From positions 1-44,181 of the forward strand of contig CANGFE010000015.1 of NCBI GenBank assembly GCA_947453155.1: a DNA stretch of 44,181 nt, read 5' to 3'. The notes beneath the pieces were generated by a model. The model made no database searches and was not told the origin of the DNA. It saw nothing but the letters and a program-made list of their open reading frames with translations. This document shows, one piece after another, positions 1-44,181 of the stretch. The DNA comes from Beijerinckiaceae bacterium. GTDB lineage: Bacteria; Pseudomonadota; Alphaproteobacteria; Rhizobiales; Beijerinckiaceae. Each line of letters begins with the position of its first letter. Within the stretch, counting starts at the first letter, position 1. Made by a program: the position numbers and the translations under genes.

Positions 1-420
1 ACTGGAGCGCAACCTCGGGCCGATCTTCAATTTCTCCAGAAACCTTGCCGCACGTGCCATCGGGCTCCAGGTTGTTTCGTAGGCCATAGGCCAGCAAACA
101 TCCGGAACAGCTTGATCAAGCTCGTCAGGCTCCATGAACTTGTTTGCCAGAATGCGAGGGATCTCGGCCGGGTCATGAATGGGCAGACCTTCTTCGGCGA
201 ATAATTGCCGCCAGGTTGGGCGTTGGGAATTATAGTCGGCACAATCATTACCCATCATCAGCAAGCCGTTATTGAATACATGCAAAAATTTTTCTGGCTT
301 GCGCGAATTGAGAAGGATTGGGCGGCCCAGGTCCTGTATTTTTCTGGTCAGGCTGTCAGTCGAAGTAGCGCCCAGCATTGTAGCCAAGCCCGACAAGAAA
401 GCTCTTCGGGATACGCTCAT
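1..420 (-). CDS. Twin-arginine signal-bearing protein, unknown function (3' end beyond window)
   Basis: The frame is open from an ATG at 420 down to the window edge with no stop: 140 codons, the N-terminal part of a longer protein. Residues 4-11 read SRRAFLSG, followed by a short hydrophobic stretch (LATMLGA), which resembles a Tat export signal; the hydrophobic core is short, so export is an inference. The rest (for example DCADYNSQRPTWRQLF) matches no family I recognise. A good ribosome binding site (AGGGAG) lies about 8 bases before the ATG. The preceding gene on the same strand stops 18 bases upstream, so the two are probably co-transcribed and functionally linked. Confidence 0.6.
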   Translation of the reverse strand, partial: MSVSRRAFLSGLATMLGATSTDSLTRKIQDLGRPILLNSRKPEKFLHVFNNGLLMMGNDCADYNSQRPTWRQLFAEEGLPIHDPAEIPRILANKFMEPDELDQAVPDVCWPMAYETTWSPMARAARFLEKLKIGPRLRSS

Positions 421-438
421 GGTCGATCTCCCTGTCTT

Positions 439-1050
439 TCAAGCGCAAGCATCTTCGTCATACACATCGGGAAATGTAGCCCCCATCGCCTCCCACTGTT
501 CATGGGAGATCGAAAAGCCTACCCCGCGGAAGTATTCTTGGGCGTCTTCAAGGGAGTGCGCACCCATGCTCTGGTACTCACCGGTCTCTTCATCCGTTGC
601 GCACAGATCCCAGGACTGTCCCTCAGGATCAAGGCGCTCGATTCTGTAATTGCATGACCAGGAATAGCCGGGGCCGCCGGAGTAAGTATGAGACCCCAAA
701 TGGAATGTTCTGGCGCGGCTTTTGACCTTCTCCAGATAGGGTGCAAAGGGCAGGACTGATCCCGTTGTCCCGCGTGGCCGGGAGGTACGCCAACACAGGC
801 TTACGATATGGCCGTTGATCCGCAATGGACTGACAAGTCCGGCGAGCTGACGTGGGAAATGATCGAGGAGTGATCCATACCGGCGGATGAATGTGCTGGT
901 CCTGACACGAACTATCTTTGACCGTTCGGATGCGGGTAATTTCAACCATCGGGGCGAACCATGCGTGCGGATAAATGCTTGCGCCCCGGTTGCGATGACC
1001 GCGCTGCATCCGATGTGCCCGAGTATGATTTTATCTAAAGCCCTAGTCAT
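439..1050 (-). CDS. Hypothetical protein, 203 aa
   Basis: No family is recognised. The C-terminal half (from about residue 105) is rich in aromatic and acidic residues and looks like a small folded domain (YSWSCNYRIERLDPEG, then LEDAQEYFRGVGFSISHEQW). The N-terminal half is basic. No signal peptide or clear membrane segment is evident, although residues 7-25 are moderately hydrophobic. The ATG at 1050 is preceded by GGGAG and AAAGG, which lie inside or beside a hairpin repeat at 1058-1079. The stop lies 18 bases before the start of the twin-arginine protein, suggesting a two-gene operon. Two other frames over this stretch are open for shorter distances but give no protein-like sequence. Confidence 0.55.
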   Translation of the reverse strand: MTRALDKIILGHIGCSAVIATGAQAFIRTHGSPRWLKLPASERSKIVRVRTSTFIRRYGSLLDHFPRQLAGLVSPLRINGHIVSLCWRTSRPRGTTGSVLPFAPYLEKVKSRARTFHLGSHTYSGGPGYSWSCNYRIERLDPEGQSWDLCATDEETGEYQSMGAHSLEDAQEYFRGVGFSISHEQWEAMGATFPDVYDEDACA

Positions 1051-1057
1051 ACCTTTA

Positions 1058-1079
1058 CACTCCCGGTTTCGCGGGAATG
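1058..1079. repeat. REP-like palindrome
   Basis: CACTCCCG and CGGGAATG (8-bp arms with one G-T pair) flank a 6-base loop. In the minus orientation it reads CATTCCCG, CGAAAC, CGGGAGTG, close to the dispersed CATTCCCGCGAAAGCGGGAATG palindromes of many alphaproteobacteria. It lies 7 bases upstream of the start codon of the 203-aa gene and contains its GGGAG ribosome-binding sequence. Confidence 0.45.
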
Positions 1080-1281
1080 AAAGCTGGCAGTATAGCCGGA
1101 GCCGTACTTTTGCTGCTTCACAGCCTCATCCCCTCAGGATCCACCTTGCCCAGCGAGGCAGGTTGGCTTGGGCAAATGCCCAACTCTTGATGATGTTTTG
1201 TATTTTATTCAGAACGAATCGTTTGTCAAGTCGAACGGCCCTCATTAACCTGGGGTCAAAATTGATCGATGGAGGGTCGAA
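1080..1281. other. Intergenic region between divergent genes, with inverted repeat and possible promoter
   Basis: This stretch separates the minus-strand 203-aa gene from the plus-strand 113-aa gene. It holds an imperfect inverted repeat, TTGCCCA (about 1146-1152) and TTGGGCAA (about 1168-1175). A weak sigma-70-like promoter may serve the 113-aa gene: TTGTCA at 1223-1228 and TAACCT at 1246-1251, 17 bases apart. Neither has support beyond sequence resemblance. Confidence 0.25.
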
Positions 1282-1623
1282 ATGGATCTGAAGGATTTCA
1301 TGTCACCGGAATGGCCCCGCTGGATCAGTGGTCTCGGTTTTTGCGTCATGAGTGAAGACTCATCAGACAACGCTGGCTGGTCGGAGAGCAAAGGATATTA
1401 CGTCAATTACAATCCCGGGACACAGCTCTGGACGATGACGATCACCACCAACACAGTTCAGAAGGAAGAAGACGGCGCCGAGTTCGAAGAAAACAGCGAG
1501 GAGAATGTCGGCCCGCATGAACTCGGGAAGTTGAGAGAAATCCTCTCAACCTACGAGATCGAACTCGATGATGAGACTGCAAACGAAATCATAAAGAGAA
1601 TGAAGAACCCGCACCTGCTTTGA
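1282..1623 (+). CDS. Small acidic hypothetical protein, 113 aa
   Basis: No family is recognised. The protein is strongly acidic, with an Asp/Glu-rich middle (KEEDGAEFEENSEENVGP, about residues 61-78) and an amphipathic C-terminal helix (LGKLREILSTYEIELDDETANEIIKRM). It has no signal peptide or membrane segment and is probably a cytoplasmic soluble protein. The start is supported by GGAGGG 7 bases before the ATG. It converges on the macro-domain gene that ends at 1641. Small acidic orphans of this kind are frequent in defence islands, but no role can be assigned from the sequence. Confidence 0.6.
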   Translation: MDLKDFMSPEWPRWISGLGFCVMSEDSSDNAGWSESKGYYVNYNPGTQLWTMTITTNTVQKEEDGAEFEENSEENVGPHELGKLREILSTYEIELDDETANEIIKRMKNPHLL

Positions 1624-1640
1624 AAAATAGAATACCGGGT

Positions 1641-2150
1641 TCAACTATGATTTGAAGAGCTTACAGCCTGATCAAGATAGGTTTGATAGGTCTTCCCATC
1701 AAAGCAGATAAACCTGATCGAGAGATGCTTTTCAAAAAATAGTGCTTCCTGAAAAGCAATCTTCGTCGCCTCCGGAATAGGAAACCGGTAGATGCCTGTA
1801 CCGATAGCAGGGATTGAAACCGATTTTATTCCGTATTTAAGAGCGAGCTCGAAAATTGCCCTGTAAGTTTTTCTAAGCAGCGTGGCCTCATCGCGCGTAC
1901 CGTCCCAGTATCGGGGGGCAACAGCGTGAATTACGAATTGAGCCTTCAAATTATACCCTGCAGTAATGCACGCTTCTCCGGTTGCACAGCGTCCGATCTG
2001 TTCACATTCGATCGCCAAATGGTTGCCCGCGGCGGCATGAATTGCACCGCTTATACCGGAGCCCGGAAGAAGCATTTCATTCGCGGCATTGACGATGGCA
2101 TCCGAGGCTTCATCAACAATATTGCCCATGACAATTTCGATCATAAACAC
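1641..2150 (-). CDS. Macro-domain protein (ADP-ribose binding / de-ADP-ribosylation), copy 1
   Basis: This is a complete stand-alone macro domain of about 167 aa, the usual length. The nucleotide-binding segment (GNIVDEASDAIVNAANEML, then LPGSGISGAIHAAAG) fits the family pattern DAIVNAAN...GGGVxGAIHxAAG. The second ADP-ribose loop is GTGIYRFP (about residues 117-124). Family members bind ADP-ribose, and many remove ADP-ribose or O-acetyl groups; activity here is an inference. The furthest start is GTG at 2150, but ATG at 2144 is preferred: it aligns with the start of the second copy (7550) and has GGGGTG just upstream. The gene begins 11 bases after the helicase-nuclease stop, so it is the third gene of that operon. 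Confidence 0.9.
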   Translation of the reverse strand: MFMIEIVMGNIVDEASDAIVNAANEMLLPGSGISGAIHAAAGNHLAIECEQIGRCATGEACITAGYNLKAQFVIHAVAPRYWDGTRDEATLLRKTYRAIFELALKYGIKSVSIPAIGTGIYRFPIPEATKIAFQEALFFEKHLSIRFICFDGKTYQTYLDQAVSSSNHS

Positions 2151-2155
2151 CCCGA

Positions 2156-5100
2156 TCAGTCAGGCTCTGTTTCTCGCCCGACAACTTCAAGAATAGGCAG
2201 TGCACATAGGGTGTTCACCAATTGCATCTGCTCGACACTATTACATTTTGTTGCGCGGAGCCCTGGAGATCCGAAGACAAGTGAAAGTCCCATTGCCCTT
2301 GAAATAGCAACATTCAGTCGATTGAGTGACAGAAGGAATTCCAGACCGCGGGAGCTTTCTTCAGCTGACGATGCCGTCATCGACACAAGGCAAATGGCCG
2401 CTTCCTGTCCCTGGAATTTATCGACAGTTCCTACACGGATTTTTTCAGGCAACGCTTCCTGAAGAGCATTTACCTGCGCATTGTAGGGGGCAACAATTAT
2501 AATATCGGTTTCCGATATGGGCCGCGTTATTCCGTTCTTGTCTGTCCATGTACCGATAAGAAGTTTTGATACACAGGCTTTGATTGCATTTATCTCCTCA
2601 TGGGAGATCTGGATGTTGCCATCGTGATCCACGGGGATGAAATATGCCCCACTTGATGGCCAGTCAGGCACATCCACTTTCTGGATCGCCGTATCGGGGT
2701 GACTTGTCAGCCTTCCTTCATATACTTGCGTGGAAATAAAGCGGCATAAATCGGGATGCATACGCCGCGTCTCGGGCAGGAATATTCCGAGATCTTCCGG
2801 AATTGTGGCGTGGTCTCCGAGAAGATATTCCAATCCGGACAGACCGGCTTCGCCCGGATGAGCGCCCTGGATAACCTGTGGTAGTTGGCGGGGATCGCCG
2901 ATAAGGACGAGATTGCGGGCACAGCGGGCGGTCCCGACGAGATTGGCAAGGCCTACCTGACCGGCTTCATCCACGAAAAGATAGTCGAAGGCATTCGCGT
3001 GTTCAGGGCGGGAGAGCAACCATGCCGTCCCTCCGACAACCGGTGCTGTCAGGAGAAGTCCCTCATCTTTCGAGGTGACAACAGTAACTCCATGCCCGCT
3101 GTCTTCCTCGTCATCGTCAGCTTCATCTCTGCACTTGTGAATGATGTGAACCGCCGGTCCACCATCATCTTTCAATGCATCGGCGACAGCCGTCAGAACG
3201 TTCCGGATAGCCGCATGGCTGTTTGACGAGACCGCTACACGGCGGCCTTCTCTCACCAGAGCCGCTATGGCTTTGGAGGCAACATAGGTCTTACCGGTCC
3301 CCGGCGGTCCCTGAATGGGAAGGACGCTGTAATCAAGATTCCTGACGGCATTGATCACACCTTCGACCAGATCCCCTCCGGTCAATAGAGGTCCCTGATT
3401 TCTAGCCTTGATGGTAGGTGGACGGCGTCCCAGAAAATTGTCGATTGCGCGGTAAGATTTGGGGCCGCACTGGTCAGCGATGACGTCTCTCACAGCTTGC
3501 GCTATGACTTTCACGTTGATCGGGCTCGCAGGATAGAGATTCAAGCGGTCGCGTAGCAGCTCCGATCGTTTATTTCCGGCTTTCAGGACGATCTTCCGCT
3601 TTACCCTGTCGATGCCGGTGACTTCCACACCTGCAAACGCGGTATCAGTCGCAACACTCGGACTCTGTTTGATGCGGATTTTGGTTTCCTGTGGCGGGTA
3701 GCGGTATTCCCGCTCCATGGATTGCTTCACCGGTCGTGCGGGACCCATCGCCTCCAACCCGTAGATACATTCGAGATCATCAATCAGCTCGTCTTCGGTC
3801 CGTGTGAGCGCTTCGAAGACGTTCCGGAAACCCGGCTTCTGTTCCCGCAAATGAAAGAAACCGAGATTGAGAAGCAGCTCACGACGCTCATCGGTGAGGG
3901 AAGCGGACTGGAGCTGTTCGCTCAGCGCCTGCTCCTCGCCGTTTTCCTCTTTCTCTTTATCGGAGAAATCCGATAGCGGCTTGGGCCATGGAATATCCGG
4001 ACGTTTCCTGATCAGAAAATCCCTTAACTGCTGCGTCGAGATACAGTCGATCTTGTTGTATTCCTCGATCTCGTCGAGAATTTTCTGTTCTCCCGTGCTG
4101 CGCCACCGCTCGTAAGCAACAACCGATCCGCCTGCTGTCGTGACTTCGCCTTTGCGCTCGATGTCATAAAAGGCTTCCAGCGATTTGATCGAATAATTCC
4201 GCTCGGACGCGATGATGCCGCCGCGCACCACAGCGTAGAGATCGACAAAGCGTTGTTCGCGCCTCAGCCGATCGAGAAATAATTCACCGACATTGTATTT
4301 TTCGGTTAGTCGAGTGAGTGCCGTCGTCTCGTAAGGGGCGTAATGGTAGATGCGTGAATCGGGGAATTTTTCCAGCCGGTCGCGGAAAAAACCGAAGAGA
4401 TCAATGAGGGCTTGCTTTTCCGCATCATGATCATGCGCCCAGAAAGAAACAAATCCGGTATCCTGCGCCCAAACCCCGTGAAGATATTCGAGGCCACCTT
4501 CGAAGTGCGGATCACCTTCAATATCATAAAAGATATCGCCTTCGGCCGGCTTCGGCAGTCTCGCAAAACCTACGCCTTCCTCGACTTCACGTAGCTGAAT
4601 TGCTGGAGGGCCTCCGGCGTTTCTTGCATGTTGCAATTGCGCCTGGGTTTTCAGGCGGGCAAACGTCTTTGGCGCCAGACGCGGAACCGGATTATCCGTC
4701 CTTGCCAAATCTCCCAATGTGGAGATGCCTGCAGCCTCGAGCTTTTTGACTTGAGACTTGCTGATATTCGCTACCGTAAAGAGGCTGTCTTCCTGATCCC
4801 AGACACTCTCGCAATGCTCTGACCAGGGACATAAGCCGCAGTCATTGCACGGGACTGGTTTTGTAACCGGCCTAGATTGAATGAATTCTTCAAGCCGCTC
4901 GCGCGATTCTCTCGCATAGGCTGCATAGTCGGAAAGTCGGAATTTCCAGCTTTCTCCAGTCCCCAATTCAACGCTTGCAAATTCAGGCATAACGCCCTGC
5001 AACCCTGCAAGCAGATCGGAATACAGGACCAGCTGCAAGATATGCTTGGGATGGGGCTTCCGCTTGAGCTTTGTATCGGCAACCTCGTAGCTATAGGCTC

Positions 5101-5488
5101 CAAGGCCGGAAGGCTTATCAACTTTTGTCAGGAAATCCGACCAGCCACCCCACATTCCCTCAAGAAGGGCTGCCTGAAAGATAATGTCGCTTCCTTCTAC
5201 GAGAGCTTCTTTTGTCTCGCTAAGAGCCTGGGATAATGAGCGACCACCGCGATTAATTTCGCGGACCTTCTTGCCGGATGCCTTCAGTGCAGCAAGATGT
5301 TTTGCCTCATGCTCGTGCCCCTGCCTCTGGAGGAGCCCTGCCTCCGGATCATCTGCCTTTTTTGCAGGCCCCTTACCTTCAAGGTAAAGCAGATCCAATG
5401 TAATCGCGTGACTACACCCCAGAAACCTCATGAGGTCTGTTGCTGAGAGAAGCGGTTTGCCGTTGATGATTTGCAATCTTATCTCCAC
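2156..5488 (-). CDS. TM0106-type RecB-like nuclease / DEDD exonuclease / SF1 DNA helicase fusion
   Basis: The 1110-aa protein has three modules. Residues 1 to about 230 form a RecB/Cas4-like nuclease with Asp118, EVADTK at 135-140 and QLVLY at 152-156, then a cysteine cluster (C214, C217, C220, C226) suited to an Fe-S cluster. Residues about 315-495 resemble a DEDD 3'-5' exonuclease (YDIEG at 321-325; YNKIDC at 477-482). Residues about 700-1085 are a Dna2/Upf1-like SF1 helicase: Walker A GPPGTGKT at 727-734, Walker B VDEAGQ at 839-844, GDPRQLP, and TVDKFQGQE near the C terminus. The frame opens at GTG 5488, but a TTG at 5476 sits 6 bases after GGAG and gives the family-like start MQIINGKPLLSATDL, so it may be the true start. 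It is the middle gene of a three-gene operon. Expected to process nucleic acid ends; a defence role is an inference. Confidence 0.88.
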   Translation of the reverse strand: MEIRLQIINGKPLLSATDLMRFLGCSHAITLDLLYLEGKGPAKKADDPEAGLLQRQGHEHEAKHLAALKASGKKVREINRGGRSLSQALSETKEALVEGSDIIFQAALLEGMWGGWSDFLTKVDKPSGLGAYSYEVADTKLKRKPHPKHILQLVLYSDLLAGLQGVMPEFASVELGTGESWKFRLSDYAAYARESRERLEEFIQSRPVTKPVPCNDCGLCPWSEHCESVWDQEDSLFTVANISKSQVKKLEAAGISTLGDLARTDNPVPRLAPKTFARLKTQAQLQHARNAGGPPAIQLREVEEGVGFARLPKPAEGDIFYDIEGDPHFEGGLEYLHGVWAQDTGFVSFWAHDHDAEKQALIDLFGFFRDRLEKFPDSRIYHYAPYETTALTRLTEKYNVGELFLDRLRREQRFVDLYAVVRGGIIASERNYSIKSLEAFYDIERKGEVTTAGGSVVAYERWRSTGEQKILDEIEEYNKIDCISTQQLRDFLIRKRPDIPWPKPLSDFSDKEKEENGEEQALSEQLQSASLTDERRELLLNLGFFHLREQKPGFRNVFEALTRTEDELIDDLECIYGLEAMGPARPVKQSMEREYRYPPQETKIRIKQSPSVATDTAFAGVEVTGIDRVKRKIVLKAGNKRSELLRDRLNLYPASPINVKVIAQAVRDVIADQCGPKSYRAIDNFLGRRPPTIKARNQGPLLTGGDLVEGVINAVRNLDYSVLPIQGPPGTGKTYVASKAIAALVREGRRVAVSSNSHAAIRNVLTAVADALKDDGGPAVHIIHKCRDEADDDEEDSGHGVTVVTSKDEGLLLTAPVVGGTAWLLSRPEHANAFDYLFVDEAGQVGLANLVGTARCARNLVLIGDPRQLPQVIQGAHPGEAGLSGLEYLLGDHATIPEDLGIFLPETRRMHPDLCRFISTQVYEGRLTSHPDTAIQKVDVPDWPSSGAYFIPVDHDGNIQISHEEINAIKACVSKLLIGTWTDKNGITRPISETDIIIVAPYNAQVNALQEALPEKIRVGTVDKFQGQEAAICLVSMTASSAEESSRGLEFLLSLNRLNVAISRAMGLSLVFGSPGLRATKCNSVEQMQLVNTLCALPILEVVGRETEPD

Positions 5489-5513
5489 CGCTTTGGTGAC
5501 GCTGGTCTTGCAC

Positions 5514-6755
5514 TCAAGAAATTTTCTTCAACCCTTCAAATCGCACAATCATAGGCCCACCGCGCAAGAGGGGGCCGGGATCGATGCCGCCATCATCAGC
5601 TGATTTTGCGACAGATACTGACGCGAAGTGGCCTACCTTTCCCAAGCTGGCGCATCTATCCGCGATGGAATCCCAATCGTCCGGCATATCTGCTTCGAGG
5701 TTTGGATAACGTGTTGCGCGAACGACGACCCATTCGGGACCATTATCGCCCACAAACCAAAGGGAGGGACTGATATGCGGCTCGCTCTGCCACGACATCA
5801 GCTCCTTGGCACTTTTTCCAATCTGACCTCTAACGACTTGGACCGCAAAATCATGCAGCTCCCAGTCCGTCATCTCGACGGGCATATCTGTGGTCAACTT
5901 GAACGGATCAATCGGATCGCCTGATCTTGCGTCTAGCAGTCCCCAGCCAGGATGGGCGGATGACCATGAGGAGCCGGTCCCTTTCATAGGGAGAATGCAT
6001 GGATGGCCTTGGCACCCTTCGCTGACAGCAGTGAGGCCCCCTCGGTTGCCAGGAACTGTCATCTCTCCATCTACGTCTTCGAGGCGCACGAAAAACAGCT
6101 GGTTCCCCAACCGGAATGATAGGTGCTCAAGAAAGGGTGGGTTGAGATGAGCGCGGAGCCAGACAATTTCACCACGGCCATGGGCATTGAGATGGCGTCC
6201 TGCCGCTTGCCAACAGTACCGGAAGGCCTCCGATGCCTCGTGCATTTCACTATCATAGATCGTTTTTGGTTTTGTATTGAGTGATGCTTTTATCTCGCCT
6301 GTTTCACTTCTCTCGCCGGAAGTACTTAAAATTGCATAGCCGGCAGCATTACGACACACTTCTGCAAGGCGCTCACATTCAGCGATCACCTTATTCAGAA
6401 ATTCTTTCGTATTTTTACTATCGACCCATGCTTTCCACGCGATCGTGTCCTCATCTGAAAGAGAGCGAAACTTAGGGAACGTATCGAGCCATTCGCCTCG
6501 CCAAACATAATTGGTGTCGTCAATGAATTCCAAAACTTGGATGAGCCTTTTGGCTTCGTCTTGAGACCTCGGGATGGGGGCATGTTGCGCGACCTGAATG
6601 ATTTCAGTGCCCTCTGGAAATGGACCTGATCCCATCTCAGGATCTGGGATCCAGTACCAAAAATGCCCGTCAGGACAGGAGGACCAGTTGCCTCCATGAT
6701 CGAAGAGCGCTTGCTTCGAAATACCAAACTGTAATCCGCTTGGAAGGGTTGGCAT
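5514..6755 (-). CDS. Hypothetical protein, 413 aa, first gene of helicase-nuclease/macro operon
   Basis: No family is recognised. The protein has no signal peptide or membrane segment. It is rich in Trp and His (for example YWIPDPE, YVWRGEWLDTF, FRYCWQAAGRHLNAHG, DNGPEWVVVRATR) and looks cytoplasmic, with perhaps two domains: an N-terminal part to about residue 150 with a helical segment (NKVIAECERLAEVCRNAAGY), and a beta-rich C-terminal part. The ATG at 6755 has AAGGAT 7 bases upstream. Its stop lies 25 bases before the helicase-nuclease gene, so the two are almost certainly co-transcribed, with the macro gene third. Its upstream position suggests a sensor or specificity component, but this is context only. 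Confidence 0.75.
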   Translation of the reverse strand: MPTLPSGLQFGISKQALFDHGGNWSSCPDGHFWYWIPDPEMGSGPFPEGTEIIQVAQHAPIPRSQDEAKRLIQVLEFIDDTNYVWRGEWLDTFPKFRSLSDEDTIAWKAWVDSKNTKEFLNKVIAECERLAEVCRNAAGYAILSTSGERSETGEIKASLNTKPKTIYDSEMHEASEAFRYCWQAAGRHLNAHGRGEIVWLRAHLNPPFLEHLSFRLGNQLFFVRLEDVDGEMTVPGNRGGLTAVSEGCQGHPCILPMKGTGSSWSSAHPGWGLLDARSGDPIDPFKLTTDMPVEMTDWELHDFAVQVVRGQIGKSAKELMSWQSEPHISPSLWFVGDNGPEWVVVRATRYPNLEADMPDDWDSIADRCASLGKVGHFASVSVAKSADDGGIDPGPLLRGGPMIVRFEGLKKIS

Positions 6756-6874
6756 GAATAATCCTTAGTCGCTTGACGTCATACGCAGATTGCTAGCGGC
6801 ACTGATTCTACTGAATGGCCTAGCCCCTGAAAAGTGGTCCTCCCTGATGTATGGCTTACGAGCCTTGAGGGGGA
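6756..6874. other. Intergenic region upstream of the 413-aa gene
   Basis: About 120 bases between the operon start and the transposase remnant. The left part must hold the promoter of the minus-strand operon, but I see no convincing -35/-10 pair. The right part (from about 6820) probably belongs to the outer end of the decayed insertion sequence. Confidence 0.3.
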
Positions 6875-7057
6875 ATGCGAAGGCTTTAGAAAAAGCACGA
6901 GGCGGACGAGATCGTCGCCAAACTTCGGCAGGTCGACGTTCTCACAGCACAGGGTCGGCCTGTGGCTGAGGCTGTTAGATCGATAGGTGTGACGAAAGTT
7001 ACCAATTATCGCTGGCGGTCATAATATGGCGGCCTGAAGGGTGATCAGGTAAAGCGG
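6875..7057 (+). pseudogene. Decayed IS3-family transposase orfA fragment
   Basis: Read from ATG 6875, the translation gives MRRL, a stop (TAG at 6887), then KKHEADEIVAKLRQVDVLTA, QGRPVAEAVRSIGVT and YRWRS, another stop (TAA at 7022), then YGGLKGDQVKRL. This is the helix-turn-helix start of IS3-family OrfA proteins (typical form: EEIVAKLRQVDVL...AEAVRSIGVTEVTYYRWRSEYGGLKGDQVKRL). Two nonsense mutations and the absence of the rest of orfA and all of orfB show it is dead. It abuts the end of the second macro gene, so an IS insertion and deletion probably shaped this junction. Confidence 0.8.
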
Positions 7058-7058
7058 C

Positions 7059-7550
7059 TTAATAGCTTGCAGCCTGATATAGATAAGCTTGGTAACCCTT
7101 CTCACCAAAGCAAACAAACCTGATTTCGAGATGCTTTTCAAAAACCCGTGCTTCCTGAAAAGCAATCTCGGTCGCCTCAAGAACAGGAAACCGGTAGATT
7201 CCGGTGCCTATAGCGGGAATTGAAATCGATTTTATTCCGTACTTTAGGGCGAGTTCGAAAATAGCCCTGTAAGTTTTTCTGAGCAACCTGGCCTCATCGC
7301 GCGTTCCGTCCCAGTATCGGGGGGCAACAGCGTGAATTATGAACCGCGCTCTCAAATCATATCCCGAGGTAATGCGGGCGTCTCCGGTAGCGCAGCGTCC
7401 GATCTGTTCACATTCAAGCGCCAGTCGCCTGCCTGCAGCCTCGTGGATCGCCCCGCTTATGCCGGAACCCGGAAGGAGCATTTCATTCGCTGCATTGACG
7501 ATGGCATCTGTGGCTTCATCAACTATATTGCCAATCATGATCCCAATCAT
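7059..7550 (-). CDS. Macro-domain protein, copy 2
   Basis: This 163-aa macro domain is about four-fifths identical by eye to the one at 1641-2150. The same motifs are intact: GNIVDEATDAIVNAANEML, LPGSGISGAIHEAAG and GTGIYRFP. Differences are spread along the protein and are largely conservative, so both copies appear to be under selection. The ATG at 7550 has GGAG about 8 bases upstream. Unlike copy 1 it has no intact helicase gene before it; only a short stretch resembling the helicase C terminus remains (7563-7709). The predicted role is the same: binding or hydrolysing ADP-ribose adducts. Without its own operon it may depend on an unidentified promoter in the 440 bases upstream. Confidence 0.88.
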   Translation of the reverse strand: MIGIMIGNIVDEATDAIVNAANEMLLPGSGISGAIHEAAGRRLALECEQIGRCATGDARITSGYDLRARFIIHAVAPRYWDGTRDEARLLRKTYRAIFELALKYGIKSISIPAIGTGIYRFPVLEATEIAFQEARVFEKHLEIRFVCFGEKGYQAYLYQAASY

Positions 7551-7562
7551 AAGCTACTCCGA

Positions 7563-7709
7563 TCACCTAGGCTTTTTTCTGGTATCAATACCTTCCAAGA
7601 TGGTGGTGGCGGATCCCAATTTGCCAACCACTACAAGCATGCATGTGGCGGCATTGCCATTAACCTCAGAAAAAGTACAAAATTTGACAACAACCTGACC
7701 TACAACGCA
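7563..7709 (-). pseudogene. Possible relic of a second helicase-nuclease 3' end
   Basis: A frame of 48 codons without a start ends in TGA, 12 bases before the copy-2 macro start, the same arrangement as helicase and macro at 2144-2158. Its end (LGSATTILEGIDTRKKPR, stop) can be laid against the helicase end (LCALPILEVVGRETEPD, stop), sharing ILE and a basic/Pro tail. At the DNA level the 25 or so bases around the stop and start are visibly similar (CGATCA, then AGGCT and TTTCT on the plus strand). The match is short, so this is suggestive, not proven. Confidence 0.35.
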
Positions 7710-7991
7710 TCATCAAGACACGTCACTTCTTAAGTGAAGATCCGGGATCAACCCTCAGTGAAATTCAAAACCTCTGGAAGAAATTCACATTGACGAGGCT
7801 GGGGCCCAAGCCCTTCTTGAAAGGCTAATAAAAGCTCTTCTCATATTGAGGGTCCACGAGAAGGGCCTCTGCCAGCTCCCTCAATCTTGCCAGTCGACTG
7901 CGCTACCAAACCGTGCGGACGCCGAATTATGGGGATGCGATGGAGGAGAAAATGCAAGCAATCCTACATCTGAGGAGAGGCCGTCGGTGAA
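7710..7991. other. Region upstream of the permuted methyltransferase gene, with a short coupled frame
   Basis: No recognisable complete gene. A start-less plus-strand frame (7762-7995, 77 codons) reads KPLEEIHIDEAGAQALLERL, then IKALLILRVHEKG, and ends in a TGA overlapping the ATG at 7992 as ATGA. This looks like the tail of a protein translationally coupled to the methyltransferase gene, or a decayed one, since a TGA at 7759 closes it upstream. GAGGAGAGG about 11 bases before 7992 is the likely ribosome binding site of the methyltransferase gene. Confidence 0.35.
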
Positions 7992-10985
7992 ATGAATTCC
8001 GCACAATCTGAGACAAGTACAAGTGGGACTTGGTCTTACTCAGTAGCTAACGATCCAAAACATCGGCCTCAGTCTTTGGATCGTCCAGCGACTACAGTAA
8101 GACGTGAGTGGTCGCGCTGGCCGCAGGAGGCACACCTTCTCGATGAGGAGCGCTCAATGTACAGGCGGCTCACAATCGCTGAGGTTGCAATAATCCAAGG
8201 CTTTGATCAAAGCTGGGTCAATGTTCCGGGGGTGAGCAATAGAGATCAAATTGCCGCACTCGGCAATGCGGTGCCGCCAGCTCTAGCGGCTGCCATAGGT
8301 AGAAGTGTACGTGAGCATTGGAACTTCGCCAATTACAATAGCATCGAGATTTGCGCAGGCATTGGTGGGCTCGCTTTTGCTTCATCAGCAGCGGGCCTAG
8401 AGCCATCCACACTGGTGGATTTCTGGGAGCCCGCGTGCACTATCCTGCGGCACAAAAAGCCATGGAGCTCATCTAAAGTTATATGCGCGGATGCACGTGA
8501 TTTCGATTATGTACAGCACAAAGAAATTGGAATGCTTCTAGGCGGCCCCCCATGTCAGCCTTGGTCTCACGCAGGACAAGGTCTTGGGCAAGTCGATCCA
8601 AGAGACCTACTTGGTTACTTTCCTCAGATCTTGCGCGATTGCGAACCGGAGGTTTTCCTGATTGAAAATGTGCCAGGCCTGTACACAAATCCTAATCACA
8701 GGGAATACCTAGAGAACCTGATCGCCCGCCTTTGCCACCCTTCCGACGCACTTGCATATGGGTTGGGTGCGGCCCTTTTCACGGCAGCTGATTTTGGGGT
8801 CCCCCAAGTGCGTCGCCGGCTTTTTATACTTGGTTTTAAAAATCGGTCCGGCGCGTTCGCAGAAAAGGTTCTGAAGCGAGTAGAAAACTTTGCAACCCAC
8901 TCAGAGGCATCGACGCCAAATAAAGGGCGGCGATCTTGGGTAACATTACGTGAGGCTTTTAAGGGACTTAGGGACCCAGGTGGCTGGATGCCTCTTCCCA
9001 AGAAGGAGAGTTTTCTCATGATAGAATCTCCGCCCGCGCCTGGTCTTGAACTAGACCATGGCCAGCTTGCACTTCAGTGGCCAGGTAAAGGGGATATTCC
9101 CCGAGTACTGGACAACGTCTGGCAGCTTTCGAAACCAGATACCGCAATACAGTACCGACCGTTTCTCCGGTGTGACCCTGAAGAGGCTCCAAATATCAAG
9201 AATAGCGCTGCAACGATCATATACGGTGATCTAGTCGACGCTCTCGATGCTCTCCGTCCAGCAACTCGCGGTAGGATCGATTTAGTCTACCATGAAACTC
9301 ATCGAGTTGATGTACTCGCAAAGGAGTGTAAAAACCCGACTTACCGAAACTCCGTTTGGCTAAGTATTCTGCGTGAATGTAGCGCCCGCGCGCGCCACAT
9401 GCTCAAGCGAAACGGATTTTATGCGCTTCAAGTCGATGATGCTTCGTACCATTATGCCCGCCTAAGCATGGACGAGGTGTTCGGGGCCTGCAATTACGTT
9501 TGCACTCTCGTCTGGCAGAAGAAGTACGGGCCACAGAATGATCTGAACGTGCCAACTGCGGCGCAAGAATATATTATTATTTATTCTGTTGCGTCAGCAG
9601 AAGAGCTCCCGGTGATGGGCTTTAAATTTGCCGACGATCTTGTTGATGATGGTGACCCAAGAGGTCCTTGGGATGCGGGGCACAAGGGCGCCAAATCTGG
9701 GAGCGAGGAGTCAAAATTCGAAGTCAATGCTCCACCATATAGATGGGAACTGGTGTCAGGAAACCTTCCGCCAGGCGCATGGAGGCTTAATACGCTTAGC
9801 GGCGTCATTTGGGGTGCAAAAGCATCCGCCGAAGGATCATACGAAATCGTAGTTAAGGCAACCGACGCGGCAGGTTCGATCGCGGAAAAGCGTCTCATCA
9901 TAAAGGTTTCCGTGGCTTCAAAAGAATGTTTTCCTGACGAAGTACCATGGTTATTTAGCGATAAGAATGGCGGCAAAAAAGATGGGGAACTCCAGATAGT
10001 AAGCCCAACTGATTGGAATGTTCGTCTTGGGAGCGAGTTTTCGATTGCGCTGCAGGCCACTGGAGGATCACCGTTCGCCTTTGGAGAGAACAAAAAGGGG
10101 AAGCCCAAGCAAGGTCGTTACTGGGAATTCTCTCGTTCGACATTGCAAAAAGCGGTGTTGCGCGACGATGTCGATTTTGGATCGACAGGAAAGGCGCTTC
10201 CCTCAACGAAAAAGCACCACCCTCGTTCGGGCCGGATCCGACGCATTACAACGTGGTGGGATTATGAGCGGTATGGCAAGTCTGAAGATGCATCACGCCA
10301 CCTGAACGAATTGAAAGAAAAAGGCTTAATTCCAACTGCTGCATTAGTTGCCAAACCTGAGCGTCTAATAATTAAACTCCTTGACCTCTTAGCTCCAAAT
10401 CGGGCCGCTCGTGTATTGTGCATTGGTGATAACGCAGCCTCAATGGCTAGTGTTTGCGTCAAGACGGGCCGCACTCCAATCGTGCTCGCAAACGGAACTC
10501 TTTCTAGTTTGAAAATATGGAATGAGTGCGGTTTACCGCGACTAAAAGCGGTCTTAGCTGGAAACGATCCCGGAGGGATCAGTAGTGAAATACCTTCGGA
10601 AGATAGGACACCGGGAGATATTCTTGAGCTTGAAGTGGGCACCCATGTTTTCTCACAAGACAGGGTCGATGGCTTCGTTGATCTCAATAGCAGCGAATAT
10701 GACATCGATGGTGGTAGGCTTCTAGAAGCGGTGGGTAGCTTAGCTGGATTTTTTGCCGAGCCCGCCAGCAGCCGATCGGGACAAAATCTTGACGGAGCTC
10801 GCTGCGAGATTCTTAGTCCGAACGAGCCCCTCACGGGTGCTAATTTAGCGGCGTTCGAGGCAGACGGAAACCCATCGCCTCTGACAATCCTTTACGAGAG
10901 CACAAGCTTAGACGCCGAGCAGCTTGCGGCCTCCAAGTTGAGGCTTCTTAGGTATCCTGAAGACTTGGTCGGAAGAAAAAAATGA
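7992..10985 (+). CDS. Circularly permuted cytosine-5 DNA methyltransferase fused to a catalytically degenerate type III Mod-like module
   Basis: In this 997-aa fusion the cytosine-5 methyltransferase motifs run in permuted order. Motif IX-like RPATTV (31-36), RRLTIAEVAIIQGF (58-71) and motif X GNAVPP (91-96) come first; then motif I ICAGIGGLA (120-128), motif IV GGPPCQP with catalytic Cys188, motif VI ENV (225-227) and motif VIII QVRRRLFILG (272-281). From about 400 it resembles a type III Mod subunit (YGDLVDALDAL; ALQVDD; LVWQKKYGPQND; TTWWDYERYG; KPERLIIKLLDLL). The DPPY position reads ETHR (435-438), and the FxGSGTT position reads GDNAASM (812-818), so adenine-methylation chemistry should be lost. 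Residues about 572-640 resemble a putative Ig (He_PIG) fold (GNLPPGAWRL...SGVIWG...GSYEIVVKATDAAG). The stop overlaps the res start by ATGA. Confidence 0.88.
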   Translation: MNSAQSETSTSGTWSYSVANDPKHRPQSLDRPATTVRREWSRWPQEAHLLDEERSMYRRLTIAEVAIIQGFDQSWVNVPGVSNRDQIAALGNAVPPALAAAIGRSVREHWNFANYNSIEICAGIGGLAFASSAAGLEPSTLVDFWEPACTILRHKKPWSSSKVICADARDFDYVQHKEIGMLLGGPPCQPWSHAGQGLGQVDPRDLLGYFPQILRDCEPEVFLIENVPGLYTNPNHREYLENLIARLCHPSDALAYGLGAALFTAADFGVPQVRRRLFILGFKNRSGAFAEKVLKRVENFATHSEASTPNKGRRSWVTLREAFKGLRDPGGWMPLPKKESFLMIESPPAPGLELDHGQLALQWPGKGDIPRVLDNVWQLSKPDTAIQYRPFLRCDPEEAPNIKNSAATIIYGDLVDALDALRPATRGRIDLVYHETHRVDVLAKECKNPTYRNSVWLSILRECSARARHMLKRNGFYALQVDDASYHYARLSMDEVFGACNYVCTLVWQKKYGPQNDLNVPTAAQEYIIIYSVASAEELPVMGFKFADDLVDDGDPRGPWDAGHKGAKSGSEESKFEVNAPPYRWELVSGNLPPGAWRLNTLSGVIWGAKASAEGSYEIVVKATDAAGSIAEKRLIIKVSVASKECFPDEVPWLFSDKNGGKKDGELQIVSPTDWNVRLGSEFSIALQATGGSPFAFGENKKGKPKQGRYWEFSRSTLQKAVLRDDVDFGSTGKALPSTKKHHPRSGRIRRITTWWDYERYGKSEDASRHLNELKEKGLIPTAALVAKPERLIIKLLDLLAPNRAARVLCIGDNAASMASVCVKTGRTPIVLANGTLSSLKIWNECGLPRLKAVLAGNDPGGISSEIPSEDRTPGDILELEVGTHVFSQDRVDGFVDLNSSEYDIDGGRLLEAVGSLAGFFAEPASSRSGQNLDGARCEILSPNEPLTGANLAAFEADGNPSPLTILYESTSLDAEQLAASKLRLLRYPEDLVGRKK

Positions 10986-13306
10986 GAGAATACGAGCTCC
11001 AGAGTGCTTTCGACCTCGTTTCGCGTCGAATGTCATTGCGACGACCACAGCTAACAGCGCTACGAAAGTTCCACGAGGCAATCAAACGGCTCCCGGGAAA
11101 GCTCTCCGATACCGATCCTGTTGAATCGTATGGTTATTTCCGCGAGAGCTTTCCAAACTTTCCAACAAACGGAAACCTAGAGCTTACCTGCGCGCTAGCC
11201 ACTGGTGTAGGAAAGACGCGGCTCATCGGGGCTATTATCGCGTATTTGCACCTTTCAGGCGAAGCAAATCGCTTCCTCATATTGGCGCCGAGAACAACTA
11301 TCGTTGACAAGCTCATCCGGGAATGCGCGCCCGGTCATCCAAAATACCTATTTGTAGACGAGATGCTGGTAGGTGAACCTGAGGTAGTGCACGCTGGCAA
11401 TCTTAAAACCTTCAACCCAAGCCAACAGAGGCTAACATCAGGCCCAGAGATTTGGATTTTCTCGCCGCAGTCGATCGCGGGTAGTGAAAGTCTAAAATTC
11501 AAAACGCCAACAGAATTTCTCAATGGAACTCCTGTCGAATATCTCACAAGAGATCGGGGTCTTGCTGCGTTTTTTGATGAGAGCCATTACTTAGGAGACG
11601 ATTCCTCCGGCCGCGGTGCTTGGATGACTGAGCTCCGCGCCCTCAAGCCTGATGTGCTGATCGAGACTACAGGCTCACCGCGAATAGGAGTTAATATTCT
11701 CCATGAATACGATATCAGGGAAGCTCTTGAAGAAGGAATTTACATCAAAAATGTTGAATTATTTCCAAAAAAACGCCCAGCTAATATTCAGGACGACGAA
11801 TGGGATCGGATAACTCTTCGCGATGCATTAAAGAGACTTCGCATCAAAGAGGAGGCACTTAATCGCAGACACAAAGATAATGGCTCGCCACTAGTTAAGC
11901 CGGTGATGTTGGTCTGCGCTGAGAGCAAAGAACACGCTGACGCTATCACTCCCTGGATACAGGATCAGCTTGCGCCGGGCGAAAAGGCAATTTCTGTTCA
12001 TAGTGGTCGAAATGAAGAGGAGTATGTCAGCGAGCTTTTGCAAGTAGAGAAAAATGACGTGAAGGTCATCGTCCATGTATTTAAGCTTACGGAAGGCTGG
12101 GACGTACCAAATGTTTACGTAATAGCGTCGCTGCGTGCGATGGCCTCAGTGCGAGGTGTGACGCAGACTATGGGAAGAGGCCTGCGATTGCCTTTCGGCA
12201 TACGGATAGGCGACGAAGAAGCCGACTCCTTGGATTTGCTTTGTTACGGAAGTGATACGTCGCAAACCATAGTCGACGACCTCATCAAGAACGGGTTCGG
12301 TAGTAGCGTGCCTGGCCAATGTCTTATCCAAGTGCGCGATGACCCAGAGGAGTCTCGTAGTCGCGAGCCATCGAAAACGGTGATCTATCCAGCATTAACG
12401 GTAAGGGAGCTGCGACTCCAATCGACTGCATTAAAGCCCCAGAAGCCAGATCTTGATGTCTTGAATTTGCCTTTTGGGAACCCAGAGCGAATGCTCAGCA
12501 TTGGGCTCCGTAATCTGCAAATTCGAGAGCACGGCACGGACGCTGCAGGCATTGAGAGGCAGCGCTTTCGTTCTATAGTTACAGAAGGAGTTTTAAGAAT
12601 CTGCCGGAATCTTGGCGGGCTGACTGATCGCGCCAGCCTCCTTCGTCTTGTCGATCGTATGCTTGATCAGGCAGGCCTCGCGGGCGCGGCGCTGGTTCCT
12701 ATTGATATAGACATGGCAACTCGACAAATTGCAGAAATTATCAAAAAAGAGACGCAGCGCATTGACCCTGAATATATCCTTTCCGGACTGACTAATACTT
12801 ATGTGGTTAGTGAGCTGGTTTGCCGAGTTCCAGTGTCGTTCGTAAAACCATTGCAAGCTTCGCATCTAACAATGACTTCTTGGAGTAGGTCTATGCACGC
12901 CGGAATACCGGTCACAGGATGGACAAAATGCCCGCATGAGGCCGTCACATTCGATAGCGCAGGAGAGCTGGCAGCTGCTAAAGTACTTGACCGGAGCGAG
13001 GGAGTGGATTGGTGGACGCGCAACCTCCCAAGGTCTTTTGGGCTCGTCACCCCCGCAGGAAATTATTATCCAGACTTCCTTCTAGTTTGTAAATTAGAAG
13101 ACGGAGGGCAGGTATTGCTTGAGATAAAGGGCGAATTTCTAGCTGTTGGAGAACAGTCCGAAGCTAATCTGAAAGCAAAAGCTGCTCGAGCTTGGTGCGC
13201 GGCCATGACTGCGAATGGCGTGCCCTGGCAATACTGGTTCGTCCTGGATCGGGATGCTCAAGCATGTCAAACAGTGCAAGATCTAAGACGAGCTTCTGAG
13301 CGCTGA
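10982..13306 (+). CDS. res: Type III restriction endonuclease Res subunit (SF2 translocase with PD-(D/E)XK nuclease)
   Basis: This 774-aa protein has the Res layout. The SF2 motor has Walker A ATGVGKT (73-79), Ia LAPRTTIVDKL (101-111), motif II DESH (199-202), motif III TGSP (230-233), EGWDVPN (371-377) and motif VI QTMGRGLRLP (395-404). A C-terminal PD-(D/E)XK nuclease has Glu661, YYPD (695-698) and LEIKG (713-717, Glu714 and Lys716). All key residues are present, so ATPase and cleavage activity are expected. Type III Res proteins act only in complex with Mod; here the coupled upstream gene supplies a degenerate Mod-like module instead of an active one. The ATG overlaps the upstream stop (ATGA), indicating translational coupling. 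The 3' end overlaps the convergent cytosine-5 methyltransferase gene by 24 bases. Confidence 0.93.
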   Translation: MREYELQSAFDLVSRRMSLRRPQLTALRKFHEAIKRLPGKLSDTDPVESYGYFRESFPNFPTNGNLELTCALATGVGKTRLIGAIIAYLHLSGEANRFLILAPRTTIVDKLIRECAPGHPKYLFVDEMLVGEPEVVHAGNLKTFNPSQQRLTSGPEIWIFSPQSIAGSESLKFKTPTEFLNGTPVEYLTRDRGLAAFFDESHYLGDDSSGRGAWMTELRALKPDVLIETTGSPRIGVNILHEYDIREALEEGIYIKNVELFPKKRPANIQDDEWDRITLRDALKRLRIKEEALNRRHKDNGSPLVKPVMLVCAESKEHADAITPWIQDQLAPGEKAISVHSGRNEEEYVSELLQVEKNDVKVIVHVFKLTEGWDVPNVYVIASLRAMASVRGVTQTMGRGLRLPFGIRIGDEEADSLDLLCYGSDTSQTIVDDLIKNGFGSSVPGQCLIQVRDDPEESRSREPSKTVIYPALTVRELRLQSTALKPQKPDLDVLNLPFGNPERMLSIGLRNLQIREHGTDAAGIERQRFRSIVTEGVLRICRNLGGLTDRASLLRLVDRMLDQAGLAGAALVPIDIDMATRQIAEIIKKETQRIDPEYILSGLTNTYVVSELVCRVPVSFVKPLQASHLTMTSWSRSMHAGIPVTGWTKCPHEAVTFDSAGELAAAKVLDRSEGVDWWTRNLPRSFGLVTPAGNYYPDFLLVCKLEDGGQVLLEIKGEFLAVGEQSEANLKAKAARAWCAAMTANGVPWQYWFVLDRDAQACQTVQDLRRASER

Positions 13307-14431
13307 CGCTTCCTCAAGCAAGTTTGGTGTTATGCTGAGGTCGCGTAGCTTTTTGAGCAGGTCTTTGGGGCATGGTTTTCCGGAACGCTCCAATCTACTA
13401 AGTAGGCCTCGTGCAGCGCGGCCGCTGAGTGGCTCGTTTATGGATCGGTCAATGAACGAGCCTAAATTAGCAGAGAGTTCTGACTGCTTATTTGAAACGG
13501 CAAGCGTACCTGAACCAAAGTCAACACCGTCGCGAGGAATACCCTCAGTAGGAAAGAGATCGGTTGTAATATAATCGGGATTTTTTGCTTCAAAGACGCC
13601 GTCCATGACAAATGTTCCCACAGGTAACGCCACAGCGTTTCCTGCCATCGCAAACTTGGCCTTATCTGGGATGTCCACAAACTGGTCTAAAGGGAACCCT
13701 TGAACAGAAAGACACTCATCCGCTGAAGCTTTCCGGACCATGTCGTCGTAATACAGCGCTGGAGGCGATGGAACGCCTATTGAAGATCCAATTTTCAGAG
13801 CGGGAACATATCCTTCTGAGTAACAGATACCTTGTAGGCCAGCTGTCCAATAAAATCCTGAGGCACGCGTCAAGCTGATCACTGCGCCCTGGTTCACCGG
13901 CCGATGAAGAGAGGCTGCGAGCTCACGGAACTTTGATGCCACCAGAAAAATTCGGTTGCGGTTCTGGGGAAGTGCAAACTCACGAGCATTCAGAGTACGC
14001 CACGCTACTGACGTAAAGCCAGCTTGCTGAAGCGCAGTAACAACTAGCCGAAATGCACGGCCACCTTCAATTTTAAGCAGGTTAGGAACATTTTCGGCGA
14101 TGATTGTGTGAGCTCCGACGTCAGAGGCAAGCTCGAGCATCTTGAAAAACAGTCCCGACCGCTCGCCAGCCAAGCCTTTACGGAGACCGGCAGCGCTGAT
14201 GTCTTGGCATGGCCACCCGCCTGCTACCACTTCGACTGGAGGCGGAGTAGCTGTTCGCACATCAGGGTAAAGCTCTGCTTTAGAAAATTTTCTGCTGAGA
14301 ACTTTTTGGCACCATGGGTCAATTTCACAGACCGCGTCGGGGCTATTTTTTGAGCCCTCCAGCCCGCCGATGCCGCTAAAAAGACTTATGTAGCGCATTT
14401 TAACCCATTCTGAACGATGCCACCAAATCAT
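13283..14431 (-). CDS. DNA (cytosine-5-)-methyltransferase, normal motif order
   Basis: The protein transfers methyl groups from SAM to cytosine C5. In the 382-aa reading: motif I SLFSGIGG (16-23), motif IV GGWPCQDIS with catalytic Cys75, motif VI ENV (113-115), motif VIII QNRNRIFLVA (156-165), motif IX region ASADECLSVQGFP, and motif X AGNAVALPVG (263-272). The presumed target-recognition region (about 166-230) is short. The C-terminal 100 residues are not part of the standard core. The longest start is ATG 14431, but the internal ATG at 14398 gives MRYISLFSGIGG, the usual N terminus, and may be the real start. It converges on res, so it is likely the second modification enzyme of the locus, perhaps protecting the other strand or another site. 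Confidence 0.93.
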   Translation of the reverse strand: MIWWHRSEWVKMRYISLFSGIGGLEGSKNSPDAVCEIDPWCQKVLSRKFSKAELYPDVRTATPPPVEVVAGGWPCQDISAAGLRKGLAGERSGLFFKMLELASDVGAHTIIAENVPNLLKIEGGRAFRLVVTALQQAGFTSVAWRTLNAREFALPQNRNRIFLVASKFRELAASLHRPVNQGAVISLTRASGFYWTAGLQGICYSEGYVPALKIGSSIGVPSPPALYYDDMVRKASADECLSVQGFPLDQFVDIPDKAKFAMAGNAVALPVGTFVMDGVFEAKNPDYITTDLFPTEGIPRDGVDFGSGTLAVSNKQSELSANLGSFIDRSINEPLSGRAARGLLSRLERSGKPCPKDLLKKLRDLSITPNLLEEASALRSSS

Positions 14432-15294
14432 GCGGCGACCAAACGCCTCACTGGTTTTACGCTTTGAAGAGCGGGTAGCGCAACCTGATAGTGGCCGCCC
14501 GGGTCAAGGTTGCACAATCAAACTTAAACTATGAACCTCTACCTCGCACGTGCTGGCTCGGGAAAATTGTGCCCTGCCTACAAGTAAGCTCTATCACGCA
14601 CTAGCTGACCAGCGGCTCCACACGCAACAAGAAGCTGCCGAAAGCATGCAATACCGCCACCGGGGGGAAAATTCTCAGCGGCATGGGATGCATTCGCATT
14701 TTCACCCATTGTGCCTTCTAGAAACTACCTCGACTAGAAGCAGCGAAGGCTCTCAGCAACGTCAGCGTGTCGACCCAGCTTTACTGGGCGGTGCTCGCCG
14801 CAAAAACATTCGGACATAATACGGATCTTTTCTTCTGCCTAACATTGCTCGCGCATCGCCTAAAGAACGTCTCTAACGACACGCCCAGACTAAGTCTTAA
14901 GTGTTCCGGATTTCGTTCTCATCTCCACTCCTTGGCGGTTAACATGAGACGGAAATCTTCTTTCCTTCAAATTGCTCATTTTATCTAAAAGGCGCCGATC
15001 CCAGAGAGTGCTATCAATCGACTTTCCAGTCCTTACGAAATCAAGTGTATACACACTATGTGTCATCTTCTGGATCGACCTAGCGCTCCCTAGGATCACT
15101 AAATTAAAACGGTTTCACTCTGATGTGGAGGGCTTGTTGGCGTAATTATTCCTTGCTGGACTTCCCATAAAAACCAAGCATTCCTGTAGTTGTTGCTATG
15201 CGCAGCATTGCACGTGATTTTCTGAGCCCCCCGATCCGGGGCTTATCTCAGTGAGGAGCTGAGAACAGCACCTCCTTTGAAAAAGGAGATCGCC
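14432..15294. other. Gene-poor stretch between methyltransferase and recombinase cassette
   Basis: About 860 bases without a convincing gene. Several frames of 60-90 codons occur on both strands but resemble no family, and none has clear coding character. Visible structures are a 7-bp inverted repeat, CTTCTAG (14715-14721) and CTAGAAG (14734-14740), and a GC-rich hairpin near 15225-15242 (AGCCCC, GGGGCT) just before the leader of the recombinase cassette. The base composition is lower in GC than the core chromosome, as in the rest of the island. Confidence 0.4.
15253..15294 (+). promoter_or_regulatory. Leader with hairpin sequestering the ribosome binding site
   Basis: CTCCTTT (15272-15278) and AAAGGAG (15282-15288) can form a perfect 7-bp hairpin with a 3-base loop. 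The right arm is the ribosome binding site, 6 bases before ATG 15295. GAGGAG at 15253-15258 could pair with the left arm instead and free the site. This suggests translational control of the recombinase cassette, but no ligand or trigger is visible. Confidence 0.4.
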
Positions 15295-15531
15295 ATGAAT
15301 TTCAAATTTATACCCACGCAACGCAACATACTTTCTGTTGCTGTGCAACGTAGAGAGCGCTTCGTAGGACATCCTGCAAAGGTTTATAGCAGTGCTGCTC
15401 AGACCCTCGAGCCGAGGCTCATTGCAGAAGGCTTTGTTCACGAAGCAAAAGAAAAAAATGCGCGGCCTATTTGGGGACATGACAAAGAGAGCGATCACTA
15501 TTACGCCCTGAAACTAACCCAAAAGGCATAA
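15295..15531 (+). CDS. DUF3489-like small protein, 78 aa
   Basis: The sequence TQRNILSVAVQRRERFVG, then LEPRLIAEGFVHEA and RPIWGHDKESDHYYALKLT, matches the layout of the N-terminal winged-helix-like part of DUF3489 proteins (ILSAAAQR... LLKRGLIEEV... PVWREDE...FALRIT). Such proteins typically precede DUF2924 and a serine recombinase on alphaproteobacterial integrated elements, as here. A DNA-binding or recombination-accessory role is inferred. The start at 15295 is chosen over an in-frame TTG at 15277 because AAAGGAG lies 6 bases before it. The next gene begins 5 bases after the stop. Confidence 0.7.
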   Translation: MNFKFIPTQRNILSVAVQRRERFVGHPAKVYSSAAQTLEPRLIAEGFVHEAKEKNARPIWGHDKESDHYYALKLTQKA

Positions 15532-15536
15532 TTGCT

Positions 15537-16055
15537 ATGCCTACTGTAATTTCGGGAAACCTGGAGAGCGGGCGGATGCAATCGCCCACCCGGATTTCCA
15601 GGAAGCAGAGCGTCCCGGTTCACGCCGCGATTATCCATGAGCGCATCGAGGTTCTTCAATCGCTTGATGTGATCGCACTTCGCGAAGAATGGTACAGGCT
15701 CAAGGGCTCTGCCCCGCCCCGGCTCAGCCGCGACCTCTTGCTTCGAGCTGTTGCCTACGAGCTGCAAGTCGAAGCCTTTGGCGGACTATCGGCACAAGCG
15801 CATCGGAAACTCTCGAGATCGGACGAGAGGGCAGGCGAGGCTCTAGAAGCTCCTGAGCGTCCCAAAGCACGCCTATCTTCTGGCGCGCGGCTTGTTCGCG
15901 AATGGCATGGGCGCACGCATAGCGTCGAGGTTCTGCAAAACGGCTTCCTCTTCGAGGGGCAGAACTACCGATCTCTGTCAAAGATCGCGCGCCGCATTAC
16001 GGGCTCGCATTGGTCCGGTCCCCGTTTCTTCGGATTAGCTAAAAGGAAAAAATAA
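15537..16055 (+). CDS. DUF2924 domain protein
   Basis: The 172-aa protein carries the DUF2924 signature along its length: LREEWYRLKGSAPPRLSRDLLLRAVAYELQ (about residues 48-77, here shown in pieces as LREEWYRLKG and PRLSRDLLLRAVAYELQ), AFGGLS, then ARLVREWHGRTHSVEVL and the end ITGSHWSGPRFFGL. The molecular role of the family is not established; its members sit directly upstream of serine recombinases on mobile elements and probably assist integration or excision. It begins 5 bases after the DUF3489-like stop, and the recombinase starts 5 bases after its own stop, so the three genes form one tight operon. Confidence 0.88.
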   Translation: MPTVISGNLESGRMQSPTRISRKQSVPVHAAIIHERIEVLQSLDVIALREEWYRLKGSAPPRLSRDLLLRAVAYELQVEAFGGLSAQAHRKLSRSDERAGEALEAPERPKARLSSGARLVREWHGRTHSVEVLQNGFLFEGQNYRSLSKIARRITGSHWSGPRFFGLAKRKK

Positions 16056-16060
16056 GACCC

Positions 16061-17785
16061 ATGTCGCCCGCATCGCCCCGCCAAAAAATCCGCTGCGCCA
16101 TCTACACCCGCAAATCGTCGGAAGAGGGCCTAGAGCAGGAATTCAACTCACTGGATGCGCAGCGTGAAGCCTGTGAGGCCTATATCAAAAGCCAGCGCCA
16201 CGAAGGTTGGATTGTCATACCAGCACTCTATGACGACCCGGCCTATTCAGGCGGCAATATGGACCGGCCTGCTCTCAAAAGACTCCTGGCAGATATTGAT
16301 GCCGGCCGGATCGATACTGTTGTTGTCTACAAAGTGGACCGCCTGACGCGCGCCCTCGCTGACTTTGCAAAGATCGTGGAGGCTTTTGACGCAAGGGGCG
16401 TGACCTTTGTTTCCGTCACACAGGCCTTCAATACGACAACCAGTATGGGGCGCCTGACACTGAATGTGCTGCTGTCATTTGCCCAGTTCGAACGGGAGGT
16501 CACCGGCGAGCGGATCCGAGACAAAATCGCCGCTTCAAAGAAGAAGGGTATGTGGATGGGTGGCCTGCCGCCTCTGGGCTTCGATGTCCAAGATAGGAGG
16601 CTCGTTGTGAATGGTGGGGAAGCAGAAACTGTCCGGCATATTTACAAGCGCTACTGTGCCATTGGATCAGTGCGCGCACTTGCGCAGGAGCTGGAGACAG
16701 GAAAAATCTTCAGCAAGGTCAGGGCTACAGCAGACGGCACACGCTATGGCGGCAAACCTTTCTCAAGGGGCGCCCTCTACCAGCTCCTCCAGAACAAAAT
16801 CTATATCGGCTTCACAACCCATAAAGGGCAAAGCTATCCCGGAGAGCATGATGCGATCGTGTGTCAAGATCTTTGGGAGGCGACGCAAACTCTCCTGAAT
16901 ACCAATCGCGTTGCGCGGCGCTCCCTTACGGGAAACGTACAGATCCTGACCGGCCTGGTTTTCGATGCGTCCGGAGAAGCAATGACACCTTCCCACGCGA
17001 GCAAGAAGGGAATCCGCTATTGCTATTACATCTCCCGAACGCTGACCAAAAACTGCAAGGGTGATCATCCGGAGGGGCAACGAATTCCGGCAAACCTGAT
17101 CGAAGATCTGGTGATCAATCGCATCAAGGCCTTGTTGAATGAGCCTGAAGACTTACTGCAGGCCCTTCCCGCTTTCTTTCAAGGCGCGACTTTCCAGTCA
17201 AGGCTGAACGATCGTTCAAAAGAAATCCTGGACGCAATCGAAAAAGATCCGGCAAGAGGCTGGAAGCACATGATCCGACAATTTATTACCCGCATTCAGG
17301 TCCATCGTGACCATGTCGAGATCCAGGTGCATAAAAATGATCTCGCCAAAATGCTATTTGGTGATCGGGAATATTCTTCTGCGGACGAGCATGACCCCGA
17401 ACATCCTGTAATAAAAATTCGGGTTGATGCGACGATTAAACGGACAGGCAAAGAACTGAAGTTCATCATTCAAGGCGCAAACAATCAGGCCCCTGATCAA
17501 TCACTGATCCGATTGCTTCGCCGCGCGCGTTCAATCCAGGATGCAATTGAAACATCAGTAAGCGCTTCAATCGAGGAAGTTGCATCCTCGCAAAACATCA
17601 CGCCATCTTATGTAGCGCGGTTGATGCGTCTCAATTATCTGGCGCCCGATATTGTCGAAGCAATTATTGCCGGCCAGCAGCCTGCAGGACTGTCAGCGAA
17701 CAAGCTGATTAAAGACAGCCGGTTTCCGCTTGGTTGGTATGAGCAGCGCATCGCACTCGGGTTCGAACAAAGCGACGCCCACTAA
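16061..17785 (+). CDS. Large serine recombinase (integrase) of a mobile element
   Basis: The 574-aa protein has an N-terminal resolvase catalytic domain (about 10-155) with the YTRKS motif, nucleophile Ser19, and VYKVDRLTRALADF. A Recombinase domain follows (about 175-280, with NGGEAETVRHIYKRYC and GGKPFSRGALYQLLQNKIYIG). The expected zinc-ribbon region (about 290-345, LVFDASGEAMTPSHASKK) lacks a CxxC pair, as in other members of this alphaproteobacterial group. The C-terminal part is probably DNA-binding. It catalyses site-specific integration and excision. It is the third gene of the DUF3489/DUF2924 cassette and lies 257 bases from the 3' end of a tRNA-Ser gene, marking the right boundary of the island. 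Confidence 0.92.
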   Translation: MSPASPRQKIRCAIYTRKSSEEGLEQEFNSLDAQREACEAYIKSQRHEGWIVIPALYDDPAYSGGNMDRPALKRLLADIDAGRIDTVVVYKVDRLTRALADFAKIVEAFDARGVTFVSVTQAFNTTTSMGRLTLNVLLSFAQFEREVTGERIRDKIAASKKKGMWMGGLPPLGFDVQDRRLVVNGGEAETVRHIYKRYCAIGSVRALAQELETGKIFSKVRATADGTRYGGKPFSRGALYQLLQNKIYIGFTTHKGQSYPGEHDAIVCQDLWEATQTLLNTNRVARRSLTGNVQILTGLVFDASGEAMTPSHASKKGIRYCYYISRTLTKNCKGDHPEGQRIPANLIEDLVINRIKALLNEPEDLLQALPAFFQGATFQSRLNDRSKEILDAIEKDPARGWKHMIRQFITRIQVHRDHVEIQVHKNDLAKMLFGDREYSSADEHDPEHPVIKIRVDATIKRTGKELKFIIQGANNQAPDQSLIRLLRRARSIQDAIETSVSASIEEVASSQNITPSYVARLMRLNYLAPDIVEAIIAGQQPAGLSANKLIKDSRFPLGWYEQRIALGFEQSDAH

Positions 17786-18042
17786 GAACAAAATATTGGC
17801 GCAGCACGAACTCAAATACCGTACCTGAACGCCGGAAAACGTGACTGCCTGGCGCGCAGGCAGAGACTTCCGTACTGCCAAAAAAGATAACTGAGAAAAG
17901 CACGGCAGTTTCGGCCAAAAAAGGCCGTCAAAGCGTCTCTGCTGTGAGGGCAACGGAAGCCGGGCTCACAAGCTACTGAAACCACGTGCACAAGTCGCGC
18001 GCGAAAGGTCTAAAGCCGGACTGGGGTTCAGAGATGAAAGAC
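17786..18042. other. Junction between recombinase and tRNA-Ser, with hairpins
   Basis: The region holds a perfect stem, CTGCCTG (17845-17851) and CAGGCAG (17857-17863) with a GCGCG loop, and a second, CGGCC (17912-17916) and GGCCG (17923-17927) around AAAAAA. Either could terminate the recombinase transcript, though neither has a T tract, or form part of an attachment site. The island-to-core boundary should fall between here and the tRNA 3' end. Confidence 0.4.
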
Positions 18043-18132
18043 TGGCGGAGGGAGCGGGATTCGAACCCGCGATACGGTTTCCCGTATACACACTTTCCAG
18101 GCGTGCGCCTTCAACCACTCGGCCACCCCTCC
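18043..18132 (-). tRNA. tRNA-Ser(GGA)
   Basis: The 90-nt sequence includes an encoded CCA. On the minus strand GGAGGGG pairs with TCCCTCC (acceptor). The anticodon arm is CACGC-CTGGAAA-GTGTG, giving anticodon GGA. A long variable arm (TACGG-GAAA-CCGTA) and the T arm GCGGG-TTCGAAT-CCCGC follow. The long variable arm and anticodon identify a class II tRNA-Ser. Its 3' end faces the island, the usual geometry of integration at a tRNA gene. Confidence 0.97.
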
Positions 18133-18303
18133 GCATGCGAGGGTGGAACCTCCCCCGCAGGAGCGCGCACTATAGTCAGCATGGGCGCTGGCGCAAGGAC
18201 GGATCGGGATTTTATCGGGCCTTTCGGGCTGATGACGGATCTGGCGGGAACCTGCCTTTGAAACAGGGCGTTCCCTCCGGTCAACCATCCCCCGGAGGAT
18301 CTC

Positions 18304-18822
18304 ATGAAAGCCATTCCGCTTGCCTTGGCCTGCGCCCTGCTTGGGGCGACCGCACTGGTTCCAGCCGCTTTTGCCCAGACGTCCGGGGGCAGCAAAGAGC
18401 CAACTGAAGCCAGCCCCGCCACCTCCTCCTCCGACACCACCAGCCGGCGAGATTGGCGGACTGGACGCGATGATGCCGGGGGCTCCACATCCAGCCGCGA
18501 CAGCGCCAATCGCTCCTATCCAGAAGAGGAAGATGATGTGGATCCCAAGACCGATGCGAGCCGCCGCCGCACGAACCAGATGGGGCGCATGTCTGGCAAC
18601 ATGATGGACCCCGACATGATGCGCATGCACGCACATATGATGCGTGCCCACCATGATGCTCGCGCCGGCAGCGCGCATCTGCAGCTGAAACGGGGCGATT
18701 CCTCTATCGATATCCGCTGCCCGGCCCGCGAGAATATCGGCGCCTGTGTCGATGCTGTGAGCAAGCTCATGGACCGCCTGCAAAACATGCCCGCGGCCAC
18801 AACCACGACAACACCGCGCTAA
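18304..18822 (+). CDS. Exported Ser/Thr-rich protein with Met/His-rich segment
   Basis: The 172-aa protein has a clear Sec signal peptide ([19 protein letters not shown], ending AAFA, cleavage near residue 24). The mature N-terminal part is low in complexity, rich in Ser, Thr, Asp and Arg. Residues about 98-122 are packed with Met and His ([20 protein letters not shown]), a composition seen in periplasmic metal-binding proteins. A C-terminal segment has two cysteines ([18 protein letters not shown]) that could form a disulfide. No family is recognised; periplasmic copper or other metal binding is only suggested by composition. GGAGG lies 6 bases before the ATG. The gene stands alone and is followed by a terminator. 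Confidence 0.7.
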
Positions 18823-18827
18823 GCCTC

Positions 18828-18862
18828 AAACGGCGGCAGCTCAGCGGCCGCCGTTTTTATTT
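18828..18862 (+). terminator. Rho-independent terminator
   Basis: AAACGGCGGC and GCCGCCGTTT arms around a short loop, followed by TTTTATTT, directly after the exported-protein gene. Confidence 0.8.
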
Positions 18863-18935
18863 CTGCGATAAGCCTTCCCGTTGCGCCCGCGCCACCCTAA
18901 ATTTAGGGCTGGCCCCGCGACGGAGATGTGCGCCC

Positions 18936-19598
18936 ATGTTTGCTTTCTTGAAAAAGACATCCCTGCCTGCTCCCGGTGAGGCTTTGCCCGGCCGCGCAGA
19001 TGCCATCGCGACCGCCGAAAAACATTATGTGACGGGCCGCGCGCTGAAAGGCCCCTTTCCAGAGGGCTGCGAAACTGCGCTGTTTGGTTTGGGCTGTTTC
19101 TGGGGCGCTGAGCGCAAATTCTGGCAGATGGGCAAAGATAAAATCTGGCTCACCGCTGTTGGCTATGCCGCAGGACAGACGCCAAACCCGACCTATGAAG
19201 AAGTCTGCTCCGGCCAGACCGGACACAATGAAGTTGTGCTTGTGGTTTTCGATCCCAGCGTCACGCCCTTCGAAGAGCTGCTCAAAACCTTTTGGGAAAA
19301 TCACGACCCCACACAAGGCATGCGGCAGGGCAATGATGTGGGCACGCAATATCGCTCGGGCATTTATGTGAGCACAGACGCGCAGCGCGAGGCCGCGGAA
19401 CGGAGCGCCAAAAGCTTTGGTCTGGCCCTGGCCGAGAAAGGTTTTGCGCCGATCACAACGGAAATTCGCAACGCGCCGCCTTTCTATTATGCCGAAGCCT
19501 ACCATCAGCAATATCTGGCGAAAAACCCCAATGGTTATTGTGGACTCGGCGGCACGGGCGTGACCTGCGCCATCGGCACGGGCGTTTCTTCCAGCTAG
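18936..19598 (+). CDS. msrA: Peptide-methionine (S)-S-oxide reductase MsrA
   Basis: The protein reduces methionine-S-sulfoxide in proteins, with electrons usually supplied by thioredoxin. The catalytic motif GCFWG contains Cys54. Conserved segments follow: [43 protein letters not shown] and YHQQYL. Resolving cysteines are Cys202 and Cys211 in the C-terminal [12 protein letters not shown]. At 220 aa it is the usual length for the long-form alphaproteobacterial enzyme. There is no signal peptide, so it acts in the cytoplasm. It lies upstream of the YqhA-like gene in the same direction, 58 bases apart. Confidence 0.96.
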
Positions 19599-19656
19599 AG
19601 CTTGCCCCTCGCCTGCCCTTCGTGGCATCACACCTAGGTCAGACGGGGAAGCCGAT

Positions 19657-20175
19657 ATGATCGAACGCGCGCTCGAAAAATTTCTCTTCGCCAGCCGTTG
19701 GCTGCTGGCGCCTTTTTATGTCGCGCTGGTCGTCAGCCTTGCAGGTCTTTTGATCAAGGCCGCGCAAGAGCTCTGGCATTTCATGTCCCATGCGCTGACG
19801 GCCAGCGAAAGCGATGTCATTCTGGGCGTTCTGTCCTTGATTGATCTGACGCTCACGGGCTCGCTGATCATCATCGTCATTTTCTCAGGTTACGAAAATT
19901 TCGTCTCGAAGATCGACGAGAATGAACATCGCGATTGGCCCGAATGGATGGGCAAGATCGATTTCACAGGGCTGAAACTGAAGCTCCTTTCGTCGATCGT
20001 TGCCATTTCCGGCATCCAGCTCTTGAAGACTTTCATGAATGTCAAAAATGTCTCCGACCGCGATATTATGTGGTCAGTGATCATTCACATGGTCTTCGTG
20101 ATCTCGGGCATTATTCTGGCCTGGACCGACAAGATCAGCGGCGAAGCACATTCTTCAAACGACAAAGCGCACTGA
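19657..20175 (+). CDS. YqhA/UPF0114 (TIGR00645) family membrane protein
   Basis: The 172-aa inner-membrane protein matches the UPF0114 layout. It begins with IERALEKFLFASRWLLAPFYVAL and the first membrane helix. Further helices are near residues 65-85 (LSLIDLTLTGSLIIIVIFSGYENFVSK), 112-125 (LSSIVAISGIQLLK) and 137-155 (MWSVIIHMVFVISGIILAW). The motif GYENFVS and the acidic/aromatic segment before helix 3 are typical. No biochemical function is established for the family. Its stop abuts that of the convergent mepA gene directly. Confidence 0.92.
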   Translation: MIERALEKFLFASRWLLAPFYVALVVSLAGLLIKAAQELWHFMSHALTASESDVILGVLSLIDLTLTGSLIIIVIFSGYENFVSKIDENEHRDWPEWMGKIDFTGLKLKLLSSIVAISGIQLLKTFMNVKNVSDRDIMWSVIIHMVFVISGIILAWTDKISGEAHSSNDKAH

Positions 20176-21147
20176 TCATTTGGCCTGCAAAACGGCGCGG
20201 CACGCACCGGGCAATTGAGCAAGTGTCACGGGCTTGGGCTGCTTTTCTGGCGGCAAGGGTTTGGGGTGCATGGCCTCGTCCGTAAACCACCAATCCAGAC
20301 TCTTGTCGCAACCATCGCTTTGTGGCGGCGGCTCTTGCGCGCGGCAGGAGTCCTCGCCCGCAGGACAGCTCAAGCGAATATGGAAATGGTAATTATGCCC
20401 ATACATAGGGCGTATTTTTCCCAACCATGAGCGGTCGCCACGCGCATCGCGACAGATGGCTTTCTTAATCGCCGGATTGACGAAGACGCGCTCGACTTGG
20501 GCTTGCTGCGCGACATATTTCAACATTGCAATCTGCTGCGCGCCAAACAGCTGCGGCTCGACATCCATCCAATCGTCGCGCACAAGATTGGTGGCTGAGA
20601 GCTCTTCGCGTTCTTGACGTGTGAAACGCCGCTCCGGCATAGGCGTGAACCAGACATCCGCATCAAGACCGATCTGATGCGAGGCATGTCCGGTGAACAT
20701 CGGCCCGCCGCGAGGTTGCGACATATCTCCGACCAAAAAGCCCGACCAGATTTTTTGGGCGCGCAAGTCGCGCGCGACGCGCTGCAAGAAAGAGACAAGT
20801 TCGGGATGCCCCCAATTGCGATTGCGCGACAGGCGCATCACCTGCCACGCCTCGCCATCAAAGGGCAGCATGTCAGCACCCGCCAAACAGCCGCGCGAAT
20901 AAAAGCCAATTGGCTTGGCTTCCATTTTTGCAGGCGAAGCGCTGCGGCCAAAGAGTTCTTTGGCCGGCAGTGCAGGATCATTGGGATTGGACAGTGGCGG
21001 CAGCGGCTTTGGCGTCAGCGTGCCGAGGTCTTGCGCGAAGGCACCCGTGGAAAGCGCAACGCTCAATAGAAGGGTTGCAAGTTTGAACCCGTCTTTGCGA
21101 GCGCAGCGAAGCAATCCAGAAAATCTCTTGCACATCTGGGTGGCCAC
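20176..21147 (-). CDS. mepA: Penicillin-insensitive murein endopeptidase MepA
   Basis: A periplasmic zinc peptidase of the LAS group that cleaves peptidoglycan cross-links. Zinc-site motifs are GHASHQIGLDADVW and YGHNYHFHIRL; six or more cysteines are expected to form disulfides. The C-terminal SLDWWFTDEA is also typical. The signal peptide reads FKLATLLLSVALSTGAFAQ. The only ATG codons compatible with it (21147, or 21135 as MCKRFSG) lie inside a palindromic repeat element (21091-21172), so the N-terminal 19 or so residues (MATQMCKRFSGLLRCARKD) are repeat-derived. The start is therefore less certain than the rest. Confidence 0.92.
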   Translation of the reverse strand: MATQMCKRFSGLLRCARKDGFKLATLLLSVALSTGAFAQDLGTLTPKPLPPLSNPNDPALPAKELFGRSASPAKMEAKPIGFYSRGCLAGADMLPFDGEAWQVMRLSRNRNWGHPELVSFLQRVARDLRAQKIWSGFLVGDMSQPRGGPMFTGHASHQIGLDADVWFTPMPERRFTRQEREELSATNLVRDDWMDVEPQLFGAQQIAMLKYVAQQAQVERVFVNPAIKKAICRDARGDRSWLGKIRPMYGHNYHFHIRLSCPAGEDSCRAQEPPPQSDGCDKSLDWWFTDEAMHPKPLPPEKQPKPVTLAQLPGACRAVLQAK

Positions 21148-21172
21148 GTCGCTTCGCTCCTCGCAATGACGA
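21091..21172. repeat. Palindromic intergenic repeat (Rhizobiales-type, GTCATTGCGAG... family)
   Basis: The arms GTCTTTGCGAGCGCAGCGAAGC (21091-21112) and GCTTCGCTCCTCGCAATGAC (21151-21170, inverted) flank about 38 bases. The pattern GTCATTGCGAG plus GAAGCAATCCAGA is a dispersed palindromic element frequent in Bradyrhizobium-like genomes. It sits between purU and mepA and overlaps the mepA 5' end. Confidence 0.8.
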
Positions 21173-21183
21173 ACGTGAGGGCT

Positions 21184-22056
21184 TTAGTCCCCGAAGACCA
21201 CCGTCTTCGATCCGTTGAGGATCACGCGATCTTCCAGATGATGACGCACAGCGCGCGCCAAAACGCGACGCTCAATGTCGCGGCCCTTGCGCACGAGATC
21301 TTCGGGCAGATCGCGATGGCTGATGCGTTCCACATCCTGCTCGATAATCGGACCTTCATCGAGATCGGACGTCACATAATGCGCCGTGGCGCCAATCAGT
21401 TTCACGCCGCGCGTATGCGCCTGCTTGTAGGGGTTTGCGCCTTTAAAGCCGGGCAAGAAAGAGTGGTGAATATTGATGCAGCGGCCCGAAAGTTTGGCCG
21501 AGAGACCTTCGGAGAGAATCTGCATATAGCGCGCAAGCACGACGAGTTCCGTGTTGGTCTCGCGCACGAGATTCCACAGCTGGGTTTCTTGTTCCATCTT
21601 CGTGTCGCGCGACACGGGCAGGTGATGGAACGGGATGCCGTCAAAATCCAAATGCGCATAAGTCTCGCGCGGATGATTGGCGACAACCGCGGTCAATTCC
21701 ATGGGCAATTCATCGATGCGCCAGCGGTAGAGAAGATCAGCCAGGCAATGGTCGAATTTCGAGACCAGCACCATGACGCGCTTCTTCTGGGCAACGCCGC
21801 GCATCGTCCAGTTCATGTTGAATGTCTTGGCAAGATCGGCAAAGCCTGCGCTGATTTTCTCAAACGGTGTCTCGCCGACGAGGTTGAAAACCACGCGCAT
21901 GAAAAAGACATTGCTCTGCGTGTCATCATATTGCTGCGCGTCGAGAATGTTGCAGCTCTCGCCAAACAAATAGGCCGAAACACCGGCAACAATGCCAGGC
22001 TTGTTGGGGCAAGAGAGCGTCAGAACATATTGCGCGCTGGGCGGGACGACAGGCAT
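21184..22056 (-). CDS. purU: Formyltetrahydrofolate deformylase PurU
   Basis: The enzyme hydrolyses 10-formyl-THF to formate and THF, balancing the one-carbon pool. An N-terminal ACT domain ([22 protein letters not shown]) is followed by a formyltransferase-fold catalytic domain with [34 protein letters not shown] and VLARAV, which hold the Asn, His and Asp of the active site. The start chosen, ATG 22056 ([14 protein letters not shown]), gives 290 aa, the family length, with GGAAGTGG upstream. The frame stays open upstream to 22149, but that extension does not resemble the family. A same-strand neighbour, mepA, follows after the palindromic repeat. Confidence 0.95.
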
Positions 22057-22217
22057 GAACCACTTCCACTCATGAAACAGGCCCCGCAAACGGGGCTTCG
22101 TGGTATAGGCCAAAGAGGCGCAAAACCTCAACCGCGCCTTGACGCACAATTGGGCGGAGGCCTAAAATGTTCGTAATCCGCCCATATGTTCTCTATGCGA
22201 ACAACTGAGGAATGACC

Positions 22218-23423
22218 ATGACCGAAGCCTTTCTCTGCACCGGCCTGCGCACCCCGATTGGCCGTTACGGCGGGTCGCTGTCCTCGGTGCGTCCGGACGA
22301 TCTTTTGGCCTTTGCCATCCGCGAATTGATGGCGCGCCATCCGCAAATTCCCGGCGAAGCAATTGATGAGATTTATGCCGGCTGCGCCAACCAGGCGGGC
22401 GAGGACAATCGAAATGTCGCGCGCATGGCGGGCCTGCTCTCGGGCCTGCCCATGTCAGTGCCCGGCACGACGCTGAACCGCCTCTGCGGGTCTGGCATGG
22501 ACGCCATTGGCGCTGCGGCGCGCGCGGTCAAAGCGGGCGAAAGCGAACTCGTGATTGCGGGCGGCGTGGAAAGCATGTCGCGTGCCCCCTTCGTCATGAA
22601 CAAGGCGACGGAAGCTTTTTCGCGCTCCGCCGAAATTCACGACACGACAATCGGCTGGCGTTTCGTCAATCCGCTGATGAAGGCGCAATATGGCGTCGAT
22701 TCCATGCCGGAAACGGCGGAGAATCTCGCCGAAGACAAGCAAATCTCGCGTGCCGATCAAGACGCCTTCGCTTTCCGCTCGCAAGCGCGCGCGGCCAAAG
22801 CCATTGCGGCGGGCCGCTTTGCGAAAGAAATCGTTGCTTATGAGATCAAGGATCGCAAAGGCAATATCACGCGCGTCGAGCGTGATGAGCATCCGCGGGA
22901 AACCACACTTGAAAAGTTGGCCGCGCTCGGCACGCCTTTCCGCAAAGGTGGCTCGATCACGGCTGGCAATGCGTCGGGTGTGAATGATGGCGCTGCTGCC
23001 GTCATCATCGCCTCGGCCCGCGCGGTTGAGAAATACGGCCTCACGCCCCTGGCCAAGATCAATGGCCTGGCGACCGCAGGCTGCGCACCGCGCATCATGG
23101 GCTTTGGTCCCGTGCCTGCCACGCAGAAACTCATGGATCGTCTGGGCTTGAAAATCTCGGACTTCGATGTCTGCGAATTCAACGAAGCTTTTGCGGCGCA
23201 GGCCCTCGCCTGCACGCGCGGCCTCGGCTTGCCCGACGATGCCGAACACGTCAATCCGAATGGCGGCGCTATTGCGCTCGGCCATCCGCTGGGCATGTCT
23301 GGTGCACGCATCACATTGACGGCGGCCATTGAAATGAATGAGCGCAAACAGAAGCGCGCGCTTGCCACCATGTGCATTGGCGTCGGCCAAGGCATTGCCA
23401 TTGCGCTGGAGGCCGTGCGCTAA
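22218..23423 (+). CDS. pcaF: Thiolase, 3-oxoadipyl-CoA / acetyl-CoA acyltransferase type
   Basis: A degradative thiolase of about 401 aa. The active-site Cys is in NRLCGSGMDAIGAAARAV (about residue 88); His is in NPNGGAIALGHPLGMSGAR; the second Cys is in MCIGVGQGIA. The N terminus MTEAFLCTGLRTPIGRYGG and the segment GCANQAGEDNRNVARMAGLL are characteristic of PcaF-type 3-oxoadipyl-CoA thiolases (last step of the beta-ketoadipate pathway), but no other pca gene is near, so the substrate is not certain. ATG 22218 is preferred over ATG 22212 because GAGG (22207-22210) is 7 bases before it. A terminator follows. Confidence 0.88.
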   Translation: MTEAFLCTGLRTPIGRYGGSLSSVRPDDLLAFAIRELMARHPQIPGEAIDEIYAGCANQAGEDNRNVARMAGLLSGLPMSVPGTTLNRLCGSGMDAIGAAARAVKAGESELVIAGGVESMSRAPFVMNKATEAFSRSAEIHDTTIGWRFVNPLMKAQYGVDSMPETAENLAEDKQISRADQDAFAFRSQARAAKAIAAGRFAKEIVAYEIKDRKGNITRVERDEHPRETTLEKLAALGTPFRKGGSITAGNASGVNDGAAAVIIASARAVEKYGLTPLAKINGLATAGCAPRIMGFGPVPATQKLMDRLGLKISDFDVCEFNEAFAAQALACTRGLGLPDDAEHVNPNGGAIALGHPLGMSGARITLTAAIEMNERKQKRALATMCIGVGQGIAIALEAVR

Positions 23424-23460
23424 CGCGCTTGCCGCATCGATCAAAAAGCGACAGATTGCG

Positions 23461-23496
23461 AGGGCGCGGGACAAAATCCCGCGCCCTTCTTCTTTG
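23461..23496 (+). terminator. Rho-independent terminator after thiolase gene
   Basis: A perfect 9-bp stem, GGGCGCGGG (23462-23470) and CCCGCGCCC (23478-23486), with a 7-base loop is followed by TTCTTCTTT. Confidence 0.75.
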
Positions 23497-23507
23497 CGGA
23501 GCCTCTT

Positions 23508-24332
23508 TTGAAAATCGCAGCTATCCAGATGAATTCGACAGATGACAAAGCAGCCAATCTCGAACAGGCGCGCCGTCTCATCGAAGATTGCATCGACAAA
23601 GAGCGGCCCGACTGGATCAGCCTGCCGGAAGTCTTCTCCTTCATGGGTGGCACACGCCAAGACAAAATCGCGGCTGCCGAGTGCTTTCCCGATGGCCCCG
23701 CCTATGCGCTGATGCGTGATCTCGCCGCCCGCCACAGCGTGCATATTCATGCAGGCTCCATGCTTGAAAAAATCGCGGGCGAAGAGCGGCTCGGCAACAC
23801 CACCGTCGCCTTTAATCGCCAAGGCGCGGAAGTCGCGCGCTATCGTAAGATTCACATGTTTGATGTGACCACACCCGACGGCCTAGAATATCGCGAAAGC
23901 AATGCCATGAAGCCGGGCGAGGACGTGGTCACTTACGATTGCGAGGGGCTCACGATTGGCTGCGCCATTTGTTATGATCTGCGCTTTCCCGCGCTCTTTG
24001 ATGCGCTGAGCAAACGCGGCGCAGATCTGATTGCGCTTCCCTCTGCTTTCACGCTGCAAACCGGCAAAGACCATTGGGAAGTCATGTGCCGTGCCCGCGC
24101 CATTGAAACGCAAACCTATTTTGCCGCCGCCGCACAAACAGGCCAATTCAAACAGGGGCAAGAAACACGCGCCACTTATGGCCATTCGCTCATTGCTGAT
24201 CCATGGGGCTTGGTGGTCGCGAAAGTCTCTGATGGCATTGGCTATACGACGGCGCAGATAGATCGCGGCTTGATCAAACGCGTACGCGCGCAAATTCCTG
24301 TTGCGCAGCATAAGGTCGATGTAAAGCCGTGA
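23508..24332 (+). CDS. Carbon-nitrogen hydrolase (nitrilase superfamily, Nit1-like amidase)
   Basis: The 274-aa protein has the Glu-Lys-Cys triad: Glu in LPEVFSFMGG, Lys in YRKIHMFDV and Cys in GCAICYDLRFPALF. The motifs and length match the Nit1/deaminated-glutathione amidase branch (metabolite repair), although substrate assignment from sequence is tentative. It acts in the cytoplasm. The start is TTG at 23508, with GGAG (23498-23501) 6 bases upstream, and gives the family start MKIAAIQMNS. The next gene's GTG overlaps its stop (GTGA), so the two are translationally coupled. Confidence 0.9.
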   Translation: MKIAAIQMNSTDDKAANLEQARRLIEDCIDKERPDWISLPEVFSFMGGTRQDKIAAAECFPDGPAYALMRDLAARHSVHIHAGSMLEKIAGEERLGNTTVAFNRQGAEVARYRKIHMFDVTTPDGLEYRESNAMKPGEDVVTYDCEGLTIGCAICYDLRFPALFDALSKRGADLIALPSAFTLQTGKDHWEVMCRARAIETQTYFAAAAQTGQFKQGQETRATYGHSLIADPWGLVVAKVSDGIGYTTAQIDRGLIKRVRAQIPVAQHKVDVKP

Positions 24333-25246
24333 CGCGCATTTCTGTTACCGGCGAAGCCTTGGTAGATTTTGTGCCTGATGCGCAAGGCCACCAGAAATGG
24401 ACGCCGGGTGGCTCCGGCCTCAACACGGCGCTCGCCCTCGCACGTCTTGGTATTGAGACCAGTTTTACAGGCGCGCTCTCACAAGACGACAACGGGCAGC
24501 GCCTCGCCAAATTTATGCGCGCAGAAAAAATCCACCTTGATCATGCGCTGACGAGTGCCAAACCTTGCCCGCATGTGATGGTCTCGAAAGATACGATTGG
24601 CACGCCGCATTATGATCTGCATCTGGCAGGCAGCGCTTTGGAAGATGCACCAGCACGCTGGACTTGGCCCAATGACACGCGTCATTTTCACGCCACATCT
24701 TTTGCGGCCACCTTGGGTCCAGGCGGCGAGGCTGCATATGCTTCTCTCCGCGAAGCGCGCGACATCATGACGGCGAGTTTTGATCCGAATATTCGCGCCA
24801 GCATCTTTCCAGATCGCGCATCCATTCCTCTCTTGCTCGCTCAACGCATTCGTCACGCCGATATTGTGAAAGTCTCGAGCGAAGATCTTGATGCCATTGC
24901 ACCTGGCATTTTGCATGATCATGTCATCAGCGAATGGCGCGCCTTGGGTGCGCGACTCATCATCATCACGCGCGGCGCGCAAGGCGTACTCGCACTGTTT
25001 GGCGCGTCGCAAATCGAAGTCGCCGCACCAAAGGTGACTGTCTGCGATACTGTGGGCGCTGGCGATACATTCATGGGCGCATTGCTTGCCGTCATGGCGC
25101 AAGACAATAATCTCGGCGTTTGGCAAAATCCTGACGATGCGCAAATGGTGCGCTGGCTCACATTCGCCACGCAAGCGGCATCTGTCTGCTGCATGCGCCC
25201 CGGCGCTGATCCGCCGACCCGTGATCAGATGATAGCGCAGCGATAA
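24329..25246 (+). CDS. PfkB-family carbohydrate kinase (fructokinase-like)
   Basis: This 305-aa ribokinase-fold sugar kinase opens with ISVTGEALVDFVP and the sugar-binding GGSGLNTALALARLG. The ATP-site signature DTVGAGDTFMGALLA near residues 231-245 contains the catalytic base Asp. The closest resemblance is to fructokinases, but the sugar is not determined by the sequence. The start is GTG at 24329, overlapping the upstream amidase stop by four bases. The rph gene follows 75 bases downstream on the same strand. Confidence 0.9.
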   Translation: MTRISVTGEALVDFVPDAQGHQKWTPGGSGLNTALALARLGIETSFTGALSQDDNGQRLAKFMRAEKIHLDHALTSAKPCPHVMVSKDTIGTPHYDLHLAGSALEDAPARWTWPNDTRHFHATSFAATLGPGGEAAYASLREARDIMTASFDPNIRASIFPDRASIPLLLAQRIRHADIVKVSSEDLDAIAPGILHDHVISEWRALGARLIIITRGAQGVLALFGASQIEVAAPKVTVCDTVGAGDTFMGALLAVMAQDNNLGVWQNPDDAQMVRWLTFATQAASVCCMRPGADPPTRDQMIAQR

Positions 25247-25321
25247 AGCGGATTTCTATTGCTTCACTGAGCTGAAACGCCTAGAGACTCGCCCACTCTT
25301 TTTTCCCGTAAGGAACACACC

Positions 25322-26035
25322 ATGCGTCCCTCCCAACGCGCCAATGATCAGATGCGCCCCGTCACGCTCGAGCGCAATGTAGCGCGCTATGCGGAAGGGT
25401 CTTGCCTCGTCAAATTCGGCGAGACGCATGTTTTGTGCACGGCATCTCTCGAAGATAAGCCGCCGATGTGGCTGCGCGGCCAAGGCCGCGGTTGGGTAAC
25501 GGCGGAATATTCCATGTTGCCGCGCGCAACTGCCACACGCACACGCCGCGAAGTGACCGCTGGCAAGCCATCTGGCCGCACACAAGAAATTCAGCGCCTG
25601 ATTGGCCGCTCCTTGCGTGCAGTCGTCGATTTGCAGGCTTTGGGTGAGCGCCAGATCACCATCGATTGCGATGTCTTGCAGGCTGATGGCGGCACACGCA
25701 CCGCCGCGATTACCGGCGCCTGGGTTGCGCTGCATGATTGCCTCAAATGGATGCGCGGTCGCTCCATTATTAAGGACATGCCAATCCGCGATCACGTGGC
25801 CGCCGTATCTTGCGGTGTGACACATGGCACGCCCGTGCTCGATCTCGATTATGCGGAAGATTCCACCGCCGAGACCGACGCCAATTTCGTCATGACCGGA
25901 ACAGGCGGTCTTGTTGAAATTCAAGCGACTGCGGAAGCCGCCATTTTCACCCAAGACCAGCTCGCCGCCATGATGGAGCTGGCCCGCAACGGCATCATCC
26001 GCCTTGTGGAATTGCAAAAAGAGGCGGTCGCCTGA
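25322..26035 (+). CDS. rph: Ribonuclease PH
   Basis: A phosphorolytic 3'-5' exoribonuclease that trims tRNA 3' ends. The 237-aa protein has the full family signature: [54 protein letters not shown], the phosphate-site region [58 protein letters not shown] and [16 protein letters not shown] precedes the ATG. In many alphaproteobacteria rdgB follows rph; here a terminator and the tctA region follow instead. Confidence 0.97.
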
Positions 26036-26060
26036 GCCGGGTCCGGCTCGGGTCTTTTTG
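26034..26060 (+). terminator. Rho-independent terminator after rph
   Basis: GAGCCG and CGGCTC pair around GGTC (26034-26049), followed by GGGTCTTTTTG; the stem begins inside the rph stop codon region. Confidence 0.7.
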
Positions 26061-26359
26061 CGTTGCAGCATGAAAAATCAGGGGTTCCGGCTTACGGATT
26101 ACGCATTTCGTCGTATCCGGACGCATGTTTGCGCTTCCGCTTAGGGCGTAATTGTGATTACCTGATGGTCTGAACGAAGAATAAAAACGGGAAATAAGAC
26201 AGTTATCGGGCAGGCCGCGGAGACGGCCGCCCGGTGAAAGGCACTGAAAAGGCCTGACTTTGGAACAGAATCGTTCCGCTGACTTTGTTTTCTGGCCATA
26301 AGTGATGGCCCAAAATCCCCATGGGATAAAATCACAAGGGCGCGAGCCTGAGCAGGGCA
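26061..26359. other. Leader region upstream of the 115-aa frame and tctA
   Basis: No gene is seen. The main structure is a strong two-part stem-loop, CGGGC-A-GGCCG / CGGCC-GCCCG around CGGAGA (26207-26233), with no T tract, so it is a structured leader or protein site and not a terminator. Minus-strand frames here carry no protein-like sequence. The promoter for tctA may lie here or in 26700-26850. Confidence 0.35.
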
Positions 26360-26707
26360 ATGAGTATGGGTAGTGAAACGGGCAAGAAGGGACGCGGGGT
26401 GGTAGCGATTGCTGCCGCTTGGCTGCATGCCTTTGTGCTGCTGGCTTCGCTCGTTCTCGTCCCCGCCGATCCGCTTTTCAAAACTTACGAAAATGCCGCC
26501 ACCATGGCGCTCGCCGACCAAGCCCCTGATGAGGCGGTCGAGGAAAAGAGCGCAGGTGGCGATGATCATTCGCTCTGGAGCCTGGCCCAGCGCGATGAAG
26601 TGAGCCTGCGCCTTGGTGAGCGGCTTTGCCACTCTCAGGAGGCTCCCCGGGTGAGCGGCTGCGGCCGTTCCTTCCATGCCCGTGGGCCACCGGCTTTCCG
26701 CGCCTAA
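26360..26707 (+). CDS. Small membrane-anchored hypothetical protein, 115 aa
   Basis: The frame encodes one N-terminal hydrophobic segment (VVAIAAAWLHAFVLLASLVLV, shown within 20 residues as VVAIAAAWLHAFVLLASLVL), then an acidic stretch (ADQAPDEAVEEKSAGGDDH). The last 30 residues (SGCGRSFHARGPPAFRA) look less protein-like. No family is recognised. It precedes the tctA-tctB fusion by 146 bases on the same strand, so it may be an accessory subunit; equally, it may be a chance frame. GAGCAGGG lies just before the ATG. Confidence 0.35.
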   Translation: MSMGSETGKKGRGVVAIAAAWLHAFVLLASLVLVPADPLFKTYENAATMALADQAPDEAVEEKSAGGDDHSLWSLAQRDEVSLRLGERLCHSQEAPRVSGCGRSFHARGPPAFRA

Positions 26708-26793
26708 GGTGGAAACGCATCCTTTTGGGGGCGGTTCGCTGAAGACTTTTGCAGAAAATCGATGGCCTTTCCTCGTCTCTTGAAGGCGTGACC

Positions 26794-26818
26794 GCCGGGC
26801 CAAACAGAAAAACCCGGC
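26794..26818 (+). promoter_or_regulatory. Stem-loop in the tctA leader
   Basis: GCCGGG (26794-26799) and CCCGGC (26813-26818) can pair around a 13-base A-rich loop, about 36 bases before the tctA start. There is no T tract, so attenuation is unlikely; a role in mRNA stability or regulation is possible. Confidence 0.25.
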
Positions 26819-26853
26819 TGAGAGAACCATCAGAATAAAATTAGGGGACTTTC

Positions 26854-28914
26854 ATGGAAATTTGGGAAGCATTAGGCCAGGGGCTCACATTGCTCCTCGA
26901 GCCGCATCGTATGATGCTCCTTTGGGGCGGCGTGCTGTGTGGTCTGGCTCTCGGCATCCTGCCGGGCATCGGTGGCGTCGCGGGTACCGCGCTCCTCCTG
27001 CCCTTCACCTACAACATGGACCCGGCGGCCGCCATGGCGCTGCTGCTCGGCCTTGCTGCAACAACGACCCACGGTGACCCGATCTCGGCCATCGTGTTGG
27101 GTGCTCCGGGCCATGCGGCTTCTGCCGCGACAGCGCTCGACGGTTACCCCATGACCAAGCGTGGCGAAGGTGCCCGCGCTCTGGGTGCGGCTTATATGTC
27201 CGCGCTCATGGGCGGCCTCTTCGGTGCGGTGCTCATGGCGGTCGCGCTGCCGATCGTTCGTCCCCTCATTCTGTTCATTGGCTCGCCAGAACTTCTGGCG
27301 CTCGCCGTGTTCGGTATTTCCATGGTCGCTGTTCTGTCGGGCAACACCCCGCTGCGCGGTCTCACCATGGCGTGCTTCGGCATCATGCTCGCCATGATCG
27401 GTTCTGACCCGCAGACCGGTACGCTGCGCTGGACGATGGACTCGCTCTATCTCTGGGAAGGCCTGCCGCTGGTTCCGCTGACGCTCGGCGTCTTCGCGCT
27501 TCCAGAACTCTGTGATCTTCTTGTTGCCCGCACCTCAGTCGTGTCGGACGCAAAAGTGCAGAACAACTGGCGCGGTCTTTGGCAGGGTTCAGTGGATTGC
27601 TTCACTCATTGGTGGCTCAACATCCGCTGCGCTTGGATTGGCTCCGTCATCGGCGCGATCCCCGGCATTTCGGCCTCGGTTATTGACTGGATCTCTTACG
27701 CTCACGCACTCAAGACCGAAAAGGGCGCTCGCCTCACCTTCGGTCAGGGCGACGTGCGCGGCGTGATCGCGGCAGAATCCGCCACCTGCTCGCGTGAAGG
27801 CGGCGCTCTTGTGCCAACCATCGTGTTCGGTGTTCCGGGTTCGGCTGGTATGGCCATTCTGCTCGGCGCCTTCCTCATGCACGGCCTGGTCCCCGGACCG
27901 GAAATGCTGACGAAGCATCTCGCCATCACTTATTCGATGGTGTGGTCGATCGCGATTGCGAACATTCTGGGTTCGGGTCTCTGCTACCTATTCTCCAGCC
28001 AGTTCGCGAAGCTCGCCAGCTTGCGCTACACGCTGATCCTGCCCTTCGTTCTGTCGCTGGTTTACATCGGCGCCTTCGAAGGTCACCGTAACTGGGGCGA
28101 CCTCTTCTCGCTCTTGTTCTTCGGCATCTTCGCTTGGGGCATGAAGCACTTCAAATGGCCGCGTCCGCCGTTGGTCTTGGGCTTCATTCTCGGTGCGATC
28201 CTTGAGCGTTACATGTTCATCTCGATCCAGCGCTACGGCGGTGGTTGGATGACGCGTCCGCTCGTGATTGCGCTCTTCGTGATGGCCTTCTTGTCGCTCG
28301 TGCGTCCGTTCATCTTGGACGTGAAGGCACATGGTGGCATCAAGGGCATGCTCTCCGAGTTCCACGCGCCGCGCTTCAATGTCACGCATATCTTCCCGGC
28401 CTTCATGCTCTGCATCTTCGCAGTCATGATGGCGGAAGCTGTGACTTGGAACTTCTCGGCCAAGATCATTCCGATGATCGTGGGCACGGGTGCGATCACC
28501 TTCTGCTTGCTCTCGCTCGCGAACGAAGTGTTCAAGGGTGAGATCCACAAGAAGCGTGAAGAAGAACGCGCAGCACGCGGCGAAGCGGCGGAGAAGATGC
28601 ATATGGACATCGCCTCCACCATCGACGACATGAGCCCGAAAGACATCGCCATCCGTGGCGCTATCTTCTTCGGCTGGATGATCGGCTTCCTCGCCTCCAT
28701 GGCGTTGATCGGCCTCATCCCGACGGTGCCTCTGTTCATCATCGCCTTCATGCGCGTTGAAGGACAGGAACCGTGGCGCATCACACTGCCGATGGCGATC
28801 TGCACGACCGCGCTCGTCTATTTGGTCTTCGACCAGCTGCTGACGATCCCGTGGCCGGGCTCGGTCCTCGGTGATCTCTGGCCGCTCTGGAAGGCCCATA
28901 TTCCGAGCGCCTGA
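26854..28914 (+). CDS. Tripartite tricarboxylate transporter permease, TctA-TctB fusion
   Basis: The 686-aa membrane protein has a TctA domain (1 to about 510) with GILPGIGGVAGTALLLPF and LGLAATTTHGDPISAIVLGAPG near the N terminus and the internal repeat GAIPGISASVIDWISYAHA and VFGVPGSAGMAILLGAFLMHG. The C-terminal part (about 520-680) has four hydrophobic segments like TctB, the small subunit, with an acidic/basic linker at about 555-590. TctA and TctB are normally separate. The system needs a periplasmic receptor; a TctC protein is encoded 9 kb away (37759-38778). Codon choice is strongly biased (AAG, TTC, TAC, CGT, GGT), unlike flanking genes, suggesting high expression. AGGGGA precedes the ATG. 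Confidence 0.9.
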   Translation: MEIWEALGQGLTLLLEPHRMMLLWGGVLCGLALGILPGIGGVAGTALLLPFTYNMDPAAAMALLLGLAATTTHGDPISAIVLGAPGHAASAATALDGYPMTKRGEGARALGAAYMSALMGGLFGAVLMAVALPIVRPLILFIGSPELLALAVFGISMVAVLSGNTPLRGLTMACFGIMLAMIGSDPQTGTLRWTMDSLYLWEGLPLVPLTLGVFALPELCDLLVARTSVVSDAKVQNNWRGLWQGSVDCFTHWWLNIRCAWIGSVIGAIPGISASVIDWISYAHALKTEKGARLTFGQGDVRGVIAAESATCSREGGALVPTIVFGVPGSAGMAILLGAFLMHGLVPGPEMLTKHLAITYSMVWSIAIANILGSGLCYLFSSQFAKLASLRYTLILPFVLSLVYIGAFEGHRNWGDLFSLLFFGIFAWGMKHFKWPRPPLVLGFILGAILERYMFISIQRYGGGWMTRPLVIALFVMAFLSLVRPFILDVKAHGGIKGMLSEFHAPRFNVTHIFPAFMLCIFAVMMAEAVTWNFSAKIIPMIVGTGAITFCLLSLANEVFKGEIHKKREEERAARGEAAEKMHMDIASTIDDMSPKDIAIRGAIFFGWMIGFLASMALIGLIPTVPLFIIAFMRVEGQEPWRITLPMAICTTALVYLVFDQLLTIPWPGSVLGDLWPLWKAHIPSA

Positions 28915-28937
28915 TTTCAACAGGTTCACGAAAACAG

Positions 28938-28968
28938 AAAACCGCCGGGGCAACCCGGCGGTTTTTTT
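28938..28968 (+). terminator. Rho-independent terminator after tctA fusion gene
   Basis: A perfect 10-bp stem, AACCGCCGGG (28940-28949) and CCCGGCGGTT (28954-28963), is closed by a GCAA tetraloop and followed by seven T. Confidence 0.93.
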
Positions 28969-29006
28969 ATGGGCGGGCTGATCTCGCCCCGCCTTGCCGA
29001 TCCTGA

Positions 29007-29030
29007 GATGTAACATTATAACATTGCATC
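29007..29030 (+). promoter_or_regulatory. Zur-like operator
   Basis: An imperfect palindrome contains ATGTAACATTATAACAT flanked by GATG and CATC. It closely resembles the Zur box (AATGTTATAnTATAACATT type) and lies 20 bases before the first gene of a zinc ABC transporter operon, so zinc-dependent repression of the operon is likely. The consensus is recalled, not aligned by tool. Confidence 0.7.
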
Positions 29031-29050
29031 CTTCAGGAAACGGACCAGAT

Positions 29051-29209
29051 ATGCCGCACGACCATCAACACGCACACGGGCATCATGCTGTGCATCCCCG
29101 CCCGGCTTTGCGCTGGTCGCTGCTTCGCATCTCCGCTGGGCAGAGGCTTGGCGGTGCGGTGGCCCTTTTGGGCCTGCTCTGGCTCTGCGTGCGCTGGGCG
29201 CTCACATGA
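29051..29209 (+). CDS. His-rich single-pass membrane peptide, 52 aa, first gene of zinc-uptake operon
   Basis: The peptide has seven histidines in its first 15 residues (MPHDHQHAHGHHAVHPRP), then a basic segment and one hydrophobic helix (about 33-49, LGGAVALLGLLWLCVRWA). It is probably anchored in the inner membrane with the His-rich end on either side. It sits directly after the Zur-like box, and its stop overlaps the ATPase start by ATGA, so it is translationally coupled to the transporter. I know of no named family. A zinc-binding accessory, sensor or translational leader is inferred from composition and position. Upstream AGGA is rather distant from the ATG, so initiation may be weak. 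Confidence 0.6.
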   Translation: MPHDHQHAHGHHAVHPRPALRWSLLRISAGQRLGGAVALLGLLWLCVRWALT

Positions 29210-29949
29210 CCGCAGCCCTCCTCACCCTCACCGACATGACGCTGGGCTATGACCGCCACCCCGCCGTCCACCATGTCTCGGGGCGCATTGAGCGTGGCAG
29301 TCTGACCGCCATTATTGGGCCCAATGGCGCGGGCAAATCGACTTTGCTGAAAGGCATAGCCGGCGCCATGTCGCCGCTCAGCGGCACACTGGCGCGCACG
29401 CCTGGCACTCGCATCGCCTATCTGCCGCAAAGTGCGGCGCTTGATCGAAGCTTTCCCATTTCGCTTTTTGATCTGGTGGCCGCAGGCCTCTGGCATCGCA
29501 CAGGCGCCTTCGGGGGCCTGAGCCACAAAGACCGCCACGCGGTGCACGAGGCTTTTGAGCGCGTCGGCCTGCAAGGTTTTGAGCGGCGCACCTTGGATGC
29601 CCTGTCGGGCGGGCAATTGCAGCGGGCGCTGTTCGCGCGGCTCATTTTGCAAAATGCCGATCTCATTCTGCTGGATGAGCCTTTGGCCGCCATCGACACA
29701 AAAACCAGCGCAGATCTTCTCGCCATGATTGAGGTTTGGCATGCGCAGGGCCGAACCATCATCGCCGTGCTGCATGATATGCAAATCGTACGAGATCATT
29801 TTCCGCAAAGCCTTTTGCTCGCGCGCGAATGTGTGGCGCATGGCGCGACAGTCGATGTACTGACCGAGAATAATCTTGGCCGCGCGCGCCAGATGATCGA
29901 AGCCTTTGATGAAGAAGCGCATATTTGTGCGCAGGAGAGCGCATCATGA
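29206..29949 (+). CDS. znuC: Zinc (or manganese) ABC transporter ATP-binding protein
   Basis: The 247-aa ABC ATPase has Walker A GPNGAGKST (about 38-46), Q-loop LPQSAALDRSFPIS, signature LSGGQLQRALFARL, Walker B LILLDEPLAAID and switch His in AVLHDMQ. The PISLFDLVAAG segment is typical of metal-type (ZnuC/MntB/AztA) ATPases. It energises import through the permease encoded next. Gene order ATPase-permease-receptor and the Zur-like box upstream point to zinc. The order also matches aztABC of Paracoccus, so an Azt assignment is possible. Overlaps: ATGA with the His-rich peptide upstream and ATGA with the permease downstream. Confidence 0.9.
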   Translation: MTAALLTLTDMTLGYDRHPAVHHVSGRIERGSLTAIIGPNGAGKSTLLKGIAGAMSPLSGTLARTPGTRIAYLPQSAALDRSFPISLFDLVAAGLWHRTGAFGGLSHKDRHAVHEAFERVGLQGFERRTLDALSGGQLQRALFARLILQNADLILLDEPLAAIDTKTSADLLAMIEVWHAQGRTIIAVLHDMQIVRDHFPQSLLLARECVAHGATVDVLTENNLGRARQMIEAFDEEAHICAQESAS

Positions 29950-30815
29950 TTTTCGATGCGCTGATCGCGCCCTTCATCGAATTTGAATTCATGCGCCGGG
30001 CTTTGGTTGGCTGCCTTGCGCTCTCTCTTGCTGCCGGGCCTGTGGGCACTTTCCTCATGCTGCGTCGCATGAGTCTGTTTGGCGATGCCATGGCCCATAC
30101 CATCCTGCCAGGCGCCGCTCTCGGCTATCTCGCCTTTGGCCTTTCGCTGACGGCGATGACCATCGGTGGTCTCGCCACAGGCTTGCTGGTTGTCCTTCTC
30201 GCGGGCCTTGTCACGCGCGCCACGAGATTGCGCGAAGATGCCTCTATTGCAGGCTTTTATCTGATCTCTCTGGCGATTGGTGTGAGCATTGTCTCGCTCA
30301 AAGGATCCAATGTTGATCTTCTGCGCGTGCTCTTCGGATCAATTCTGGCACTCGACGATCCAGCCATGATGCTGCTGGCGGCGATGAGCACGGGCACTTT
30401 GTTGGTGCTGGCGCTCATTTTCCGTCCGCTCGTTCTGGAATGTGTTGATCCAGCTTTCTTGCGCTCGGTGAGCCGTGCGGGTGGACCCGCCCATCTCATC
30501 TTCTTGGCACTTGTCGTCACGACGCTCGTATCTGGCTTTAATGCTCTGGGCACTTTGCTGTCGGTCGGCATGATGATGTTGCCTGCTATTGCCGCGCGCT
30601 TCTGGGCGGTGGAACTGACGGGCATTATTTTTGCTGCAACCTTGATCGGTCTTGTTTCAAGCCTGTGCGGTTTGATCTTGTCATTCCATACGGGCCTGCC
30701 CTCTGGCCCGGCGATCATTCTTGTGGCTGGCGCGCTTTATCTGCTCTCGCTGAGCTTCGGTCCGCAAGGCGGGCTGATTTTGAAGCTTCTGCCACAGCGC
30801 CATTTGGAAGCGTGA
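29946..30815 (+). CDS. znuB: Zinc (or manganese) ABC transporter permease, ABC-3 family
   Basis: The 289-aa inner-membrane protein has about eight or nine hydrophobic helices. Family landmarks are FMRRALVGCLALSLAAGPVG, LMLRRMSLFGDAMAHTILPG and LVSGFNALGTLLSVGMMMLPA. It forms the membrane channel with the ATPase encoded before it. The start at ATG 29946 overlaps the ATPase stop (ATGA) and is preferred over an upstream in-frame TTG or GTG because the family begins just before the MIFDALIAPFIEFEFM segment. The receptor gene follows one base after the stop. Confidence 0.92.
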   Translation: MIFDALIAPFIEFEFMRRALVGCLALSLAAGPVGTFLMLRRMSLFGDAMAHTILPGAALGYLAFGLSLTAMTIGGLATGLLVVLLAGLVTRATRLREDASIAGFYLISLAIGVSIVSLKGSNVDLLRVLFGSILALDDPAMMLLAAMSTGTLLVLALIFRPLVLECVDPAFLRSVSRAGGPAHLIFLALVVTTLVSGFNALGTLLSVGMMMLPAIAARFWAVELTGIIFAATLIGLVSSLCGLILSFHTGLPSGPAIILVAGALYLLSLSFGPQGGLILKLLPQRHLEA

Positions 30816-30816
30816 C

Positions 30817-31704
30817 ATGCTGAAACGCCTTGCCCTCTACCTTGCGCTTGCACTCACCAGCACGATGGCACATGCGCAAGCCAAGCTCGAAACCATCGCC
30901 AGCATGTCGATCATCGGCGATTTCGTGCGACAGATTGGCGGCGAGCGCGTGCAAGTAACCACGCTTGTGGGTGCGGGTGGCGACACGCATACATTCCAGC
31001 CCGCCCCACAAGATGCGCGGCGCATGGCGCAAGCGAAACTTGTCTTCATCAACGGATTGGGCCTTGAAGGCTGGCTGCCGCGTCTTGTGCAATCATCAGG
31101 CAGCAAAGCCAAAGTCATCACGGTCTCCACCGGCGTGCAGGCCATTCGCGAAGCCGCCGATGGCCATAGTCATGGCCACGATCTTGATCCGCATGCCTGG
31201 CAAGATGTCGCCAATGCCAAGCTTTATGCGCGCAATATTCGTGAGGCATTGAGCGCTGCCGATCCGGATGGCGCCAGCTTTTATGCGGCGCGGACGGAAG
31301 CCTATCTGGCGGAACTCGACCAGCTGGCGCGCGACATCAAAGAGGGATTGGCGCAAATTCCAGCCGATCGCCGCCGTGTCATTACCAGCCATGACGCATT
31401 TGGATATTTTGCCAAAGCTTACGGCTTGAATTTTGTCGCGCCCCAAGGCGTGTCTACAGAAGCGGAAGCCTCCTCGCGCGATGTGGCCCGCATCATCCGC
31501 CAGATCCGCGCTGAAAAAATTCCGGCGGTCTTTCTTGAAAATATTTCAGATCCACGTCTCATGACGCAGATCGCGCGCGAGACGAATGCAAAAATCGGCC
31601 CCCGCGTCTTCTCCGATTCCTTGTCGGACAGCAGTGGCGCAGCGCCCACCTATCTCGATATGATGCGCCACAATCTGCGCGCGTTCACGGATGCGCTGCG
31701 CTAA
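30817..31704 (+). CDS. znuA: Zinc ABC transporter substrate-binding protein (ZnuA/AztC type)
   Basis: The 295-aa periplasmic cluster A-I receptor has a signal peptide MLKRLALYLALALTSTMAHA. Metal ligands expected for the family are visible: His in GGDTHTFQP, His in DPHAWQD and His in TSHDAFGYF, plus a late acidic ligand (FSDSLSD region). A His-rich loop (GHSHGHDLDPH, about residues 111-121) lies just before the second ligand; such loops are typical of zinc-specific rather than manganese-specific receptors. It is the last gene of the operon. No AztD-like chaperone gene follows. Confidence 0.9.
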   Translation: MLKRLALYLALALTSTMAHAQAKLETIASMSIIGDFVRQIGGERVQVTTLVGAGGDTHTFQPAPQDARRMAQAKLVFINGLGLEGWLPRLVQSSGSKAKVITVSTGVQAIREAADGHSHGHDLDPHAWQDVANAKLYARNIREALSAADPDGASFYAARTEAYLAELDQLARDIKEGLAQIPADRRRVITSHDAFGYFAKAYGLNFVAPQGVSTEAEASSRDVARIIRQIRAEKIPAVFLENISDPRLMTQIARETNAKIGPRVFSDSLSDSSGAAPTYLDMMRHNLRAFTDALR

Positions 31705-31801
31705 GCTGTCGCTGTTTGCGCGCAACATCACCTTAAAATCACGCTTAAGCTGCCAGATTCTGGCCGCACTGGCCCTCTAACCCTTTGCCTCACGCAAACG
31801 G

Positions 31802-32935
31802 ATGGGAGCCGGATCATTGCCTTTGCAAGTACGCGCGCTCACTGCCCCGCCCTATTCATCGCACCAGCGCGTCACTGTGGCGCGCAAACAAGGACAGGCT
31901 AGCTTTGCTGCTTTTGCCTTACGATCGCTTCTCGTCAGCGGACTGATGGCGTCAGGCTCCATGGCCGGCCTCTCAGCACTTCACAGCACGAAACATCAGC
32001 CAGACGCTTTTATCCGCGCATCCGTTGCGCCCCCCGTCGCCCTTCTCAATGCGCAGGCCAAACCATCCGTTGCAGGACGCAATGTCGCAACGGCTTCAGA
32101 TGATCTCGCAGAACGTGCACGCGAGGCACGCCAAGAGCTGGCCGTTGCCAGCGCCATCACACAAGCTGTCACGCAAGCCGATGCCAAAACACAGCCTGAT
32201 TACGGCTTCACTAAATTGTTCAGCAGCATCATCACCACAAAGCCCGACGAACTTGGCCTGTCTGGAGATCTGCTGAAATTCGGGCCCATTCGGATCAAAC
32301 AAGAACTCGTCTCCACCATTGTGCGCGCCGCACGTGAAACGAAAGCCGATCCTGTTTTGCTGATGGCGATTGCGGATAAGGAATCCTCCTTCGTCACCAG
32401 CATTGGCGCGACCACCTCTTCGGCGGTGGGTTTGTTTCAATTTGTTGAAGGCACCTGGTTTAAAGTTGTGCGCGAATTCGGCACGGATCATGGTTTGGCG
32501 CGTGAAGCCACATTACTTGCCGGCGATGAGAGCTTGAGTACGAAAGAACGCACGCTCATTCTCGATTTACGCAAGAACCCCTATCTGGCTGCGCTAATGG
32601 CCGCTGAAATGCTGAAGAGAGATGCCGCTGAAATTGGCGAAAAACTTGGGCGCAAGCTGACCAATGAAGAGATTTACCTCGCCCATTTCTTGGGGCCAGG
32701 CGATGCCTATAAATTTCTGGCCAGTGTCGATGCGACGCCCAAACTGGCGGCCGCCAAACTTCTGCCCAAGCCTGCACGCGCCAATCGCCCGATCTTTTTT
32801 GCGCATTCGGGGCGCAAGTCCAAAAGCCTGTCAGTGGCAGAAGTTCATCGCAAGATCGAATTGGCCATGGGCCTGCGGCTCGACCGCTATCGCAATGTGA
32901 CGGATATTGTCCCAACCGCGACAGCCTACCGCTAG
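31802..32935 (+). CDS. Lytic transglycosylase-like (SLT domain) protein
   Basis: The 377-aa protein has a hydrophobic segment at about 40-60 (ALRSLLVSGLMASGSMAGLSAL) that could be an N-terminal anchor or signal. The SLT-like domain is at about 165-310, with the catalytic Glu in MAIADKESSFVTSIGA and the following GLFQFVEGTWFKVVREFG and YLAHFLGPGDAYKFL. It is predicted to cleave glycan strands of peptidoglycan in the periplasm. The start at 31802 has only a weak ribosome site; ATG codons near residue 49 would cut into the hydrophobic segment and are less likely. It stands alone between the zinc operon and a dehydrogenase gene. Confidence 0.82.
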   Translation: MGAGSLPLQVRALTAPPYSSHQRVTVARKQGQASFAAFALRSLLVSGLMASGSMAGLSALHSTKHQPDAFIRASVAPPVALLNAQAKPSVAGRNVATASDDLAERAREARQELAVASAITQAVTQADAKTQPDYGFTKLFSSIITTKPDELGLSGDLLKFGPIRIKQELVSTIVRAARETKADPVLLMAIADKESSFVTSIGATTSSAVGLFQFVEGTWFKVVREFGTDHGLAREATLLAGDESLSTKERTLILDLRKNPYLAALMAAEMLKRDAAEIGEKLGRKLTNEEIYLAHFLGPGDAYKFLASVDATPKLAAAKLLPKPARANRPIFFAHSGRKSKSLSVAEVHRKIELAMGLRLDRYRNVTDIVPTATAYR

Positions 32936-33001
32936 CGGCGCTTTACCTCGTCTCCCGGTGCACCTAATCTTGGCAACAAGAGAAAAGGCCGGGCGCACCT
33001 C

Positions 33002-33970
33002 ATGAAACTCGTCTGCTATGATCCCCATGCACGCCGCCCCGAAATTGCGGCGGCCATGCGCGCTTTTCCGCAAGTGGATTTCGTCGCCCCCGTCACACTG
33101 GAGGCTTTGCAGGCCGCAATTGAGGGCGCTGAGATTCTCGTCACCAGCAACCGCGCCTATGAGGCAGATGCTGCGCGGATTATACGCACGCACGCCATAT
33201 CTCTGCGCTGGATTCAATTCACGACCTCCGGGCTCGACAAAGCCATAGCTCTGGGTCTGCCTGCTGGCGTGACAGTGACCAATGCCGCGGGCTTGCGCGC
33301 TTTCTCTGTTGCGGAACACGCCTTCTTTCTGATGCTCGCTCTGATGCGCCAATCGCGCGCGGCGGATGTTGGCCAACGTGGCGAAGAATGGGTGCGCGAT
33401 GCCATCACACCGCAGATGGATAATCTGGCAGGCAAGCATCTGCTCATCATTGGCGCGGGCGCCATTGGCCAAGAGATTGCCCGCAAGGCCAAAGCTTTTG
33501 ACATGATGGTGACGGGCATTTCGCGTGCCACAACACCGTTGCCGAATTTCGACCAGATGCGCCCGCGCAGCGACTTGCAAGCGGCCGTAGCCGAAAGTGA
33601 CATCGTGCTCATGGCGGCCAATTATGAGGCCGAGACCCGTCAGATGATGAGTGCGGCCATGTTTGGGGCGATGAAACCCAAAGCGCATTTCATCAATATT
33701 GCGCGTGGTGGGCTGGTAGACGAGGCGGCGCTGGTGAGCGCGCTGGAGAGCGGCAAAATCGCGGGCGCTGGCCTTGATGTCACCCTCGACGAGCCCCTGC
33801 CCGCAGGACATAAGCTCTACACTCTTCCCAATGTCGTGCTGACACCCCATGTAGCGGGGGCAGGATCGCAAGGCACCGGCGCAGGCATGGGGAAAATCTT
33901 AAGCGATAATCTGCAGCTCTATCTCCAAGGGGCGCCTCTGCAGAAAATCGTCATCGCGCGCACGCCATAA
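33002..33970 (+). CDS. D-2-hydroxyacid dehydrogenase (NAD-binding)
   Basis: The 322-aa enzyme belongs to the D-isomer-specific 2-hydroxyacid dehydrogenase family. The Rossmann dinucleotide site is LLIIGAGAIGQEIARKAKAF (about 143-162). Catalytic residues are Arg in INIARGGLVDE, Glu in LDVTLDEPLP and His in LTPHVAGAG. The N-terminal catalytic subdomain contains LRWIQFTTSGLDKA and NAAGLRAFSVAEHAF. The substrate cannot be read from the sequence. The LOG-family gene starts 9 bases after the stop, and the EI24 gene 5 bases after that, so the three probably form an operon. Confidence 0.9.
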   Translation: MKLVCYDPHARRPEIAAAMRAFPQVDFVAPVTLEALQAAIEGAEILVTSNRAYEADAARIIRTHAISLRWIQFTTSGLDKAIALGLPAGVTVTNAAGLRAFSVAEHAFFLMLALMRQSRAADVGQRGEEWVRDAITPQMDNLAGKHLLIIGAGAIGQEIARKAKAFDMMVTGISRATTPLPNFDQMRPRSDLQAAVAESDIVLMAANYEAETRQMMSAAMFGAMKPKAHFINIARGGLVDEAALVSALESGKIAGAGLDVTLDEPLPAGHKLYTLPNVVLTPHVAGAGSQGTGAGMGKILSDNLQLYLQGAPLQKIVIARTP

Positions 33971-33979
33971 TGGAATGAC

Positions 33980-34756
33980 ATGACTGAGAAACACCCTGAT
34001 ATGGAGGCCCTGCTCGCCTCCCCCGCTTATCGCCTCGCCGCACTGGATCAGGATTTCCTGCTCTCGGATGCGCAACGCGGTCTGCGCTTCATGCTGGAAT
34101 ATGAAAAAGCCGAACAGGCCTTGCGCGATTGGGGCGTGCGCTCAACCGTTGTCGTCTTCGGCAGCGCGCGCGTGCGTGAAAATGGCGACCCGCAACATGC
34201 GCGTTGGTATAATGAGGCGCGCAAATTCGGCAAGATTTGTTCACTTGAAGGCGGTGCGCTAGATCGCAATGGCGGCCAGCGTGACAATGTGATTGCCACA
34301 GGTGGCGGCCCCGGCATTATGGAAGCCGCCTGCCGCGGTGCACATGATGCAGGCGCACCGTCCATCGGATTCAATATCACCTTGCCGCATGAGCAATTGC
34401 CTAATCCCTATACGACGCCTGAACTCACCTTCCGCTTTCATTATTTCGCTATGCGCAAAATGCATCTGGCGATGCGCGCCAAAGCACTGGTTGTTTTTCC
34501 TGGGGGCTTTGGCACGCTGGATGAATTGTTTGAAATTCTCACTCTGCATCAGACAGGCAAGGCGACGAATATTCCGGTCGTTTTATTCGATGAAAAATAT
34601 TGGCGCTCCATCGTCAATTTCGATGCGCTTGTTGAGGCCGGTATGATTGAAGAGCGTGATCTCTCTCTGTTCAGCTTTGCTGAAACAGGAGAAGCTGCCT
34701 GGGCACATCTGCTCGCACGAGGTATTGCCCACCACACTGAACCCAAGAACACCTGA
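33980..34756 (+). CDS. LOG-family nucleotide phosphoribohydrolase (TIGR00730-type)
   Basis: The 258-aa Rossmann-like protein has the LOG signature PGGFGTLDELFE (about residues 174-185) preceded by MRKMHLAMRAKALVVF, plus the phosphate-site GGGPGIMEAA. Relatives hydrolyse nucleoside 5'-monophosphates to base and ribose 5-phosphate (cytokinin-activating LOG enzymes and bacterial PpnN-like enzymes). The longer N-terminal part (1-60) places it among the larger type II LOG proteins. It acts in the cytoplasm. GGAATGAC gives a plausible ribosome site before ATG 33980. Confidence 0.88.
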   Translation: MTEKHPDMEALLASPAYRLAALDQDFLLSDAQRGLRFMLEYEKAEQALRDWGVRSTVVVFGSARVRENGDPQHARWYNEARKFGKICSLEGGALDRNGGQRDNVIATGGGPGIMEAACRGAHDAGAPSIGFNITLPHEQLPNPYTTPELTFRFHYFAMRKMHLAMRAKALVVFPGGFGTLDELFEILTLHQTGKATNIPVVLFDEKYWRSIVNFDALVEAGMIEERDLSLFSFAETGEAAWAHLLARGIAHHTEPKNT

Positions 34757-34761
34757 CACCC

Positions 34762-35439
34762 ATGTTCCAAGCCGCACAAGCTGCCTTTCCGCAAATCTTC
34801 ACGCCGCCTTTTCGCTCTGTGTTGTTGAAGAGTCTCGGGCTCACCTTCATTCTGCTCGTACTCATGTGGGCGGGACTCGATAAGGCGATTGTTGGCTATA
34901 TCGCCGTGCCCTATCCATGGCTCGCCAGCATTCTGTCTTTTCTGACGGGGCTCGGCTTGATGATTGGTCTGGCCTTTTTCATCGCACCGATTTCCTCGCT
35001 GGTGGCGGGTTTTTATCTCGATGATCTGGCCGATGTGGTCGAGCAAAAGATCGGTATTCAAGGACGCGCTTTGCCGGCCGGGCAAGCCATGTGGCTCGCC
35101 AGCAAATTTGCACTCGTCTCTTTATTGGTGAATGCTTTTGCGCTCGCGGTCTTCTTGCTGCCGGGCGTCAATCTTCTTGTCTTCTTTTTGGCAAATGCTT
35201 ATTTGCTCGGCCGAGAATATTTCGAGCTCGCATCCTTGCGCTTTCGCTCGCTCGCAGAAACGCATGAGCTGCGCCGTCGCCACCGCTTTTATATTTTCAT
35301 CTGCGGCTTGCTGATTGCGGGCTTTGTCGCCATCCCAATCGTCAATCTGCTCACGCCACTCTTCGGCACGGCCTTCATGGTTCGCATCCATGCCAGGCTC
35401 GCGCGCGAAGATCTGGTGATGATTCAGGCCGGGCGCTGA
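34762..35439 (+). CDS. EI24/CysZ-like membrane protein
   Basis: The 225-aa inner-membrane protein starts with FQAAQAAFPQIFTPPFRSVLLKSLGLTF, typical of the alphaproteobacterial EI24 domain family (often labelled sulfate transporter family). Membrane segments are at about 24-40, 55-80, 108-140 and 175-205. The motif NAYLLGREYFELASLRFRS with the following HxLRRRHR is the family hallmark. Sulfate transport in CysZ is established for other members only, so the substrate here is uncertain. Its last 16 bases overlap the convergent SDR gene. Confidence 0.85.
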   Translation: MFQAAQAAFPQIFTPPFRSVLLKSLGLTFILLVLMWAGLDKAIVGYIAVPYPWLASILSFLTGLGLMIGLAFFIAPISSLVAGFYLDDLADVVEQKIGIQGRALPAGQAMWLASKFALVSLLVNAFALAVFLLPGVNLLVFFLANAYLLGREYFELASLRFRSLAETHELRRRHRFYIFICGLLIAGFVAIPIVNLLTPLFGTAFMVRIHARLAREDLVMIQAGR

Positions 35440-36428
35440 CGCTCGAACTGACCCGTCTTGCGGAAGCGATAGAGATAAGTCGGCACAATCGTCTCATAAG
35501 CCTCGGGGTGAATACCAAGACCCGCGAGTGTGCGGCCGTCCTGTTCAGCCGCAGCAGAGACGACATTGTCATGCTTCAACATACGTACCTGATCGCGCGT
35601 GGTGAGCAGCATTTTTGGGAAGAGCCCGAGCGAGACCGAAGACGCGATCTCCATGCCGAGCGCCATATAATGACCGGCTTCAAACGGCAGCGGCAAAAGC
35701 AGGCGCTTGCGGCCAATCGTGTCGCAAGTGAATTGCACCAGATCACGGAAGCTTTTGGATTCCGGTCCGCCCAATTCATAAACCGCACCGGGCTTGGTCT
35801 GGCCATCGAACGCCCGCACAACCACTTGTGCGACATCGCCGACATAGACGGGCTGGAACAGCGTATCGGGGCCAATCAGCGGCAGCACCGGCAACATGCG
35901 CGCCAGCGCGGCAAAACGATTGAAGAAATCATCTTCCGGACCAAAGACAATGGACGGACGAATGATGGTTGCGTTGGGGAAATATTCGAGCGCAGCTGCT
36001 TCGCCATCAGCTTTCGAGCGCGCATAGGCTGAGTCAGACTGCGGGTCCGCCCCCAAAGCCGACATTTGCACGAAATGCTGTACGCCCGCTTCTTTTGCGG
36101 CACGCGCCACGACACGTGCACCAAATCCTTGCACCGCGTCAAAACGCTGGCGACCGCTTTCGGTCAGGATGCCGACGAGATTGATGACCGCATCAGCGCC
36201 ACGCACAGCGGCAGCGACGGAAGCTGGAAAGCGCAGGTTGGCTTGGACAGCATGAATCTGGCCGACGCGGCCCGCCGGCTGCAAATGGCCCGCCAGATCG
36301 GGGCGGCGGCAGGCGACGCGAATGCGCCAGCCCTCACGCGCCAAAGCCCGCACGACATGGCGCCCGACAAAACCGGTGCCGCCGAATACCGTCACCAGAC
36401 GGCCAGATTTGTCGTTTGTGTCGAGCAT
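35424..36428 (-). CDS. Complex I NDUFA9-like atypical SDR (NAD(P)H-binding)
   Basis: The 334-aa protein has an N-terminal Rossmann site, VTVFGGTGFVGRHVVRALAREG (within it GGTGFVG at about 16-22). It continues in the extended atypical SDR pattern: ADAVINLVGIL, FVQMSALGADPQSDSAYARSK and ATIIRPSIVFGPEDDFFNRF. This matches the NDUFA9/39-kDa complex I subunit family, common in alphaproteobacteria as a stand-alone gene; its bacterial role may be linked to complex I assembly or quinone biology, which is an inference. GGGGTG precedes the ATG. The 3' end overlaps the EI24 gene tail-to-tail. Confidence 0.9.
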   Translation of the reverse strand: MLDTNDKSGRLVTVFGGTGFVGRHVVRALAREGWRIRVACRRPDLAGHLQPAGRVGQIHAVQANLRFPASVAAAVRGADAVINLVGILTESGRQRFDAVQGFGARVVARAAKEAGVQHFVQMSALGADPQSDSAYARSKADGEAAALEYFPNATIIRPSIVFGPEDDFFNRFAALARMLPVLPLIGPDTLFQPVYVGDVAQVVVRAFDGQTKPGAVYELGGPESKSFRDLVQFTCDTIGRKRLLLPLPFEAGHYMALGMEIASSVSLGLFPKMLLTTRDQVRMLKHDNVVSAAAEQDGRTLAGLGIHPEAYETIVPTYLYRFRKTGQFERQRPA

Positions 36429-36517
36429 GGAAACACCCCGTTCAGCCCAGAATCTTGAGGCCGCTGATTAGAGGAGCCTGCCAATCCTGTACAGGGGGCC
36501 GAAGGGCGGAACCATGC

Positions 36518-36850
36518 CTATTTGCGGCGCGCCCGCACGGGAATGGGGATCAGGGCAAGCTCCATCTCGCGCTCGTCCTTGCGGTGGCCGCCGCCAGGGC
36601 CGTCATCCTGATCGTCGGCCGGAAGCGCCATAATCGCCGTGCCACAGACCGCGCAGCCAAAGGTCACGGCAAAGCCGCCAAACAGCAGGAACAGCGCTGG
36701 CAGGGGATTTTCAGCGCGCGCCAGCAACGTGCCGAGGCCGCCGACATCCATATAGAGGAGAAAGGCCGCGAAGACGCAGCCCAGAAGGGCGCCCGCAAAG
36801 GCGTTCCAGACAAGAAGGCGGACGAGGCTCTGCTCGATGCGCTTCGTCAT
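36518..36850 (-). CDS. Small two-helix membrane protein, hypothetical
   Basis: About 110 aa, with two hydrophobic segments (LLVWNAFAGALLGCVFAAFLLY and LPALFLLFGGFAVTFGCAVCG, each near 20 residues) and a charged C-terminal tail (DDQDDGPGGGHRKDEREME). It is probably an inner-membrane protein. No named family is recognised, although similar small proteins occur widely in Rhizobiales. ATG 36850 is chosen over the in-frame TTG at 36862 because GGGACAGG directly precedes it. It stands alone between the SDR gene and tRNA-Leu. Confidence 0.7.
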   Translation of the reverse strand: MTKRIEQSLVRLLVWNAFAGALLGCVFAAFLLYMDVGGLGTLLARAENPLPALFLLFGGFAVTFGCAVCGTAIMALPADDQDDGPGGGHRKDEREMELALIPIPVRARRK

Positions 36851-36996
36851 GACCTGTCCCAATCTCGGCGGGGGGAGCCCCTGCGCGTCTCTAGGATATG
36901 GGGTCAGTCTTTCGCTTTTTCAGCGGGCTGGGAAGAGGAAATATGTCACGGTTGCGAGATTGACAGCGCCACCCCCCGCCCGTAGAAACCGCCCGT

Positions 36997-37083
<87 letters not shown>

Positions 37084-37084
37084 T

Positions 37085-37117
37085 AAAAAACGCGGTCTTC
37101 GGGCCGCGTTTTTTTAT
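37085..37117 (+). terminator. Rho-independent terminator after tRNA-Leu
   Basis: AAAACGCGG and CCGCGTTTT arms around a TCTTCGGG loop are followed by a T-rich run (TTTTTATTTT) immediately after the tRNA. Confidence 0.9.
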
Positions 37118-37131
37118 TTTAAGGTGGCCGC

Positions 37132-37752
37132 ATGAGCCCGGATTTCCTCTTCAACGGACCCGATAGCGCCAAGACCACGCTGCTGCTCGCCCATGGCGCG
37201 GGCGGGGCCATGGATTCCCCTGCCATGCAGGCCCTTGCGGAAGTTTTCGCCGCCGAAGGCTTGCGGGTCGCCCGTTTCGAATTTTCCTATATGGCCGCAC
37301 GCCGCCAAGGCACCCGCAAGCCACCGCCCAAAGCCGAGACGCTGATCCCCGAATATCGCGCCGCAATGGCTGCGCTGGGAGTGAAGGGCAAATTCATCAT
37401 CGGTGGAAAATCCATGGGCGGGCGCATCGCCTCCATGATCGCAGATGAGACGCAAGCCGCTGGCTTGCTGTGCATCGGCTATCCATTCCACCCCGTCGGC
37501 AAGCCGGAAAAATTACGCACTGCGCATTTAAAACATCTGCGCAAGCCAACACTGATCGCACAAGGCACGCGCGATCCTTTCGGCACGCGCGACGAAGTGA
37601 CCACTTACGATTTATCGCCCGCGATCCAAATTCTCTGGATGGAAGATGGCGACCATGATTTGCGCCCGCGCAAAAGCGTCTCGGGCTTCACCATAAAAAA
37701 TCACCTCGCGAGCTTGGCCCGCGAGGTGACAGAATGGTCGTCAAAGCTTTAG
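37132..37752 (+). CDS. KANL3/Tex30-like alpha/beta hydrolase
   Basis: The 206-aa alpha/beta hydrolase has an oxyanion/N-terminal strand LLLAHGAGGAMDSPAM, nucleophile elbow GGKSMGGRIASM (Ser near residue 90), acid in AQGTRDPFGTRDEV and His in MEDGDHDLRPRK. This is the compact architecture of the KANL3/Tex30 group, whose substrates are unknown. It is cytoplasmic, as there is no signal peptide. AAGGTGG lies about 7 bases before the ATG. It converges on the tctC gene with 6 bases between the stops. Confidence 0.88.
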   Translation: MSPDFLFNGPDSAKTTLLLAHGAGGAMDSPAMQALAEVFAAEGLRVARFEFSYMAARRQGTRKPPPKAETLIPEYRAAMAALGVKGKFIIGGKSMGGRIASMIADETQAAGLLCIGYPFHPVGKPEKLRTAHLKHLRKPTLIAQGTRDPFGTRDEVTTYDLSPAIQILWMEDGDHDLRPRKSVSGFTIKNHLASLAREVTEWSSKL

Positions 37753-37758
37753 ACGAGA

Positions 37759-38778
37759 TCAGCGCGACAAGAGTTCGCGTGCGCGATCTGCCACGGCCTT
37801 TGGTGTTGCCAGCGTCTTCTTGACTTCATCGGCCAGTTTTTCCGGCGCTGCATATTCGAGATCAAGATTGGTACGCTGCATTTCGGAAATCATTTCGGGA
37901 TCCTTCGTCATCTGAAGGAAGCCGTCCTGCAAAGCCTTCATGACAGGCGCAGGCGTGCCGGGCGGTGCAATGAAAGCGCGGCCAATGGCGCCACCGGACG
38001 CATAAAGACGCAGCAACTGGCGATCAGCTTCATTATTGCCGAGTTCACCCAGCGCCGGCACATCCGGCAAATCAGCCGCGCGTTCCGGCACGTCTTGCAG
38101 GATGATCTTGATCTTCTTGTCTTCCAGCCATTGCTTCTTGCCAGTGCGAATGGTCGCCCATGAACCAGCCGTGCCATCGACTTCACCGCGTTCCATCGCG
38201 AGCATGCCTTCGGCAGATGCCGGGAAGCCCGAGATGATCTTGAACTTGGTGCCAATGGTGGCATTCAGCAATTTCGGCACGACTTCCGAAATATTGCCTG
38301 CACCCGCAGCGGCAACCGGCGTTTCAATCTTCTTGATGTCGTCAATCGATTGCGCTTTGGCCGTATGCCACTGGAAGTGAATATTGTTGGACGAGGCGAC
38401 GCGGCCGACCCAGAGGAAATTCGCCGCATCAAATTGCACAGCCGGATTGCCCGTGACCTGTTCGACGGCCAGAGTTTCCGTGACAATGCCGATCGCCGTG
38501 CCGTCTTTCGGCGCGACTTTGTAAATGTAATTGGCAGCAACAAGCGTGCCGGCACCCGGCATATTGGTGGCGATCACCGTCGGCTGACCTGGCAGATGCT
38601 TGCCCAGATAACGCGCCACTGCACGACCATAGAGATCGTAGCTGCCGCCCGCCGTATTGCCGATGTAAATCGTGACGGTCTTTTTGGTGAAATTCACCTC
38701 TTGCGCTTGGGCGGATGCACCAGCCAGAAGCGTGGTCGCCAGAAGCGCGCGAAAGAGCGTTGAGCCCGAAAAAGCCAT
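37759..38778 (-). CDS. Tripartite tricarboxylate transporter receptor (TctC/Bug family)
   Basis: The 339-aa periplasmic solute receptor has a signal peptide MAFSGSTLFRALLATTLLAG ending near ASAQA. The family body shows TVTIYIGNTAGGSYDLYGRAV, LPGQPTVIATNMPGAGTL, VAANYIYKVAPKDGTAIGI and FIAPPGTPAPVMKALQDGF. It captures a carboxylate for a TctA/TctB permease, plausibly the fusion encoded at 26854, although they are 9 kb apart. ATG 38778 follows GAGGAGGAAACAG, a near-ideal ribosome site; the frame stays open to 38862 but that extension is not protein-like. Codon use (AAG, ATC) is as biased as in the tctA fusion, suggesting abundance. Confidence 0.93.
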   Translation of the reverse strand: MAFSGSTLFRALLATTLLAGASAQAQEVNFTKKTVTIYIGNTAGGSYDLYGRAVARYLGKHLPGQPTVIATNMPGAGTLVAANYIYKVAPKDGTAIGIVTETLAVEQVTGNPAVQFDAANFLWVGRVASSNNIHFQWHTAKAQSIDDIKKIETPVAAAGAGNISEVVPKLLNATIGTKFKIISGFPASAEGMLAMERGEVDGTAGSWATIRTGKKQWLEDKKIKIILQDVPERAADLPDVPALGELGNNEADRQLLRLYASGGAIGRAFIAPPGTPAPVMKALQDGFLQMTKDPEMISEMQRTNLDLEYAAPEKLADEVKKTLATPKAVADRARELLSR

Positions 38779-38864
38779 CTGTTTCCTCCTCATTTGTTGG
38801 CGGGAACCTAGGGCAAGGCGGGCGGCCTGTCCATAAGTGGGCCCGGCAAAATGAGGCCCCACTT

Positions 38865-39986
38865 TCAGCTTTTCGTGAGACTGGCCGCGATGCGCTGCGC
38901 GATAGCGGCGTAAGTCTCATCATCAGGCTGGCGCCGCCAGATTTTCATCGTCGGATACCAGACATTTTCATGATCAATATCGAGCCAGCGCCAATCGGGC
39001 CATTCATTGGTGATCATCATCTCGACGGGGCAGTGCAAAGCACCCGCCAGATGAACGAGCGATGTATCGACACTCACCAAGCGATCCACCGATTGCAACA
39101 GCGCAGCTGAATCCAGAAAGGCATCAAGGCCTGAGTCAAAACTCTCGTCAGGGCGCACAATCTTGTCCTTGAACGAACAGGCGTCGATTTCTTCATCTGT
39201 TGCATTGATCTGGAAACAGACCAAAGTCACGCCGGGGATGGCCGCCAGAGGCGCAAAATCTTCCAGTCGCGCCGAGCGCTTCGGGTCGAGCTTATGCTGC
39301 GGATTGCCACGCCAGACAAAAGCAATCACCGGCCCATCGCGCTCGCCAATCTTGTCGTCAAGCCAAGAACGCCAGCGCGCTACACGCACGGGATCTGCGC
39401 GCAAATAGGGCTCGCGCGCCAGATATTCTTCTTCTGGCAAGTCGAGCAGACGCGGCAAATCCATCATCGTTGTCCAATTTTCGACATTGGTGACGGAGCT
39501 TGGCACTTCGCCCGCCAGCAAAGGCGGCGAGGGATCAAGCGTGCGCAAAAGGCCGAATAATTTTTGTGGCACGGCCACCTGCACATCAACGCCCGCTTCA
39601 ATGAGGCGCGGCAGAAAACGGGCGAATTGAATCGTGTCACCCATGCCCTGCTCGGACATAACGAGCAGGCGTTGAGGCAAAGGCGGGCGGGCGCTGCGCA
39701 CAATCGGGCGCGGCGAACCAGCGCGGTTGCGCCCGTTCACTTGCGGGGGCACATCCATCAGGCGAAAGCGAATGTCGAATGCGTCCCAAGCCTCCGGCCA
39801 ACGGCGCAAACAGAAAAGCGCCCGCGCCATTTTCGCGCGCCCATCGACATAGGCTGGGATTTGCGCCAGCACGACCTTGTAAATAGCCACTGCATTTTCA
39901 AAACGGCCCGCTGCCTGTTCGCGATCTGCCACTTGTATGGCGGTCGCCAAATCGGCGGCTTCGGGCTTCACCGGTTGATCGGTCAT
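38865..39986 (-). CDS. TPR protein with glycosyltransferase-family-9-like domain
   Basis: In this 373-aa protein, residues about 12-75 form TPR-like helices (DREQAAGRFENAVAIYKVVL and AKMARALFCLRRWPEAWDAF). A GT-B-like domain follows, with LLVMSEQGMGDTIQFARFLP, RPVIAFVWRGNPQHKLD (as GPVIAFVWRGNP), and LVSVDTSLVHLAGALHCPV, the ADP-heptose:LPS transferase-like sugar-nucleotide site. The last domain is found fused to TPRs in many alphaproteobacteria, probably in glycan or flagellin modification, but no partner gene is near. AGGTGG precedes the ATG. The 142 bases to prmB form a divergent promoter region. Confidence 0.85.
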   Translation of the reverse strand: MTDQPVKPEAADLATAIQVADREQAAGRFENAVAIYKVVLAQIPAYVDGRAKMARALFCLRRWPEAWDAFDIRFRLMDVPPQVNGRNRAGSPRPIVRSARPPLPQRLLVMSEQGMGDTIQFARFLPRLIEAGVDVQVAVPQKLFGLLRTLDPSPPLLAGEVPSSVTNVENWTTMMDLPRLLDLPEEEYLAREPYLRADPVRVARWRSWLDDKIGERDGPVIAFVWRGNPQHKLDPKRSARLEDFAPLAAIPGVTLVCFQINATDEEIDACSFKDKIVRPDESFDSGLDAFLDSAALLQSVDRLVSVDTSLVHLAGALHCPVEMMITNEWPDWRWLDIDHENVWYPTMKIWRRQPDDETYAAIAQRIAASLTKS

Positions 39987-40128
39987 GCGCCACCTAAAAA
40001 AATCAAAAAAGAAAATCTCAAACGAATCGGCGGCAGGATGGCAGGATCAGGCGACCGAGGCCAGTGCGCGCCTCGACAGATCGGGGCCTGCAAGCTAAAC
40101 CCTTGAAAAAGCCATTGCGGAGCCTGCC

Positions 40129-41067
40129 ATGAAGCCCGAAACACTGCCCGATGCCGCGCAACTTGCGGCCGAACTTGTGACGCTTCGTGATTTTCTGCGC
40201 TATGCGACCAGCGCCTTCCGCGAGCATGAGCTGGTGTTTGGTCATGGCACAACCGAAGCGCTCGACGAAGCTGCCTTCATGGTGCTCGAAGGCCTCTCTC
40301 TGCCAATCGACCGTCTGGAACCCTTCCTCGACGCGCGTCTCATGCCGCATGAGCGCAAACGTCTTGCCGAGCTCATTGTCGCGCGCATTACGACGCGTAA
40401 ACCCGCCTCTTATCTGCTCAACAAAGCCTATGTCGGCGGCGTGCCTTTCTATGTCGATGAACGCGTGATTGTGCCGCGTTCTTTCATCGGCGAATTGCTG
40501 CGCACAGGCCTCTTCTCGGGCGCTGACGGCAATCAATTGATCGAAGCTGAAAGCGTGTCATCGGCGCTTGATCTGTGCACGGGCTCCGGCTGTCTGGCCA
40601 TTCTCATGGCCCAGCATTTCCCGCATGCAATGATTGAAGCGGTGGACCTGTCACCCGATGCACTGGACGTCGCGCGCATCAATCTCGCGCAAAGCGGATT
40701 GGAAAATCGCATCGGCTTGATTGAGGGCAATCTCTTCGCCCCGCTTACGGGCCATCGCTACGATCTCATCATCACCAATCCGCCCTATGTCAGCGCAGAA
40801 GTCATGGCCGCCTTGCCGCCCGAATATGCGCATGAACCCGAAATGGCACTGGGCTCGGGCGATGACGGGCTCGATATTACGCGGCGCATTCTGCAAGAGG
40901 CCGGAAAGCACCTCAATCCAGGCGGTGGCTTGCTCTGCGAGATTGGCGAAGACCGTGAAATCCTCGAAGCCGAATTCCCCGATCTGCCCTTCCTGTGGCT
41001 CGACACGGAAGACAGCAGCGGCGAAGTTTTTTGGCTCAGCGCCGAAGATTTAGGCTGCGAGGCCTGA
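40129..41067 (+). CDS. prmB: Ribosomal protein L3 N(5)-glutamine methyltransferase PrmB
   Basis: The 312-aa enzyme methylates a glutamine of ribosomal protein uL3 using SAM. The N-terminal helical domain (LRDFLRYATSAFREHELVFG) is typical of PrmB rather than PrmC. The SAM site is ALDLCTGSGCLAILMAQ (about 144-160) and the catalytic motif is NPPYVSAEVMAALPPEYAHE (about 216-235). The end LLCEIGEDREILEAEFPDL is also family-like. GGAG lies 7 bases before the ATG. The last 18 bases overlap the convergent chemotaxis receptor gene. Confidence 0.95.
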   Translation: MKPETLPDAAQLAAELVTLRDFLRYATSAFREHELVFGHGTTEALDEAAFMVLEGLSLPIDRLEPFLDARLMPHERKRLAELIVARITTRKPASYLLNKAYVGGVPFYVDERVIVPRSFIGELLRTGLFSGADGNQLIEAESVSSALDLCTGSGCLAILMAQHFPHAMIEAVDLSPDALDVARINLAQSGLENRIGLIEGNLFAPLTGHRYDLIITNPPYVSAEVMAALPPEYAHEPEMALGSGDDGLDITRRILQEAGKHLNPGGGLLCEIGEDREILEAEFPDLPFLWLDTEDSSGEVFWLSAEDLGCEA

Positions 41068-42846
41068 GACGCCGCCCGCCACTCCGCCGCGCTGCGTGCG
41101 GAAATGACTCACCAGATCGGTAAGATTGGTGACTTCGCGATAAAGCTGCTTGCTCACATTGTTGGCTTCTTCAACAATGGCTGCATTCTGTTGCGTCACC
41201 TGATCCATCTGGCGCACAGCCAGATTGACCTCTTGCAAGCCGGTCGATTGTTCACGCGCGCCCAGCGCAATGGTGCCGATCACATCATTGACCGCGCTCA
41301 CCTGTTCGAGAATCCGCGCCATCACTTCGCCCGTGCGCCCAATAGACGTAACGCCATCGCGCACATCGGATTGCGCACTTTCAATCAGGCCTTTGATCTC
41401 TTTGGCCGCTGCCGCTGAACGCTGCGCGAGAGCACGCACTTCAGAGGCGACAACAGCAAATCCCAAACCAGCATTGCCTGCGCGTGCGGCTTCAACACCG
41501 GCATTCAAAGCCAGCAAATTGGTCTGGAAGGCGATCTCATCGATCACGCCGATAATGGCGCTAATTTTCTCAGATGAAGACGAAATGCGCTGGATCGAAC
41601 CAATCGTTTCATCAAGCACACTCTTGCTGCCATGCACCTCTTGGCGGGCCTGACCGGCGAGCGAATTGGCGCGCTCTGCGCCTTCAGCTGTTGTTTTCAA
41701 TGTTGTCGTAATTTGTGCCAAGGCAGCCGCTGTTTCTTCCAGGCTAGCCGCCTGCTGTTCGGCACGCGCCGCCACATCATCCGAGACATTGGCGACTTCC
41801 GCTGTATTGCTATGGATCATCTGCGAGCTTGCCACTACGCCACTCAAGGCCAGTTCGAGCTTTTCCATTGCTACATTGAAATCGCCTTCGATTTTGGCAA
41901 AAGCTGGCGGCAGATTGCGCAGGCGATAGGTAAGATCGCCCTGCTCGAGCGCTGACAAAGCTTCACCCAATTGGCCGATCACAGCCGCCTGACGTGCAGC
42001 GGCTTCCGTACGCTCCGTCTCTGTGCGCACACGCAACTCTTCGGCCTCGCGGCGCAATTCTTCATTGCGTTCGAGCTTCAGTTTTTCCTGCACAGCGGAA
42101 TTAAAATATTCCAACGCGCGCGCCATATCGCCAATCTCGTCGCGACGCGTCACATCGGGAATAGTGACAGCGCTCGCACCATTGGCAAGCTCGCCCATGA
42201 TTGTCGCCAAGCGTGCGACAGGCTGGCCAATCGAACGATTGAGCAAGACAGCCAAGGCCAGCGCGACGCCAACCGCCGTGAGTGCTGCGGCCGCCATCAA
42301 TTGCGCGAGATGCGCAATAGCATTGTCACGCTCCAGATCGGATTTTTCCGATGTCGCATCGGCCAATTTTTTGAGATCGGCAAGCACCACACGGCTCTCG
42401 GTCAAGCGACCGCGCGTGAGTGCTTTGGATTGCGCCTGCGCATGTGTTTCGGGATTGGCGCTTTCTGCCATCAGATCGCGCGCTTCGCCCCAGACTTTCT
42501 CGATCATCGGGCGGAACTTCGTCACCAGCACACGCTCGTCATCCGAGACCGTGGTCTCTTCCAGCGTCTTCAAATGACCAGCGAGCTGCGCGTTGAGACC
42601 CGCGATCAGCTTTTCAAAGGAGGCATCCCCCGTCAGCAAAAAGCCGCGCACCATATTCTGCCGGTCGACCAGAGTGCCCAAAGTGCGTTCCATGACCTCG
42701 CGGCGGTAGGAAGCCTGTTCGCCAGCAGTCACTGCCGCGCGCATATTCAGCACCTCGACATAAATGGCCGCGCTGATCAGGCCGAGCAGGACAATCAAAA
42801 GCGAAAAAGCGCCGATCAACCGGCCGCGGATCTTCAGGTTGGACAT
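41050..42846 (-). CDS. Methyl-accepting chemotaxis protein
   Basis: The 598-aa inner-membrane receptor has transmembrane helix 1 at about 10-30 (LIGAFSLLIVLLGLISAAIY) and a periplasmic four-helix-like sensor to about 185 (a CHASE3-like fold is suggested by EVMERTLGTLVDRQNMVRGF). Transmembrane helix 2 is near 188-206, followed by a HAMP linker (QPVARLATIMGELANG) and a signalling domain with hairpin tip EIAFQTNLLALNAGVEAARA and GFAVVASEVRALAQRSAAAA. It relays an unknown stimulus to CheA. No che genes are in the window. Its tail overlaps prmB by 18 bases. Confidence 0.95.
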   Translation of the reverse strand: MSNLKIRGRLIGAFSLLIVLLGLISAAIYVEVLNMRAAVTAGEQASYRREVMERTLGTLVDRQNMVRGFLLTGDASFEKLIAGLNAQLAGHLKTLEETTVSDDERVLVTKFRPMIEKVWGEARDLMAESANPETHAQAQSKALTRGRLTESRVVLADLKKLADATSEKSDLERDNAIAHLAQLMAAAALTAVGVALALAVLLNRSIGQPVARLATIMGELANGASAVTIPDVTRRDEIGDMARALEYFNSAVQEKLKLERNEELRREAEELRVRTETERTEAAARQAAVIGQLGEALSALEQGDLTYRLRNLPPAFAKIEGDFNVAMEKLELALSGVVASSQMIHSNTAEVANVSDDVAARAEQQAASLEETAAALAQITTTLKTTAEGAERANSLAGQARQEVHGSKSVLDETIGSIQRISSSSEKISAIIGVIDEIAFQTNLLALNAGVEAARAGNAGLGFAVVASEVRALAQRSAAAAKEIKGLIESAQSDVRDGVTSIGRTGEVMARILEQVSAVNDVIGTIALGAREQSTGLQEVNLAVRQMDQVTQQNAAIVEEANNVSKQLYREVTNLTDLVSHFRTQRGGVAGGVSGLAA

Positions 42847-42952
42847 GCCAAGGACCCCAAGGAAAAAGGAATAAGAAGAAAAAGCCTCTCTGAAACACCA
42901 AGAGGCTAGCCCACAGAATTGAACGCAATGTTAAAATCTCATCAAAAACAGT

Positions 42953-42968
42953 TAGTTACGTAACGTAA
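42953..42968. repeat. Near-palindrome GTTAGTTACGTAACGTAAC
   Basis: A perfect core, GTTACGTAAC (42955-42964), sits within a longer imperfect palindrome between the divergent MCP and ahcY genes. It may be a regulator site; none is assigned. Confidence 0.3.
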
Positions 42969-42993
42969 CCGCCCCCACTGGCGATCAGATCAC

Positions 42994-43015
42994 GATATAA
43001 AGATTTCTTTATATC
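42994..43015 (+). promoter_or_regulatory. Perfect inverted repeat upstream of ahcY, candidate SahR-type operator
   Basis: GATATAAAG and CTTTATATC are exact 9-bp arms around ATTT, 60 bases before the ahcY start. AT-rich palindromes of this kind precede methionine/SAH-cycle genes in proteobacteria and are bound by ArsR-family SahR-like repressors. The consensus is recalled rather than checked. Confidence 0.55.
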
Positions 43016-43074
43016 CTCGTTGCCGGAGGGATCTGCCCCTGCTATAGACCGCTCATCTCAAACTGGGGCACACC

Positions 43075-44181
43075 ATGAGCGCTCATTTCAACGATTACGT
43101 CGTCGCGGATATCAAGCTGGCCGATTGGGGCCGCAAAGAACTGAACATTGCCGAGACGGAAATGCCCGGCCTCATGGCGACCCGCGCCGAATATGGCAAG
43201 GCGCAGCCGCTCAAGGGCGCGCGTATTGCAGGCTCGCTGCATATGACCATTCAGACGGGCGTGCTGATTGAAACGTTGAAGGCGCTCGGCGCCGATGTGC
43301 GTTGGGCCTCGTGCAATATTTATTCGACGCAGGATCACGCCGCTGCCGCCATTGCAGCCGCTGGCACGCCGGTCTTCGCGATCAAGGGTGAGAGCCTCGA
43401 AGATTATTGGGATTACACGCATCGCATTTTCGAATGGAGCGATGGCGGCACACCCAACATGATCCTCGATGATGGTGGCGATGCGACCATGCTCATCCAT
43501 CTGGGCATGCGCGCTGAAAAGGGCGACACTGCTTTCCTCGACAAGCCGGGCAATGAAGAAGAAGAAGTTCTCTTCGCCGCGATCAAGAAACGTTTGAAGG
43601 CCAATCCGGGCTGGTACACGCGCAATGGTCAGGCCATCAAGGGCGTGTCGGAAGAAACAACGACGGGCGTGCACCGTCTCTACAATATGGAAAAAGACGG
43701 CACGCTGCTGTGGCCTGCGATCAACGTCAATGATTCCGTGACCAAGTCGAAATTCGACAATCTTTACGGCTGCAAAGAATCACTCGTCGACGGTATTCGC
43801 CGCGGCACAGACGTGATGATGGCTGGTAAAGTGGCCATGGTTGCGGGCTTTGGTGATGTGGGCAAAGGTTCGGCTGCTTCGCTGCGCAATGCCGGCTGCC
43901 GCGTGATCGTGTCGGAAATCGACCCGATCTGCGCTTTGCAAGCTGCAATGGAAGGCTATGAAGTCACGACGATGGAAGAGGCCGCTCCGCGCGCCGATAT
44001 TTTCGTCACCGCGACAGGCAATGTCGATGTCATCACGGTTGACCACATGCGCGCGATGAAAGATCGCGCCATTGTTTGCAACATTGGTCACTTCGATTCC
44101 GAAATTCAGGTTGCGGGTCTGCGCAATTTCAAATGGAACAATGTGAAGCCGCAGGTCGATGAAATTGAATTCGTCGATGGC
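43075..44181 (+). CDS. ahcY: Adenosylhomocysteinase AhcY (3' end beyond window)
   Basis: The enzyme hydrolyses S-adenosylhomocysteine to adenosine and homocysteine, the key recycling step of the SAM cycle. The frame is open from ATG 43075 to the window edge (369 codons; full enzymes are about 430-470 aa). Landmarks are [84 protein letters not shown] and the NAD site [15 protein letters not shown]. The insert around residues 145-185 ([16 protein letters not shown]) is the usual one of alphaproteobacterial enzymes. A candidate operator lies upstream. Codon use is optimised as in highly expressed genes. Confidence 0.97.

Follow-up and report, generated by a model that had tools for sequence, protein, structure and literature searches.

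In the type III restriction-modification (R-M) enzyme EcoP15I, ModA recognizes DNA with an empty catalytic cleft and contacts Res through its CTD, while methylation is carried out by ModB (PMC4490356, in the sections consulted). As far as we found, the self mark of published type III systems is either m6A or m4C (PMC8259958, in the sections consulted). Here, we describe an operon that probably encodes a type III-like R-M system with a 5-methylcytosine (5mC) self mark, in which a catalytically dead Mod would serve as DNA reader and as dock for Res. It is located in a stretch of 44,181 nucleotides from a Beijerinckiaceae bacterium, which is referred to as the window. The original prediction for this DNA had described a single ORF, encoding a circularly permuted cytosine-5 (C5) methyltransferase fused to a dead type III Mod-like module, and this ORF is present as claimed (Table 1), matching a single place in the host assembly (2.79 Mb, 83.6% complete). 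The Res gene, the start ATG of which overlaps the stop of the fused ORF, and an Ig-like stretch within the Mod part were found only in the follow-up; while the fused protein was originally taken as the unit, this has been amended to an operon that includes Res.

Table 1. Features of the operon in the window.
Feature	Position (nt)	Strand	Remarks
Fused permuted C5 methyltransferase and catalytically dead type III Mod	7992..10985	+	997 aa
Permuted C5 methyltransferase part	8022..8996	+	about residues 11-335; six checked motifs present
Motifs IX and X, ahead of motif I	8163..8279	+	aligned to M.HaeIII 264-322
Cys188 codon of C5 part	8553-8555	+	
Type III Mod-like part	9075..10982	+	about residues 362-997, start near conserved WPGK; profile match to PDB Mods
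YHETHR at DPPY (motif IV) position	9288..9305	+	residues 433-438; ETHR 435-438, nt 9294-9305
Ig-like (He_PIG-like) stretch	9735..9908	+	residues 582-639, within region where canonical Mods carry TRD
GDNAASM at FxGSGTT (SAM-binding motif I) position	10425..10445	+	residues 812-818
Res subunit	10982..13306	+	774 aa; ResIII helicase and C-terminal endonuclease domain with PD...ExK

The C5 part, which is recognized by PF00145 in the window protein (E=2.2e-45), contains the motifs RRLT (IX, residues 58-61), GNAVPP (X, 91-96), ICAGIGG (I, 120-126), PPCQPWS (IV, with Cys188, 186-192), ENV (VI, 225-227), and QVRRR (VIII, 272-276). Alignment of the family C5 profile with M.HaeIII placed the segments in swapped order, with profile positions 105-274 on residues 4-166 and positions 36-95 on residues 264-322. 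Thus, the C5 part is circularly permuted, and the predicted order, with motifs IX and X preceding motifs I to VIII and Cys188, is borne out by motif positions and alignment alike. Motifs I, IV (PCQ), VI (ENV), VIII, IX, and X are present in all 6 full loci that we identified (see below), and in the AF2 model, 10-residue pLDDT means range from 65 to 95 over residues 21-330, except for a value of 52 at residues 191-200.

For the remainder of the protein, the proposed similarity to type III Mods proved to be real. The window protein is matched by PADLOC MTase_III (2.3e-24), and a profile of the 6 dead Mods finds the PDB Mod chains 6k0w (1.5e-24), 4zcf (EcoP15I, 1.7e-15), and 7dsu (Mbo45V, 7.2e-13), with the profile segment LvYldlP aligned onto YIDPP of 6k0w and 4zcf. 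Foldseek comparisons, for which 2 AF2 models of moderate confidence (pTM 0.40 and 0.59) were available, returned the EcoP15I Mod chain 4zcf_B as the best match of the full window chain (E 1.0e-9), and chains of 6k0w, 4zcf Mod, and 7dsu as the 8 best matches of the Prevotella Mod. A chance similarity is ruled out by the PDB profile matches together with the Foldseek matches of the Prevotella Mod. Pfam N6_N4_Mtase scores 25.3 bits on the window protein alone, just below the cut-off of 26.7, and 47.0 on the Microvirga homologue.

The replacement of DPPY by ETHR and of FxGSGTT by GDNAASM was confirmed at the predicted positions, and a search for homologues with both motifs intact at the same positions found none among the 6 readable loci, so that the motifs of an active amino-methyltransferase, as expected of a type III Mod, are lost in all of them. 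The DPPY position reads ETHR in the window, DLPR in 3 loci, and DIPR and DAPR in 1 each, but never DPP[YFW]; 5 dead Mods thus share D[LIA]PR, and the R is kept in all 6. No D.F.GS motif was found in the 3 forward frames of the 6 operons, and pattern matches to [DNS]PP[YFW] in L032, L039, L043, and L038 lie away from the aligned motif IV site. Among the controls, 34 canonical Mod ORFs of which 2 are identical, DPP[YF] is present in 33, the remaining one (L020) being cut before the motif, and F-x-G-S in all 34. As originally proposed from the sequence, adenine chemistry may have been replaced by cytosine-5 methylation. The Ig-like stretch can be aligned across all 6 dead Mods, and strands are predicted for it in both AF2 models. 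PF05345 matches it below the cut-off in the window (E 0.0025) and more strongly in L039 (7.2e-7) and L043 (5.2e-5), while a search of L040 gave no match. This region probably provides the specificity of the Mod.

The Res subunit supplies what a type III system carries beside mod, namely an SF2 helicase and a PD-ExK nuclease. It contains the Walker A motif ATGVGKTR, DESH, motif VI, and PD...ExK, and is matched by Pfam PF04851 (1.8e-12) and PF19778 (1e-7), by PADLOC REase_III (2e-44), and by the EcoP15I Res chain 4zcf_C (8.9e-8). Walker A and motif VI are present in 6 of 6 loci, as is PD-ExK (5 by pattern, L032 by eye), with the nuclease domain in a separate small ORF or frame in L032, L039, and L041. 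Since these motifs are kept in all 6 loci, across 3 phyla, selection appears to act on both helicase and nuclease.

Beyond the window, the set of C5, Mod, and Res was found in a Methylobacterium plasmid, Microvirga (L039), Sphingomonas, Prevotella, and Armatimonadota. It is complete in 6 of the 7 loci with contigs that reach far enough (window, L032, L039, L040, L041, and L043); the exception, L038, is a decayed lone C5 gene without Mod or Res, and when a dead Mod was sought elsewhere in its genome, the best match proved to be of the canonical type, with DPPY and GSGTT. Fusion of C5 and Mod is seen in 2 of the 6 loci (window and L043), and adjacent genes encode them in 4 (L032, L039, L040, and L041), where the genes overlap or almost touch. 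In addition, the C5 chain of the viral contig L037 runs on into the start of a Mod that is 41% identical to L043 over 66 aa (6.9e-13). The claim that both modules reside in one chain therefore holds for the window, the Armatimonadota locus L043, and, as far as the contig runs, L037, but not for the 4 loci with separate genes. This recurrence of fusion and adjacency suggests that C5 and Mod act together. Frames are broken in L032 (Mod) and L041 (Mod and Res), and L043 contains undetermined bases as well as broken frames, so that all frames are intact only in the window, L039, and L040. A programmed frameshift was considered for L032 and L041, but a DNA alignment gave no clear shared signal, and these were treated as broken frames or sequencing errors. 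Counts exclude L044 (18 residues matched), L014 (frame under 250 aa and outside the 34 controls), L037 and L042 (contigs ending within or before Mod), and L038 (C5 not followed by any Mod or Res motif).

In a tree from which L020 was left out, a branch with support of 100/100 separates the dead Mods from 33 canonical Mods; without the window, this support is 100/99. The C5, Mod, and Res trees, for which the Res row of L043 was translated in the open frame, agree in grouping the window with L040, and L039 with the pair of L032 and L041. Profile A5 matched 1 of 385 genomes of the class, 1 of 398 of the phylum, 1 of 301 of the family of the L040 genome, and 1 of 298 of the family of the L041 genome; these samples overlap in part, and each match was the genome already known. 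Among 121 near relatives, its own genome included, the whole window protein gave 5 matches: the window itself and 4 with only the C5 or only the Mod segment. In viral contigs, the whole window protein had no match, profile A5 found L037, and the Mod profile found 5 loci, all with DPPY; a search for the permuted region in phages also gave no match. A gene for Vsr (very-short-patch repair), which mends deaminated 5mC, is located next to the operon in 3 of the 8 homologous loci searched (L032, L039, and L041), and was found neither in the window nor in the other 5.

Taken as a type III-like system, the operon would work as follows. The Mod chain, having lost SAM binding and amino-methylation, would act only as sequence reader and Res dock, as ModA already does in EcoP15I. 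The methylating role of ModB would pass to the permuted C5 methyltransferase, either joined to the Mod chain or encoded beside it, which would write 5mC at the site read by the dead Mod or directly adjacent to this site. The Mod-held Res would cleave DNA with unmarked sites in an ATP-driven manner. We infer that the operon's C5 part makes 5mC, that this mark protects, and that Res cleaves as type III enzymes do. Type III systems are characterized by methylation of one strand of an asymmetric site and by cleavage that depends on ATP and 2 inverted sites. More tentatively, and with somewhat less than even confidence, type III-like restriction may here rely on a third chemistry: a Mod lineage would have dropped methylation altogether, gained the D[LIA]PR loop as well as an Ig-like recognition region, and recruited a permuted cytosine-5 methylase to serve as catalytic arm, with reader, writer, and cutter as separate modules and the reader alone setting the specificity of both others.

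It is also conceivable, albeit unlikely, that the operon houses 2 units without a shared target, with the C5 enzyme recognizing its own site via the short segment at its N terminus, and the dead Mod and Res responding to another signal, e.g., foreign DNA marks. The segment preceding motif IX is strongly conserved, but since it supplied the search patterns by which the loci were found, its invariance is subject to bias, as is the selection of loci. Compared to the free-standing permuted C5 enzyme of the Thermus phage phiLo, it is shortened rather than absent (15-column gap), and a second free-standing permuted enzyme has a longer segment there as well (judged by eye). Few strands are predicted there (AF2). 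Some recognition may remain in this segment, which might represent a recognition region in reduced form, with a bearing on the division of labor. The one-chain fusions, the overlapping or nearly touching genes elsewhere, and the matching trees, however, argue for joint action, and a nuclease triggered by the marks of its own partner would presumably be suicidal.

We consider it improbable that the complex only marks DNA, for epigenetic or regulatory purposes, with a Res that no longer restricts. Broken frames in several loci would fit such a role, and dead enzymes are frequently retained as regulators, but the conservation of the Res motifs across 3 phyla speaks for maintained helicase and nuclease functions. 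Even less credence is given to mere drift of the Mod in the window genome, with an incidental C5 part. While ETHR is further from DPPY than the sequences of the other 5 loci, and some relatives are frame-broken, the motif loss is common to all 6 loci within one clade and follows a residue pattern of its own, and the window frame is open for 997 codons. DISARM and Druantia were rejected as well, with the DrmMII and DruM matches sitting among generic C5 matches (best 25 for the 2 C5 proteins); among the 7 window proteins scanned, no genes of these systems were found other than the 2 C5 proteins, save for 2159-5488, in which DruK matches weakly (E 0.00026). A second C5 methylase (13283-14431) was left out of the system, because a tblastn search with it against the window and 8 homologous loci detected, apart from the methylase itself, nothing but the C5 of the operon, which was matched in the window and in 6 of the 8 loci.

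The conservation of the preferred arrangement, a dead Mod reader with a C5 writer and Res, in distant bacteria suggests that a known class of defense enzymes has swapped its self/foreign mark. If true, the self mark would be exchangeable while reader and nuclease motor stay, which raises the testable question of whether a foreign methylase can be guided by a dead Mod and would offer a precedent from nature for 5mC writers that can be steered. SMRT methylome surveys, which are behind many type III assignments, easily miss 5mC, and 5mC type III-like systems could thus stay unseen.

Compared to type III R-M systems (EcoP15I, 4zcf; Mod 6k0w; Mbo45V, 7dsu), the operon shares Mod homology in sequence and predicted fold, a Res with helicase and PD-ExK, and the order of mod before res, but it lacks Mod motifs IV and I and adds a permuted C5 enzyme as well as an Ig-like stretch in the TRD region. 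METTL3-METTL14 likewise pairs an active methylase with a dead amino-methylase fold that serves as a scaffold for nucleic-acid binding, METTL14 being the dead partner, although this complex is eukaryotic, acts on RNA, and consists of 2 chains of one family. M.BssHII, M.Alw26I, M2.Eco31IC, M.Esp3I, and M2.BsaI belong to type II systems, whereas the C5 enzyme described here is tied to Mod and Res and has a shortened segment before motif IX. These natural permuted C5 methyltransferases likewise carry motif X before motif I, and some of the 18 putative permuted enzymes surveyed in the same work could belong to the C5, Mod, and Res family (PMC5944983, in the sections consulted). The inactive DAM-type methylase domain of DndH resembles the dead Mod in its eroded SAM loop and [SDN]PP[FYW] and in having been retained alongside a TRD and a nuclease, but, according to the parts of the report used, it is of gamma-group origin and comes with a HerA/FtsK ATPase, without a C5 partner in the chain or a type III Res (PMC10853773). 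The split between recognition and methylation has its counterpart in the 2 Mod chains of EcoP15I (PMC4490356, in the sections consulted). Finally, the m4C type III systems reported by Murray and colleagues (2021) also use a mark other than m6A; in these, as far as the consulted text describes, Mod itself makes m4C, whereas the family described here has lost Mod chemistry and would depend on an unrelated C5 enzyme for its mark (PMC8259958).

The original prediction had described a circularly permuted cytosine-5 methyltransferase (C5) part joined to a type III Mod-like part with replaced motifs, and this observation was borne out by alignment. The profile A4, built on nine C5 parts, matched M.HaeIII in two blocks of swapped order, with profile positions 105-274 corresponding to M.HaeIII 4-166 and positions 36-95 to M.HaeIII 264-322; the circular permutation of the window's C5 is real. 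Naturally permuted C5 enzymes are already known, with 27 counted in a REBASE survey (PMC5944983). Furthermore, free-standing permuted C5 methylases were observed in Thermus phage phiLo (aligned) and on a faecal phage contig (by eye); in both, the segment preceding motif IX is longer than in the operon's C5, whose own segment is shorter by a 15-column alignment gap relative to phiLo.

The similarity to type III Mod proteins is likewise real, and judging from its motifs the Mod chain is dead. The profile A6, built on six Mod parts, matched the PDB Mod chains 6k0w (1.5e-24), 4zcf (EcoP15I, 1.7e-15) and 7dsu (Mbo45V, 7.2e-13) and placed the family's LvYldlP on the YIDPP of 6k0w and 4zcf, where the window has YHETHR. 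The window ORF also matched PADLOC type III Mod models (2.3e-24, best stretch residues 405-536; 9.3e-24, residues 403-573). Two predicted models, both of moderate quality, were used for fold assignment only: for the full window chain (AlphaFold2, 10 sequences, pLDDT 61.7, pTM 0.40), the top Foldseek match was the EcoP15I Mod 4zcf_B (1.0e-9), followed by M.HhaI (2.0e-9), and for the Prevotella Mod alone (AlphaFold, 5 sequences, pTM 0.59), the eight top matches were chains of 6k0w, the 4zcf Mod and 7dsu.

A tblastn search of 72,556 plasmids with the window Mod part returned 165 records, only one of which, a Methylobacterium aquaticum plasmid, reached at least 80% query coverage; the Prevotella Mod likewise retrieved this record alone at 80% coverage or more. 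Scanning GTDB contigs with patterns from the window and the plasmid produced 44 pattern matches, from which 7 loci were confirmed, 6 of them real by coverage (L038-L043), with L044 set aside as matching 18 residues only, and a scan of viral contigs yielded L037. Because the search patterns were short and came from the segment preceding motif IX, these homologous loci represent a biased sample and a minimum count. A profile of the permuted region (A5) matched only the already-known genome in partly overlapping samples of 385, 301, 298 and 398 genomes.

Features of the window and of homologous or related loci
Feature	Location	Strand	Remarks
Fused C5-Mod ORF	7992-10985	+	997 residues; single match in 2.79 Mb host assembly
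C5 motifs IX, X, I, IV, VI, VIII	residues 58, 91, 120, 186, 225, 272 of fused ORF		
C-5 cytosine methylase, PF00145	residues 116-303 of fused ORF		2.2e-45 for whole protein
N6_N4_Mtase, PF01555	residues 454-537 of fused ORF		weak, 1.8e-5, slightly below cut-off
Ig-like He_PIG domain, PF05345	residues 582-639 of fused ORF		0.0025, below cut-off
Res subunit	10982-13306	+	ATG overlaps stop of fused ORF; ResIII 1.8e-12, RE_endonuc 1e-7; PADLOC REase_III 2e-44; EcoP15I Res 8.9e-8
Second C5, non-permuted	13283-14431	-	PF00145 8.8e-36; end overlaps Res gene tail to tail
RecB-like nuclease and helicase protein	2156-5488	-	TIGR03491 5.6e-76; PADLOC MkoA 1.7e-48
Adjoining gene	5514-6755	-	413 aa; no significant match in family search
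Macro-domain proteins	1641-2150; 7059-7550	-	distant DarG-like matches, 1.9e-5
DUF2924 gene to tRNA-Ser	15537-18132		recombinase 16061-17785; tRNA-Ser 18043-18132
L032, Methylobacterium plasmid			vsr, then a C5 bearing an HTH-like stretch at its N terminus, a frame-broken Mod, Res and a nuclease ORF
L039, Microvirga sesbaniae			MerR/HTH-C5 followed by Mod, Res and a nuclease ORF, with vsr on opposite strand
L040, Prevotella MAG			C5 lacks HTH; next Mod, and Res that includes the nuclease
L041, Sphingomonas			vsr, then a C5 that has an HTH-like stretch; frames of Mod and Res broken
L043, Armatimonadota MAG			single chain HTH-C5-Mod, then Res in pieces; undetermined bases present
L037, viral contig			HTH-C5 continuing into Mod start at contig end; 41% identity to L043 over 66 aa, 6.9e-13
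L037, phage-like ORFs	116-3810		
L042			HTH-like stretch and C5, then contig end
L038			C5 alone, decayed past motif IV
L060, Thermus phage phiLo, permuted C5	2815-4014		
L061, faecal phage contig, permuted C5	2827-3990		

In most homologues (L032, L037, L039, L041, L042 and L043), a MerR/excisionase-like N-terminal HTH precedes the permuted C5, as assigned by Pfam above cut-off in L039, below cut-off in L043 and L037, and by eye in the others; it is absent from the C5 of the window and of Prevotella. The L037 system may be prophage-borne, since the ORFs upstream of its C5-Mod fusion are, by eye, phage baseplate/tail-like. Downstream of the L038 C5, no Mod or Res was found, and the Mod elsewhere in that genome is canonical.

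At the DPPY position, the six loci with readable Mods carry ETHR (window), DLPR (L032, L039 and L041), DIPR (L043) and DAPR (L040), the arginine being common to all six, and a D.F.GS motif was absent from the three forward frames of all six operons. Among 34 canonical control Mod ORFs (L049 and L050 being identical), 33 contain DPP[YF], the exception (L020) being cut before motif IV, and all 34 contain F-x-G-S at motif I. A tree of 39 Mods placed the six dead Mods on one side of a branch with support 100/100, with program warnings of long branches meeting between the window and L040 and of L041 and L032 filling less than half of the columns; on removal of the window, the remaining five still grouped together (100/99).

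C5 motifs IX, X, I, IV, VI and VIII are present in all six loci, as are the Walker A, helicase motif VI and PD-ExK of Res, with the PD-ExK of L032 assigned by eye after being missed by the pattern search, the DExH site of the L043 Res running into undetermined bases, and the C5 and Res motifs of frame-broken loci spread over more than one frame. C5 and Mod share one chain in the window, in L043 and, as far as the contig extends, in L037; in L032, L039, L040 and L041, they are adjacent genes whose ends overlap or almost touch. The original interpretation, in which cytosine-5 chemistry would replace adenine chemistry within one chain, is supported once amended twice: the single chain is confined to the window, L043 and, up to its contig end, L037, and the unit is the operon including Res, with the Mod dead in 6/6 loci. 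The C5, Mod and Res trees are concordant, each giving the window with L040 and L039 with (L032, L041). If the fused window truly pairs with the split L040, fusion or fission would have occurred at least twice, and such repetition would be the usual sign of C5 and Mod working together.

By analogy, a Mod restricted to reading and docking is mechanically plausible, because in EcoP15I, according to PMC4490356, one Mod reads DNA with an empty catalytic cleft, methylation falls to the other, and Res is contacted by the C-terminal domain of the reading Mod. The dead Mod would then read DNA and dock Res without methylating, leaving the methyl mark to the C5 enzyme. The stretch corresponding to the EcoP15I recognition domain (residues 263-384, lying between motifs VIII and X; PMC4490356) holds the Ig-like domain in the window and at Mod residues 245-301 of L039 (PF05345 7.2e-7); in L043, the domain match lies at cut-off (5.2e-5), and L040 has no Pfam match at this stretch, yet aligns with the other Mods and has predicted strands. 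This Ig-like region may be what reads the sequence. Moreover, vsr lies beside 3 of the 8 homologous loci (L032, L039 and L041), and was not found in the window nor at L037, L038, L040, L042 and L043, several contigs being too short to exclude it. These neighbours are consistent with an active 5mC writer, since the T:G mismatches that arise when 5mC deaminates are mended by Vsr.

None of the eight homologous loci holds a counterpart of the second C5 methyltransferase of the window. The large RecB-like protein and its adjoining gene are possibly a separate defence system, and this pair is flanked by the two macro-domain (ADP-ribose) proteins. Given the DUF2924 gene, large serine recombinase and tRNA-Ser, the window's defence genes appear to belong to an island integrated beside the tRNA-Ser gene.

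The sections available of PMC8259958 state that all type III systems characterised before used m6A, with m4C the new case, and hold no m5C type III system. The layout of C5, dead Mod and Res is not described in those of PMC10853773, PMC12707154 and PMC12839542, nor among the literature matches listed (titles and abstract openings), an absence that is weak because all bioRxiv preprints and the majority of subscription journals lie outside the coverage. The description that fits the operon best is a type III-like restriction-modification operon with a C5 writer; we do not place it among type III systems in the strict sense, because an active Mod, a defining feature, was checked for and a dead one found. 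In our reading it works like a type III system.
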